A DNA stretch of 64,000 nt, from contig CANTFK010000283.1 of NCBI GenBank assembly GCA_947646735.1, positions 1-64,000 of the forward strand, in the 5' to 3' direction. The position numbers and the translations under genes were made by a program. Below are positions 1 through 64,000 of the stretch, piece by piece (the stretch's first letter is position 1; the number at the start of each line of letters is the position of its first letter). The notes below the pieces were generated by a model that saw only the letters and a program-made list of their open reading frames with translations, did not search any database and was not told where the DNA came from. This DNA is from Peronospora farinosa. Its lineage: Eukaryota; Oomycota; Peronosporomycetes; Peronosporales; Peronosporaceae.

Positions 1-1560
1 ACACAGAAAGTCGGGCCCGAATGTGTGGCTAGATACTTTCGCGGACATGGCCAGTCTGCGGCCATGTCCGCGAGAGTATCCAGTAAAAAAATTTATCAAT
101 AGCGATGACTTGATCACGCGGTAACGGGCCACTGCCGTGTCACGTAATATTTCGATCCTGGCACGATATCTATCTCGTGCTGCACACCACGATCCGCCGG
201 AAGCTCAGCAGGAATTTTCTCCGGGAAAATATCGGCGTACTCACGGGCGATATTGTTTACAGGGTTGCCCGAAGCACGAAGAGAATTCCAAGGAATGTGC
301 CTCGAAGCGTTCTTCGCGTGCTGATTTAGGCTCGGCGCTCTTCGGGCGAGCCTCCAGAACCTCTTCACTGGCTGATTCGGTGGCTGAAACGATGCACACT
401 TGCTCGATGTCGCCGGCCTTGAGGTCGTGAAGGATCTTTCCATGCAAGGTCTGGCAGAGATGTAATCTCTGCAGAAGTGCACGGTGGGCTTGCTACCTCA
501 ATGTATCGGCCACAATGTGGAGATCCCTCCACATATTTAAGCGCGCATACGAATTCCGTCACTACGGAATCATCTGCATCAGCTTTTTGACGTGAATTTC
601 ATCGTCTCGGCGATCGTCGTGCTCCTTTCTTGAGTTTTCTCTTTGTCTTGAGACCCCGATCGATACTAGCACGTCACTATCACAGGAGGATGATGTGCCT
701 TCCTCTAGACGTGGAAGCTCTGTCCCCACCACGTCGGTCTCATGCGGATCCATAGTCCGTCCATTCTCGTCAATCAAAAGCGGGAGCTTGTCATCGACCG
801 CCTCACTTGGTTGCGATAGCCCCTGCTCGACCGCCTCGATATTGATCGGGAACCTCTGCCCGTCCTATGTGCTAGTATGCGGGAGCCCCTGCTCGACCGC
901 CTCGTGTAGAATTGCGAACTCCTGTCCAATCGATGTCTGAGCAGGCGGGGGCCCCTGGTCGACCGTTTCGTTGTGAATCGGGAACCCCGGTTCGATGGAT
1001 GTAACTGTATGCGGGACTCGCTGTTCGACCGCCTCATTCTGTAGCTCCATCAGTGTAACGGAACATACTTCGCACAGAGGTTCATCACTCTCTATTTGCT
1101 GGATATTATTCGTAGCGAGTTCGTTTACGTCCCTGACGTAAAGCCAATCGAATGAAGCGACCAACAAATGAATAAACACTTCATTGACGTCATATCCGCT
1201 TCGTCGTTTGACGGATTGAGATAGACAATCTATCTTCGGCTGATATCGTGACAAGCCACGGTATCCCAAGGATGCAATCAAATGCATAATTCATCTCGTA
1301 CACCAATAATTTATCATTACTCTGGAAACCATCTAAGGTGTACGTTAAAACCACTGTATTACGCGGAACAAGTTTTTTGGTTATCCATCAGCAAGTTGGA
1401 CAACGATGTCACCTGTACCTTCTCGAACCGTGACAGTCGAAGGGAGAAGGGACAAACAGGATGCACAAAAAAGTTGTTGGGTGCACCCAATCCAACACCG
1501 CTCGAAGTGTTCGCTTCAAGCCAGCAACGATGAGACTGATAATAATCAGTCTCAAGTCAT
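1..1560 (-). pseudogene. Gypsy pol remnant: protease tail, repeat linker, RT start
   Basis: On the minus strand, 1225-1257 encodes a stretch ending LSRYQPKID, which matches the end of Gypsy aspartic proteases (LGxPWLxRYxPxIDW). The upstream part of the protease is recognisable only across frameshifts (about 1300-1560). From 1035 down to about 790 lies a linker of imperfect repeats built on EAVEQGLP. From about 250 to 115 comes the conserved lead into RT (ADRGVQHEIDIVPGS, then RQWPV). After that the frame shifts and continues recognisably as VIDKFF-like and GHVRES-like sequence through the inverted repeat at 32-80. No continuous reading frame survives, so this is a dead remnant. Confidence 0.75.
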
Positions 1561-1712
1561 TGCGCATTGAAGTGAGTATGAATTAAATTAGGTCAAGGAG
1601 CTCGAGGTGACACCTGAGTACTCATCGCTCCATTACTGCAAGTAGGGCGCCTCACGCCAACTCGAACCACTCGTTTTTCCGGCGGGACCACCGACGACAA
1701 AGCATTTCCTCG

Positions 1713-2692
1713 TTAGACAGCTGTGTTCATAGTCGCCGGCGCTGGTGCTCGACAGACAGCCGCACGATGGCCTGGCTTGCCACAACGATAACACTTCATC
1801 GTGTTATAAGTACGAATGTCGTGGCCTAATGATTTGTCGCGACCGCGAGAGATATCGATTACGTCGAGTATTATTGGCTCTGTGCCATACGTCCGGGGAC
1901 GTCGTGACGCTGCGTGCAAGTACGACGACGCGACAGCGTGGTCTTCACGGAGCGCGAGGGCAAATGCCTCCTCAAGAGACTTGAGTTCAGTAAGTGTGAG
2001 AAAGTAACGCGTCATGCCCTTCTTCATACTAAAAAAGATATGGAATTGTGAGGCCATGTCAATTGGCTGCGTGGTAATGCACGAAGCAAGATGACGTGTC
2101 TTCTGCACGTAGTCACGCATCGACAGCTTGCCCTGTCGGAGTGAGAAGAAATCTGCACGCAAGCGAGATTCATCTTGAGGAGGCTCGAAAGCCAGTCGTA
2201 AGTCACGCTGGATATCGTCCAGCGTAGAAAACGCCGACTCATCTACGACGAGCTTTCCGAGGGCCCATTCCTTGGCTTTGCCGGCAAGACGAGACAACAG
2301 GAAATTGACCTTGGCCGTCGGAGCGTCAATTAATCTTGACGCTATTGCAATATCCACCTTGCGAAACCAGCGATTAAGGGGGAGACGATCCGGACCATCA
2401 CCGGAGTACGTTGACGTCTCTTGATAGCGTCATGGTGCGAAGTGCGCGAGGGAGTCAATACTCGCCGATTCGCTTCGGCGAGCTCGCGCACCATAAAGTC
2501 TTGGATGGCGGCACGTTGATCATCAGGCGTCGCTGTGCTCAGCAGCGACGTCACAATAGTTTCACCAGACACCGCCGCGAGGCGATGTAGTGCCTGCCAC
2601 TCCACCGAGGTGAGATGTGGCAAATCAGAATGCTCCAGCGAGACCGCTGGAGCCACCGAAGACTCGCCCATGTTCATCTCGAATCTGGTCAT
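1713..2692 (-). pseudogene. Gypsy gag, frameshifted, with CCHC zinc knuckle
   Basis: Structural capsid/nucleocapsid protein of the retroelement. Two minus-strand frames (2692-2342, then 2357-1713) together cover a full gag. The first starts at an ATG at 2692 and has the helical N-terminus also seen in the plus-strand Gypsy copies. The second contains the capsid-like segment ([13 protein letters not shown]) and a C-terminal zinc knuckle [14 protein letters not shown] at 1752-1793 with exact C-x2-C-x4-H-x4-C spacing. The join needs a frameshift near 2400. Family assignment is secure; function is lost in this copy. Confidence 0.8.
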
Positions 2693-2718
2693 TGGAAGGA
2701 CTACGAAATGCTACCAGG

Positions 2719-4070
2719 TGTAACGGGCTAAGGACCCGTTACCGTCTTACACTAAAAGGGCGTTGAGGAAGCGCTCTTAATTAACTCGTAAATATAACTC
2801 TGTTTTAGTTTTGTTTTAGTTTTCATTCGCAGTAAGTGCGAATATGTTCCCTAGCTCATGGGAACCACTCAAATATGGAAGTCAATTTATTATTGGCTAA
2901 TTATTGGGTCTGGCACCCCAATAATAAATCAATAATAAAATGACGCGCAGTATCCGCTAATCGGATACTGCCCTATGCCTACTTATGTAATTATGTATTA
3001 TTCCTTTAGCTACTTATGTAATAGGTTGCCCCATTACAGGTCATGGTTCTCTTTCTAAACTTATTGCGATTAGCGATAAGTTTCTGGAGCCAGGCATAAC
3101 GTCCAACGTTATTAACGCGAATAATGAACGTGTTTCAAGCCTGAAGGAATGCGTCAACGTCACGCTTACAGTGTGCGCTGAATCATCAATGCATTAGAAA
3201 CGCATCGATGCAAATGTCATTTTCAGTGCGAAAATAGTTTGCACTGGCGTCAGGCCGTGAAGCTGTGAAGCTGTGACGTAATAAAAGATAATTATATACC
3301 GTTCACTGGTCATACCAGACCAGCGGTCCGGTAGTTGCTGAGATAGCATCCACGGTTTCCGTTTAGGAGTAGGACACAAAGCATTACAGACTCGAGTCTC
3401 CTACGTGATGTCAATAGAAGTACCGACATCACTTGCAACATATTGCATTCTCATTCACGGTACTATGGGCGAAATGATCTGCATAGCAAGTCGAGCTAGT
3501 TTATTACGGTGGATCAAAATCACAGCGTCATCTGCTATCGTAGGGATCGACATGCTGCCTATGGTGACCGCTGATAACGTGATCTTCTCTCCTATGTGAA
3601 CACTCGACCAGCCGAGTCTGGATTTACTCGGCTAGAATGGCGAGTCGTCTGATTCATGAGGCACAACAAATATTTCCTGCACATGAAATCACTCAATGTG
3701 CCACTGTCTCTAAAAGTAGGGACAGAAGTAGCGGCAGCTCCCCGAAGTGAGCCCGAAGGTAGAGAAGAACGCTTCAAAAAGAATGCATCATCCTTCTCAT
3801 AGAGTATATAATTTTAAGCTCTGAATCAACATCTTCACGAGGCATTGAGCCACGTGAACCTGCTACAGACGTTGCAGGCTGATGTTGTCTTGCAGCAGAC
3901 ACATTATAAATTTGCTGGTTGAGGCTGTAAAGCCTCAACAGTGACGTGCAGCGCCTTCGTCATGTTAGGAGGTTTGTTGGAATAATAAACAAGGTCATCC
4001 CTTCCCATAGTCACTAATGGTTACTGTTGGTTGAATGGAGGGGGTGATGTAACGGGGTGATTTTGTTACA
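2719..4070 (-). repeat. Probable 5' LTR of the decayed Gypsy element
   Basis: The left boundary is supported. Read on the minus strand, the sequence ends ...CCCGTTACA, then two bases, then TGGTAGCAT, the same LTR-end, spacer and primer-site arrangement as the other Gypsy elements here. The right boundary is uncertain: 4048-4070 reads TGTAACGGGG...GTTACA, the kind of palindromic edge seen at the start of the plus-strand Gypsy LTRs, but copies of it recur at 4118 and 4183. The interior has no gene but several short hairpins, such as TAACGGG/CCCGTTA at 2720-2740. The partner LTR is outside the window. Confidence 0.5.
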
Positions 4071-4250
4071 AATATTGACGCTTATATGAAGTGCTTATAA
4101 GAATATTTTGTTACTATTGTTACGGGGTAAGTTTGTTACATAATATTGACGCTTATATGAAGTGCATATAAGAATGTTATTATTGTTACGGGGTGAGTCT
4201 GTTACATAATATTGACACTTGTATGTAGTGTTAATAATAATATTTTATAA
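4048..4250. repeat. Three imperfect tandem units of 65-70 bp
   Basis: Units begin at 4048, about 4118 and about 4183. Each contains a TGT(T)ACGGGGTRA core, a GTTACA, then ATATTGACGCTTATATGAAG and a run of AT. The units resemble a Gypsy LTR terminus repeated in tandem. No coding capacity. Confidence 0.75.
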
Positions 4251-5553
4251 ACTAATAATGTTTGACAATATTACCTTTTCCAAAAATATTGTCCCTGCAT
4301 CTCCTTGAAGTTTGAGATGCCCTCTAATTGGTTGATATAGGCCATCATATCAATTAACGCGCTGACCGACGATGAATGCGCGCAATGAGTGGGAGGCAAG
4401 CTGTCGACATACATATTGTAGTCTTACATAGTTACCACAAGTTAAAACAGAAGAGTTTTATTCGATAATTTAACTATATAATATACAGTTCTCTTTTCAT
4501 TGCAACTCAGTGTGTCACTTTGTCGTATAGCTTCTTCTGGCTCCGTCCGTGTATGTGAGGCTTCGAGGCATCTGCTTACACTGTCATCAGTATAGGTAGA
4601 CTATAATGAAATCAGTATAGTCGGAGGGTGTCCTGTTGGCAATCACCTTTACTCAGGGCCTCGTCGCGTCGATATGTTCCAGCAATCCTTTTTGAAAAGC
4701 TTCATCTGCGCAGTAAACTCCCATGCAAAGGAGTTGTATTCATATAAGACATCGTTTGTCTCGGCCGTAGTTGGGTTTATACCCTAATGAGTATTTACAT
4801 ACAGAGGGGCAACTGTGAACGAAGATGTTAATTAAACAGTATATTAGGCCTTATAAAATCCCTACATATGTTTCTAGCCAATCGAGTCATGCTTGGAAGA
4901 AGCAATCCGAACCTACCTTTTAGGCTTTTTTTTTTTGAGTAGGCTGCCTAAACAGGTTCATAATGTATAAATCTGATTCATGATTCATGAATTATATTAA
5001 TTATTAACTAGAGCCTTTCGTACACCACAATTTACTTCCATCAAAAACAAATGATGTATCCAGGACTAGCTAACAACCATCTAACAGGATGATACTACCT
5101 GAAGGAAGCCCTATTTCCTGTAAAAAATCAGGCACTTCAACATCTCAGTTGGACGAACGGAACAATGGCGAGCTCCTCTCCCACCTCACGACTTACTTTT
5201 CCGTCGAAAAATTTCCTTAAAAGGGCACTGATGGCAGAAATGGCCAAAATGCTCATGGCATCATTGTGTGATTGATATCAAGAGCAAGTTTGTCTATCTT
5301 AATTAGTTGTATTTTAAAATTCAATATTCAGTTGACGAATCTCTATATTTAATTTGTGAATAATGAATCTTAATTATGAATCAGCTCTAGAAAACAAATC
5401 TGAATCATGAATCAGGCGATGATTGATGAAAAAAACCATTTGAATAGGAGGTCTATTTCACAGCCCCCAGCATCTGCCAGTGGTGGGTCCACTCTAAATA
5501 GTGTTGGTAACATAAGCCACGCCGCTTGAGTTTTTCGTCTTCAACAAGCCGGC
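4251..5553. other. Non-coding upstream flank of the PME pseudogene
   Basis: No convincing gene. From about 4786 the sequence is related to 8378-8605 (shared landmarks: the CAGAGGGG segment, AGTATATTAG, ATTCATGCTT, TAGGCTTTTT, and later CACTCTAAAYAGTGTT), so both are copies of a PME upstream flank. 4251-4785 shows nothing recognisable. Confidence 0.5.
4973..5415. mobile_element. MITE-like element with 15-bp terminal inverted repeats
   Basis: CTGATTCATGATTCA at 4973-4987 is exactly inverted at 5401-5415. A second, inner inverted pair (CTAGAGC near 5010, GCTCTAG near 5385) lies inside. The element is AT-rich, about 443 bp and has no ORF. The paralogous flank at 8378-8605 passes directly from its TAGGCTTTTT landmark to the downstream landmark without this block, which supports an insertion. 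No clear target-site duplication was found. Confidence 0.5.
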
Positions 5554-5763
5554 CTAGTCTGGGACATTCTTTCTGACAAGTAGCCTTTCCACAAAGCTCT
5601 CATCCGATGATGAATATATCCAGTTTGTGTCCAACTAAAACGTTAACAACTTAACAACTCTCCTTTGGAAGCGGACGTGCTTGAATGATCTAAGTTAGAT
5701 CGCCAGCTCCTTTGTGTTTTACTTCGCATTTATGGAAATCACTTCCACGCGCACATTAAAACA
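5554..5763 (+). promoter_or_regulatory. Duplicated PME promoter, copy 1
   Basis: This segment is repeated at 5819-6028 and again, more diverged, at about 29500-29682 ahead of the intact PME gene. It contains an initiator-like TCACTTCC at 5739-5746, about 20 bp before an ATG, at the same place in all three copies. TCAYTYY-type initiators are the known core promoter of oomycete genes; function here is inferred. Confidence 0.5.
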
Positions 5764-5952
5764 ATGCGCGTCTTCGCTTTTTCAGTCATACTTCTTGCCA
5801 CCGGCCTCTGCTTGATATCTGGGACATTCTTTTTCGACCAAGTAGCCTTTCTACAGTGCTCTCATCCCATGTATATACATCCAGTTTGTGTTCAAAACAA
5901 CGGTAAAAAATATAGAAAATTTTCCTCTGGGGAAACAGACGTGCTTGAATAA
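5764..5952 (+). CDS. Chimeric 62-codon ORF: PME signal peptide fused to promoter DNA
   Basis: The first 17 or so codons (MRVFAFSVILLATGLCL) are a copy of the PME signal peptide, with a hydrophobic core and a small-residue exit. The rest is a read-through of the second copy of the PME promoter (about 5819 on), so the frame seems to have been created by a tandem duplication of promoter plus gene start. The result is a short secreted-type peptide with two cysteines. There is no evidence that it is expressed. It keeps its own initiator-like site upstream. Confidence 0.3.
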   Translation: MRVFAFSVILLATGLCLISGTFFFDQVAFLQCSHPMYIHPVCVQNNGKKYRKFSSGETDVLE

Positions 5953-6028
5953 TCTAAGCTCGATAGCAGCTCACTTTGGTGTTTTACTTCGCGTCAATCA
6001 AGTCACTTCCACGCTGCCACACTAACCA
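5819..6028 (+). promoter_or_regulatory. Duplicated PME promoter, copy 2
   Basis: Second copy of the 5554-5763 promoter segment, directly upstream of the PME pseudogene start at 6029. The initiator-like TCACTTCC is at 6003-6010. It starts with the same GGGACATTCTTT landmark as copy 1. Confidence 0.5.
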
Positions 6029-7037
6029 ATGCGGATCCCCGCTCTTCCAGTCATACTTCTTGCCAGCATCGTGCTGGGCGCCGATGCCGTGCATGCACCA
6101 AGCCTCCAGCCGGAGCTATCATTAGGGATCAATCCGGCGACCATAGCGATTACCTTACACAATTAAGGACGCCGTGGGCAAATTGGATGTGGACACAAAG
6201 AAGAAGCAAACTATCTTCATCTACGCGGGCACGTACTCAGAACAAGTCGTCATCTCGAAGTTGAAGAGCAAACTGGTGCTGCAAGGATACACATGCGATA
6301 AGATGTCGTACGATAAGAATGAAGTCACGATCACCCACAAAATGTCGCAGCAGGATGTTCCTCCTCACCCTCATGGGAGTTCCAACGATCTTGCCAGTAC
6401 GCTGAGTATCGGCACCGACAACGTGCAGGTGTACAACCTCAATTTCGTTAATACGGCCCAAAAAATGGCCAGGCTTCGGCCCTGAGCGTCGCATGCAAGG
6501 AAATGCGCTTTCTACGCCTGCAGCATCACCGGGCACCAGGATACCTTGTTCGCCAACAGGGGGTTATCAATTCTATGGGTCGATCGCACGTGGTGGGTAC
6601 GGTCGACTTCATCTTCGGCAATGCTCGAGCTTGGTTTGAATCGTGCGACATTGAGTCTGTCGGTCCCGGATATATCACTGCCAACGGCCGAGGCTCCAAA
6701 GACGACGATTCTTTCTTTGTATTGAAACAAGGCGCGTGTGTCTAGCTCATTACCCGGAAAAGGTCTACCCTCGGTCGTCCTTGGGGAAAGTATGCACGCG
6801 CGTGGTATTCCAACAGTGCGATCTTGGCGAAAGCATCAACCCCGGCAGGCTGGATTCCCATGTACGAGGACATGGGCACGTCCAAAGTATTCCTCAAAGA
6901 ATACAAAACACTGGTCATAGTTCAGCCATCAATAAACGAGTGTCCTTCAGCAAACAGTCGAGCGGTCCTATCGCTATCAGCACTATATCTTGGTGAGGGA
7001 CCTTTCAAACGTTTGTCACAACAAGGATTATTTGTAG
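6029..7037 (+). pseudogene. Pectin methylesterase pseudogene
   Basis: A close paralogue of the intact PME at 29683-30678, alignable from its ATG (MRIPALPVILLAS) to the matching stop. Carbohydrate esterase family 8 motifs remain visible in scattered frames: the GHQDTL-type active-site motif near 6525 and GTVDFIFGNA near 6600. The gene is dead. There is a 2-bp insertion near 6085, a 1-bp insertion near 6150, loss of about 12 bp plus a 1-bp insertion near 6450, and several further 1-bp gains at short homopolymers (near 6500, 6560, 6725, 6757 and 6767). Past about 6905 it also diverges in sequence. Only codons between 6174 and about 6450 read continuously (103 codons). Confidence 0.9.
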
Positions 7038-7262
7038 AATGCCTCTTAAGTACAAAAGTGTCTAGCCGCATCTCTTACAAATAACAAAACAAATTGTTCT
7101 CAAGCTGTTAGGTTTCGTTTGCTTAAGCACTACGACCCCAACTCTAAAATAGTTATTCCTCGCTGGCATGGCTCAGAATTCGGAGGTTCGTCGGTACTAC
7201 CGCGTGCTCGCATTTGACGCACGTTTGATCCGCTGCGCTAAATTGTACTTATCCGTTCCATT
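7038..7262 (+). repeat. PME 3' flank, duplicated at 30679-30902
   Basis: Non-coding sequence after the pseudogene stop is nearly identical to that after the intact PME (shared landmarks AATGCCTCTTAAGTAC at the start and GATCCGCTGCGCTAAATTG near the end). Similarity stops abruptly at about 7262/30902, marking the edge of the duplicated unit. Confidence 0.85.
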
Positions 7263-8377
7263 GGCGACTTCCGAATAAGTGTCTCAGTTTGATGCCAATC
7301 GCAACCGGATCTGCACAGATTTGGGGTGGCGTAACCTCACAATTTGCTCACGGATTTGGTCCTCGATGGACCAAAACAACTCCCAATGTCTCCGATGCAG
7401 CAGCAAAAAAATGTGCCGAAGATATCCCGCTTGTTAGACAGAGTCATTTCCGCGCTTGAACTAAAACTGAGTCAATGCCTTAATTAGATTATCTTATTTT
7501 GAAGCGTTCTATGCTGGAGTCGGATGCCGTTGCCGGACGAACCTGCCTCGATCCTGCAGAAGAAAGGGATAATCAAAGCCAGCTAAAAATTAAGCTTTGC
7601 ATAGGCTTCCCAGAGGTGCATTTATGTTTTTGGCATTTGCACATCGTCTTGAATTCACCGATACTTATTTAAAGCGCGCTGGTTTGTAATGTCGCTCACA
7701 TCTATAACTTGCTGTGCATTGCATCGAGGCAAATAGATTGGATGATATTCAAAACAGCACCTTTAGGATTGCCGAATCCTAGTGCCACAACTAATTGCCA
7801 CCTGGTCGAAACAATAATTTACTTTTCCAATATTCTGAAGTCATCCCGATTCTTACACACACGCCTTATACCCAGGAGCACAAGGATTTGGGCAACTTTC
7901 AGAATCCTGGGTAGTGAATGACAAGGGAACTGTGCTATTGACAAAATCACCCTCTGCTGCAAGCCTGTTTGCTCGTTGACGTACACATTTAGCGAGTTTC
8001 ACCTCTGTAGTGTAGTATCCGGATCCCAAGTTCTATTCTGAACACTTGCCACACGTAACCTAAACTGGAACATAAGACAAGAGCCATACTGATGGCAAGT
8101 CCATAAGATGCCGAAGGTAGTCTAGTCTGATCAGTTTCAGTTGTGTCGTGCGATATCGAGCAAGAATTGTGGCATGACTGAAAGGGAACTTGACCTTGAC
8201 ACATGACATATGGTTGCATCGTAATCACGACGCCTAGTACCTCTTCGGCATCAAAAGACGTTTTTGATGTTGCAACGTGCGACGCCATAGTGCCACAATT
8301 TTGAATAAAGTCCTGTGCACTTGTTTAGCTTACTTAAATATTCCTTTTTGCAAAACCTAACCAAGACGAGTTTTTTG
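7263..8377. other. Intergenic, no recognised gene
   Basis: I recognise no coding or repeat family here. The only frame of note is at 7989-8288 on the minus strand, listed separately. Confidence 0.4.
7989..8288 (-). CDS. Hypothetical 99-codon ORF with one hydrophobic segment
   Basis: An ATG-initiated minus-strand frame with no family I recognise. The N-terminal two thirds are polar and contain several cysteines; a hydrophobic stretch (GLAISMALVLCSSLGYVW) lies near residues 63-80 and could span a membrane. There is no clear promoter or neighbouring partner. It could equally be a chance frame or the end of a decayed gene. Confidence 0.2.
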   Translation of the reverse strand: MASHVATSKTSFDAEEVLGVVITMQPYVMCQGQVPFQSCHNSCSISHDTTETDQTRLPSASYGLAISMALVLCSSLGYVWQVFRIELGIRILHYRGETR

Positions 8378-8605
8378 TTTATTCGCTTACAGAGGGGTAA
8401 GTTTGAACGAGGAAGTAAATGGAAAAGTATATTAGCTCTTATAAAAACCCATACAAATATTTCAAGCCAACCAATTCATGCTTAGAACACAAAAGTTCAT
8501 CTGTAGGCTTTTTATTTATGAGCCCTTAACATGTGCCAGTTGTGTCGTTCACTCTAAACAGTGTTAGTCACATCAGCACTCCGCTTAAGCATCCGCTGAC
8601 TCTAT
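8378..8605. repeat. Partial copy of the PME upstream flank
   Basis: Related to 4786-5543 but without the 4973-5415 insertion. It stops at CACTCCGCTTAAG, where the PME flank would continue into its promoter; here the LINE remnant begins instead. This suggests a third PME unit once started here. Confidence 0.5.
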
Positions 8606-10711
8606 TTGGCAGTTGCAAGTGACATGTTCTAGTCAACCGTCCGCACGCTCCTTATATAACTGCCGGTCACACTTCAATTGGCGCAGCACGAGCGGCGAGC
8701 ATAAACGAGACAGACAGCCACAGCAGGCTTCGTTCAGCAACATTTCGTGGTTATCATCCCTTGGCCGACCCTCCTCCTCCGACAACGAGACGGAAGACAA
8801 TGGTAACGATCCAGGACATCCAGTGCCACCTCCAGCGCCACTCGAGACTCAAGTATCCCCTAAGTTTCCGCAACAGGCCAGGGATAACGACTGAATGGCA
8901 TCCAGACCCGCACCAATCCTATGGTAAATTGGGTACGTGGACCCGAAGACCGAACTCTTTCCAGTCACTCCTCCAGGAATGTCTCCGCCAGATCTGGCAG
9001 CCCAACAGGCGCATCCCAGACGGGCACCATCACTGGTATTAAAACGGGCGCGGAAAGATGAGTACGGGGCCCCGACCGACCGGATTCAGGGGTCCACTCT
9101 TTTCCGAAGATCGAGGGAGCACTTCGGAGCTCCCCGAAGCTCCTATAGTTGACGAGGACAGTGGTCTTCATGCAGCCTTAGTAGATGAGATGTAGGCCTC
9201 ACCCCGACGAGGTCCGCTCGATTCCTTGCTTCACTTGCTCAAGTAATGTACACAAGGACATCGAACCAAATAGCGGTCAACAAGGATAAATTACCCGTCA
9301 AGCGGCAACGTTATCCTCACTTGATCAGGGCAGAACGCGTAGCACTACTCACCTTATTTGAACAAGCCTTTTATCCTTGAACACAAGGGGAGGAAGCATG
9401 GAATCGAACGCTCCAAACAGTGATTAAGGACCTGTACGTAACGAAATGGGCATTTGTGGAAATAGTTCATAAACACGTCAGTCGACTTAAGCGGAAGCAA
9501 GCTCCAGTTTAAAGTCAGTAGTCGGCCAAAGTGAAACAAGGCACGCCGGAAGCTACCGGGTGCTCTTCTACTCCATCTCGACAAACATACTCGCCGTATA
9601 TTTTCAATCCGGCCAAGTACCAGACGGACGAGATAGTAAAGATTACAGAAAATGTGAATCTTCTTGCAAAAGGGCTTTTGGTCATAAGTACCGTAATGGA
9701 ACCGCAGAGGAGTGGAGATGTATTGATGGCCTGGCGGAAGGATCCATCGTGTGCCGTCAGATCCCGTCCTTCGTACAGAGTATACTGGAATATTACTGAA
9801 CGCATCCGGCTGTTTAACATGATTGAAGCACAGTTGAATGGGAGCTGACTATGACGTTACAACGCCAACATCATATACGAGCCAGTAGGCAAAGCTCTCC
9901 AGCATCATCACTTCGATACTGAAAAAGGCTGAGTTCGTACGGGTCATTTTGTCAGCGCTTCACGCGCTGATAAGCCAGACGTAAGAAGATTATATACAGC
10001 AAAGTGACAAAGTCAATCTCACTTCTTATTCTTTACAAGAGAAACGGCTATGAAAGCATCATAGTGTGGCTTTTACGTTTCGGGGCGGAAGCTATTCACT
10101 AGCTAATCCACATGGGCCACACCATGGAACAGTATGGGACTGAAAGCGTGATCCTGAATGGTGATCAAATGCGGCGGCAGGCAGAGTATACGGTCTCATA
10201 TCAGGGATCCTGACCTGATTTCACGACATCGAAAAGCTTATGGCTTTTCTCCGAAGCCAAAAAGTCATACCTCATTTGAAGTGAAAGACATGGATACACG
10301 TGCACGCCGGCTTCCAGAACATCGGACGTGATGTGTAAACTTACTTTATCGCTGGCGGGTGGCCCTATTTTTTTAAGGGGTAGTAAGAATCATATGGTTT
10401 GGCGCCATACTAATCGTCTCTCACCAAAACGTTGGGCGACGATTACAATGTCTACAGTGTGGTATAATTGTTCGCCCACTTGCGCGTTGCAGTTTCTCTG
10501 ACGCCCAACTTCAGGGCTAGCGCCATAGTAGCTGCCGATCTGGGCGACACCGCACGGCCCTTCGTTAGTCTAAACGAGCTTAGGGACACTGTTCGCACAC
10601 GTATTGCTGAACATCGACTGGCTCAGGAGACTCAAAGAACGCCAGGAACTCAGACGACTGCTCCTTCGACACACTCCGGGCTTTCTTGCTCAATCGAGAA
10701 ACGCAGCGAAC
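8606..10711 (+). pseudogene. Decayed LINE, 5' half: ORF1 remnant with zinc-knuckle trace
   Basis: No long frame survives. The assignment rests on position and on one motif: at 10449-10490 the plus strand encodes CLQCGIIVRPLARC, a C-x2-C-x4-R-x4-C pattern, which is a zinc knuckle with its histidine changed to arginine. The second LINE of this window has a C-x2-C-x4-H-x4-C knuckle (59001-59042) at the corresponding place, upstream of the OTU domain. The remnant stops at the edge of a Copia element, and the OTU part of the same LINE resumes beyond it. Frames at 8613-8894 and 9531-9848 probably belong to ORF1, but I cannot align them securely. Confidence 0.5.
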
Positions 10712-10714
10712 TTA

Positions 10715-10944
10715 TGACTTTTGGCAACAACCATGGACGAGTTAAGGTGGGAGTGCTTAGAAGAAGGTAAAATGATGTGTAAATTATTATCTAGCTAGGT
10801 CCTTATTTCGTCTCGTTGTACTACTCTAAGCCTATCGATGTCGACTCTACAATATTAGTAACAAAACGATGAGTCGATCCCACCGTTACACACAATCACG
10901 CAGTGTCGTCTACGTCATGTGGTCATTAGTATCAGTAACCAACA
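10715..10944 (-). repeat. 3' LTR of the decayed Copia element
   Basis: About 230 bp, matching 15186-15417 with a handful of differences. On the minus strand it starts TGTTGGTTAC, a common Copia LTR start, and ends near ...AAAGTCA. Confidence 0.85.
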
Positions 10945-13900
10945 GCATAACCAATACTTTACATCGACTAGCGAAGTCTCTAATCTTGGCTTTGTCCAGC
11001 AGCGACCCGAACTTCTTTGTCGAAATTGGTTTGGTCAGAAATTCTGCCAGCTGTGACTTGATTTTAGTATACTGTAGGTCGATAATCTTGTCTTTCACCT
11101 GTTCGCGCACAAAATGGTATCTGATGTCGATATGCTTCGCTCGACTTTGATAGCCGTCGTTCTTAGCAATAGCAATTGCACTCTGGTTGTATTCATGAAT
11201 CGTGACAGCATAGTTAATCTTCACTTGCATTTCCTTGAGTGAACTTCTTGTCCACAGAACCTCCTGTACACACAAAGAAAGAGCCATATACTCTACTTCA
11301 GCCGTTCTCAGTGCCACGCTCTGCTGAATCTTCGACTAAAAAATTCACAGGTGTACAATTAATCATGACAAAAACTCCCGAAATCGATCTGCGATTCCAC
11401 TTGTTACTTTCCCAGTCCGCATCCGTGTACGTGCTCCAGCTGAAAGTCGCCTGAAACTCCTTCATAACAAATTGCTTTGCTCTGCGTCGTCTTCAGATAT
11501 CGCAGCACTCGAATCGCTGCATTCCAGTGCTTCCTTCATGTGGAAATTCCAAATGACGACTCAGCTGACATACTGCATACGCAAAATCTGGTCGTGTGCC
11601 TGTTGCCACATATAACTACTTGACCCTACTAACGACCGATACGGCCGATTCTTCATTCTTGTGTCAGCTTTGTCCTTTTTGACCATCGCTTGCCCTTCAA
11701 CACATAAATTTGACATCGCGCTTTTGCATCAACTTGATTAAATTTCCTGATCATTCTTGATATATACTATCCTTGAATGATCTTCGGACGTCTATTGTCG
11801 CGCAGGTACTTGGCTTCGATTCCGAGAACGTATCGACACCCCTCAATATCTTCAACTGAAAACGACTTGATAATTCAGCTGCCTCATCGTCCATTGCTCC
11901 ATAGATTCAGCTCCAATTGGAAGGTCGTCCACATAGTAATGCAGCGTATATCCACGAGCCCTTGGTCTCTCTGAGGAAGATGCAAAGAGTCTGCCACGCA
12001 TGAGGAGAACTTTATCTCCACAAACACACACAAAATTGTCTTGTACCGTGTTGCGGCCGCTTGTTTTAGCCCATACAGGCTGCGCTTCAGCATAACCACT
12101 TGATCATGTCCTGCACGAACGCCTCAAAGAGGGTATACGTATGGCCCTCTTCTTCCAAATCGCCATAAAGAAAAGCGCAGTTTCGACATCATATTGATGA
12201 ATTAACATCCCCTTTTTGACAACATACCGCCAAAAACACTCGTATTGAGTTGAGGTTTGCCACAGGTGAATATGTCTCCATGTTATCAACTCCACCCGTC
12301 TGTCTGTAGTCAAGTGCTACAAGACGTGCCTTGTATCGAATAATTTAACCAAGCTCGTTTCGTTTGGAGTTCGAACACCCACTTGATTCCAATCACTTTC
12401 TAGCATGTATGCTGTGTGGAAACTGTCCAGGTGTCCTTTTCCTCCAATGCCTTGAGCTCATCTTGAATGGCCTTGTACCAATCATCACGATGAGGTGACT
12501 TAAGAGCTTCTTCGTATGTCGTTGGGGTCTCGAACGCTGCACATGTTTGCTCATACCCAATACGTAGTATCTTTGTGTCTCTTTCTTGACATAATTCTGA
12601 GCCGTCATAAATGTCCTCATCAGCGCTACCCACTGGTACCAACGCTTGAGAGTGCCCATGTTGCACTGATTCTTGTGGAACCATCGTGGTTTCTTGCACT
12701 GCTTTAAACACTTGTCAGTTGACTTGGTCGTATGACCATCTGGCCCTTGTCTTGACACTTCTTCAACTGATTCTTGATCTTCTACAGCCATCGTCACATC
12801 ATCAATCTCAAACATTGGGTCGTCCAGCATTGGATTTCACGTGTCCGCTTGCATCTCGCTACTGCATTTCGATGGTGAAGCCATAGAAGTTGTACGCGCC
12901 TGTCTTGCATGTGACTTTCTTCTTGAACACTGTGACCATCTCTCCATTGCTATGTCCAATCTTTTTCGTGCCTCGTAGTTGGTCTAAATCGATAGAAACA
13001 ACGTCTTCATCTTGAACAGCGCGGGATTCTTGGTCACTGGATCTGCTGTAATGTTGCACGTACTGAGGTGATGGCCTCTCATCGAATCTAGCCGATCTCG
13101 TGTGCGTCACCCTCTTGGCATCTTCATCCCATATTTGAAACCCGCGTTCTTTGGTTCGAGTAACCTAGAAAAATACATCAAATCGCCTTCTTGGTCATCT
13201 TGGTCCTGTTTGACTTGGTTGACTGTGCATATCCCTTTAAACCAAATACACGAGTCTCAGAGAGGTCAGGTCCCTTCCCAAAGATGAACTCAAATGGAGT
13301 TGTAGTCGGGTGACTAGCACATGGTACTCGGTTTGTCACACCAGACTGCTGTGTTCATCGCCTCACTCCACCAAATTCTATCCACTTGCATATGACTGAG
13401 CATTGCTCTGGCCCGCTCTGTCTGTATCCGTATCATGCGTTCAACCAGCCCATTCTGTTGTGGTAAATATGGTATTGTCTTCTGATGCATGATACCGGAT
13501 TTTCTACATACACCAGAGAACCTTCTGTTGACGTATTCAGTTCCGTTGTCTGTCCTGATATACTTGATCTTCTTGGACAATTGATTCTTCATAAGTGCCT
13601 TGTACTCGATGAAGCGATCTGTCACTTCCGACTTGCTTTCGACATAGTATGCGACTGTATATCGCGAAAAATCATTGATAAAGGTCACGACAAATCTCGA
13701 TCCTCCTCGAGACTTCGTTTCCATAGGTCCCATGACATCACTGTGGACCAACTGCAACACTTCCTTGGTTTTCGCCTGTCCGTATGGTGACTTCGAAAAC
13801 GTCTTGATGGTTGCTTTACCCATGATGCACCCTTCGCAGATCTCGACGTCATCTGCACCACCTTGATTCTTTTTTGATCTTTAATCCATTGACGCAACTT

Positions 13901-14259
13901 GCCGGATACCCTTGGCATCTTTGTTGACAGGTGACCTAATATTGCATGCCACACTTGTAGATCAGCCGTTTCTGATCCGTCACCTGATTTTTGCTCTTGA
14001 TTTGGTTCTTTTCGTAAACGTTGGCTACCTAAGCCGGACTGCACTCTAAGACGTACATCTTGTTTCGTCTTGGTATTTGAGCAACGACTTCCGTGTTATT
14101 TTTGTCTGACAGCTCAGATCTGAGAAGATCCCTCCTTGGCCCTTTTTTACAATGCCAATATTGACAGTAGCCTTCGGCTCTAGGCCCCGCACCCATAGCG
14201 TTTCTTCGATCCCCGATCCACTTCACTAGTCTTGAGTTGCACGCGCACTGTCCCAACAC
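10912..14259 (-). pseudogene. Copia pol remnant: integrase, RT, RNase H
   Basis: Pieces in several minus-strand frames. 14044-13685 contains the pre-integrase region (VWHAILGHLS). 13823-13314 is the integrase core with its three catalytic acids (HSDVMGP, RTDNGTEY, NGLVERM). 12711-12400 holds the RT lead-in (EALKSPHRDDWYKAI). 12313-11884 has RT fragments including SLYGLKQA and a YVDD trace. 11317-10912 is the end of RNase H (KHIDIRYHFVREQV, EFLTKP). Many frameshifts and stops separate the pieces. Confidence 0.85.
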
Positions 14260-14276
14260 CTTGCGCTTCCACTAAG

Positions 14277-15178
14277 CTACCGTCTGCTATGGTGATCAAT
14301 GATCGGGTCCGTTAGTGAGTCTAAAAATGAAAACTCATCTCTGTCAAGAGACACATGTGACTGCTTACCCCATGTCCAATAACCATCCAGCTGACGTCCG
14401 ACTTGACGCAATAAATGCCCTCTCTTCTCCAGTTCACAAGGTCTGCACTTTTGCAGCCTTGCAATCTTGACGCTTGTGCCCATATTTGTTACATCCGTAA
14501 CATCTTCCCGAAAACTTTTCACCTCTTGAACTTGATATCCCCATATGTTTGCGCGGACCTTTTTTGTACTTAAAGGTGTGCGTACTTTTCAATTCGACTT
14601 CTTGGTGTTCTGTCCTCGTCATTCCATCGTACACCCGCCTCAGCATTTCCTTAGCGTGAAACAGTGTCATTTTGGGCATGTTCTTAATTATCTTGACGAT
14701 GGGGTCATAGTCTTTCGTTAGACTACCCAATAGGATGACTAAATGCTCATTCTGTGAGATCTCTTGTCCCACATCTTGCATAGTCATGCACAGCTCGTCA
14801 AATCTCAGGAAGTGATCCATAATGCTTCCCTCCCTTGTCCAACTTGAACTCGTGTAGTTGCCGTCGTAGCTGCACACGATTGTGCATACTTTGTCGCAGG
14901 AAGAAAGTCTTCAGTATGTCCCATGCTTCTGCCGTTGTCTTCGCCGTGCGCACCATTGACTGAAGATTTGTGCTGATCATTGTTGACACAATCGCGAGGC
15001 CTTCATGTAGTTGATGTTTCAAGTTCACGCGCTTGCGTCTCCTTCTAGTAGGGCCTTCATAGCGTATAGGTGCTTTGAGAATTCCCTTCTTTGCCAGCCT
15101 CATCCTTGCGTTGAATTCCCACACGAAGTAGTTATCTTCGAGGAGTATGTCGCCCGCGTCCGGCGTAATGGGGCTCAT
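14277..15178 (-). pseudogene. Copia gag, frameshifted, CCHC knuckle
   Basis: The nucleocapsid precursor of the Copia element. The minus-strand frame starts at ATG 15178, inside the primer-binding site, and has the Copia gag opening (DNYFVWEFNARMRL), then the UBN2-type helical region (SLTKDYDPIVKIIKNMP near 14700), then a zinc knuckle CYGCNKYGHKRQDC near 14460-14505. At least one frameshift, near 14850, joins two frames, and another follows the knuckle. Not functional. Confidence 0.8.
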
Positions 15179-15182
15179 AACC
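15171..15182 (-). promoter_or_regulatory. Primer-binding site matching initiator tRNA-Met anticodon arm
   Basis: On the minus strand the LTR is followed by TAA and then GGTTATGAGCCC. This is the complement of GGGCTCATAACC, the anticodon arm of initiator tRNA-Met, so priming would use a cleaved tRNA half, as known for Drosophila copia. The ATG of gag (15178) lies inside this site. Confidence 0.65.
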
Positions 15183-15185
15183 TTA

Positions 15186-15417
15186 TGACTTTTGGCAACA
15201 GCCAAGGGCGAGTTACGGTGGGAGTGCTTAGAAGAAGGTAAAATGATGTGTAAATTATTATCTAGCTAGGTCCTTAGTTCGTCTCGTTGTACTACTCTAA
15301 GCCTATCGATATCGACTCTACAATATTAGTAACAAAACGATGAGTCGATCCCACCGTTCACACACAATCACGCAGTGTCGGTCTGTGCCATGTGGTCATT
15401 AGTATCTGTAACCAACA
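15186..15417 (-). repeat. 5' LTR of the decayed Copia element
   Basis: Partner of 10715-10944, about 232 bp. Its inner edge lies three bases from the primer-binding site at 15171-15182. Confidence 0.85.
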
Positions 15418-15599
15418 GCTATACCAAGAGAAACACAGATTCGGTGGATCGAGAAGAAAAAACTTTACCTTTAGACGTAAGGCTTCAACTGGAACCCAAG
15501 GAGCCACAGCCATGAATTACCAACAAAACTCAAAAGGGACGAGTTTCTACGGGACGTGCAAAGAAGTCCAAGACAAATAGTGAAAAGGGCACCAATCGA

Positions 15600-16400
15600 G
15601 AAAATATTAGCTTGGAATACAGGGAAAACCCACAACCGACTCCTTAAACATCCGCCGTGCCGAGTAGTAAAGGGCTTTTCTGATGGAGTTGCTGAAGCTT
15701 AGGTCACTTCGGCGCAACCGATCCAATCTCCATCTGAAGAGCTACTTTGTATGGGAGGTACGGAGAGGGGACAGCCTCCACAAGTACAAAAGCATCTGCT
15801 GCTTAGTCGTCAGAATAGATATCAATATTTATTTTAGTTGGTGCAGGCCAGATGCGGAGGCCCTACAGAGGTGGGTTCACTTAGTCCCATGCTAACGGCA
15901 GTGCCTCAGACTTTCGGAGCAGCAATTAAAAGCCGGGGCTGCGAGAGGTAGTGACACCGGCTTCCAATAATTGCCTAGCCATGGAAGTAGTGCAAGGATC
16001 AACAGGGGTAGACCTCGCCGTACCAAATTCAAAGTTTGAACAGCTTACGGCAACCCTTAAGCTAGGGGTTAAGGAGGTAGGGCTATTAAATTTAGAAGAC
16101 CGCATACCGCATGACATCTGGGTGCAAATTTTACAAAATGTTGGCCGTGTTTGGCCTACCATGACGCGGCGAGATTTACTTAGTCAGCTCAAATTTATGT
16201 GGAGGACTATGCATCCAGTCTTTCGGAAGGAGACGCGGTCATCGCAGAGAATACGTGGGGTGGAAATGATATATTCGGACTTGCAGCAAAGTTCTTACGT
16301 CGAAATATATACGTGCTTGAGTTTGTGGATGCGCGCGTCAAACCCTGGAGTTGAAGGCAGTTTGGACCAGGAGTGACATTCATCAAAGCGAAGAGAATCG
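15600..16400 (+). pseudogene. OTU-like cysteine-protease remnant inside the LINE
   Basis: At 15851-15910 the sequence reads DAEALQRWV...VP...RQCL, aligning with DAVSYQQWI...VPANGQCLF of the other LINE; the catalytic cysteine codon would be 15902-15904, and a stop lies two codons before it. At about 16249-16326, in another frame, comes NTWGGNDIFGLAAKFL followed by RRNIYVLEF, the typical W-G-G...helix...strand segment of OTU deubiquitinases. The catalytic histidine region was not found. Position and both motifs agree with the OTU domain at 60120-60720, so the domain is ancestral to this LINE family. Confidence 0.7.
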
Positions 16401-17680
16401 CATCGTATACTGAGAGACCGTTAGAAATTTTTAGACTGCCTTGATGATATCGGAAGGGACATCATCGACTCATCAGCTCCTCCAATTGTCTTTCGGTATT
16501 GAAGTCTGCATTACTCGGCTGCCTTTCCCCGATCTAAATCAATAAGGGAATTAGCAGTACCTCGCGACGCTATCAAGGACGAGACAACGTCTCAGCAGGA
16601 TGCAAATGACCCAATGGATTTCAAGTCCACGACTGGGAACCTCGTCATATTTCGTGCAAAACCAAAGCAGCTCGCGCTAACAGAGAGCAATACAGCCAAA
16701 GCCCTGGCTACCATTGATATCAACAATAACGACACATGCCTTACACAGGGTATCATCGCCTCCCGAATTTGTACCGCTGATAGGCATTCGCGTAAGCGCT
16801 CTCATTTACCTGCTCCTGACGAGCGTGTTTGGTATGGAATGGCCTTGAAAACATTCACACTGGAGTTCTGCTAAGAAAAGGAAAGCCGGTAGATTACGTG
16901 CTTGTTTTAATATCTTAATTCGGGGTTTGGTGAAAAACGAAACAGCTATCTGGGTGGCGGCGGCAGAACCGCAGTAATTACCACATCAAGTCCAATCTTT
17001 TAGGTTCTTTGGAGAACTCATCAACTTTCTTGTTGACTCAGTCATCGCTCAGTGGACAGAGCACTGGCGACGGGAATGTCTCCAGCACTGTCTAGCGCAG
17101 GACTGGACTAAATTCCCGTCACAAGCGACGAAGGCATCGTTGAATTAGTGGGTGCAACAGATCATGATGCTGCAGGAGCGAAAGGCCGCCGGTAATATCG
17201 GTGATGATGCGGATCATTGGAAACGACTCCGTTTCAATAAATATGGGAGCGACGATCTTCTCCGGCTTTTTGATCCAGTTCAGTGGATAAAGTTTAGCCA
17301 CCAAACCTTATGCGCACATCTGTATCAACTTGAAACTGCAGAGCTTTTATCGGTGACCGATATGGAAGCTACCCCCGGACGGTGATGGAGGCTCACGTTC
17401 AGCTCTTAAAAAATGCGAACTATAAACTTCGCCACAACGGGGATGGGAAATAGGCCAATTCGGCCAGTATTGCGCAGTATTTTGAACAAGCTTTCGCGAA
17501 GCCAATGAACATTGAAGCCACTGACCATTAAAAGCAACCACACAAGACGACTCGGTCACGGCTTCCTACTTTGAGCGGGGATACAGCTGATGTGTACGAT
17601 CAATATATGCACGATAGACTAATTTTATAACAAGCGCGTTTCCAGCGGGCGTCTTCTACAACTATGTCTCAAAAATAATT
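16401..17680 (+). other. LINE interior without recognisable domain
   Basis: Lies between the OTU remnant and the endonuclease start. Frames at 16614-16874 and 17152-17385 are open but match nothing I know. The corresponding stretch of the other LINE (61010-61970) is also poorly conserved and fragmented. Confidence 0.4.
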
Positions 17681-20623
17681 ACGCAGAATGTACGCGGTTA
17701 TTCTTGCAAATCTCGACCCGTATGGATGGCAGCATGGCGTAATGCGCCACGAGAAAATCGACCGAATACATGGTTATTTTTAAGAAACACACGTCACCAC
17801 TCAGAAGGAAGCGGAAGACTTGGATCTTGACTGAAAAAGCTACGTATCCCACACATGTGGAGACCGAGTGCAATGGTTGGAATCCATTCTTCCACCATCG
17901 ACATCTGATCATCAGCAAGTTCACCTTTCATGTATCTTCTGGAAATCGTAGTCGGCACCACCATCCAAGCAAAGTCGCGTACCCCATACGTTGTGCGAAC
18001 CAGGATGGCACCGTCGCAGAACTCATCAATCACCTCACAGATAGTGGCATAATGAGTTCACCACGGTCCTGACTGGGATCACGGGGTCCGTCGCGTCCGG
18101 CGGGAATCACAACTATTGCTCGCAGGCTCAAGCAACGACGATCACGGTACATCCATAAGCTCAGACGGCGAGCACGAATCCCACTATTGACACGCCAGGC
18201 GCCAGCCGCGCCATTGTCTTATTGGATTTTCGGGAGGCCTACGATACAGTCGACCGAGACTTTATGGTGGAAGCGCTTCGACTCTTTGGATTTGGCGATA
18301 AATTTCTTGCGCAATTCAAAGGTTTCATACCAACACGACAGCACGGTATACAGTCAACGGCGAGCTTTCATCAATTTGGGGAGTTAGTTCGGGTATTCGG
18401 CAGTGCTGTCCTCTTGCTCCCCTTCTTTTTTTGTGGTAGTAGAGGTATTGGCAGTTGCTATACAAACGTCGCACCAACTTCAGGGGCTCACACTTCAGGG
18501 AGCCCACACACAGAATCATATCTTTTTCTGGGTTTGCCGACGACTCCACATTATTTATCCAAAAAACAAATTTACTACATCCGGTATGGAAAGTATTTTT
18601 TGAGTTTGGACGGCTATCGGGGTTGCAAGTGCAACCAACTAAAAGCCAAATCATCTTTTTAAATACGGCTATCCATCAATTCACGTACCAAGGAATTGCA
18701 GAGGTTGCTCCGTCAACAACTACGAGGTATCATGGATATCAAGTGGGGACAGAAAAGTAGCGTAATATTTATTAATTGGGCATTCCACATCAAAAATGCA
18801 CTGCGCCGCTTCCTCACTGCAACGCGAGTATCAACGACTCTCGAGCACCGTGTCCTTATGCTCAACGCGATTGTTCCCCCCAGTATTTTGTCCACAGCAG
18901 CGGTCTTCGGGCCCCCGGCTGGGCGCTAACACAACTGGACCACCTCTACAAACAATTTCTCTGACAATTGTCCAGCAATATCAAACCTGGAAGACACAAC
19001 ATCGCTCCAAGCCTACTTTACACTTTCCGGAAGGCAGGAGGAATTGGCTAGTTTCCGTCCCCGTCGCCGTTAATAAACAGTGAGTGAAACACGCGCTTCT
19101 GGCACTTACTTGGCCAGAGGATGTATTTCTCACAGCGTGAGTGTCCTGGAATACGCATGGTGCACGTAACACGAGCATCAGCCCGCATCGACCGAGCGTA
19201 AAACACATCGTATCACCGTCTTTCGGGCGTTATCCGGATTTGATCCATAAACTCGGCTGCACATTAAGGCCAGATATCGCGCAAACGGAGGTAATCCTAG
19301 CACGAGTACCGGAACATCTAACAAACCTTCGGACATCATTGACCAGTTAGTAAGAAGAAAATGACTGGATACTGCACCTCTCCTAGCCCTTCCCTGGCGG
19401 CCTCAGAGGGATGAGATTTGGCCCCAGGAGATTAAAGATTTTTGGCAGAAGTTTCAGTGGAGTAAAAATTCTTGGATTCTCTCGCCGCAGGCGCTAGAGC
19501 TGTCCCGATCCAAGTATAACACATTTCGAGATGTCTCCCTCAAACAACTCCATATCAAACGGACTGGCCTTCAAGAATACGTCTTCAGTGGCATTGGCAC
19601 GGACGTCCACGCATCCCCCCACCATTCACATGCGAAACTTCGAGAATGGGCAAACATAGTCTTACTTTTGTCGCCGCCACTAGACGTGGGAAATCCGGTA
19701 GAGTGCCCAATCTCATTGCGGCTAAGACAACAGCCACCATACACACAAGCCATCTCGTGGGAGCTGGTCGGACCAGGCAAGGTTCGGGGTTTCTCTCTCT
19801 AAGTTGAATCTACTCACCATCAGGGTTGGGAGCTTACTCAATGCCACAATGGCATAATTTGGGTTACGGAGGCGATCCGCCACTAGTAAAAGGGAAATCG
19901 CAGGAACTCACCCAACTTGCGGAGTGCAAGCTCAGCCGACATGGAGTCGTCTTTTTTCAACCTACAAAACCACCATTATCCGTGGTCCGCACCGCCTACG
20001 GTTCCCAATCATCGACTATTCACTTTCCTGAAAAAGCAAGCTTTTCAGGCGACAAAGCGCTGTCTCGCAGTACCGCTGAAGTAGGTCATCGATCGGCTAG
20101 CCACCAAGAGCCAGACTACGCAATGGCAACGCACAGCTTCAGATGTCACGCCGGCTCAGCTATGGAATCATGGTCATGCGTAACGGAAACCCAGCTATGG
20201 ACACACGATATCGACACGCCACCGGACAGCAAACTTTTGGTACCAAAACCGAACCCCCGGACAGATCATGCACATATTTGGAATGTAGGCCAAAACGAGA
20301 CCCAGGAGCACCTCTTTTGGGGGTGTCTCCGTGCTCAAGCAATCTGGGCCCGGCTTATCAGTTATTGGGAGAGTACACCTCAACATCCTACCCACCTACT
20401 AGATTGGCTCGAGCACTGCGCAAACTGTAGCGTACCACGCATCTCGCCGCAAGTCACAGCAGAGCTGTTAGCCCGATACCCGGAAGACATAAATCAATTC
20501 ACCACAGTCTGGAGGACGATTTGGGAGGTTGCAGTGACCATAATCATTACAATGCTCTGGCAACTTCGCTTGGAGCGTTTTTTTTACAATGCGACTATCC
20601 CGATGCAAACAGTAAAACAATGA
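17681..20623 (+). pseudogene. LINE endonuclease-RT polyprotein remnant
   Basis: 17681-17800 encodes TQNVRGY followed, after a shift, by an ETHVT motif: the start of an AP-type endonuclease (TQNVCGF...LQETHVT in the other LINE). The rest of that domain and the RT fingers are deleted. RT resumes at about 18210 with LLDFREAYDTVDRDFM, then the active-site loop FADDSTLF near 18530-18556 and FGRLSGLQVQPTKSQ near 18605. 18776-18930 carries the thumb region. The frame 19826-20623 is the C-terminal part with a cysteine/histidine segment ending QEHLFWGC near 20300-20325, as in L1-like C-terminal fingers. Several frames; dead. Confidence 0.85.
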
Positions 20624-20997
20624 AAAAGCTTTGATCTGGGGAAGGTATTAGCTCCAATAAGGGCGCTCATCAAATGTCTCCATTGCAGGGCGGACACAAC
20701 CGTTCGTGGAGCCCAACTATCTGCATGTTACGACATATTTATATCAGAACCGAAAGGGCATTCCGACGTTCATAGACGTGCTGGCAGCCGTAGGCAATGC
20801 CTGGACCCTCCAGCGTTGCTAAAGTGGTTAACTACCTATAAGAGATCTTGCACTAACCAGTAAATAGAACAATAGGTTCTCTCTGTTAGTATGATTGCCG
20901 GTGTCGACTCACCTCTTTTATAAATCCAATCCAATTTTAATCGTATTTACTTTCGAGTCAACTCGACGGATTCTTCTAGTTTCGTGTTGCTCTGTCT

Positions 20998-21002
20998 GTG
21001 TC
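20998..21002. repeat. Target-site duplication GTGTC (left)
   Basis: GTGTC directly precedes the left LTR and is repeated at 27070-27074 directly after the right LTR. Confidence 0.9.
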
Positions 21003-21247
21003 TGTAAGGACTTATGGTTTACTCGGTATATTTGAAACTGAAAATTTACGTAGGTCCTTAGTTCGCTACCCTGTGCTACCTCTAAGCCTACTCATCTAAT
21101 TCCTTCTTGAAGCTTCGTAGTGACGTCATATAATGACGCGAGACTGTGACGTCATCTAATGACGCCAGACTGTGGCGTCATGGCCTATCCACTATGTGCA
21201 AACCTAACACAAGCTCTGTCGCACCGCACGTACCTTGCGACCTGACA
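21003..21247 (-). repeat. 3' LTR of the minus-strand Gypsy element
   Basis: 245 bp, differing from the other LTR by about four substitutions and one indel by eye, so a fairly recent insertion. It contains two TGACGTCA palindromes at 21121-21128 and 21147-21154 within a tandem of about 26 bp. Confidence 0.93.
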
Positions 21248-21287
21248 TCTCCCCGGACTTGACTTCGCGTTGGCGGTCTCGAAAGTC

Positions 21288-23177
21288 CTATACTAGTCGC
21301 TGCCAATGCGAAACGTGGCGGATAGCTTTCTCGCGTTCCCAAGTACTATCACACTCCGGCAGGCCGTGCCATTTTACTAGCCATTCTATTTGACGGCTGC
21401 GCTGACGACGACTAAGCAACCTTTCCACAATGTGAAGTTCTTTACCGGTATCTGCCTCTAGGATAACCGGTGATGTTTTTGGAATCGGTCGTCCAGCGAA
21501 CTCAGAGGCATTCGGCTTGTATGTAAAGAGTAGGTCGACGTTAAACGATGAGTGCAGTTTCTTCAAATTTCGTGGTAGCTTCAACTTCGCTACATTCGGG
21601 TTGATCATCTTGATTATCTCAAACGGTCCAACTTTTTTGGCCGCGAGCTTTGCTTTCTTTAACCCAATGTGAGCGTTGACTGTCCTTAACGGTAAATTTT
21701 TGGTATCCAGTAGAACTAAGTCACCGACATTAAAGGTGAGGTTTGTTCTTTTAGAGTCGTAGTACTTTTTCTGTCTTTCTTGGGCTTGCTCTAGGTTTTT
21801 TCGTGCCTTACGCACTACGTCTTGACGATCTTTGGCGAACTTTGAAGCAAGCTCTGAGATTGGTTGTGGGCCCAGACCATCGTACTCTTTGTATTCGTGA
21901 GAAATCGAATTTGAAACCTTTCTTCCGGTATCGATCTCAAATGGGGTGAGCTTAGTGGACGGATTCACCGAGGTGGCGTGCGCGTACTCTACAGTACCAA
22001 GTAGCTTGACCCATTTTTCTCCACTGTAGGCTACCAAGCAGCGTAAAGCGTCCTTTAACACCAGGTTTTGGCGTTCTGTTTGTCCATCTGCTTGCGCCCT
22101 ATGAGCGGTCGTCATGCTTAGTTTAACACCCATTATGTTCATTAAAGATTTCCAGAAGTTTGCTGTGAACTTAGGATCCCGATCGCTGATTATTACCTTT
22201 GGCAGTCCATGATGTCGAACTACGGCGTCGAAAAACAACTTTGCGGTGTCTTTCGAATCGGCAGTCGTATACGTTGGTGCATAAATCGGTCTCTTTGACA
22301 ACTTGTCTACGACGACGAAAATAGCATCATACCCTTCCGACACGGGTAGTCCAGTAATGAAGATTATTGACACTACTTCCCAGCGTTCCTCCGGAATGGG
22401 GATAGTAATAATTAATCCTTTCTTTCGCTGGCTGTTTGACTTCCATCGAGCGCATGTTTTACATGTCTCGACGTACTTCTGCACCGTCTCAAGCATATGC
22501 GGCCAGTAGTACCATTGCTTCAACTTCAGGTAAGTTCTGCGAACTCCTGGATGTGCTGCGGTGGCTGCGTCGTGAAACTCATATAAAATCTTCATCTTTA
22601 ATTCCGGCATGTCTGGAATGCATATTTGCTGCATTGCATCATCTTGCTTTAGACATAAGAGTCCTTTGTCAATTATGAACTTGTCATTTGGCTGCTCGGT
22701 TTCCCAGATATTCTTGAAGAAGTTGTCCTTGCGATATCCTTGCTGAATCGCTTTCCGCACTTTTTTGCTGATATGTGCGCGCACAACGTGAAACTCGGCG
22801 TTATGGATTTGCTCCTGAGCGACTCCTATCGGACGACTCTCCTTCCTCAACTCCACATCGTCAAGTAAGAGTTGGGATACATCCAGCGGAATGTACTGAA
22901 GGAGGACAGAGTGCACCATGTGCTTGTCCAAAAGAGTAAAGGGAAGATTACACTCCTCTGTACACTCATGTACAACGTGCGACAGATCTGGAACATGGGA
23001 CGTAGGCACCGTGGGCTCGTTGGAATGCTCGCCAGTCACAGGAGGACGAGATAAAGCGTCGGCCACGACATTTGATTGTCCTTTCACATGATGTAAGACA
23101 AAGTCAAACTGGGAAAAGAACGTCAACATTCGAGCCATCTTGGGAGACACTTGGGATGGTGGAGCATCCACTTGCAC
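21288..23177 (-). pseudogene. Gypsy integrase with chromodomain, long open frame
   Basis: A 629-codon open frame. Residues 29-45 are the RNase H tail (HHVKGQSNVVADALSRP). An H2C2 zinc-binding module uses H202/H209 and C239/C242. The core has the second and third catalytic acids (SDRDPKF at 331, DGQTERQN at 364-371) but reads IIFITGLP where the family has MDFITGLP, so the first catalytic aspartate (about residue 272) is isoleucine and strand transfer should fail. A GPF module follows, and a C-terminal chromodomain (WLVKWHGLPECDSTWE), which in this lineage reads chromatin marks to guide insertion. The open frame has no true start of its own; it is the downstream part of a broken pol. Confidence 0.88.
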
Positions 23178-23296
23178 GCTGAATTGTCGGTGTAGACTGA
23201 AAAGTGTCTTCTATGGAGATACGGACGCCATTTTTCTAGAGCAGTCTTGATGGCCAGCAGCTCTTTCTCGTGGGCTGGCCATTTCAATTCGTGTGG

Positions 23297-24732
23297 TCAC
23301 CAGATGTTTCGAATAAAACGCAATGGCGTGGTCATTGTCGTTGATACGTTGCGAAAGAACACCACCACGCAGAAACCAGAAGCATCCGTTGTTTCGATGA
23401 AAGGGTGAGAAAAGTCCGGCAACTTCAGCGTCGGAGATTGCTGAAGTGCTAGTTTCAAAGCGTTAAGAGCTTTTTGTTGATTCTCCCCCCAAGTCCATTG
23501 CGCATCCTTCTTGGTTAAATCGCGAAGAGGACGCGATATCCGTGCAAAATTGCAGATAAATCGCCGGTAATATCCCGCTAGACCAAAAAAACTCAGCAAT
23601 TCCTTGCGACATGTCGGCGCTCGGAATGTCGCGATTGTATTGGTTTTCCTTGGGTCGACGCGCAGACCATCTTTGGAAACCATATGCCCTAAAATGCGAT
23701 CTCTTGACGACCAAAAGCGCATTTGGAGAGAAGAGCGTACAGCTTTTCCTTGCGCAACACGTCGCATACTGCGCGAACGTGAATGAGATGAGCCTCCATT
23801 GTACGGGAAAAGATACAGATGTCGTCGAGATACACGACAACAAATTGTCCTAGCTTATCGAACAAAGTTCGCATAAGACGTGACCAGACTCCCGGCATAC
23901 CTGATAAACCCATCGGTGCGACACACCATTAATAAGTTTATTTGTGGGTCCGAAAAGCCGTGTAGGGCCGACTCGATGGTAACACTACCATTTGATGGTA
24001 CCCTTGTGCGAGATCGAGAAGCGTAAAATACGTGCATTCAACCATGCGGTCAAATAGTTCTTCGATCAATGGCAGAGGAATTTTTGCCACGACGGACATG
24101 CTATTAACATAGCGGTAGTCAATTACCCATCGAATGGGGATCTTCGAATTGCCGCTTCGGAGCCATTCGGCGCGTTTAGAAAACTTTCCGGTTGCAGGAT
24201 CTTTCTTTGGAATCCCAAAGATATTTGAGACCCATGAAGAGTTTGATACTTCTATCCATCCTTTTCGTATATTCTCTTCAACGAATTGTTGCAGTACGTC
24301 CTGCTCAACCTTCGAAAGACGGAAGGGAGCACGGGAGCTCGGAATCGCATCAGGCTTCATTTGCAACTCGAAGTTAACTGATCGCGTTGGAGGCATCTCG
24401 TTCGGGAGTTGCTCTGGAAAGACGTCGTTATACTCGTCCAAAAGTGGGATTAACTCCTGCGGTATTTCTGCTTGGTCGACGTTGGTTACCTTCAAGTGGT
24501 ATATCTTATCATAAGCTCCACATTTTAATTTCTCTTGAAAGGTAGGACCATCCACGTCTTCGAACGTCGTGTGGGTTTCTACTTGGATCTGTTGCGTACG
24601 CCAATCGATTTGGGGGTTGTACTTGGTGAACCATGGTTGACCAAATATTAAGTCGTGCGTGTCCGGTAGGTCCCATTCCGTGAACTGCATCCGTGGAAAC
24701 TCCATACCTTCTATATAAATGGTGTCTTCCAC
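23297..24732 (-). pseudogene. Gypsy protease end, RT and RNase H, broken
   Basis: 24732-23938 carries the end of the protease (HDLIFGQPWF), the RT lead-in and the RT fingers and palm (RWVIDYRYVN, LLDLAQGYHQM). Two in-frame stops (TAA codons near 23940 and 23929) interrupt it. 23913-23689 continues with the active-site loop VVVYLDDICIFSR. A frameshift near 23690 leads to 23767-23297 with LGHMVSKDGLRVDPRKT, FFGLAGYYRRFI and the RNase H start, which is again broken near 23340. Apart from these lesions it reads well, consistent with the similar LTRs. Confidence 0.85.
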
Positions 24733-24789
24733 TCTCTTCGTGGGATGAATCGATGTCCATGTTCCATCAAAACGACGCGCTTGTACCTT

Positions 24790-25957
24790 TTATTCGCTTA
24801 AAACTTTCGATGCCAGACCGGGTCTGATTAGATTTGTTGATGCACCAGAGTCGATCAAAATCTTGACGGAGTTGCCTCCAATGACACCATCACGCACTAG
24901 AAGTCGACTCTGCGCTGGCATATCCGATTGAACGCTGCTTGATACGATGTAAATAGGTTCTGCCTCAGACTTCCGTCTGACCTCCACGGCATTGATCGTG
25001 ACACGATCGTAAACACTGAATTCTTGGTTGTCCTCTTCGTCCTCACGGCTGTCCACATTATTGACATGCTGACGATCTACATGCTGCCGATAGCTTCGAA
25101 CTGAACGATTGTTTCCTCTATCATTTCGTGGTTGGCGATGATCACACTGTGCGGATCGGTGATTCGGACTACCGCACTTAAAGCACAAATTTTGGCGGCG
25201 ACATTCGTCCCTAGACGGGATCTGCACGTTGCAAATGTCCATTGGCTCAGGACCATTGCTCGATCGATATCGACAACTGTTTTCGTACGACCTGTACCTT
25301 GTTTTATCGTGCGATATTCCTCGGGAATGTCGCTGAGGATGAGAGCGATCAAAGTCCAATGCCACAGTAATAGCTTCGAAAAGTGTTGTACAGCGACGGT
25401 ACTGAACCTCCTCCCGCGTACGACCTGTAAGTCCACGTAGGAAGTACATGATTTGGTCCAACTCGCTCATTTCTCGGACTTGAGTGGCTACGTGGCGAAA
25501 TTTGCACAAATAATCCGGGAGATCTTCGCAATCGCGCTCTTTCATATTGTTCATATCTTCGCGCAGACGTTCTTGCAAATTAGCAGGAATGAATTCTCTT
25601 TCGACTTTGCTAAGGAAGTCGTCCACGATTTTGACATACTGTTTTTGCATCATATACCACTGAGCGGCTCCTTGCTTTAGTGTCCCACCTACGACGGCGA
25701 GTATTCCTTGAGAAATTTCCTGACTCTTCTAGTTCACTCTTCTTGCAAAGAAGTACTGCTCCACTTGCTCCTTGTGGAGTTGGAATGATTCATCCAATCT
25801 ACCTCCATACGTTGGAAGCTTCACACCCTCTAACTTGATTCTCGATAGCTGTGTCGACCTTTGGAATTGCTCGAGTAACAGCGCTTGTTTTTTTCATAGT
25901 CGGAACCATAATGTGCAACAACTGTGCATGCTGATCGGAGGTCATTGGGGTGGACAT
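24790..25957 (-). pseudogene. Gypsy gag with zinc knuckle, running into protease
   Basis: A gag ATG lies at 25957 (MSTPMTSDQHAQLLHIM). A frameshift near 25815 leads into the capsid region. The frame 25653-24790 contains capsid helices, a CCHC knuckle CFKCGSPNHRSAQC near 25134-25175 and the protease active site [11 protein letters not shown] near 24835-24870. It ends at a TAA at 24790-24792, after which the same frame continues for protease and RT, so gag and pol were probably one reading frame now cut by this stop. Confidence 0.8.
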
Positions 25958-26010
25958 TATGGAACTAATGCAGTAACTAACTGATATTAACGATTAGTAT
26001 CTGTAAGTGG

Positions 26011-26448
26011 TTAATTGTGGGTCATTTTAGGCTCTTGGGTGCTTCTCTTGACAACCTTCGGTCCGGGTTTCGAAGACTTTGTTGACTTGGCGGTCGGTTG
26101 CTGGCGGGCGATTACGATTTTGTACCCCGGCGGCCCAGAATAAGAAACACGGACGGTGCTTTTGTGCTTAGCGATCTCGCGTGAGATGCGCAGGCTTACA
26201 GTGCTCTCGAAGCCGAGCAAGTCACTGGCGTGCCCGAGTAGGCGAGCCTTTATGTGTTTGCGCGAGTCGGCGCGTTGAACCGTGTCCAAGTGTTTCTCGA
26301 AGCGGCAAAGAATGCGGCTGGTGCGGCGGATCGATTCCAGCAGATCCTCACGGCACTTGTCAGCTGCGTCTGGGTTCTTCACGGACAGCTGGGCCAGCGA
26401 GTCGTTGATGTCGAGTTTCGTGGGTTGCTTGCGCGGGTGACGGGTCAT
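26011..26448 (-). CDS. Extra ORF upstream of gag in the Gypsy element
   Basis: A 145-codon frame from ATG 26448 to a TAA at 26011, between the 5' LTR/leader and gag. The protein is polar and strongly basic, especially at the C-terminus (lysine/serine/proline-rich tail with KSTKSSKPGPKVVKRS), and has a helical-looking centre (RRTSRILCRFEKHLDTVQ). I recognise no domain. It is intact although gag-pol of the same element is broken. It may be an accessory ORF, or a separated N-terminal part of gag. Confidence 0.5.
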   Translation of the reverse strand: MTRHPRKQPTKLDINDSLAQLSVKNPDAADKCREDLLESIRRTSRILCRFEKHLDTVQRADSRKHIKARLLGHASDLLGFESTVSLRISREIAKHKSTVRVSYSGPPGYKIVIARQQPTAKSTKSSKPGPKVVKRSTQEPKMTHN

Positions 26449-26639
26449 GAACCGAAGTACTGACCTCCTGTTAACCAAACTGACTTATTACCGGAACGAG
26501 ACGATTTACAGCCAATAAAGACTTCGATCTCGATAACGATGGCAGTAGTAATGGCCCAGTCGGATTTACACCCAATGAAAAGGAGTTCCTGCCCTCAAAA
26601 AGATTGGGACTTACGAATGGGCTCTCCTAATCACTGCTT

Positions 26640-26812
26640 TTGAGCGGCGACGGCGTAGCTCAAAGGATGGCGAGCACGGCGGGAACGGCGGGAACGTCGG
26701 GAACGGCGGTGCTGAAGGGACGGCGAGCACGGCAGGGACGGCGGTGCTGAAGGGACGGCGGTGCTGCAGGGACGGCGAGCACGACAAGCACGGCGGGGAC
26801 GAGGGCCAACAA
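26640..26812. repeat. GC-rich minisatellite in the Gypsy leader
   Basis: Irregular repeats of GGGACGGCG and GGCGAGCACGGC with variants, between the 5' LTR and the extra ORF. Much more GC-rich than its surroundings; no coding role apparent. Confidence 0.7.
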
Positions 26813-26821
26813 GTGCTACCA
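26807..26821 (-). promoter_or_regulatory. Gypsy primer-binding site
   Basis: On the minus strand TGGTAGCACTTGTTG begins two bases after the LTR end. The same site with the same 2-base spacer follows the 5' LTRs of Gypsy A and B, and a diverged form follows the LTR edge at 2719. Confidence 0.75.
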
Positions 26822-26823
26822 GA

Positions 26824-27069
26824 TGTAAGGACTTATGGTTTTACTCGGTATATTTGAAACTGAAAATTTACGTAGGTCCTTAGTTCGCTACCCTGTGCTA
26901 CCTCTAAGCCTACTCATCTAATTCCTTCTTGAAGCTTCGTAGTGACGTCATTTAATGACGCGAGACTGTGACGTCATCTAATGACGCCAGACTGTGGCGT
27001 CATGGCCTATCCACTATGTGCAAACCTAACACACGCTCTGTCGCACCGCACGTACCTTGCGGCCTGACA
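26824..27069 (-). repeat. 5' LTR of the minus-strand Gypsy element
   Basis: 246 bp partner of 21003-21247. TGACGTCA palindromes at 26943-26950 and 26969-26976. It would carry the promoter for the element. Confidence 0.93.
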
Positions 27070-27074
27070 GTGTC
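27070..27074. repeat. Target-site duplication GTGTC (right)
   Basis: Partner of 20998-21002. Confidence 0.9.
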
Positions 27075-27394
27075 GGTCCAAAAAACAAAGTCAATCACAT
27101 TGAAATTCATTAACTTCTCTGCGATGGGTCAGCGGCATCAGTCGCTGTCGTATCAAAAGGACGAAATGATGTACTAGCATGGCTATCGCTTACTGGCGCA
27201 CTGTCACATTCAAAACGTACTGGTGTACGCTTCTTCTAGCTCATCACTGTTTGTAGCCGTGCAAGCGATGGCATGCCCACTAGCAGTCAATCTTGTTGTC
27301 GGTCATTAAGATGATACAAGACCTTTGCAACTCTGATTTAAAGCTATCTTCATCTATGTTTTAAGCATTCCTGACTACAAAACGAAGAGGTTAT

Positions 27395-27662
27395 GAGCCT
27401 AGCCTCACGACTCAGGAATCAAGGTGGAGCCTATCGACGGCGACTACTATGCGCTATGGAGCTACAAGATGAAGATGTACCTGATTTTTTAATGGATGTA
27501 AAGCGATTACCAGTGAAGCACAAGTCTCGTACACCAAGGCGCAGCAGCGCATTTCTTGACCTTAGCAACTCATACCTAATGCACGTCATCACGACTTCAA
27601 GCGCGAGGAAGGAATGGTTTATGCTCGAGATTTTTAATTGGATTCAAAACATGACGAATTGA
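27395..27662 (+). pseudogene. Copia gag fragment
   Basis: In one plus-strand frame at about 27420-27480 the sequence reads KVEPIDGDYYALWSYKMKMY, the typical N-terminal Copia gag motif (DGxNYxxWxxKMxxYL). A stop follows, and another frame carries LSNSYLMHVITTSSARKEW, the next conserved segment. No LTR or pol is found next to it, so it is an isolated fragment. Confidence 0.6.
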
Positions 27663-28027
27663 CTATGACGTAAGGAAAAGTTGCGTCGTTTTGTTCACAG
27701 CTTTCACCACGTGTAGAGTCAGCAGGGGTCAAGTGCTCAATATTTTCAAGCGACTAGCCTTCGACGATTTTCCCCTTGCTGTGTAGGCTTCCGTCAACTC
27801 CTTACATTTCAATCTTGCGCAGGCGGAGTGATCCTGATCGCGTTGATCACAAACGCAAATTGCGCCGGCCAACCTACAGTAGCAAACGCAGGCAGAAAAT
27901 CGACCGTCCGTTTCATTTAGTAAACGTATAAAAACAAAAGATAGCTACAATGTTTCGAAACATGTAGAGCTAAGTCAAAACAGAGCAATTTTTTTCAAAT
28001 CCTCACCACGTGTAGATTCCACAGATA
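27663..28027. other. Unassigned spacer
   Basis: No gene or known repeat recognised. Confidence 0.3.
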
Positions 28028-28400
28028 AGTCCCTCTAGAGGCTTAATTGTACCTGTGTCAACACCTCACCTTGAAGCAGAACGTGGAGTGCACCATCCTT
28101 GTTTCGCACTACTAAGTATGGGCCGATATACTTGATTCTAAGCTTGCATGAGTTCGAGGCGTCAGTACGGGTCGTGTCGAGATTCTAGTGCTCAGGTCAT
28201 CTGATCGGCGAGATTGCTCTTCCTCGGTCGTTCACGTCCACCATGCGAGCTTCAGGGTCTTCTAAAGTATCTTGACACGAAGTCATGGATTTTTGAAAAC
28301 CTGATGCGTTGCCGTCGACTCCTGCGTAGTCCGCCAGCTCGATGCTGCAACGGAGGCTCCGTTGCCGAACGCGATAATGCTGCTTGTTTGTACAAAAATA
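28028..28400 (-). pseudogene. Gypsy integrase C-terminal remnant
   Basis: On the minus strand 28028-28140 reads LRIKYIGPYLVVRNKDGALH in one frame, preceded by NDRGRAISPIR with stops near 28155 and 28170. This resembles the GPY module at the end of retroelement integrases, followed by the pol end. The flanking 28413-28923 has minus-strand frames I cannot assign. Too short and damaged for more. Confidence 0.5.
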
Positions 28401-29040
28401 TTTAAGTGGATGTTACCTCCGATCGTGTCCACTGCGTGATGATGTATGCCCAAGACCTAGATGCACCGTCGTAGTCCTCAAAGATATGTAGAAGTCCTCC
28501 GTGTTGCCCGGCGCAGGCCAGATCTCTTGCATGACGAGTCTATCTTGCGTCCCGAGAAGTACAGATTCAACTGCTGGGAAGCTACTCTGTAGCAAACCCA
28601 GACCTTATTATTTCGTGATATTGTATCCGTGTTCCCAGAGATGTGCCGGTGACTGCGACATCGAGAGTGGTTGCCGTCCTGTGAGCCGTCTCGACGTTGT
28701 AGCCTGGTGATTACCGCCGTAAGCACAGGATGTAACTTTTGTTTGGTGCGATGAAACGGTTGGCGTTGTAGCACCTCGAAAGCATGAATGTTGTTGATGG
28801 AGGGTGGGAGGCTTTAAGGAACCCATGTAGCTGCGGATGCGCCGTGAATACAAGCGCCGTGTTCCGTGTTCGCTGTTGTATATTCATCAGCTCCTGTTGA
28901 TCAGTTTCGGGCACATCTGTCAAAGTGATTGATGATCCAAGCGGTTACATCATATCTCGTCCCAAACTTCAATAAAATTAGCTATAAGCAACCCACTTAT
29001 TGATCTGCTTCATGCTGGAAATTGCCAAAGCAAAATCCTT

Positions 29041-29170
29041 AGCGACATCCTCTGCGACGCTCTCTGCGACATCCTCTGCGACGCTCTCTGCGACATCCTC
29101 TGCGACATCCTCTGCGACGCTCTCTGCGACATCCTATGCGACAACCTCTACGACAACCTCTGCGACATCA
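29041..29170. repeat. 12-bp minisatellite
   Basis: About ten imperfect copies of TCTGCGACATCC / TCTGCGACGCTC. On the minus strand the unit keeps one frame and would encode repeats of the type (D/S)VAE, joined to a frame running from 29382, but a stop cuts it after three units. Confidence 0.85.
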
Positions 29171-29499
29171 GCCGCGTAGCGTCGTATATAAGCGTGTCTC
29201 GGATGACAAATTTCGGATAGTGGTGGTAATTCATCAATAATCGACGCTTCGGGTACTTGAAATTCTAAACACCTCGAGATCAGCTGGTTTTGTGTTGAAG
29301 GAAGCTTGTAGCTCGCACGAATCATCGCACATTGAGCAAACATACGTCCGGCATACAGTGAGAAATAAGATCCGTAAGCCATACAACCAAGATGATTGGC
29401 AGGAACACTATATTTTTGAATACTAAGAGAATGTTGTTTTCTACCAATAGGAGCACGAAATTCATGCGGACTAGTATTGTTGTTGCTTCAATTTTTGAC

Positions 29500-29682
29500 T
29501 CGGAGCAGCCTTTCTGACAACTCTCATCTGGTGATGAATACATCCAGTTTGTACTCAAATAAGCAAAACTCTTACCTTTTATGTGGAGGAACCATGTGCA
29601 GGAATGATCTAAGCTCGATAGCAGCTCACTTTGTGTTTTACTTCGCGTCAATCAAGTCACTTCCACGCGCACACACCAAACA
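29500..29682 (+). promoter_or_regulatory. PME promoter with initiator at 29657-29664
   Basis: Related to the duplicated promoter segments at 5554-5763 and 5819-6028. TCACTTCC at 29657-29664 matches the oomycete initiator pattern (TCAYTYY), lies 19 bp before the ATG and is preserved in all three copies. Expression is inferred, not shown. Confidence 0.55.
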
Positions 29683-30678
29683 ATGCGCATCTTCGCTCTT
29701 CCAGTCATACTTCTTGCCAGTCTCGTAGTGGGCGCCGATGCTGCATGCACCAAGCCTCCAGCCGGAGCAATCATTGTGGATCAATCCGGCGCCCATAGCG
29801 GTTACCGTACCATTAAGGACGCCGTAGGCAAACTGAATGTTGACACGACAGTGCAGCAAACTATCTTCATCTACAAGGGCACGTACCAAGAACAAGTCGT
29901 CATCTCGAAGTTGAAGAGCACACTAGTGCTGCAAGGATACACATGCGATAAGATGTCGTACGATAAGAATGAAGTCACGATCACCCACAAAATGTCGCAG
30001 CAGGACATTACTCCTCACCCGGGTGTGGATTCAAACGATCTTGTCAGTACGCTCAGAATCGGCACCGACAACGTGCAGGTGTACAACCTCAATCTCGCCA
30101 ACACGGCCGATCCAACTCCTCAAAAAGGCCAGGCTCCGGCCCTGAGCGTCGCATGTAAGCAATGCGCTTTCTACGCTTGCAGCATCACTGGACATCAGGA
30201 TACCTTGTTCGCCAACAGGGGTTATCAATTCTATAGTCGGTCGCACGTGGTGGGTACGGTCGACTTCATCTTTGGCAATGCTCGAGCTTGGTTTGAATCG
30301 TGCGACATTGAGTCTGTCGGTCCCGGATATATCACTGCCAACGGCCGAGGCTCCAAAGACGACGAGTCTTTCTTTGTATTGAACAAGGCGCGTGTGTCTA
30401 GCTTATCACCCGGAAAGGTCTACCTCGGTCGCCCTTGGAGAGCGTTCGCACGCGTGGTGTTCCAACAGTGCGATCTTGGCGGAAACATCAACGCGGCCGG
30501 CTGGACCTTAATGAGCAAGGGCATGGCCACGTCCAACGTATTTTTAAAAGAATACAAAGATGCTAATACAACCATCGATGGTCGGGTGTCCTATAGTGGA
30601 CAGTTGGACGGTCCTATCGCTATTAGAGATATTCTTGGTGAGGACTTTCAAACGTTTGTCAACAAGGATTATTTGTAG
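29683..30678 (+). CDS. Pectin methylesterase (pectinesterase, CE8), secreted
   Basis: Removes methyl esters from homogalacturonan of plant cell walls, releasing methanol and exposing pectin to polygalacturonase and lyase; acts outside the cell. 331 codons, no intron. Residues 1-20 form a signal peptide (hydrophobic core ALPVILLASLVVG, exit ADA). The right-handed beta-helix motifs are all present: GTYQE at 66-70, GQAPAL with oxyanion Q150, GHQDTL with Q172 and acid/base D173, GTVDFIFGNA with nucleophile D194, and YLGRPWR with R250 and W252. The length fits a bare catalytic domain without pro-region, as in microbial PMEs. The start is supported by the signal peptide and by the initiator 19 bp upstream. 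The paralogue at 6029-7037 is a pseudogene. The gene appears functional. Confidence 0.95.
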   Translation: MRIFALPVILLASLVVGADAACTKPPAGAIIVDQSGAHSGYRTIKDAVGKLNVDTTVQQTIFIYKGTYQEQVVISKLKSTLVLQGYTCDKMSYDKNEVTITHKMSQQDITPHPGVDSNDLVSTLRIGTDNVQVYNLNLANTADPTPQKGQAPALSVACKQCAFYACSITGHQDTLFANRGYQFYSRSHVVGTVDFIFGNARAWFESCDIESVGPGYITANGRGSKDDESFFVLNKARVSSLSPGKVYLGRPWRAFARVVFQQCDLGGNINAAGWTLMSKGMATSNVFLKEYKDANTTIDGRVSYSGQLDGPIAIRDILGEDFQTFVNKDYL

Positions 30679-30902
30679 AATGCCTCTTAAGTACAAAAGT
30701 GTCTAGTTGCATCTCTTACAAATAACAAAACAAATTGTTCTCAAGCTGTTAGTTTTCGTTTGCTTAAGCACTACGACCCCAACTCTAAAATAGTTATACC
30801 TCGCTGGCATGGCTCAGAAGTCGGAGGTTCGTCGGTACTACCGCGTGCTCGCATCTGACGCACGTTTGATCCGCTGCGCTAAATTGTACTTATCGTCTCA
30901 TT
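30679..30902 (+). repeat. PME 3' flank, duplicated at 7038-7262
   Basis: Nearly identical to the flank of the PME pseudogene. It should hold the 3' UTR and polyadenylation region of the PME; the similarity ends sharply at its right edge. Confidence 0.85.
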
Positions 30903-30999
30903 GGCAACTTCGAATACGACACTCTATTCTGACAACCAAAAAGCGCAATTGTAACGCCAGGATTATGCTCTGATCCCATAATTTTAGTGATTTGGTTTT

Positions 31000-33900
31000 T
31001 TTCACGAATGGGAGCGATTTGCCCGAGAGGACCAAATTTGTAACGGGGTTACACGATGGCTTGATATTTATATCTAGAATTATGTAATGACGAGAGTATT
31101 TACCCGTCGTTCCGACGGATATTCCTACAGTATACTGGTCAATCACTCTGCTGAGAATAACCGTTTGAATTAGGTTAATGAATAGGTATTGAAGTCAATG
31201 TGCATCCAGCCCAATGTAAACCCGTCGTTCCACCGGGTACACATTAGCAAATTTTTAGAACGTTTTGATATACAGTCATTTATTTTTAGATGATACCTGC
31301 ACCCTAGTGAATCGATAGACGATTGCACCATATTTCATCAACCCACCTCTTTTATGGTGTCCACCCTTCGTTCTGATGGTGCAAAGTAAAAAATATTGGC
31401 GTGTTAAACGCCCCAATTTGCTCGGATGTATACCCGTCATTCCGACGGATATGGTGCGCAAGTCGACGCCTGTAATATATTGACCTTTACATCATCGTTT
31501 TACCAATTTGGTTGACTACATTAAAATGGTAATATTAAGGTCACCGTGTACTCGTCGTTCCAACGGACATGGTGATTAAAGTTTGCCTTTTGACCTTCGA
31601 ATCCAACATTTTACCTTACACTATTAAGGTAAAGTGATGGGTATGAGAATTAATGTGTACTCGTCGTTCCGACGGATAGTAGCGTGCGGATCGAATCTAT
31701 AAATTTAATTGTGTATATAGGACCGTATGTAATTTTTTTCTATGTGTGTCAATCAATTTTTAATACAACTTTATGCCTGTGTGCAGCTTTTGGTAGTTCC
31801 CATTGTTCCGTCGGTAGGGGCGCGATTCTACGCTGATAGTACCCTGGCCCACCATATATCTTAAAATAGGGATGGTCACTCGTCGTTCCGACGGACATGG
31901 TGAGCAAACATCTGCTAAAAAAAATAATCTTCGTACCCACTAGTTATTCTGGTTGAGTCAGGTAATTGCTACATATGAAGTCAATAAGTATGAAAGGCAA
32001 GGTCTACCTGCCGACGCTGGTCAATGTGTACCTGTCGTTTCGAAGGTTAATATGTACCCGTCGTTCCTACGAACACAGTAAGCGAAGCATGCCTTTAAAT
32101 TTCGTATAATCAGTCATATAAATTAAACTATGGGTGTGAAGGTGGACGTGTACCCGTCGTTCCGTAAATTTTCATTTCATTATATAACACGACAAACGGA
32201 ATTTTATTGTTATGATCTTACGATATAGATTTTAGTCATGCTATCCATTTTTAGATATAGATGTCCGACAGATTTATAGCATGACATCATACGTCGATCC
32301 GTATCTGTTGGTCTTCTTTCGGTGTGTCAAACATATTTTTGATGCAACTTGAGCCCGTGCACAACTGACCTGCTCGCATTAATATGCAAAATCAGCCAAT
32401 CCAAAATTAGCGAATAATGCAAAAGTAGCCAATCCGAATGCCGGAAAAGGATCAAACGGACGGACGGGCGGACAGTATTATATAGACTAGGGTGTGTACC
32501 CGTCGTTCCGACGGACATGGTTTTATGCTATAAATACATATATAGGGGTGTTCTCGTCGTGTCGACCGATAGGTGCACATATTTGACGCAGATCGTATAT
32601 TGACTTAGGTAATTAATTAATATTAGAAATATTGTGTATGAAGGTCAATGTATACCTGTCGTTTCGAAAGTTAGGGTGTTCACCTGTCGTTTCGACGGAC
32701 ATGGTCTGCCTTTTGACCTGTAAACCCATCATTTAACGTTTAATAATTCGATTGACTCAGGGTAAAGATGGATATAAAGGCAATGTGTACTCGTCTATTC
32801 GTCAATTTTTCATTTGATATGAAAGTCAATGTGCAATCAGGCCAATGTAAACCCGTCGTTCCGCCGAATACACATGAGCAATTTTTTGTAACGCTATAAT
32901 ATACAGTCATTTATTGTAGATTAATGCCTAAATTCTGATGAATAGATGGATGATTGCATCATGTTTTATCGACCCACCTCTTTTATGGTGTTCACCCGTC
33001 GTTCTGATGGTGCAAAGTAGAATATATTGGCATGTAAAGCGCAGCTATTTGCTAGAGTGTTCACCCGCCATTCCGACGGACACAATGCGCGAGTATACGC
33101 CGGTAGTATATTGACTTCATATTGTCGTTTTATTTGGGTGACAAAAGTCTAATTATGTTATGAATTTTAATGTGTGCCCATGGTTCCGACGGACATGGTG
33201 AGCAAAGTTTGCCTTGTAACTTGTTCTCTTGTCTTTTTACATTAGAATATCCGGTTGACTCTGTAAAGTGATGGATAAAAGATTCAATGTGTACCCGTCG
33301 TTTCGTGCATTTTCCATTTAATTATATAGCATTATGGACGGAGTTATTATATAGATTATACTATACAAATTTTAGTCATGATACCCATTTCTATAGATGA
33401 ATGTCCAACGAAATTTATTGCTATACTCTAGAAAATTCCTAATTAAACTTGTAAAGATGGAAATGTGCTTACGTTAATGCACCTAAGTAATGGTGTTGAC
33501 CCGTCGTTTCGACGGAAAAATGCACAAATTATATGCTGACAGTATATAAATTTATCACGGTCCTTTCATTATAAAAAATTGCTATACGTATGTGTTGACC
33601 CGTCATTTTGAAGGTGCGAAGTAATATATATAGGCAATTTAAACACAGCACTGTGCTAGGGTGTTCACCCATCGTTCCGATGGTGCACAGTAGTATATAT
33701 AGACATCCTAAATGCAGCGATTAGTAAGGGTGTTCACCCGTCGTTACGACGGAAAAGTGCACAAATTCTACGCTAACAGTGTTTATTTTTATCACTTTCC
33801 TTATAATATCAGGTTGCTTTACGTAAGTTGATAAGTATGAAAGGTAGTGAAGGTCGGTATATAGATCCATTATTGTAATTTCAAATATCTGGTTGGGTCA

Positions 33901-34217
33901 AGTCATTGTGACTATGATGTCAATGGGTATAAAAGTCAGTATGTACCTGACAACGTCGGTCAATGTATTGACATATAACAGATTGTTCCTCTGCCAGTCA
34001 ATGGCGTGTCAGTATACCTGCCATTTCGCAGTCAATGTATACCCGTCGTTTCGCAGGTCTATGTGTACCCTTCGTTCTGACGGACACAGTAAGCGAAGTC
34101 TGTCGTTTGATATTCGTACCCATCTCTTTACTTCTATATATCTGGTTCAATAAGGTAAATTTATCGGTATAAAGGTGAATGTAAACCCGTCGTTCCGTCA
34201 TGTGGAATATCCGGTTG
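31000..34217. repeat. AT-rich field of dispersed CCGTCG-TTC-CGACGG hairpins
   Basis: About 27 imperfect copies of a short inverted repeat, usually in the context (A/C)ACCCGTCGTTCCGACGG followed by ACATGGTGAGC or TGCGAAGTA, spaced irregularly by about 35-350 bp. Perfect examples lie at 31104-31118 and 32500-32514. Longer shared units (AATATATAGGCA, AAACGCAGCGATTTGCTAGGG) recur at about 70 bp in places, for instance near 33600-33735. No gene is present. A stretch (31993-32478) is repeated at 57406-57884, and 32385-32640 is related to 47915-48180. The array is continued around Gypsy A, the Copia element and Gypsy B. Confidence 0.85.
34213..34217. repeat. Target-site duplication GGTTG (left) of Gypsy A
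   Basis: GGTTG precedes the 5' LTR and is repeated at 42060-42064. Confidence 0.92.
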
Positions 34218-34856
34218 TGTAACGGGGTTACACGACGGTTGTAGCGTCTTTCCGAGAGTTTACGGTTAAACTCTCCTTTGTATTGCATATAATGCATTAT
34301 TATACTTCTCTTTAGAGAGGTATTAAGTATGAGCGTTATAATACGGTATTCGGTAATACCGTATCTTATCGATTGAGATTCGATAAATCACTAACGCTGT
34401 ATTAAGTACATCATACACAGATGTTTAGACGATACGTCGTCCAATAGCAAAGTCTGCATATAATAATTACTATTATAGTAATTAATCTAGTGTAGTGTAC
34501 TTAGAGTAGGACTATTCATAAAATCTTAAAGCATAAATAAAATCAGTTCTCCTTTTGAGTTTAAGATCGCAAGTCGTTCTGACTTGCTCTCTTGTGCACT
34601 TCGTGCGTTGGTTCTCTGAACCCCTAAGCTTCTAGATTCGTCTTGCACTCTGTGCGTTGGTTCTCTGAACCTTAAGCTTATTGCTTGCTGACTAAAAGTC
34701 TCTCCTACTTCCTTAGAAGAGGGTGACTTTAACGTCGTATAATTAGTTCCTTAGAACTAAGTGGCTTTTAGCCTTAACTCTATTTAGTTCTCTAGAACTA
34801 AGAGGCTTCCAGCCGAAAGTCTTCCTCTGGCTAAAGAGCTGTGCAGCTCCGCTACA
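34218..34856 (+). repeat. 5' LTR of Gypsy A
   Basis: 639 bp, TGTAACGGGG...GCTACA. Contains many short perfect hairpins, for example GGTATTCGGTAATACC and AGTTCCTTAGAACT. Differs from the 3' LTR at roughly a dozen positions. Confidence 0.95.
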
Positions 34857-34858
34857 CT

Positions 34859-34873
34859 TGGTAGCACTTGTTG
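34859..34873 (+). promoter_or_regulatory. Gypsy A primer-binding site
   Basis: TGGTAGCACTTGTTG two bases after the LTR; the same site is used by Gypsy B (49859-49873) and by the minus-strand Gypsy (26807-26821). Confidence 0.75.
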
Positions 34874-34916
34874 TCAATCCTACACCTGAGTCTTTAAAGA
34901 CTGACCCTCTGTGAGG

Positions 34917-35917
34917 ATGGAGAATCAAAATCACCTCTCTGAGGCACAACGACTCGCCTTAGATAAACTATCTGCGTTCGTCGGGCCCGATCAAATCGAG
35001 GCCCTTTTGGCCCAAGGCCCCGAGGTTCTAAATGCTCGTCTTGAGGCCTTTATGCGTTATGAGGCAACGCTCCTCGGGCAGGTCCATGACCAGGCAGCGT
35101 CAGCTGCGCCTACACAGTACATTCCGGTACCTGTGCCCGATGCAGAGCCAAAGGCTCGCCCACTTGTTTTAACGTAAAGAACTTCGAGGGGAAGGAGGGA
35201 GAAAATCTTCTCCTCTGGATCCGAGAAGTTGAAATGGCAATGGATGCCGCCATGCTTGTATCCGATAAGCAACGAGTTGGCTTGGCCATTTCGAAGCTCG
35301 GTGGAAGAGCTAGAGAGTGGGCTCTAACAAGCAATGTCTCTGTAAATGCTGCATTTCCCACATGGGAAATGCTTAAAAAGCAATTAACTTGCGTGTTTGC
35401 ACCGCCTTAACAGGCTTATCGTGTGCGCTCACGCTTCCTAGCTACCCGACAGGGTAAGAAAGAATTGTCGGACTATGTCCAAGAGTTGAGAACTCTCATT
35501 GCTGCTATGCAGCAGGACCCACTGGCAGAGGAAGTCCGAGTAACCATTTTTATGGAAGGACTTCGCACTGGGGTCGCCAGGACGGAAGTTTTCCGTGTCC
35601 AGCCTTCGACTTTTGAGGAGGCAGTAAGCATAGCGTTTAACGCTGAATTTAATTTTAAATCTGCTCGATATGGTCTGCCCTGGTATCAATCAAATACCTC
35701 TAATAGGGCGGAACCCATGGATCTCAGCCATGCTGAAGAAGCTGAGCTTCAAGCTGCTGAGCAGCAAGGTAACATCCGTAGATGTTACATGTGCGGAAGC
35801 ACTAGGCATCTCCGCCCTAGCTGTCCGTTGCGAAAGCAACGTTCAAATCGGCAAAGCCGAAACCCTGCTCCTAGCCAAAAGGCGAGCACCGCAGGGGAAA
35901 ACGTCAACTCCCAGTAG
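34917..35917 (+). pseudogene. Gypsy A gag, with a frameshift and a private stop
   Basis: The frame from ATG 34917 reads 86 codons (to 35177) and stops just after ARPLVLT. The next frame continues directly as [16 protein letters not shown], so a -1 shift is needed near 35164-35175; the same shift exists in Gypsy B. A TAA at 35409-35411 (AAT in B) adds a lesion private to A. From 35423 the frame carries the retrotransposon gag domain and a zinc knuckle [14 protein letters not shown] near 35783-35824 (C-x2-C-x4-H-x4-C). It ends at TAG 35915-35917 and overlaps pol, which is open in the -1 frame from 35875. Confidence 0.88.
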
Positions 35918-38367
35918 GCGCGGGGCGCCCTACTGGGAAAGAACTAAGTTCTGTTGAATCTTTAGGAGGTAAAGGTAAACAGGGCTTAGCCCCAGGTGGT
36001 TCTGTGGATGCTCCCATAGAACAAAATTACAAGCCAGGCTTGTTGGTTGTGTCGGCAACCGTTAAGGGTTTTGAGAAACCATGGTCAATTTTAATTGACT
36101 CAGGGGCGTCAGGTAATTATGTCCGACGTCGTTCCCTTGAAGGGAGTCAGCTGTATGCTGAGGCGCTAGAAGCGCAAGAGGGTGACAGTATAACCGTGCG
36201 TCTCGCGACCGGTGTACGTGTCACCGTTCCTAAAGTTCCGTTGAACTTAGGTGTGAAGTTCTTAGACTTCAATAGCGTTGAACGCTGTCTTGTCCTAGAT
36301 TTGGACTCGAGATATGATCTCATTCTCGGTATGGCCTGGCTGGAACGCCATGAGCCATGGATCGATTGGAGATCCAAAACTTTAGGCGCAACGCGCAATG
36401 TTCCTAGCGAAGCTTTGGAGAGTCATGAACCCACCTTCGCTAGAAAACAAAAGTGCTATTGGCGCGAGCCATTAACTGATTCAGTTAGTGTGCTGGACAT
36501 TGGAGTGTCTGAGTTGATAAACTCCGATGTTAACAATAATAGTGTCGAGCAGAGCTCAATGACACTTAGTGGAACGGCACGTACTCCGTTGAGTGATACT
36601 CAAAGTGATATTGAGACACTGGATGTCGGTAATGACATCGGCTCTCGTATAGAGCAAGTGAAGGTCGATGACCTTGTTAGTAATATTGGCTGTAAATGCG
36701 ATTTACTGGATGTCGGTAATGACATCGGCTCTCGTATAGAGCAAGTGAAGGTCGATGACCTTGTTAGTGAAGTCACTGGTACTAGTGACCCACTGGGTGT
36801 CGGTAATGACATCGGCCCTCGCATAGGGCAGGTAAACGACAAGGGGTCTGTTGACCTTGGGGACGATAACATCCCAAGTACTTTGAAGAGTACGGTCTCG
36901 TCAAGGAGACGGCAGCGTCGCCAGATGGCGGCTGCGAGACGCAAAGCGTCTGTTTTATCGCATAGTAATGTCAATGACCAGTTGTACACCCTGGTCGACG
37001 GAGTGACAGGTGATGTAGATGGTGAGGTTGACCTTGAGGCCCTCCCATCATTAAATGCTCTTTTAGAGCTAGACGAAATGTCTGTGGATGAATTTCATCA
37101 GGCCTTGAAGGCAGGTGCTCTATCCGATATGGTGGTCATTCGACCTAACCTCGAGATGAACTCATCCTCGCTTGTCGATGAGACAGTCCTTGAAGATACA
37201 AAAGCGGCACTGAGTGCACGTAGTGGGGCATCTATTCTGAAGAACCCTTCAGATCCCTACTATCCTTTGGTAAAGGAATTCCAGGACGTGGTGTGTCACG
37301 ATCCACCGTCGGTTCTACCACCTGATAGGGGTGTACGTCATGAAATTGACTTGGTTCCCGGAACCAAATACTGTGTAACACGGCAGTGGCCTTTACCCAA
37401 AGAACAGTGTGACGTCATTGACGAGTTCTTTCGTGCAAAGCACGCGGCGGGCATGGTGCGTGAGAGTAAATCTCCGCACTCGACACCCACTTTCTGTGTT
37501 AAGAAACCGAATGGTAAATGGCGTATCGTTCATGCTTATAATAAGCTTAATGCGGCCACTATACCTGCACAGACACCGATACCTAGAAAGGATGTTCTTC
37601 AGAACAATATGGTCGGTTGTACCATGTACAGTGCGCTCGACTTAGTCGATGGTTATTACCAATTGCTCATGCGAGCTAGTGATATTCCGCTTACTGCTGT
37701 TAGTACTCCGAGCGGTATGCTCTGGGAGTGGTTAGTGATGCCCCAGGGGCTATCTAATGCTCCGGCTACGTTTAACCGTTTGGTGACGCAATTGTTTCGA
37801 CCCCATCGAAGTTATGCACAGACGTATTTTGATGACATTTTTGTCCATAGCCGAGCTGAACATGGGCGGTCAGATATTGAGAACCATATTGTTCATTTAC
37901 GAGCAGTGCTCGAGTGCATGCGCACTAATAAATTATATGCTAATGCATCTAAGTGCATCTTCGGGGCCGAAGAAATTCCCTTTCTAGGGTGCTTCATTGG
38001 GAAGCGGGGCCTACGAGCGGATCCCGCCAAGGTCAAAGCCATAGTCGATTGGCCTGTTCCACAGTCTCAGAAAGACTTGCGTAAATGGCTTGGCCTTGCC
38101 AATTACTTACACAAGTACAGCGAGAATTACGCTGATATGGCTCGGCCGTTATCCAATCTCCTTAAAAAGGATGTGGAATGGTGTTGGCATGCCGAACACG
38201 AAGATGCTTTTCAAGCAGTGAAGGCAAGCCTTCTTCATGCTACTATTTTGGCTTTGCCAGACCCTGATCGACCGTTTAGCGTCGTCTGTGACGCATCGGA
38301 TTTTGCCATTGGCAGTGCTCTGTTACAATCAGATGATGAAGGCCGTGAGCGTGTAGTCGCTTTTTAA
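35875..38367 (+). pseudogene. Gypsy A pol, first part: protease, RT, start of RNase H
   Basis: Open from 35875, overlapping gag by 43 bp in the -1 frame, to a TAA at 38365-38367. It has the aspartic protease active site [10 protein letters not shown] near 36091-36120 and the protease end [10 protein letters not shown]; a linker with two and a half 29-residue repeats (36619-36840); an acidic spacer; RT with the active-site loop [12 protein letters not shown] near 37821-37856; and the RNase H start [15 protein letters not shown]. Codons before 36004 contain no ATG near the overlap, so expression as a gag-pol fusion by frameshifting is likely. The terminal TAA replaces what is normally a glutamine or glutamate in this family, and the frame continues beyond it. 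Confidence 0.9.
36619..36840 (+). repeat. 87-bp coding repeats in the pol linker (2.5 units)
   Basis: Units at 36619-36705 and 36706-36792 and a partial third encode [20 protein letters not shown] plus nine variable residues. Gypsy B has six full units at the same place. Confidence 0.9.
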
Positions 38368-40146
38368 TCTCGCCAGCTGAAAGCTGCAGAAAAGAACTAT
38401 CCAGTTCATGACAAAGAGCTACTTGCGATGAAGTATGCCCTGGTCAAATTCAGAGTTCATCTGCTGGGCTCAAAGCCTTTTGTGATCTATACCGATCATG
38501 CGTCGTTACGCACTGCGACTCAGTCGCCGCATCTCTCGCTGAGAATGGCCAGATGGCTGTCATTCTTTGCCGAACATAATTTCGAGGTGAAATATAAGCC
38601 GGGCAAGCAAAATGCTTTGGCTGATGCGTTGTCACGCAGACCTGACTATGAGCTTGCTCATGTGACGACGTTGTCGTCTTTGATCATTGATCTCATTCGT
38701 ACGGCATATGCCAAAGATGATCACTGTATAGCGTTGCTACATGCTCTTGGCAGTGAGGAGTTTAAAGACTCGGACATTAAATTGTCGGCACGATTGCGTG
38801 CAAGCCTCCATCGATATTCTATCGATGAGGGGCTGTTGTACTATCGTACAGATGTAGCGGATCCTCCGCGTATTGTAGTTCCTCATGACGAGGACCTGAA
38901 GTATCGTATCCTCTATGAGGTACATGACACCGCCATCGGTGGTCATTTGGGTCGTGAAAAGACCTATGGGGCAGTATGCCAAAGTTATTGGTGGCCCAAA
39001 TTATATAAATGGGTGAGCACATATGTGCGTACGTGTGGAACGCGTCAACGGGTGAAAACCTCGCCCCATTCGGCAGCGCCGCTGGATAGTTTGCCTATTC
39101 CCACTGGGTGCTGGGAGTCCATTAGTATGGACTTTGTATTTGGCCTACCGAAAGATTCGCATGGCAATACAGGTATTGTGGTCTTTGTTGACCGTTTGAG
39201 CAAGATGGCTCACTTAGCGGCTGTGCCAGATTCGATCGATGGTGTGGGTACAGCGGAGCTGTTTATCGATCGGGTGTTTCGCCAACATGGCTTGCCAGTG
39301 GCAATTGTTTCTGATCGTGATCCTCGTTTTACGAGTAAATTTTGGAAGTCCGTCTTCCAGGTGCTGGGCACCCGTTTGGACATGTCCACAGCGGATCATC
39401 CGCAGACCGATGGTCAAACCGAACGCGTAAATCGCGTTGTTGAAGATATCCTACGCAGCGTTTGTGCTGAAACACCTAAGCGATGGAGCGCTATGCTCCC
39501 TGTAGTTGAGTTTGCTCTCAATAATTCCGTGCACGCCTCCACCGGCTACACTCCGTTCTATGTCAATGGTCTCACACACCCACGCGTTCCGTTAACGCTA
39601 CCACCGAGTGGTTCAGGGCTTGGTGGGGGAGAGGTTGCCGATCGGCTTGCTGATGTCAGCCCTAATACTGTTAAGAAACAGGTAAATGCGTTTCTCGCAA
39701 CGCGACTAAATGTCTTACGACATGTGCAAGATGCAATGGCTGATAGTCAAGATAAACAAAAGGAATATGCAGATGCGAAAGGCAGAGGTTGTATTACTTG
39801 TTATGAGGTCGGAGACCAAGTATTACTTAATGCTAAAAATCTACCTACCAATGTAGTATCCGCTGTCTTTAAGACGAAGTTGCGCCCGCGCTTTATCGGA
39901 CCCTTTAAGGTCATTGCCAAGAAATGCACAGCGTATACGCTTAACTTGCCGCGCAAATTGCGTACACATCCTGTGTTCTATGTAGCCATGCTGAAACCTT
40001 ATCGGGATCCGTCCCAAGTAAACGTTAAGGCGCTCGCGCCGAGCCCATTGGCATTGTCGCGGGACGAAGCATCTGCGCCAACATGTCAAGCTGACCCTGC
40101 ATTCGGGTCCGACTCTCTTCCAGGGATGCAAGCCGAAGGTTCATAG
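38368..40146 (+). pseudogene. Gypsy A pol, second part: RNase H end and integrase
   Basis: Same frame as 35875-38367, separated from it only by the TAA. It continues RNase H (SRQLKAAEKNYPVHDKELL, then YTDHASL) and the tail KPGKQNALADALSRR. Integrase follows, with catalytic acids in MDFVFGLP, SDRDPRFTSKFW and DGQTERVNR, then a GPF module (RPRFIGPFKVI). In the H2C2 zinc module the CxxC reads CGTR near 39031-39042, whereas Gypsy B has CEMC, so one zinc ligand is lost in A. It ends at TAG 40144-40146, which also occurs in B, and the chromodomain follows in frame. Confidence 0.9.
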
Positions 40147-41308
40147 TCTGCCTCTCCTCACGAAGGGACCGCACCTCCTGAACAAGCTCGGCATGAGCTT
40201 GTGCCGATACACCGACCTCCTCCTCCTTTGCTCGATGCGCAGGGGAACCTGCAGTTCCATGTGGAGCGTATACTGCAGAAGCGTCGCCGCCATGGTCAAA
40301 ACCAGTATCTGGTGAAATGGCGGGGTTATCCCGAATCATGGAATTCATGGGAGTTTGAGACTCCCCTTCGGCAGGACTGCCCGTACGCCGTGGACGTTTT
40401 TGAGCGTCGTGCGCAGAGTCCGCCTGTTGGCGCTGACGCTTCTCACCAGTAATGGCGAGGGTAGGCGGGTTAGCGGCCTCGGACTGTCGTGAACTCGCGG
40501 CTACAGGTGTAGCCGAAACATTGAGCTGCTGGGTAGCAGACGCATAATGCGCTCGTTGGGATTTAAATTTTCCCCGGGACTTCAATTTAGCGTAATCGTA
40601 ACGCATCTTCCGCTCAAGTCGGACATCTGCCACATCGGCACTTGCCCGTAGGGCCCACATGCTGCTTAAACGTCGCGCATAATGCGCCCAGCGGCTGAAA
40701 GCCGTGTCTTCTTCGTCCTCGGTTTCCCCCGCGAACAGAAGGATGGGAACACCCTTTATGGGAGGAACTGGCGCACCGCGCACTTGCCTGTTAAGGCGTG
40801 CCAAGTACTGGCTTTGTGTAGTGATGTGGGGTTCCAGATATCGTTGTCGAAGTGCCGTGCGCGTGGCAACATCCTCAGGTGAAATGGCCTCAGGCCCAAT
40901 GGTCCAACCAGAAAGGGAATGCCCAGATGCTTCCTTTAGGCGTTCTTCCACCGTAGGTGGCTTGAACCTGTACTGTCGGTGGTCCTGCAGTCTCGTCATA
41001 TTCTTCGTCCGGCGATTGGCGCCTTCCTCTTGGTCGATGGTCCGCTGTTGCTGCTCGTCGAGTGAATTGGTAACCGTTACCGTTGACGATACGTCAGGCG
41101 GGTCACGCAATGCTGTTAGCGCATCTGCTGCACCACGTTCAGGGAACAGATTCGGTGCATGACGAGTGTCATCTTCACCCGTGAGGGTGGCTAAAGGGGA
41201 CCCATCAGGTCCCACAAAGACGGTGTCACTTTCGTAATCAACCGCTTCGCCAAGGTCATCTTCAATGAGGTCCCGAAGAGTCTGTGACTCACTGCCGGGA
41301 GGCGTCAT
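40025..41308 (-). CDS. Antisense ORF of Gypsy A (427 codons)
   Basis: An uninterrupted minus-strand frame from ATG 41308 to TAA 40025, between the 3' LTR and the integrase end. It overlaps the chromodomain and the integrase tail, but two thirds of it (40453-41308) faces no sense gene. The N-terminus is acidic and disordered-looking; the centre is the best conserved part (SRWAHYARRLSSMWALRASA at about residues 205-224). Basic patches EKRQRQQ and QKRPRR (about 289-308) could be a nuclear signal. A C-terminal coiled coil (LVQEVRSLREERQTMNLRL, about 375-393) would favour oligomers. I recognise no family. The same ORF is intact in Gypsy B (55373-56656), with about 8 replacement and 19 silent differences in the non-overlapping part by hand count. 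Role unknown; no promoter was identified. Confidence 0.75.
   Translation of the reverse strand: MTPPGSESQTLRDLIEDDLGEAVDYESDTVFVGPDGSPLATLTGEDDTRHAPNLFPERGAADALTALRDPPDVSSTVTVTNSLDEQQQRTIDQEEGANRRTKNMTRLQDHRQYRFKPPTVEERLKEASGHSLSGWTIGPEAISPEDVATRTALRQRYLEPHITTQSQYLARLNRQVRGAPVPPIKGVPILLFAGETEDEEDTAFSRWAHYARRLSSMWALRASADVADVRLERKMRYDYAKLKSRGKFKSQRAHYASATQQLNVSATPVAASSRQSEAANPPTLAITGEKRQRQQADSAHDAQKRPRRTGSPAEGESQTPMNSMIRDNPAISPDTGFDHGGDASAVYAPHGTAGSPAHRAKEEEVGVSAQAHAELVQEVRSLREERQTMNLRLASLEESRTRMQGQLDMLAQMLRPATMPMGSARAP
40147..40452 (+). pseudogene. Gypsy A chromodomain, cut off from integrase by TAG
   Basis: In frame with the integrase, after the TAG at 40144-40146. It encodes a proline-rich hinge and a chromodomain: FHVERILQKRRRHGQNQYLV followed by KWRGYPESWNSWE, with the aromatic cage positions Y and W present. 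In this lineage the chromodomain directs integration to marked chromatin. The frame ends at TAA 40450-40452. The opposite strand of the whole segment is also coding (see 40025-41308). Confidence 0.85.
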
Positions 41309-41406
41309 GTTATGTGCCGTGAACAACCCGTGAGGTTTTAAACGTTCGCTAAAGCACTACCTCTACGAGGAAAAATGTCGAGTGACATTCTATGGGAACG
41401 TCAGTC

Positions 41407-41418
41407 TGGTGGGGGAGG
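41407..41418 (+). promoter_or_regulatory. Polypurine tract of Gypsy A
   Basis: GGTGGGGGAGGG directly before the 3' LTR, the expected plus-strand primer. Identical in Gypsy B before 56768. Confidence 0.8.
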
Positions 41419-42059
41419 GTGTAACGGGGTTACACGACGGTTGTAGCATCTTTCCGAGATTTTACGGTTAAACTCTCCTTTGTATTGCATATAATGCATT
41501 ATTATACTTCTCTTTAGAGAGGTATTAAGTATGAGCGTTATAATACGGTATTCGGTAATACCGTATCTTATCGATTGAGATTCGATAAATCACTAACGCT
41601 GTATTAAGTACATCATACACAGATGTTTAGACGATACGTCGTCCAATAGCGAAGTCTGCATATAATAATTACTATTATAGTAATTAATCTAGTGTAGTGT
41701 ACTTAGAGTAGGACTATTCATAAAATCTTAAAGCATAAATAAAATCAGTTCTCCTTTTGAGTTTAAGATCGCAAGTCGTTCTGACTTGCTCTCTTGTGCA
41801 CTTCGTGCGTTGGTTCTCTGAACCTCTAAGCTTCTAGATTCGTCTTGAACTCTGTGCGTTGGTTCTCTGAACCTTAAGCATATTGCTTGATTGATTAAAA
41901 GTCTCTCCTACTTCCTTAGAACAGGGTGACTTTAACGTCGAATACTTAGTTCCTTAGAACTAAGTGGCTTTTAGCCTTAACTCTATTTAGTTCTCTAGAA
42001 CTAAGAGGCTTCCAGCCGAAAGTCTTCCTCTGGCTAAAGAGCTGTGCAGCTCCGCTACA
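41419..42059 (+). repeat. 3' LTR of Gypsy A
   Basis: 641 bp partner of 34218-34856, followed by the GGTTG target-site duplication at 42060-42064. Confidence 0.95.
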
Positions 42060-42423
42060 GGTTGACTCAGGTAAATGAATACCTGAGTCTAATGCATTAC
42101 ATTCGAGTCGATTAGCTTATTGGAATTGGATCCACTTGAACCGGATCACTACGCTTGCTTTTGCCACTTTGTAGTGTATTAGTTGAGCACGGAGCCCATG
42201 TTTGAAAAACGAAGTGAAAGTATGTGTCTCATCTAATCTTCTAAAAAAGCTATGTTTGATACTGCAAGATCTAAGGATTCATATGAACATTTATGTGTGC
42301 CATCGTTTTGTATATTAGTGTTATAGATAGAAGCACGATATATGGACACTCTGTTATGGAATCTGCACATGTAATGATCAATACAAAAGGGCAAACTCTG
42401 CCAATGCAAAATGAGCCAAAAAT
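42060..42423. repeat. Repeat-field spacer between Gypsy A and Copia
   Basis: Begins with the GGTTG duplication and continues the repeat-field motif GGTTGACTCAGGTAA, which is split by the Gypsy A insertion. No gene. It ends with AAAAT (42419-42423), the left target-site duplication of the Copia element. Confidence 0.7.
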
Positions 42424-42713
42424 TGTTACTACAGTACAAGATGTCGTGTCCCTGATTCTAGGTGGGACATCGAACAGTTAGTTGTATGATGCTGGGACGC
42501 ATCGTTACAGTTGACAGTTGAGGTGTACCTGTTGGTATCGACTGTAGTCTAGTCTAACAGAGGGGGTTGTCACCTACGAGGTTTTTCCCTCCTCAATCCC
42601 AAAGTTGCTCAGTGGGAAGCAAGTGTTCCGTGTTCTCTATTCCCTACTCTGTCTTACTGTATTACAGAACCACAGAACCAACGACACTCACCTGCGCAGT
42701 GATAAGTGTGACA
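42424..42713 (+). repeat. 5' LTR of the Copia element
   Basis: 290 bp, TGTTAC...GTGACA; the TGTTAC start corresponds to TGTGAC in the 3' LTR. Confidence 0.92.
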
Positions 42714-42725
42714 GGTTATGAGCCC
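42714..42725 (+). promoter_or_regulatory. Primer-binding site matching initiator tRNA-Met anticodon arm
   Basis: GGTTATGAGCCC follows the LTR without a spacer and is complementary to the anticodon arm of initiator tRNA-Met, as in the other Copia element here (15171-15182). Indicates priming by a half tRNA. Confidence 0.7.
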
Positions 42726-42787
42726 AAGTCTTCTTGCACTGTCCACGGAACAAGTAACCTATTAACACAAGGTCTGGAGTCAGTGAG

Positions 42788-44383
42788 ATGTCGTCAAATG
42801 ATACAGCCACTAGTGATGTGTTGACGAGCGTGAGTAATGTTGCGACCGCTGTGAGTACTGTGACGTCTGGTATTGCACCTAGTGGATTGAGTGGGGATTT
42901 GACCACCGCAACCGCGCCACCGGCTATCCCATTACCTGGATCAGGATTTCTAGCGGGAAGGCCTTATGCGGGTGGTTCATTACCTGGAGCTGGTGGGATA
43001 CTTGCCCCCATGCCTGAAGTGAATCAAGTACCTGACGGTGGATTTGGCATGAAGCTAGACAACAAACCGCCGATCATGCATGGGAGTTTTGATCTGTATG
43101 CGGTTGAGCTGGAAACGTTCTTACGCCGCATTCATGTGTGGGGTGTAATTGACAATGAGTCGGTTGTACGAGCTTCGACAACAATTACACAGTTTGCGTT
43201 GATGGATAATGTTGCTCGTGGTGCTATACTGCATGGTATTCCAACAGCCGATGCTGAGCTTGTCTGTCACGAGGCAAGCGCTCACGCGATGTGGTCGCGC
43301 TTTGTCGATAAGCAAACCAAGAGAGAGTATGCGAATTACATCTTTGCACGACAACAACTGTATGCAAACAAGTATACGCATGACAGAAACATGAATGATT
43401 GGATACGTGAGATGGAACTTCAGCGGAATGAGCTGCAACATTACCAAAAAGTACTCTCTGATGAAGAGTTCGCCGAGATAATTTTAAGCAATGTGTTACT
43501 GACACATCGTGAGGTTGTTAGGCAATTTTCTAAGCATTACGACCCTGGGATTCAGCGTTTGGCTCCGTCATCGGCACAAGTGATGAATGCTCTTCGAGCA
43601 GAATCGGAGTTGGATGCCCGAAGTAACGAAACACAAATACCCAATATTTGTGCTGCTCAAACTGCGAAGGAGCCAAACAAACGGCTACAAAGAGACTATC
43701 AGCATCCCTGGAAAGAGAAGCGACGAGGTCGAAGTCAATATTAGGTCCATGGCAGCAACCATTACCAGAAGTCAGGTGGTGGTAGTGGCAAGGCTTTAAC
43801 AGTAAAGAAGTATCATGGAGACAATCGTGAATGCTGGAACTGTCATCAAAAGGGCCATATCCAGCGAGATTGCACACGACCAAAGTACGCCATAGATGAA
43901 TTCAAGTCGCAACTTCCGGAGCGGAAACGCTGGGAAAATAGAAAGCAGAGTAAAGGCCAGTTTGGGCACAGAAGAGAAGTTGCCATGCTGTCGCGTCAAG
44001 CGGATGAGACGATCAATGCTATTCAGAACGATACAAGTAATATGACCATTGAATGGGTCCTTGATTCAGCAAGTGATTGTCATGTATGCACGAATAAGGA
44101 GATTCTGATGAATTTGCGATTCAATGATGGACCAATGGTATTTGACTGGGAAGGCAAAGCTTCCTAATATACAGAACAGATTGGGGAAGTGGAACTCAAA
44201 GTAAGGAATGAGACTCCCCCTCATGCTATGAATTCCCTTTCTTTATCGAACGTCCTTTTTACACCGACTGGAACAACAAATTTGTTGAGCTTGGATAGGC
44301 TGGAACAAGATGGATGGGACTTTCTCAAGTTCAAGAAACAGCAATGCGCTTGGCTGAAAAAAGTGATTTGCTACTGCAATTAG
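42788..44383 (+). pseudogene. Copia gag and protease with two in-frame stops
   Basis: From ATG 42788 the first 318 codons are gag (glycine/proline-rich N-terminus, then the UBN2-type region with FVDKQTKREYANYIFARQ). A TAG at 43742-43744 interrupts it. The same frame continues with the zinc knuckle CWNCHQKGHIQRDC near 43828-43869 and the protease active site WVLDSASDCHV near 44056-44088, is stopped again by TAA at 44165-44167, and continues to 44383. Near 44340 a frameshift leads into the integrase frame. Apart from these changes the sequence is well preserved. Confidence 0.88.
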
Positions 44384-45180
44384 TGAAAAAACATGGTCGT
44401 TATCGCCTCATATCTTTAGCTGTCCCGGTGAGCCAAGTGAAGTCCCTTTCACATGCTAATGAGCGAGTTTTCGCGTTATGGCATACCCGCCTTGGTCACA
44501 TAAGTTATGGGGCCTTGCAGCGGATGATAAGAAACAATACAGTGCATGGTTTGGCTATGACTGGTAACGTTCGTACCCCGAGAAACCGATGCTGGACATG
44601 TATCCAATCACGTATGCAGCGAATGTCCTACAAAAACTTAGTAACTACACGGTCGACAGTACCATATCAGAAGCGAATGTCTGATATGTGCTACATTGGT
44701 GTGGGTACGTATGACGGGTATAAACACTTCCAGCTTATTCAAGATGAGGCAACACGTTACGTATGGGGTTTTTTACTAAAAGAAAAACGAGAGGCTACTA
44801 CAGTCGTAATATCTCATTTGGCATGGCTTATTGCACAAGGCCATCACATTCAAGTGTTTTCCACTGACCAAGGAAGGGAACTGGTGAACCGACAATTAAA
44901 ACAGTTCCTTCGCCAACACGGAGTGGAATTTTTGTGGACTAATGCATATAGCCCAGAGGAGAATGGCTTAGTTGAACGGATGAACGGCATCGTGATGTCC
45001 CGTGTACGCAGCTTGCTTACAACGGTGGACATGCCGGATCTGTTATGGAGCGATGCATTTACATTTGCGTTGGAGATATTAAATATCATACCCAGTGAAG
45101 CTTTGGATGGTGACACACCATATACTCGACGTTTGAAAGACGTCCTGATTGATCAAATTTCCGGATATGGGGTTGTTTAG
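44314..45180 (+). pseudogene. Copia integrase
   Basis: Frame with the pre-integrase zinc module (LWHTRLGHIS, then CWTCIQSRMQR) and the integrase core: first acid in MSDMCYIGV, second in FSTDQGRE, third in NGLVERMNG. It inserts the cDNA copy into the genome. The frame stops at 45180, and the normal continuation (KTKLENPGKPAIFLGYAK) is found in another frame at about 45205-45260, so a frameshift separates it from RT. Confidence 0.88.
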
Positions 45181-45249
45181 TGTTCGTATTTGCACAGAAG
45201 ATTTTACGGAAAACTAAATTAGAAAATCCCGGTAAACCGGCGATCTTTC

Positions 45250-47628
45250 TTGGCTACGCAAAGAATTCGATCAGTTATCGTATTTTTGGATGCGCGTTCG
45301 GGAGCTATTCAAGAGTTGCGCACTGTACAGTTTGTGGAGGATTGGACAATTGACCGGGCATATATCGACAGGCTGCTCTTAATTCGGTATTGTCATGGCA
45401 AGTTTACCCTATCTACCACGATCCCGTATGTTCGCGTGGGAGGTTTCTTCACTGCACCGAGTAGTGCATTGGCTTTGGGAATGCCAAGTAACATAGGACA
45501 TCGTAAGAAGAGGTGTTGTCGTCATGACTGTAACAGTCGTAGTGGCTTAGATTCAGTAGATGATGCTCCAAACGTTGGCGTGCCAGCATGGGCTGGGGGG
45601 CCTGGAAGCGTATTGTTGAGCAAGAATCCGACGAGATTAGCAAGGGCTAATGCTCGGTCGTCACGTCCACGAGCGGCAAGTCCAGCACAGGCTGAGATGG
45701 GGTCGTGTCGTGAGCGAACGGCAAGTCCAGCACAGGCTGAGATGGGGTCGTATCGTGGTCTAGCTGGATATAGTCCCGATTGGTATCGCATCGTCACTGA
45801 TGGAGGAGAAGGCGGCAGAGAAGGTGGCATGGACTTGTCTAACCGCAGTATGCCTGCCCCTTGTCGTAACACTGGAGATCGGTCGAATCGCCGAGGCTCT
45901 GTGCCTTCGACTTGCCTGCCAGCTCTTAGTGCTGACGATAATTACCTGGACATGAGTGATATGGGACAGACTCCCACACCTTTTGAGGAAGAAGAAGCAG
46001 AAGAAAAAAGACCGGTTATGGTGAGACCCGGTGAAATGAAAGCTGGCAATGACCCTGAGGCGGCTTTTCGGCGGTCTACCCGAGTACGACGACAAAATGT
46101 ACGTCTATCGGATTATGAACTGAATATTGCTGCAGCATTGGTAATTCAAGCAGTGAATGGACTGCTTGAGCCCATGTCCGTTACCGAAGCTTTAAGTGCC
46201 CCGGATGCAAAGCAATGGATAAAAGATCTTGAGACTGAATATCACGAATTGATGCGTAATCACGTATGGGAACTAGTGGATCGGCCTTCGGGGGTAAAGA
46301 TTCTAAAGAATAAGTGGATATTTGTGCGCAAACGAAATGCGCAAGGCGACGTGTGCCGGTATCGCACGCGAATTACGATTAAGGGATGCCAGCAAGAGTT
46401 TGGTGTCAACTTTTGGGAGACCTACGCTCCTGTAACGAAGGCTGAGTCCGTGAAATTTGTTTTGCTTCTCGCTCTGTTCTTGGGCCTGCCTTGTCGCCAA
46501 ATTGATTTTGTGACAGCGTTTTTGAATGGGCCTCTCGATGATGTAGAGATCTATATGGAACAGCCCGATTACTTTAATGATGGTTCTGGTCGCGTTTGCA
46601 AGCTGTTACAAAGTCTATATGGTTTACGTCAAGCACCACGTATCTGGTACAAAATGCTGGATGAGTATCTCAGAAAGTGCGGGTTTCGGCGTACAAAAAT
46701 GGATGCAGGTGTATATGTGCGAACAGTGGGAGAGAACAAAGTCTACATTACCGTATATGTGGATGATCTCTTAATTGTGGGAACGGAATCCGACATTAAG
46801 ATGGTTTTAGTACAACTTCGAAGCAGCTTTATAATTAAGGACTTGGGTCCTGTAAAGCATTTGCTCGGAATGGAGATATCATACCTGCCAGGATGTCGGA
46901 TGGCGATTACCCAACACGGCTACGTTGAAAAGATTTTAACACGATTTAAAATGACAAATTGTAAGCCTGTTCCTACGCCACAAGTGCAAGGCAACTTTCC
47001 GATGCCAGGAAACCCGGATAAGGAACCGGTGTCTGTCGACCCAGATTCAGATATGGATTATCGCCAAATTGTGGGATCGTTACAATATTTAGTCCAATGC
47101 ACGCGTCCAGATATTGCCAACGCAATGCGAACGTTGGGCAAATTTCTGAATTATTATACGAGAGAGCACTATGTCTTGGTAAAACGAGTGTTCCGTTATT
47201 TGAGAGGATCATCAGACTACGGACTACTTTGGACATTGTCTAACAAGACAAGAGTACCGAAGGATGTGTATGTTAACGCATCACGACCTACAATCGACGT
47301 GCAGATTGTGGCATATGCAAATGCGGATTTGGGAAATGAAAGAGATGATCGACGCTCTGTGACTGGATATGTACTACAAATGGAGGGTTGTACTTACGCA
47401 TATACAAGCCATAAACAAAGATTTATTACAGATGATACATGCTGTTCCGAATTTGTGGCTGCGGCTGAATGCAGCACTATGATAATGTGGACGCACAATA
47501 TGTGTAAAGAGCTTGGGGTGAGTCGCAAAAGAATTATATTTAAGAAGTTACGGCATATGTTGAATATTGTACCAGTGCCTACGACTACCACACCACAAGA
47601 CATCAGAGACAACAAAGTGGGAGTGTGA
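45250..47628 (+). pseudogene. Copia RT and RNase H
   Basis: A 792-codon open frame that begins in the wrong frame: true pol sequence enters at about 45285. After a spacer with two copies of SPAQAEMGS, RT is complete: KWIFVRKRN, YAPVTKAESVK, QIDFVTAFLNGPL, SLYGLRQAPRIWY and the active site VYITVYVDDLLIVG near 46740-46785. RNase H starts at AYANADLGNERDDRRSVTGY, where the family has D-A-D, so the first acid is asparagine. The second half of RNase H (normally DNQ...KHIDIRYHFIRE) is missing: RKRIIF runs directly into KKLRHMLNIV, the usual pol end. The stop lies in the first bases of the 3' LTR. Confidence 0.9.
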
Positions 47629-47912
47629 CGAAGTACAAGATGTCGTGTCTTTGATTCTAGGTGGGACATCGAACAGTTAGTCGTATGATGCTGGTACGCA
47701 TCGTTACAGTTGACAGTTGAGGTGTACCTGTTGGTATCGACTGTAGTCTAGTCTAACAGAGGGGGTTGTCACCTACGAGGTTTTTCCCTCCTCAATCCCA
47801 AAGTTGCTCAGTGGGAAGCAAGTGTTCCGTGTTCTCTATTCCCTACTCTGTCTTACTGTATTACAGAACCACAGAACCAACGACACTCACCTGCGCAGTG
47901 ATAAGTGTGACA
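47624..47912 (+). repeat. 3' LTR of the Copia element
   Basis: 289 bp partner of 42424-42713, followed by AAAAT at 47913-47917. Confidence 0.92.
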
Positions 47913-49217
47913 AAAATATATAATCAGCCAATCCAAAATTAGCGAATAATGCAAAAGTAGCCAATCCGAATGCCGGAAAAGGAGCACTACGGACGGACGA
48001 CGCGACGGACGGACAGACGGACGGACACAATTCTTTTATTATATAGAAGACTAGGGTGTGTACCCGTCGTTCCGACGGACATGGTTCTATGCTATTAATA
48101 CATATATAGGGGTGTTCCCGTCATCTCGACCGATAGGTGCACAAATTTGACGCTGATCGTTTATTGACTTAGGTAAATAAACAGTATCAAAGGTAATGTG
48201 TATGAAGGTCATTATGTACCTGTCGTTTCGAAAGTAAGGGTGATCATCCGTCGTTCCGACGGTACGAAAAGAAATATTGATACTGTAGGCATCTTTAAAA
48301 AAAAACGCAGCGATTTGCTAGGGCGTTCACCTGTCGTTCCGATGGAAAGGTGACAGCAAACCATATATATAGATTTAATTGTATTAAAAAATTTAATTAT
48401 GGTCAAACAATTTTTTGATGCTGAGATCTGTTACGGAAATTTGTTTGCTTTATTAGTCCAAATCAAAAAAAGTTTTGCAACATATTAGGTATTCACCCGT
48501 CGTTCTGACGGTGCGAAGTAGAATATATAGGCATTTTAAACGCAGCGAATTGCCAGGGTGTTTACCCGTCGTTCCGACATGGGAGTAGTATAGTTAGGCA
48601 TCTTAAGCGCAGCGATTTTGCTAGGGTGTTCACACGTCGTTTCGACGGACATGGTGCCTGGAAATGTTCGAACTCATCTTTCTGGCTGAGTAAGGTTAAG
48701 TGATTGGTATAAATTTCAATGTGTACTTGCGTTACGTTGATTTTCTATTTAGATAGCATGATGGACGGAGTTATTATATAGATTTTACTATACAGATTTC
48801 AGTATTGCTATAGATGGATGTCCGCAACATTTATTGCTAGACCTAATACATATGACTAATCTAAATAACAGTGACGCCAATCTGCTTACCGAATCTGCTT
48901 ACGTTAGTGCAAAATTAGTAAGAATGTCTTTCGGTCGTTGCGACGGAAAGGTCAGACGAACAGGTGCTCCAATTTTACGCTGACAGTATATATGCCCATC
49001 ACTTTGCCTTAAAATATTTGGCTGACTCCGGTACATTACTAAGTATCAAAGTCAGTACTTAGGCTAATGTAAACCCGTCGTTTGACCGGGTACAATTTGA
49101 CGAATTTCTATAACGCGTTAATATATAATTATTTATTTTTAGATGATGCCTACACCCTAGTGGATCGATAGACGATAGCACCATATTTCATCGACCCACG
49201 TCAATAAGTATGAAAGA
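47913..49217. repeat. Repeat-field spacer between Copia and Gypsy B
   Basis: Continues the hairpin field: perfect copies at 48064-48078 and 48248-48262, further variants near 48497, 48570, 48638 and 48937. Also a short run of GGAC repeats at 47995-48026 and 70-75-bp units containing AAACGCAGCGA near 48300-48630. No gene. It ends with AAAGA (49213-49217), the left duplication of Gypsy B. Confidence 0.8.
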
Positions 49218-49856
49218 TGTAACGGGGTTACACGACGGTTGTAACGTCTTTCCGAGAGTTTACGCTTAAACTCTCCTTTGTATTGCATATAATGCATTAT
49301 TATACTTCTCGTTAGAGAGGTATTAAGTATGAGCGTTATAATACGGTATTCGGTAATACCGTATCTTACCGATTAGGATTCGATAAATCGATAACGCTCC
49401 ATTAAGTACATCATACACAGATGTTAAGACGATACGTCGTTCAATAGCAAAGTCTGCATATAATAATTACTATTATAGTAATTAATCTAGTGTAGTGTAC
49501 TTAAAGTAGGACTATTCATAAAATCTTAAAGCATAAATAAAATCAGTTCTCCTTTTGAGTTTAAGATCGCAAGTCGTTCTGACTTGCTCTCTTGTGCACT
49601 TCGTGCTTTGGTTCTCTGAACCCCTAAGCTTCTAGATTCGTCTTGCACTCTGTGCGTTGGTTCTCTGAACCTTAAGCATATTGCTTGCTGACTAAAAGTC
49701 TCTCCTACTTCCTTAGAAGAGGGTGACTTTAAAGTCGTATAATTAGTTCCTTAGAACTAAGTGGCTTTTAGCCTTAACTCTATTTAGTTCTCTCGAACTA
49801 AGAGGCTTCCAGCCGAAAGTCTTCCTCTGGCTCAAGAGCTGTGCAGCTCCGCTACA
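49218..49856 (+). repeat. 5' LTR of Gypsy B
   Basis: 639 bp. Shares element-specific variants with its own 3' LTR (CTCGTTAG, CTCTCGAAC) but TCGTATAATT near its end with the 5' LTR of Gypsy A. Confidence 0.95.
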
Positions 49857-49916
49857 CTTGGTAGCACTTGTTGTCAATCCTACACCTGAGTCTTTAAAGA
49901 CTGACCTTCTGTGAGG

Positions 49917-50917
49917 ATGGAGAATCAAAATCACCTCTCTGAGGCACAACGACTCGCCTTAGATAAACTATCTGCGTTCGTCGGGCCTGATCAAATCGAG
50001 GCCCTTTTGGCCCAAGGCCCCGAGGTTCTAAATGCTCGTCTTGAGGCCTTTATGCGTTATGAGGCAACGCTCCTCGGGCAGGTCCATGACCAGGCAGCGT
50101 CAGCTGCGCCTACACAGTACATTCCGGTACCTGTGCCCGATGCAGAGCCAAAGGCTCGCCCACTTGTTTTAACGTAAAGGCCTTCGAGGGGAAGGAGGGA
50201 GAGAACCTTCTCCTCTGGATCCGAGAAGTTGAAATGGCAATGGATGCCGCCATGCTTGCATCCGATAAGCAACGAGTTGGCTTGGCCATTTCTAAGCTCG
50301 GTGGAAGAGCTAGAGAGTGGGCTCTAACGAGCGGTGTCTCTGTAAATGCTGCATTTCCCACATGGGAGATGCTTAAAAAGCAATTAACTTGTGTGTTTGC
50401 ACCGCCTAATCAGGCTTATCGTGTGCGCTCACGCTTCCTAGCTACCCGACAGGGTAAGAAAGAATTGTCGGACTATGTTCAAGAGTTGAGAACTCTCATT
50501 GCTGCTATGCAGCAGGACCCACTGGCAGAGGAAGTCCGAGTAACCATTTTTATGGAGGGACTTCGCACTGGGGTCGCCAGGACGGAAGTTTTCCGTGTCC
50601 AGCCTTCGACTTTTGAGGAGGCAGTAAGCGTAGCATTTAACGCTGAATTCAATTTTAAATCTGCTCGATATGGTCTGCCCTGGTATCAATCAAATACCTC
50701 TAATAGGGCGGAACCCATGGATCTCAGCCATGCTGAAGAAGCTGAGCTTCAAGCTGCTGAGCAGCAAGGTAGCATCCGTAGATGTTACATGTGCGGAAGC
50801 ACTAGGCATCTCCGCCCTAGCTGTCCGTTGCGAAAGCAACGTTCAAATCGGCAAAGCCGAAGCCCTGCTCCTAGCCAAAAGGCGAGCACCGCAGGGGAAA
50901 ATGTCGACTCCCAGTAG
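49917..50917 (+). pseudogene. Gypsy B gag, frameshifted
   Basis: The frame from ATG 49917 ends at 50177 exactly as in Gypsy A. The continuation, in the -1 frame, is open through the retrotransposon gag domain to TAG 50915-50917 without the private stop of A. Capsid region near 50234-50640; zinc knuckle [14 protein letters not shown] near 50783-50824. The single shift near 50164-50175 is thus the only lesion in gag of this copy. Confidence 0.88.
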
Positions 50918-53715
50918 GCGCGGGGCGCCCTACTGGGAAAGAACTAAGTTCTGTTGGATCTTTAGGAGGTAAAGGTAAACAGGGCTTAGCCCCAGGTGGT
51001 TCTGTGGATGCTCCCATAGAACAAAATTACAAGCCAGGCTTGTTGGTTGTGTCGGCAACCGTTAAGGGTTTTGAGAAACCATGGTCAATTTTAATTGACT
51101 CAGGGGCGTCAGGGAATTATGTCCGACGTCGCTCCCTTGAGGGGAGTCAGCTGTATGCTGAGGCGCTGGAAGCGCAAGAGGGTGACAGTATAACCGTACG
51201 TCTCGCGACTGGTGTACGTGTCACCGTTCCTAAAGTTCCGTTGAACTTAGGTGTGAAGTTCTTAGACTTCAATAGCGTTGAACGCTGTCTTGTCCTAGAT
51301 TTGGACTCGAGATATGATCTCATTCTCGGTATGGCCTGGCTGGAACGCCATGATCCATGGATCGATTGGAGATCCAAAACTTTAGGCGCAACGCGCAATG
51401 TTCCTAGCGAAGCTTTGGAGAGTCATGAACCCACCTTCGCTAGAAAACAAAAGTGCTATTGACGCGAGCCATTAACTGATTCAGTTAGTGTGCTGGACAT
51501 TGGAGTGTCTGAGTTGATAAACTCCGATGTTAACAATAATAGTGTCGAGCAGAGCTCAATGACACTTAGTGGAACGGCACGTACTCCGTTGAGTGATACT
51601 CAAAGTGATATTGAGACACTGGATGTCGGTAATGACATCGGCTCTCGTATAGAGCAAGTGAAGGTCGATGACCTTGTTAGAAATATTGGCTGTAAATGCG
51701 ATTTACTGGATGTCGGTAATGACATCGGCTCTCGTATAGAGCAAGTGAAGGTCGATGACCTTGTTAGTGAAGTCACTGGTACTAGTGACCCACTGGATGT
51801 CGGTAATGACATCGGCTCTCGTATAGAGCAAGTTAAGGTCAATGACCTTGTTAGTGATATTGGCTGTAAATGCGATTCACTGGATGTCGATAATGACATC
51901 GGCTCTCGTATAGAGCAAGTTAAGGTCGATGACCTTGTTAGTGATATTGGCTGGAAATGCGATTCACTGGATGTCGGTAATGACATCGGCTCTCGTATAG
52001 AGCGAGTGAAGGTCAATGACCTTGTTAGTGAAGTCACTGGTACTAGTGACCCACTGGGTGTCGGTAATGACATCGGCTCTCGTATAGAGCGAGTGAAGGT
52101 CAATGACCTTGTTAGTGAAGTCACTGGTACTAGTGACCCATTGGGTGTCGGTAATGACATCGGCCCTTACATAGGGCAGGTAAACGACAAGGGGTCTGTT
52201 GACCTTGGGGACGATAACATCCCAAGTACTTTGAAGAGTACGGTCTCGTCAAGGAGACGGCAGCGTCGCCAGATGGCGGCTGCGAGACGCAAAGCGTCTG
52301 TTTTATCGCATAGTAATGTCAATGACCAGTTGTACACCCTGGTCGACGGAGTGACAGGTGATGTAGATGGTGAGGTTGACCTTGAGGCCCTCCCATCATT
52401 AAATGCTCTTTTAGAGCTAGACGAAATGTCTGTGGATGAATTTCATCAGGCCTTGAAGGCAGGTGCTCTGTCCGATATGGTGGTCATTCGACCTAACCTC
52501 GAGCTGAACTCATCCTCGCTTGTCGATGAGACAGTCCTTGAAGATACAAAAGCGGCACTGAGTGCACGTAGTGGGGCATCTATTCTAAAGGACCCTTCAG
52601 ATCCCTACTATCCTTTGGTAAAAGAATTCCAGGACGTGGTGTGTCACGATCCACCGTCGGTTCTACCACCTGATAGGGGCGTACGTCATGAAATTGACTT
52701 GGTTCCCGGAACCAAATACTGTGTAACACGGCAGTGGCCTTTACCCAAAGAACAGTGTGACGTCATTGACGAGTTCTTTCGTGCAAAGCACGCGGCGGGC
52801 ATGATGCGTGAAAGTAAATCTCCGCACTCGACACCCACTTTCTGTGTTAAGAAACCAAATGGAAAATGGCGTATTGTTCATGCTTATAATAAGCTCAATG
52901 CGGCCACTATACCTGCACAGACACCGATACCTAGAAAGGATGTTCTTCAGAACAATATGGTCGGTTGTACCATGTACAGTGCGCTCGACTTAGTCGATGG
53001 TTATTACCAATTGCTCATGCGAGCTAGGGATATTCCGCTTACTGCTGTTAGTACTCCGAGCGGTATGCTCTGGGAGTGGTTAGTGATGCCCCAAGGGCTA
53101 TCTAATGCTCCGGCTACGTTTAACCGTTTGGTGACGCAATTGTTTCGACCCCATCGAAGTTATGCACAGACGTATTTTGATGACATTTTTGTCCATAGCC
53201 GAGCTGAACATGGGCGGTCAGATATTGAGAACCATATTGTTCATTTACGAGCAGTGCTCGAGTGCATGCGCACTAATAAATTATATGCTAATGCATCTAA
53301 GTGCATCTTCGGGGCCGAAGAAATTCCCTTTCTAGGGTGCTTCATTGGGAAGCGGGGCCTACGAGCGGATCCCGCCAAAGTCAAAGCCATAGTCGATTGG
53401 CCTGTTCCACAATCTCAGAAGGACTTGCGTAAATGGCTTGGCCTTGCCAATTACTTACACAAGTATAGCGAAAATTACGCTGATATGGCTCGGCCGTTAT
53501 CCAATCTCCTTAAAAAGGATGTGGAATGGTGTTGGCATGCCGAACACGAAGATGCTTTTAAAGCAGTGAAGGCAAGCCTTCTTCATGCTACTATTTTGGC
53601 TTTGCCAGACCCTGACCGACCGTTTAGCGTCGTCTGTGACGCATCGGATTTTGCCATTGGCAGTGCTCTGTTACAATCAGATGATGAAGGCCGTGAGCGT
53701 GTAGTCGCTTTTTAA
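50875..53715 (+). pseudogene. Gypsy B pol, first part: protease, repeats, RT, RNase H start
   Basis: Same layout as in Gypsy A. Protease [10 protein letters not shown] near 51091-51120. A private TGA at 51460-51462 (TGG in A) cuts it after the protease. It reopens in frame with the repeat linker (51619-52190), RT with [12 protein letters not shown] near 53169-53204 and RNase H, and stops at TAA 53713-53715, the same codon as in A. Confidence 0.9.
51619..52190 (+). repeat. 87-bp coding repeats in the pol linker (6.5 units)
   Basis: Six full units of 29 codons and a partial seventh. All begin L(D/G)V(G/D)NDIGSRIE(Q/R)VKV and end alternately with IGCKCD-type or [12 protein letters not shown] tails. 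They keep the reading frame and sit between protease and RT, as in Gypsy A, which has only two full units. Confidence 0.92.
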
Positions 53716-55494
53716 TCTCGCCAGCTGAAAGCTGCAGAAAAGAACTATCCAGTTCATGACAAAGAGCTACTTGCGATGAAGTATGCCCTGGTCAAATTCA
53801 GAGTTCATCTGCTGGGCTCAAAGCCTTTTGTGATCTATACCGATCATGCGTCGTTACGCACTGCGACTCAGTCGCCGCATCTCTCGCTGAGAATGGCCAG
53901 ATGGCTGTCATTCTTTGCCGAACATAATTTCGAGGTGAAATATAAGCCGGGCAAGCAAAATGCTTTGGCTGATGCGTTGTCACGCAGACCTGATTATGAG
54001 CTTGCTCATGTGAAGATGTTGTCGTCTTATATCATCGATCTCATTCGTACGGCGTATGCTAAAGATGATCACTGTATAGCGTTGCTACATGCTATTGGCA
54101 GTGAGGAGTTTAAAGACTCGGACATTAAATTGTCGGCACGATTGCGTGCAAGCCTCCATCGATATTCTATCGATGAGGGGCTGTTGTACTATCGTACAGA
54201 TGTAGCGGATCCTCCGCGTATTGTAGTTCCTCATGACGAGGACCTGAAGCATCGTATCCTCTATGAGGTACATGACACCGCCATCGGTGGTCATTTGGGT
54301 CGTGAAAAGACCTATGGGGCAGTATGCCAAAGTTATTGGTGGCCCAAATTATATAAATGGGTGAGCACATATGTGCGTACGTGTGAAATGTGTCAGCGGG
54401 TGAAACCCTCGCCCCATTCGGCAGCGTCGCTGGATAGTTTGCCTATTCCCACTGGGTGCTGGGAGTCCATTAGTATGGACTTTGTATTTGGCCTACCGAG
54501 AGATTCGCATGGCAATACAGGTATTGTGGTCTTTGTTGACCGTTTGAGCAAGATGGCTCACTTAGCGGCTGTGCCAGATTCGATCGATGGTGTGAGTACA
54601 GCGGAGCTGTTTATCGATCGGGTGTTTCGCCAACATGGCTTGCCAGTGGCAATTGTTTCTGATCGTGATCCTCGTTTTACGAGTAAATTTTGGAAGTCCG
54701 TCTTCCAGGTGCTGGGCACCCGTTTGGACATGTCCACAGCGGATCATCCACAGACCGATGGTCAAACCGAACGCGTAAATCGCGTTGTTGAAGATATTCT
54801 CCGCAGCGTTTGTGCTGAAACACCTAAGCGATGGAGCTCTATGCTCCCTGTAGTTGAGTTTGCTCTCAATAATTCCGTGCACGCCTCCACCGGCTACACT
54901 CCGTTCTATGTCAATGGTCTCACACACCCACGCGTTCCGTTAACGCTACCACCGAGTGGTTCAGGGCTTGGTGGGGGAGAGGTTGCCGATCGGCTTGCTG
55001 ATGTCAGCCCTAATACTGTTAAGAAACAGGTAAATGCGTTTCTCGCAACGCGACTAAATGTCTTACGACATGTGCAAGATGCAATGGCTGATAGTCAAGA
55101 TAAACAAAAGGAATATGCAGATGCGAAAGGCAGAGGTTGTATTACTTGTTATGAGGTCGGAGACCAAGTATTACTTAATGCTAAAAATCTACCTACCAAT
55201 GTAGTATCCGCTGTCTTTAAGACGAAGTTGCGCCCGCGCTTTATCGGACCCTTTAAGGTCATTGCCAAGAAATGCACAGCGTATACGCTTAACTTGCCGC
55301 GCAAATTGCGTACACATCCTGTGTTCTATGTCGCCATGCTAAAACCTTATCGGGATCCGTCCCAAGTAAACGTTAAGGCGCTCGCGCCGAGCCCATTGGC
55401 ATTGTCGCGGGACGAAGCATCTGCACCAACAAGTCAAGCTGACCCTGCATTCGGGTCCGACTCTCTTCCAGGGATGCAAGCCGAAGGTTCATAG
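53716..55494 (+). pseudogene. Gypsy B pol, second part: RNase H end and integrase
   Basis: In frame with the first part beyond the TAA. It has the RNase H end, the H2C2 zinc module with an intact CEMC pair near 54385-54396 (lost in Gypsy A), the integrase catalytic acids (MDFVFGLP, SDRDPRFTSKFW, DGQTERVNR) and the GPF module. Ends at TAG 55492-55494 as in A. Confidence 0.9.
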
Positions 55495-56656
55495 TCTGCC
55501 TCTCCTCACGAAGGGTCCGCACCTCCTGAACAAGCTCGGCATGAGCTTGTTCCGATACACCGACCTCCTCCTCCTTTGCTCGATGCGCAGGGGAACCTGC
55601 AGTTCCATGTGGAGCGTCTACTGCAGAAGCGTCGCCGCCATGGTCAAAACCAGTATCTGGTGAAATGGCGGGGTTATCCCGAATCATGGAATTCATGGGA
55701 GTTTGAGACTCCCCTTCGGCAGGACTGCCCGTGCGCCGTGGACGTTTTTGAGCGTCGTGCGCAGGGTCTGCCTGTTGGCGCTGACGCTTCTCACCAGTAA
55801 TGGCGAGGGTAGGCGGGTTAGCGGCCTCGGGCTGTCGTGAACTCGCGGCTACAGGTGTAGCCGAAACATTGAGCTGCTGGGTAGCAGACGCATAATGCGC
55901 TCGTTGGGATTTAAATTTCCCTCGGGCCTTCAATTTAGCGTAATCATAACGCATCTTCCGCTCAAGTCGGATATCTGCCACATCGGCGCTTGCCCGTAGG
56001 GCCCACATGCTGCTTAAACGTCGCGCATAATGCGCCCAGCGGCTGAAAGCCGTGTCTTCTTCGTCCTCGGTTTCCCCCGCGAACAGAAGGATGGGAACAC
56101 CCTTCATCGGAGGAACTGGCGCACCGCGCACTTGCCTATTAAGGCGTGCCAAGTATTGGCTTTGAGTAGTGATATGGGGCTCCAGATATCGTTGTCGAAG
56201 TGCCGTGCGTGTGGCAACATCCTCAGGTGAAATGGCCTCAGGCCCAATGGTCCAACCAGGAAGGGAATGCCCAGATGCTTCCTTTAGACGTTCTTCCACC
56301 GTAGGTGGCTTGAACCTGTACTGTCGGTGGTCCTGCAGCCGCGTCATGTTCTTCGTTCGGCGATTGGCGCCTTCCTCTTGGTCGATGGACCGCTGTTGCT
56401 GCTCGTCGAGTGGATTGGTAACCGTTACCGTTGATGATACGTCAGGCGGGTCACGTAACGCTGTTAGCGCATCTGCTGCACCACGTTCAGGGAACGGATT
56501 CGGTGCATGACGAGTGTCATCTTCACCCGTGAGGGTGGCTAAAGGGGACCCATCAGGTCCCACAAAGACGGTGTCACTTTCGTAATCAACCGCTTCGCCA
56601 AGGTCATCTTCAATGAGGTCCCGAAGAGTCTGTGACTCACTGCCGGGAGGCGTCAT
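55373..56656 (-). CDS. Antisense ORF of Gypsy B (427 codons)
   Basis: Counterpart of 40025-41308, same length, ATG at 56656, TAA at 55373, no stop or frameshift. About 14 residues differ from the A copy over the whole frame, half of them exchanges such as S/P, I/M, V/I and A/S. The central conserved block, the basic patches and the C-terminal coiled coil are kept. Sense gag-pol of both elements has accumulated several stops over a similar divergence while this frame has none, which argues that it is a real gene of the element. Function unknown. Confidence 0.75.
   Translation of the reverse strand: MTPPGSESQTLRDLIEDDLGEAVDYESDTVFVGPDGSPLATLTGEDDTRHAPNPFPERGAADALTALRDPPDVSSTVTVTNPLDEQQQRSIDQEEGANRRTKNMTRLQDHRQYRFKPPTVEERLKEASGHSLPGWTIGPEAISPEDVATRTALRQRYLEPHITTQSQYLARLNRQVRGAPVPPMKGVPILLFAGETEDEEDTAFSRWAHYARRLSSMWALRASADVADIRLERKMRYDYAKLKARGKFKSQRAHYASATQQLNVSATPVAASSRQPEAANPPTLAITGEKRQRQQADPAHDAQKRPRRTGSPAEGESQTPMNSMIRDNPAISPDTGFDHGGDASAVDAPHGTAGSPAHRAKEEEVGVSEQAHAELVQEVRTLREERQTMNLRLASLEESRTRMQGQLDLLVQMLRPATMPMGSARAP
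55495..55800 (+). pseudogene. Gypsy B chromodomain
   Basis: In frame after the TAG at 55492-55494: hinge, then FHVERLLQKRRRHGQNQYLV and KWRGYPESWNSWE. Same arrangement as Gypsy A 40147-40452; opposite strand coding. Confidence 0.85.
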
Positions 56657-56767
56657 GTTATGTGCCGTGAACAACCCGTGAGGTTTTAAACGTTCGCTAA
56701 AGCACTACCTCTACGAGGAAAAATATCGAGTGACATTTTATGGGAACGTCAGTCTGGTGGGGGAGGG

Positions 56768-57405
56768 TGTAACGGGGTTACACGACGGTTGTAACGTCTT
56801 TCCGAGAGTTTACGCTTAAACTCTCCTTTGTATTGCATATAATGCATTATTATACTTCTCGTTAGAGAGGTATTAAGTATGAGCGTTAAGATACGGTATT
56901 CGGTAATACCGTATCTTACCGATTGAGATTCGATAAATCACTAACGCTGTATTAAGTACATCATACACAGATGTTTAGACGATACGTCGTTCAATAGCAA
57001 AGTCTGCATATAATAATTACTATTATAGTAATTAATCTAGTGTAGTGTACTTAAAGTAGGACTATTCATAAAATCTTAAAGCATAAATAAAATCAGTTCT
57101 CCTTTTGAGTTTAAGATCGCAAGTCGTTCTGACTTGCTCTCTTGTGCACTTCGTGCGTTGGTTCTCTGAACCCTAAGCTTCTAGCTTGCTCTTGCACTCT
57201 GTGCGTTGGTTCTCTGAACCTTAAGCTTATTGCTTGCTGACTAAGAGTCCCTCCTACTTCCTTAGAAGAGGGTAACTTTAACGTCGAATACTTAGTTCCT
57301 TAGAACTAAGTGGCTTTTAGCCTTAACTCTATTTAGTTCTCTCGAACTAAGAGGCTTCCAGCCGAAAGTCTTCCTCTGGCTAAAGAGCTGTGCAGCTCCG
57401 CTACA
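56768..57405 (+). repeat. 3' LTR of Gypsy B
   Basis: 638 bp partner of 49218-49856; the AAAGA duplication follows at 57406-57410. Confidence 0.95.
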
Positions 57406-57925
57406 AAAGACAAGGTCTACCTGCCGACGCTGGTCAATGTGTACCTGTCGATTCGAAGGTTAATATGTACCCGTCGTTTCTACGAACACAGTAAGCGAAG
57501 CATGCCTTTATATTTCGTATAATCAGTCATATAAATCAAACTATGGGTGTGAAGGTGGACGTGTACCCGTCGTTCCGTAAATTTTCATTTCATTATATAA
57601 CACGACAAACGGAATTTTATTGTTATGATCTTACGATATAGATTTTAGTCATGCTATCCATTTTTAGATATAGATGTCCGACAGATTTATAGCATGACAT
57701 CATACGTCGATCCGTATCTGTTGGTCTTCTTTCGGTGTGTCAAACATATTTTTGATGCAACTTGAGCCCGTGCACAACTGACCTGCTCGCATTAATATGC
57801 AAAATCAGCCAATCCAAAATTAGCGATTATTAAAAAAGTAGCCAATCCGAATGCCGGAAAAGGATCAAACAGACAGACAGTATTCTTTTACGGTGTTCAC
57901 CCATCGTTCCGACGGACATATCACT
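57406..57925. repeat. Repeat-field segment, copy of 31993-32478
   Basis: Nearly identical to 31993-32478, which therefore shows the uninterrupted Gypsy B insertion site (ATGAAAGGCAAGG there, ATGAAAGA | element | AAAGACAAGG here). It ends with a hairpin variant near 57899-57914, after which the LINE begins. Confidence 0.85.
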
Positions 57926-57986
57926 CTTTTATTTGCGTGAAACACAACAAGCGACAGAAACAGTATACTCATTAAACATCACTTAC

Positions 57987-59570
57987 ATGAGTGGTGGGCA
58001 AACAATGGTGCGGCCGCTCAGGCCGTCTCGACCTCCTGACCCTCCTGACCCAACCCAGCGGACAGAGAGACAAGCTGTTGAAGCTCATGATATCAATGCA
58101 AGCATTACACCTACCCCGAATGTTGCTGAAGAGCAAGATGTTGACGTGTGGTCCTCTGCGGCAGTCTCCAAACTTCGGCAGGAATTTACGGCTGAAGCCA
58201 GAGCTTTAGAGGAACAGACACGGGAGCTGTACCGTATGTATCATCTTGCAACCTGTGAATACCCGCTGCATGCTGACTCTGCCATCAGAGCAATGACGGA
58301 CGACGAAAAAGCGGTGATGGAAGCGTATTTAGGGCGCCGACTTGAACTTCCTGCCCCTCCCAACTTTCTCAGTTGCACAGCTACAGCTTACAAGAGAGCG
58401 GCCTTGTTGTCGTTTCATCAGACACACATAGAGGCAGCCCTCGTCGCCGACGTGCCAGCTCGAGTACGCTTGGGAAAAGGCATACCCCGTCAGTCGGTAC
58501 TACGGGAACTGGCAGCAAGCAATGCGACTACAGCTGACGCCAAGATCAGGATGAAGACATTCCTCAAAGCTGCACAAAGAGTAAAATTCGATGGGGAGCA
58601 CACTCTGACATTTACTTTCATGTCCAAAAGAGTTGCTGACAGCTGGGTACATGAAATTTTTAAGTTGCGGGGCTGTGATATAACCCTATTGATGGCGGGA
58701 GTGGAAAGAGCGGGGATCTGCCCTCCGCCGTTAATAGCTCGTAATTACGCTATTCGAGTAATGGGAACCGGATAATTGGACGCGCTACAGCTCATTCAGA
58801 TGTTTGCAGACATAACTGACGGGCTAGTAGCAGATGTACGCCACCCTGGGGAGCCAGGTCTTCAGCAGCTAGACAATAACTACTGGATTATTGTATTCAG
58901 CACAAGAAGTTGCCCTGTTCGACTAGCAGGAATCACCTCCATTGCGTTTGGCACGAAAATGGTGCTACTACATCACTTTCAAAAGATGCAAACAGCTCCG
59001 TGCACTCGCTGTTACAATTCAGCGCACGCTCGAAGCAGATGCACCGTCAAAGAAAATAGGCTGGGGGAAGTGAGATCGTACAGACAACGCGAATATATCG
59101 GACAATACGAGGCGCCAACGCTGACGGCTTTACCAGACTGTATTAATCTGTCGGAGCTGGAAACTCACTTGGTGGCACTTACATTCCCGGAGTCCAATGC
59201 AGGGTGTGAGGACGTCACACGTGCGCCGGTGTTAAGGGAAGTGGTACCACCGGCTACTGCCGCAAATGCGCAAGCTATAGAAACCGCTCCGGCGGTGTCC
59301 GGCATGACTGTGACACGCGCGATTCGCTCAACTTGCAAAGGCGGGCGTTTAGGGGATCGTGAACGTAATACTAGGACTCCAGATCGAATGGTTACGGCGG
59401 GTACATCGCATCAACAACTCTCAGCAGCACAAGACAATTCGCGGGTGCCACATGGACGTACTATTGGAGCTGAGGTGGCTCGAGGAGAGGCAGGTCCAAC
59501 ACCACGAGCGCGAACGACGACGACGACGACAAGACACGAAAAGAAGAAAAAACACCGCGTACCGAGTTGA
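57987..59570 (+). pseudogene. LINE ORF1, gag-like, one in-frame TAA
   Basis: Nucleic-acid-binding protein of the element. From ATG 57987 the frame runs to 59570 (527 codons), interrupted only by a TAA at 58773-58775. The first part is helical and includes RKTFL-like basic segments around 58550-58600 and an RRM-like hydrophobic pattern up to the stop. After it comes a zinc knuckle CTRCYNSAHARSRC at 59001-59042 (C-x2-C-x4-H-x4-C), then a long low-complexity tail ending in a threonine run and a basic KKKKHR cluster. The family is clear from position and knuckle; the N-terminal domain is not identified. Confidence 0.75.
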
Positions 59571-59609
59571 AAACATGCAACCACGGCGGCGGCGCGTTAT
59601 AAACAGACG

Positions 59610-61007
59610 ATGGCCGTATATGAGGAGCTCATGGGGGAGTCAGACAGGTTCGACAGTGAGGACAGCGAACCGGAAGTGGAGGAGGGCCTCAGGGAACGGA
59701 AAGTGGAGCAAAATTTGTCGCCAGAGGACGATGTAATGGATGGTGGCAGTGCTCTCTCATCTGCCTCAGCTGTGGCTTTAGGCAATAGTGACGGGCATGT
59801 GGTTCAACATGACATTGCAGACAATTATCATCAGGATATCGGGATAAACCACGAGGCCACATATGACAATCAAATATCTGCGGACTCCCAATGTATTGGA
59901 GCAAATACGGACAAATTATTAGTCGACACAGCAACTACTCAGGAATTAATTAGTGAAACTCACCACGACGGGGATGTGGAGATGGTAATGGAGTCGTCTC
60001 GAAACGATGCTCTCCAACCTAATACTGGAAATTGGTACGTCATTATTGAGAAGGTGGTGCCTCCACTAACGGATGCGGTGTCATATCAGCAGTGGATTGG
60101 TTGCTTAAAAGGGACGCCAGTATCAGTACCGGCAAATGGGCAGTGTCTTTTCCTGGCTTTATCTGCATCGCTTGGAAATGTACAATCCCGCTTCTTCAGT
60201 GTTGTTGGAGATAACTTAATTTCTGCGATCACAGTCAAACACGATGTTATTTATATCTTACTGACCAATTTGCGAAGAGACGTAATGTTGGGTTTGGTGG
60301 ACTCCAAACAGGGTTTACGCCGACTTTATCCAGGTAAACCTGTTCCAGCTACGACGCAAGCCGCAACTGCAGCTCTGTTAACGCACTATCTTCTCATTCG
60401 AGATGTTTCAGTAATGCGTGATGTACCTATGGAATTTTGGGAAGGGCCGCATATACTAAGAGCGGTGGCGGTCTACTTACGAGAACTGGTTTATGTCTGG
60501 GATGTGTCAGCAAACGACACAGCTCATGTCCAGCGCTACACATTTGCAACTTTAATTATGGATAACGGAGAGGCTCACGAAACCGGGCAAGTCGAGATGG
60601 TTTCGGATCATGTAATGAAGATATTTCTTGAAGCATGCTTCCATAACCACGTTTTTCCAGTGATGCTGCTCTTAAAGCATGTGGAAAGCCATTTCTATGG
60701 TGTTCAACACGGAAACCTTTTTTTTGAATGGCATGCGCAACCTGGTCCTGATATGCGTAGCAGACTCGACAGCGTGCACGAGGCGACTGGCTTCCCCAAA
60801 CTTTCGTCGGTTGGGTATGATCTAGACTCAGTTCGAGCTGAGGTAACGCTAGAAGAACAATTTGTGCTGGAAGATTTAGGCGTTGATCTGTATGCAAATG
60901 GGTCCCAAGATGGTGGGTTGTCACAGCCTACACAATTGGATTCGATAAGTAGAAAATCCCCCCTGCATCAGCGCATGTCCATTCAGAAGTATATGCGCGC
61001 ATCTTAA
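59610..61007 (+). CDS. LINE-encoded OTU-like cysteine protease (465 codons)
   Basis: OTU proteases cleave ubiquitin or polyproteins. Residues 1-140 are acidic and low in complexity. The OTU core spans about 165-370. The catalytic cysteine box is VPANGQCLFLALSASLG with C179 (codon 60144-60146); the middle has the typical FWEGPHILRAVAVYL followed by a short strand YVWDV (about 277-299); the histidine box is KHVESHFYGVQH with H361 as the likely catalytic base. Length and spacing fit OTU enzymes. The frame is intact and in the same phase as ORF1, starting 40 bp after its stop. A cysteine protease has been reported in some non-LTR elements (Dualen/RandI of algae); its role is not established. Remnants of the same domain lie at 15851-16326. 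Confidence 0.82.
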   Translation: MAVYEELMGESDRFDSEDSEPEVEEGLRERKVEQNLSPEDDVMDGGSALSSASAVALGNSDGHVVQHDIADNYHQDIGINHEATYDNQISADSQCIGANTDKLLVDTATTQELISETHHDGDVEMVMESSRNDALQPNTGNWYVIIEKVVPPLTDAVSYQQWIGCLKGTPVSVPANGQCLFLALSASLGNVQSRFFSVVGDNLISAITVKHDVIYILLTNLRRDVMLGLVDSKQGLRRLYPGKPVPATTQAATAALLTHYLLIRDVSVMRDVPMEFWEGPHILRAVAVYLRELVYVWDVSANDTAHVQRYTFATLIMDNGEAHETGQVEMVSDHVMKIFLEACFHNHVFPVMLLLKHVESHFYGVQHGNLFFEWHAQPGPDMRSRLDSVHEATGFPKLSSVGYDLDSVRAEVTLEEQFVLEDLGVDLYANGSQDGGLSQPTQLDSISRKSPLHQRMSIQKYMRAS

Positions 61008-61969
61008 GGTATGATGATGTGTCTCAAATGGGCGCTATTGACGCCCGCGTTGCGGGTCGCCTTCACTCGGTAAATGAGGACGTATTTGCGGAATGGGCAC
61101 AGACGGAAGGCATTAAACATGGGCTACCTGCACTGGATGAGGGCGGCGATCATCATGGGCACACGCTACGGATTGGCTCTGTAGCAATCCAGCCGCAATG
61201 CGCCAAATAATGGCTCTCCTCCCTTTTCCAGAGCTGGCAGCACAAGCCTGCAATCAACAGCAACTTGAGGAATGGGGCGAACGGGAAGCTTTTGCTCAGC
61301 AGCTTCAGATGCTAGATCGTATACAAGAAGATGAGGAAAATGACGACAGAGCTCGTGCCATGAGTGCCGAATGGGCGACGATTTGTCGTACTGCTGACTA
61401 CACGGAGGCGGTAGTGTTGGCTAGAGACAACCAAAGATGGGACAAGCTGAACACATATGAGATGATTCTATGATGCGGTCTAGACCGTTGGAGATACCTA
61501 TGAACCACTGGTTCACTTTACACGTTTTACCTTACACTATCCGAGAGTGGTGCGACCCCGTCATGGGTCGCGCGCCCGCGCGCGCTCTCGCTGTGTGGTA
61601 CCGTGAATTTGAGCAAGTACAACAACTATGCCTGGGCTGGCTATTGCTAAAAATCAAGATTGGAGTCTTGCAGTACATCTACAATTGGGAGTGGCACGTG
61701 TGCTTGCACCCTCTTCCACGGAGAAAGTCGGTGGGGAGGAGCAGGCCGCCCCACACCAGTAACACAGGCCTACAGGCCACAATCGTCTCCTCGTGGTAAT
61801 ACGCAAACCACAATGGAGGCGTTTTACCCTTCGCAGCAAGCCTATGTGAGGGAAAATGCGTTAAACCGAGAATTTGGCAGACAACGACGAACGGTCGTAG
61901 CACGGAGGCGAGCCTCAGTCACAAAGATGCGCATGGTTCCGTGATTTAATACGGGCGAAAGAAATTTAG
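61008..61969 (+). pseudogene. LINE middle region, fragmented frames
   Basis: Three short frames follow one another in different phases (61019-61210, 61198-61473, 61470-61799). The second has a helical, charged sequence (QQLQMLDRIQEDEENDDRAR) that could form a coiled coil. They probably are one linker between protease and endonuclease, broken by frameshifts. No domain recognised. Confidence 0.5.
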
Positions 61970-63378
61970 GAGCAAACTATTGGTTTACTGACACAAAATG
62001 TCTGCGGATTCGGCTCTGGAGATACAGATACGGACCTTTGGCTTGCGTCTTTTAAGAGGGACCGCTTTAATGGACATTACGATGTTATTATGTTGCAGGA
62101 AACTCATGTGACCAAAACCACCAGCCACATATTTGCGGCTAAAGTGGCTCACCAATGGGGTTATAGGATCGATAATGGGGCGCCTACTCTATCGTATTGG
62201 TCAGAAATTGCGAATAATTCTGCTGAAGTGGCAATTTTGTTGCACCCTCATGGCAAGTTCACAGACCCAGAAACTTACTTACAACAATGGTGGACGCCTA
62301 ATTTGATGATGATAACGGTGAAAGCAGCGAATATAAAGGTGGTTCTTGTCAACATATATGCACCGACAGCGCGTAGAGATAGGGAGGCCTTCTACACGTT
62401 GCTCCGGAAGGTTCCATTTGTGGCTACTGATTACCTCTTAGTCGGTGGTGATTATAATTGCACCCAGCATACATTGGCGGATCGCTCCAACAACACAGCA
62501 GCCTCGAGCCATTCTTCACCAGGACTTGCCAAGTGGTTGCAACAGCTCAATTTGACTGATTCACTGCAACTCACACTTCCACACCCTGGCGACGATGACG
62601 GACTAACGGCATTCCAGCATACACAGCATAGCTACACCTACACACTACCAGGCAAGGAAACCGCGTCTAGCAGAATTGACAGGTGGTATCATTCGGATGC
62701 TTTACGAATGTGGGTAGTTTCCACTTCGGTGCCGCTTGACGGCCTAGAGTCCGACCACAAAGGAGTATTGCTTGGATTACGAGACCCGAAGTACCCAATT
62801 ATAGTACACAAGCCGCTCCAAGTGTACCCGGTTCCATCGTATGCGCGTACGCAAACTCGCGAATATATCGTTGGTAAATTGACATTGTTTGCCGCTGAGA
62901 TGGAGTTAAACTTAATGAAAGGGGCAGATATGTCGGAACGATGGGATCGTCTGAAAATGGAAATTGTGGGTGGCATAGCCAGGGTAAAACGCACCATTCG
63001 CCACGCTAGAACGAACACGTATCGTCGCAAGCTCCGAAGATGGTATCACAAGTTACATTAACTTCAAAAGCAAAGGAATCAGCCCGGCGAGGACAATCGG
63101 ACTTTTTCCGCCGGCGAACGCATAACGACTAAATGCAACGACATTACGCGCAAAATTGCGAATCTGAAACGGAAACGTATTCGGTATAAAACATCTCGAC
63201 TTTATCAGTCGCATGCGTGGCGTCCTGGGCAAACCACGAGAGAATTTTTCAGGCGAATATCGACAAAATTTGCCGACAATGATATTCCAACACTACGGGG
63301 CAACGATGGGAGGGCTGTTGCTACAGCACAGAAAAAGCGAATGCAATGGCTGCAGCTTGGAAACCAGTTATGACTTAG
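61970..63378 (+). pseudogene. LINE AP-type endonuclease
   Basis: Nicks target DNA to prime reverse transcription. The frame is open from 61970; the domain begins with LTQNVCGFGSGD at 61985, so the useful frame starts upstream of the first ATG at 62090. Catalytic motifs, numbered from that ATG: LQETH with E4, NIYAPT at 88-93, GGDYNC with D121 and N123, SRIDRWY at 194-200, and SDHKG with the catalytic D222/H223 pair. All are present, so the domain itself looks intact. A TAA at 63059-63061 cuts the linker to RT; the same frame then runs on to a stop near 63373, where a one-base shift is needed to reach RT. Confidence 0.85.
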
Positions 63379-64000
63379 GTCCCGCTGGGGAAGACCCATA
63401 TGGACGACATAATTGAGTGGATGCCTCAGGCGAGGCAAATGCCTACAGAGTTGTTTGATACCACTATGCTGATAACGGAGGACACAGTAGCCAAGGCAAT
63501 TCGCGCCTGCAAACCGGGAAAAGCTTGTGGTCCGGATCATCTGGGCAACGAATTTTATCGAGATTATATCGAGGAGCTGACACCGATCCTCACTACACTA
63601 TATCACCAGTGGTATGAGCAACAACTATTTCCGGCATCGTTCACTGAGGCCAATATTTTTTGCTTAAAGAAGTCCGGAGATTCGGGAAATCCTCTCAACT
63701 ACCGACCACTCACTCTCCTCAATTCGGATTATAAAGTTATCATGCGAATAGTCACAACGGCTGTACGACAAGTGTTAAACGAGCGAATTAATCAGCTCCA
63801 ATGTGGGTTCGTCCCGGGACGCACAATTCACACAACTATGGACTGCTATGCTGTGGCACGACAGATGGCGAAATGCAGGCCGGACGCGCGTAACGCGCTG
63901 GCCTTGTTGTTGGATTTTGCTAAGGCTTATGACAGCCTAGACCGAGACTTCATGATAAAAGCACTTATGCGTCACGGTTTTCCACCACGTTTGATCCAAG
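63379..64000 (+). pseudogene. LINE reverse transcriptase, N-terminal part (runs off the window)
   Basis: Open frame from 63379 to the window end with no stop. The first ATG is at 63400, but the protein is expected to be continuous with the endonuclease. RT motifs in order: KAIRACKPGKACGPDHLGNE, FCLKKSGDSGNPLNYRPLTL, LNERINQLQCGFVPGRTI, and motif A LLLDFAKAYDSLDRDFM at about 63907-63957. The catalytic FADD loop lies beyond the edge. Similar to L1-like elements in these motifs. Its relation to the copy at 18210 (LLDFREAYDTVDRDFM) is clear. Confidence 0.88.

What the first reader, a model, noticed from the sequence alone, without database searches (positions are those of the whole stretch)
40025..41308. 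Conserved antisense gene in the 3' region of a Gypsy retrotransposon
Gypsy A and B each have a 427-codon open frame on the strand opposite to gag-pol (A 41308-40025, B 56656-55373). Two thirds of it faces no sense gene. Between the copies I count by hand about 19 silent and 8 replacement differences in the part that does not overlap the chromodomain, and no indel or stop, although sense gag-pol has several lesions. Under neutrality replacements should outnumber silent changes about three to one. The predicted protein has a conserved centre, basic patches and a C-terminal coiled coil, and matches no family I know. Antisense ORFs are known in some plant Gypsy lineages; I know of none of this type in oomycetes.
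Basis: partly seen in the sequence, partly recalled or inferred. Interest (0 to 1): 0.92.

Follow-up and report, generated by a model that had tools for sequence, protein, structure and literature searches.

The report
Antisense gene in oomycete Gypsy retrotransposon
A mobile DNA element in an oomycete genome carries an extra gene, written backwards near its end, that natural selection has preserved about as strictly as the element's own integrase, so it probably makes a protein the element needs to spread.

Summary
Gypsy A and B each carry a 427-codon frame (aORF) antisense to gag-pol, next to the 3' LTR. I aligned 71 copies from the same genome. In the 285 codons that face no sense gene, changes private to one copy look neutral (replacement+stop: silent 2.82), while changes shared by four or more copies are strongly purified (0.49; p 4e-15). 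Integrase of these elements behaves alike (2.48, 0.56). No stop there appears inherited by a group of copies. So this is a real protein gene, selected through transposition. The part facing the chromodomain shows no selection of its own; the predicted coiled coil, facing a pol linker, does (p 0.004, post hoc). A match to the recalled oomycete Inr-FPR promoter begins 77 bases upstream, but is post hoc and not specially conserved. No family or structure matched. Inferred role: an oligomeric, perhaps nucleic-acid-binding protein that helps its own element transpose. Nearest parallel, recalled: plant Grande gene23. All paper calls failed and the protein database was off, so novelty and spread are unchecked.

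The parts
40025..41308 (-). aORF of Gypsy A, 427 codons, ATG at 41308, stop at 40027-40025
40454..41308 (-). aORF codons 1-285, no sense gene opposite; purifying selection like that on integrase
40256..40453 (-). aORF codons 286-351, facing mostly the pol chromodomain; no selection of its own seen
40067..40204 (-). aORF codons 369-414, predicted coiled coil, inside the stretch facing the pol linker before the chromodomain; antisense selection in that stretch (40028-40257, p 0.004, post hoc)
41369..41385 (-). Inr-FPR-like core promoter match, 1 mismatch, begins 77 bases before the ATG; consensus recalled
34218..34856 (+). 5' LTR of Gypsy A (target duplication GGTTG at 34213-34217 and 42060-42064)
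41420..42059 (+). 3' LTR of Gypsy A, 98.1% like the 5' LTR
41408..41419 (+). polypurine-rich tract next to the 3' LTR (read by eye)
36004..38367 (+). sense pol part 1: protease, RT, start of RNase H
38428..40146 (+). sense pol part 2: RNase H end, integrase, SH3-like domain
40147..40452 (+). sense pol chromodomain stretch (Pfam match 40255-40410), behind a stop present only in A and B among 71 copies
55373..56656 (-). aORF of Gypsy B, protein 97% identical
56717..56733 (-). Inr-FPR-like match of Gypsy B, 2 mismatches
49218..57405 (+). Gypsy B, LTR to LTR (LTRs 96.6% alike; target duplication AAAGA)

Best explanation
The aORF is an accessory protein gene of a chromodomain-bearing Ty3/Gypsy family. 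It is read from the minus strand, probably from a transcript that starts between the 3' LTR and the ATG. Shown: codons 1-285 are a coding frame under purifying selection, and that selection is seen in changes passed on among copies, not in changes private to one copy; no stop there appears to be passed on. Inferred: the protein helps the copy that encodes it to transpose. Its make-up (by eye an acidic N-terminus and a basic centre; predicted helices and a C-terminal coiled coil) suggests an oligomer that binds nucleic acid or chromatin, perhaps in the nucleus. A pure trans-acting brake on copy number is less likely, because selection among copies should not purge those that lose a brake.
For: Codons 1-285, 71 copies: private N/S 2.82, shared by >=4 copies 0.49; on the 62 copies also readable in integrase 2.58 and 0.53, integrase 2.48 and 0.56. 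Inner-branch changes by codon position 48/39/164 (ORF tree, 71) and 48/29/142 (integrase tree, 62); integrase 85/64/196 (p 6e-26 for the first, 1e-19 for integrase). Pooled pN/pS 0.31-0.39 against 0.36-0.43 for integrase in pairs up to 10% apart. Stops per 1000 codons 1.19, integrase 1.50, same 62 copies. Shared stops in codons 1-285 are scattered on the trees. The whole frame is open in 30 of 70 loci besides A. aORF sequence, whole or partial, is present at 40 of 40 best integrase matches. Promoter-like match in the flank. Helices and coiled coil.
Against: No transcript or protein evidence was available. The promoter-like site was spotted by eye before it was scored; 36 of 100 shuffled windows hold a one-mismatch match somewhere; it is no more conserved than its neighbours, and 42 of 69 copies have two mismatches. 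In the AlphaFold model 322 of 427 residues are below pLDDT 50, on a two-sequence alignment. The large protein database could not be searched. Aligned copies reach only down to 84% DNA identity to A, so depth is one family in one genome. With all 71 copies, stops rise to 1.58 per 1000 codons. The sense frame that shares the silent column also shows a drop (2.61 to 0.76), though it has stops in A. Cis action is inferred; integrase shows the same pattern.
Confidence: 0.62

Rival explanations
1. Trans-acting regulator: the antisense protein (or its RNA) limits the element's own expression or copy number, like a self-made brake.
For: Antisense position near the 3' LTR; antisense products regulate some retroelements (recalled: HTLV-1 HBZ, Ty1 antisense RNAs).
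Against: Stops are not seen to be passed on among copies, which points to a benefit for the carrier copy; selection is codon-phased, so not RNA alone.
Confidence: 0.17
2. Captured host gene fragment carried along, selected for a host-related task such as evading silencing.
For: No relation to known retroelement proteins in Pfam.
Against: Listed matches in its own genome are at least 62% identical; one of the low ones that I fetched (C243, L083) is 93% alike in DNA, so a decayed family copy. No single-copy host paralogue was seen, but only 98 of 651 and 150 of 511 candidates were scored.
Confidence: 0.12
3. By-product: an open frame kept by composition, by the opposite sense gene or by non-coding signals.
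For: Composition is permissive of open frames (shuffles up to 344 codons); codons 286-351 behave this way.
Against: Codons 1-285 face no sense gene and show codon-phased selection like integrase; private changes show no excess at third positions (147/131/123), which speaks against mutation bias.
Confidence: 0.03

Closest known systems
Antisense ORFs of plant Ty3/Gypsy Tat-lineage elements, best case Grande gene23 (recalled, not read)
   Same: Extra gene, antisense, between pol and the 3' LTR; reported as a nuclear protein with its own promoter (recalled).
   Different: Plant Tat elements lack the C-terminal chromodomain (recalled); this element has one. The extra 3' region is only about 970 bases, and 428 bases of the gene overlap pol. 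Sequence relation untested.
Retroviral antisense genes, HTLV-1 HBZ and HIV-1 ASP (recalled)
   Same: Antisense protein gene near the 3' LTR; HBZ also ends in a coiled coil (recalled).
   Different: No bZIP or other Pfam match; the promoter-like site here lies between LTR and ATG, not in the LTR.
Chromoviruses (chromodomain Ty3/Gypsy)
   Same: Protease, RT, RNase H, integrase, SH3-like and chromodomain in that order.
   Different: I recall no antisense accessory gene in this group (not searched in print). A second chromodomain Gypsy in the window (21288-23177 minus) ends about 40 bases from its presumed LTR, with no room for one.

Membership tests
Chromovirus (Ty3/Gypsy) | Integrase followed by a chromodomain in pol | tested here: met
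   Pfam rve, SH3_Tf2-1 and Chromo 3.7e-14; in A and B behind a stop codon that the other 69 of 71 copies lack. No RT tree was made.
Plant Tat antisense-ORF elements (Grande gene23 type) | Antisense ORF between pol and 3' LTR | tested here: met
Plant Tat antisense-ORF elements (Grande gene23 type) | Tat-lineage pol without chromodomain (definition recalled) | tested here: not met
   chromodomain present; no RT tree was made
Plant Tat antisense-ORF elements (Grande gene23 type) | Own promoter for the antisense transcript | tested here: inconclusive
   Inr-FPR-like site in the flank, post hoc, not specially conserved
Plant Tat antisense-ORF elements (Grande gene23 type) | Nuclear protein | not testable with these tools
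   needs expression; the basic patch at aa 290-308 lies where antisense selection is not seen
HBZ-type bZIP antisense protein | bZIP domain | tested here: not met
   no bZIP match in Pfam at E <= 1

The most novel reading that the evidence does not exclude
A chromodomain Gypsy family of oomycetes evolved, apart from plants, an antisense accessory gene with its own core promoter; its coiled coil was overprinted on the pol linker, so one stretch of DNA is selected in both strands, and the protein is needed in cis for transposition.
Probability: 0.4. Interest if true: 0.82.

Novelty: new variant of a known kind. Interest (0 to 1): 0.7.

Why it matters
Antisense ORFs in retroelements are easily dismissed as chance. 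Here a large family supplies its own neutral control (private changes) and positive control (integrase), and the antisense frame passes as clearly as integrase. If it is as it looks, antisense accessory genes arose more than once in Ty3/Gypsy elements, and the private-versus-shared test can be used for such frames in any genome with many copies.

Tried and rejected
Family and structure searches gave nothing usable: Pfam (best E 0.14-0.27 on the coiled coil), NCBIfam (E 0.54), PDB by profile and sequence (none at E <= 1), Foldseek on a low-confidence model (best E 1.4). Scans of viral and prokaryote contigs found no relative. A divergent copy as query listed only what look like members of the same family. 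Among the 40 best integrase matches none lacks the aORF region: 37 have a listed aORF match nearby (some partial), two of the other three align along it with gaps (L079, L080), and one has a 515-base deletion in it (L078). Selection on codons 286-351 was tested and not found. A retroviral HBZ-type origin was set aside for lack of a bZIP. Literature: the paper search failed 7 of 7 times and paper reading 5 of 5; nothing of any paper was seen, and all named literature is recalled.

Full report
What is there. Gypsy A (34218-42059) and B (49218-57405) are insertions with LTR pairs 98.1% and 96.6% alike and separate target duplications (GGTTG, AAAGA). Both have a 427-codon frame on the minus strand: A 41308-40025, B 56656-55373. 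Between its ATG and the 3' LTR lie 111 bases. Sense pol stops at 40146 in A and B, but in the other 69 of 71 copies that codon is no stop, and pol runs through a chromodomain to a stop at 40450-40452 found in 62 of 62 copies. So 428 bases of the aORF overlap pol and 856 do not. The genome has 22 elicitin matches against 0 of 14 control genomes, which fits an oomycete; that elicitins are oomycete proteins is recalled.

The sample. The aORF protein gave 101 matches (98 scored of 651 candidates); a piece of a divergent copy gave 151 (150 scored of 511). I aligned 71 copies: A, B, 60. Six later loci are not in the counts, nor are the matches that I did not fetch. Searches took the best-scoring copies, so intact ones are over-represented. 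Sixty-two also reach far enough into integrase and serve for comparison. Bases inserted relative to A are not seen in this alignment, so frameshifts are under-counted: L076 and L077 show 6 and 7 TGA but 0 and 1 stops. ATG is kept in 65 of 71 and the stop codon (TAA or TAG) in 71 of 71. Thirty of 70 loci besides A have the whole frame open. Codons 1-285 are stop-free in 47 of 71 copies, codons 286-427 in 54 of 71.

Selection. (1) A versus B: 19 silent, 8 replacement. (2) Pairs with at least 90% of columns readable: pN/pS 0.31-0.39; integrase 0.36-0.43 up to 10% distance and 0.71 in its 167 most distant pairs. Other frames of the same stretch give 1.36-2.47, except the sense frame that shares the silent column (0.40-0.52), which has several stops in A. 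(3) Inner-branch changes by codon position: 48/39/164 for codons 1-285 on the ORF tree (71 copies) and 48/29/142 on a tree built from integrase (62); integrase 85/64/196 on the latter; the 108-base flank shows no third-place excess (21/11/9 on the ORF tree, 19/9/9 on the other). (4) Codons 1-285, 71 copies: private changes 272 replacement, 24 stop, 105 silent, at codon positions 147/131/123; in 2-3 copies 103/3/61; in >=4 copies 37/0/76. Integrase, 62 copies: private 372/22/159, 2-3 copies 132/12/97, >=4 copies 42/0/75. Private changes show no third-place excess in the 13 copies with two or more stops (69/54/51) nor in the stop-free copies (28/34/19). Of the five other frames of codons 1-285, four get a higher N/S in shared than in private changes; the frame sharing the silent column falls from 2.61 to 0.76. 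(5) Stops found in more than one copy in codons 1-285 (86, 165, 207) do not group on the tree, so look recurrent. The grouped stops (aORF codon 387; five in integrase) belong to three neighbouring copies on contig C5 that look like local duplicates. The simplest reading is that a copy mostly needed an intact aORF to leave descendants.

Overlap. Over the whole overlap, antisense N/S is 3.41 for private and 2.77 for shared changes (p 0.69), while the sense frame falls from 2.61 to 0.85 (p 0.002). Split in two: facing the chromodomain, shared changes per opportunity are 0.078 if silent in sense and 0.012-0.014 if not, whatever the antisense effect (antisense p 1.0). Facing the linker before it, changes that alter both proteins are half as common as those that spare the antisense one (0.034 against 0.065; Fisher p 0.004) and the sense frame is selected too (p 0.006). 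That is where AlphaFold puts the coiled coil (helix aa 369-414). I made this split after seeing the predicted helix and corrected for no multiple tests, so it should be repeated on other copies.

Expression signal. A 17-base pattern that I recall as the oomycete Inr-FPR core promoter has one match with a single mismatch in the window, at 41385-41369 minus; it begins 77 bases before the ATG. I noticed it by eye before scoring it. Shuffles expect 0.48 such matches per window, and 36 of 100 hold at least one, so its place, not its existence, is notable. By the window's own frequencies, which include this site and that of B, the chance in the flank is 0.0007 for one mismatch and 0.007 for two. Of 69 copies readable there, 21 have one mismatch, 42 two, 6 three or four. 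A pectin-methylesterase-like gene at 29683 (recognised by eye) has a two-mismatch match 41-57 bases before its ATG. Against it: the site has 0.29 shared variants per base, the bases next to it 0.25, the LTR 0.18.

Function. Nothing matched. The best-kept part is aa 121-160 (20 silent, 2 replacement variants in three or more copies). I propose a basic, oligomeric accessory protein that helps its own element transpose, likely by binding nucleic acid or chromatin. My odds: coding and selected about 0.95; aids transposition of its own copy about 0.65; nucleic-acid binding about 0.4.

Novelty. Antisense accessory genes of LTR elements are a known kind (plant Tat elements, deltaretroviruses; recalled). 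A selected one in a chromodomain Gypsy of an oomycete would be a new variant. I could not check print: 7 of 7 paper searches and 5 of 5 readings failed (calls listed under Tried and rejected).

Noticed in passing
40144-40146 and 55492-55494: A and B, separate insertions by their target duplications, share a sense TAG before the chromodomain that 69 of 71 aligned copies lack; a pol stop perhaps passed on through transposition.
   Followed up: partly
36505-36852 and 51505-52200: A tandem repeat of 87 bases inside pol, between protease and RT, differs in copy number between A and B.
   Followed up: no
29626-29683: Pectin-methylesterase-like gene (by eye) with an Inr-like site 41 bases before its ATG; stretches of it recur at 6159-7253.
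   Followed up: partly
57933-61007: Three long ORFs: two without a Pfam match, the middle one not tested, with a zinc-knuckle-like stretch by eye; perhaps another mobile element.
   Followed up: no
L048, L056, L059 (contig C5): Three aORF copies about 3.3 kb apart that share a stop in the aORF and one in integrase (two of them share four more): probably a local tandem duplication of part of the element.
   Followed up: no
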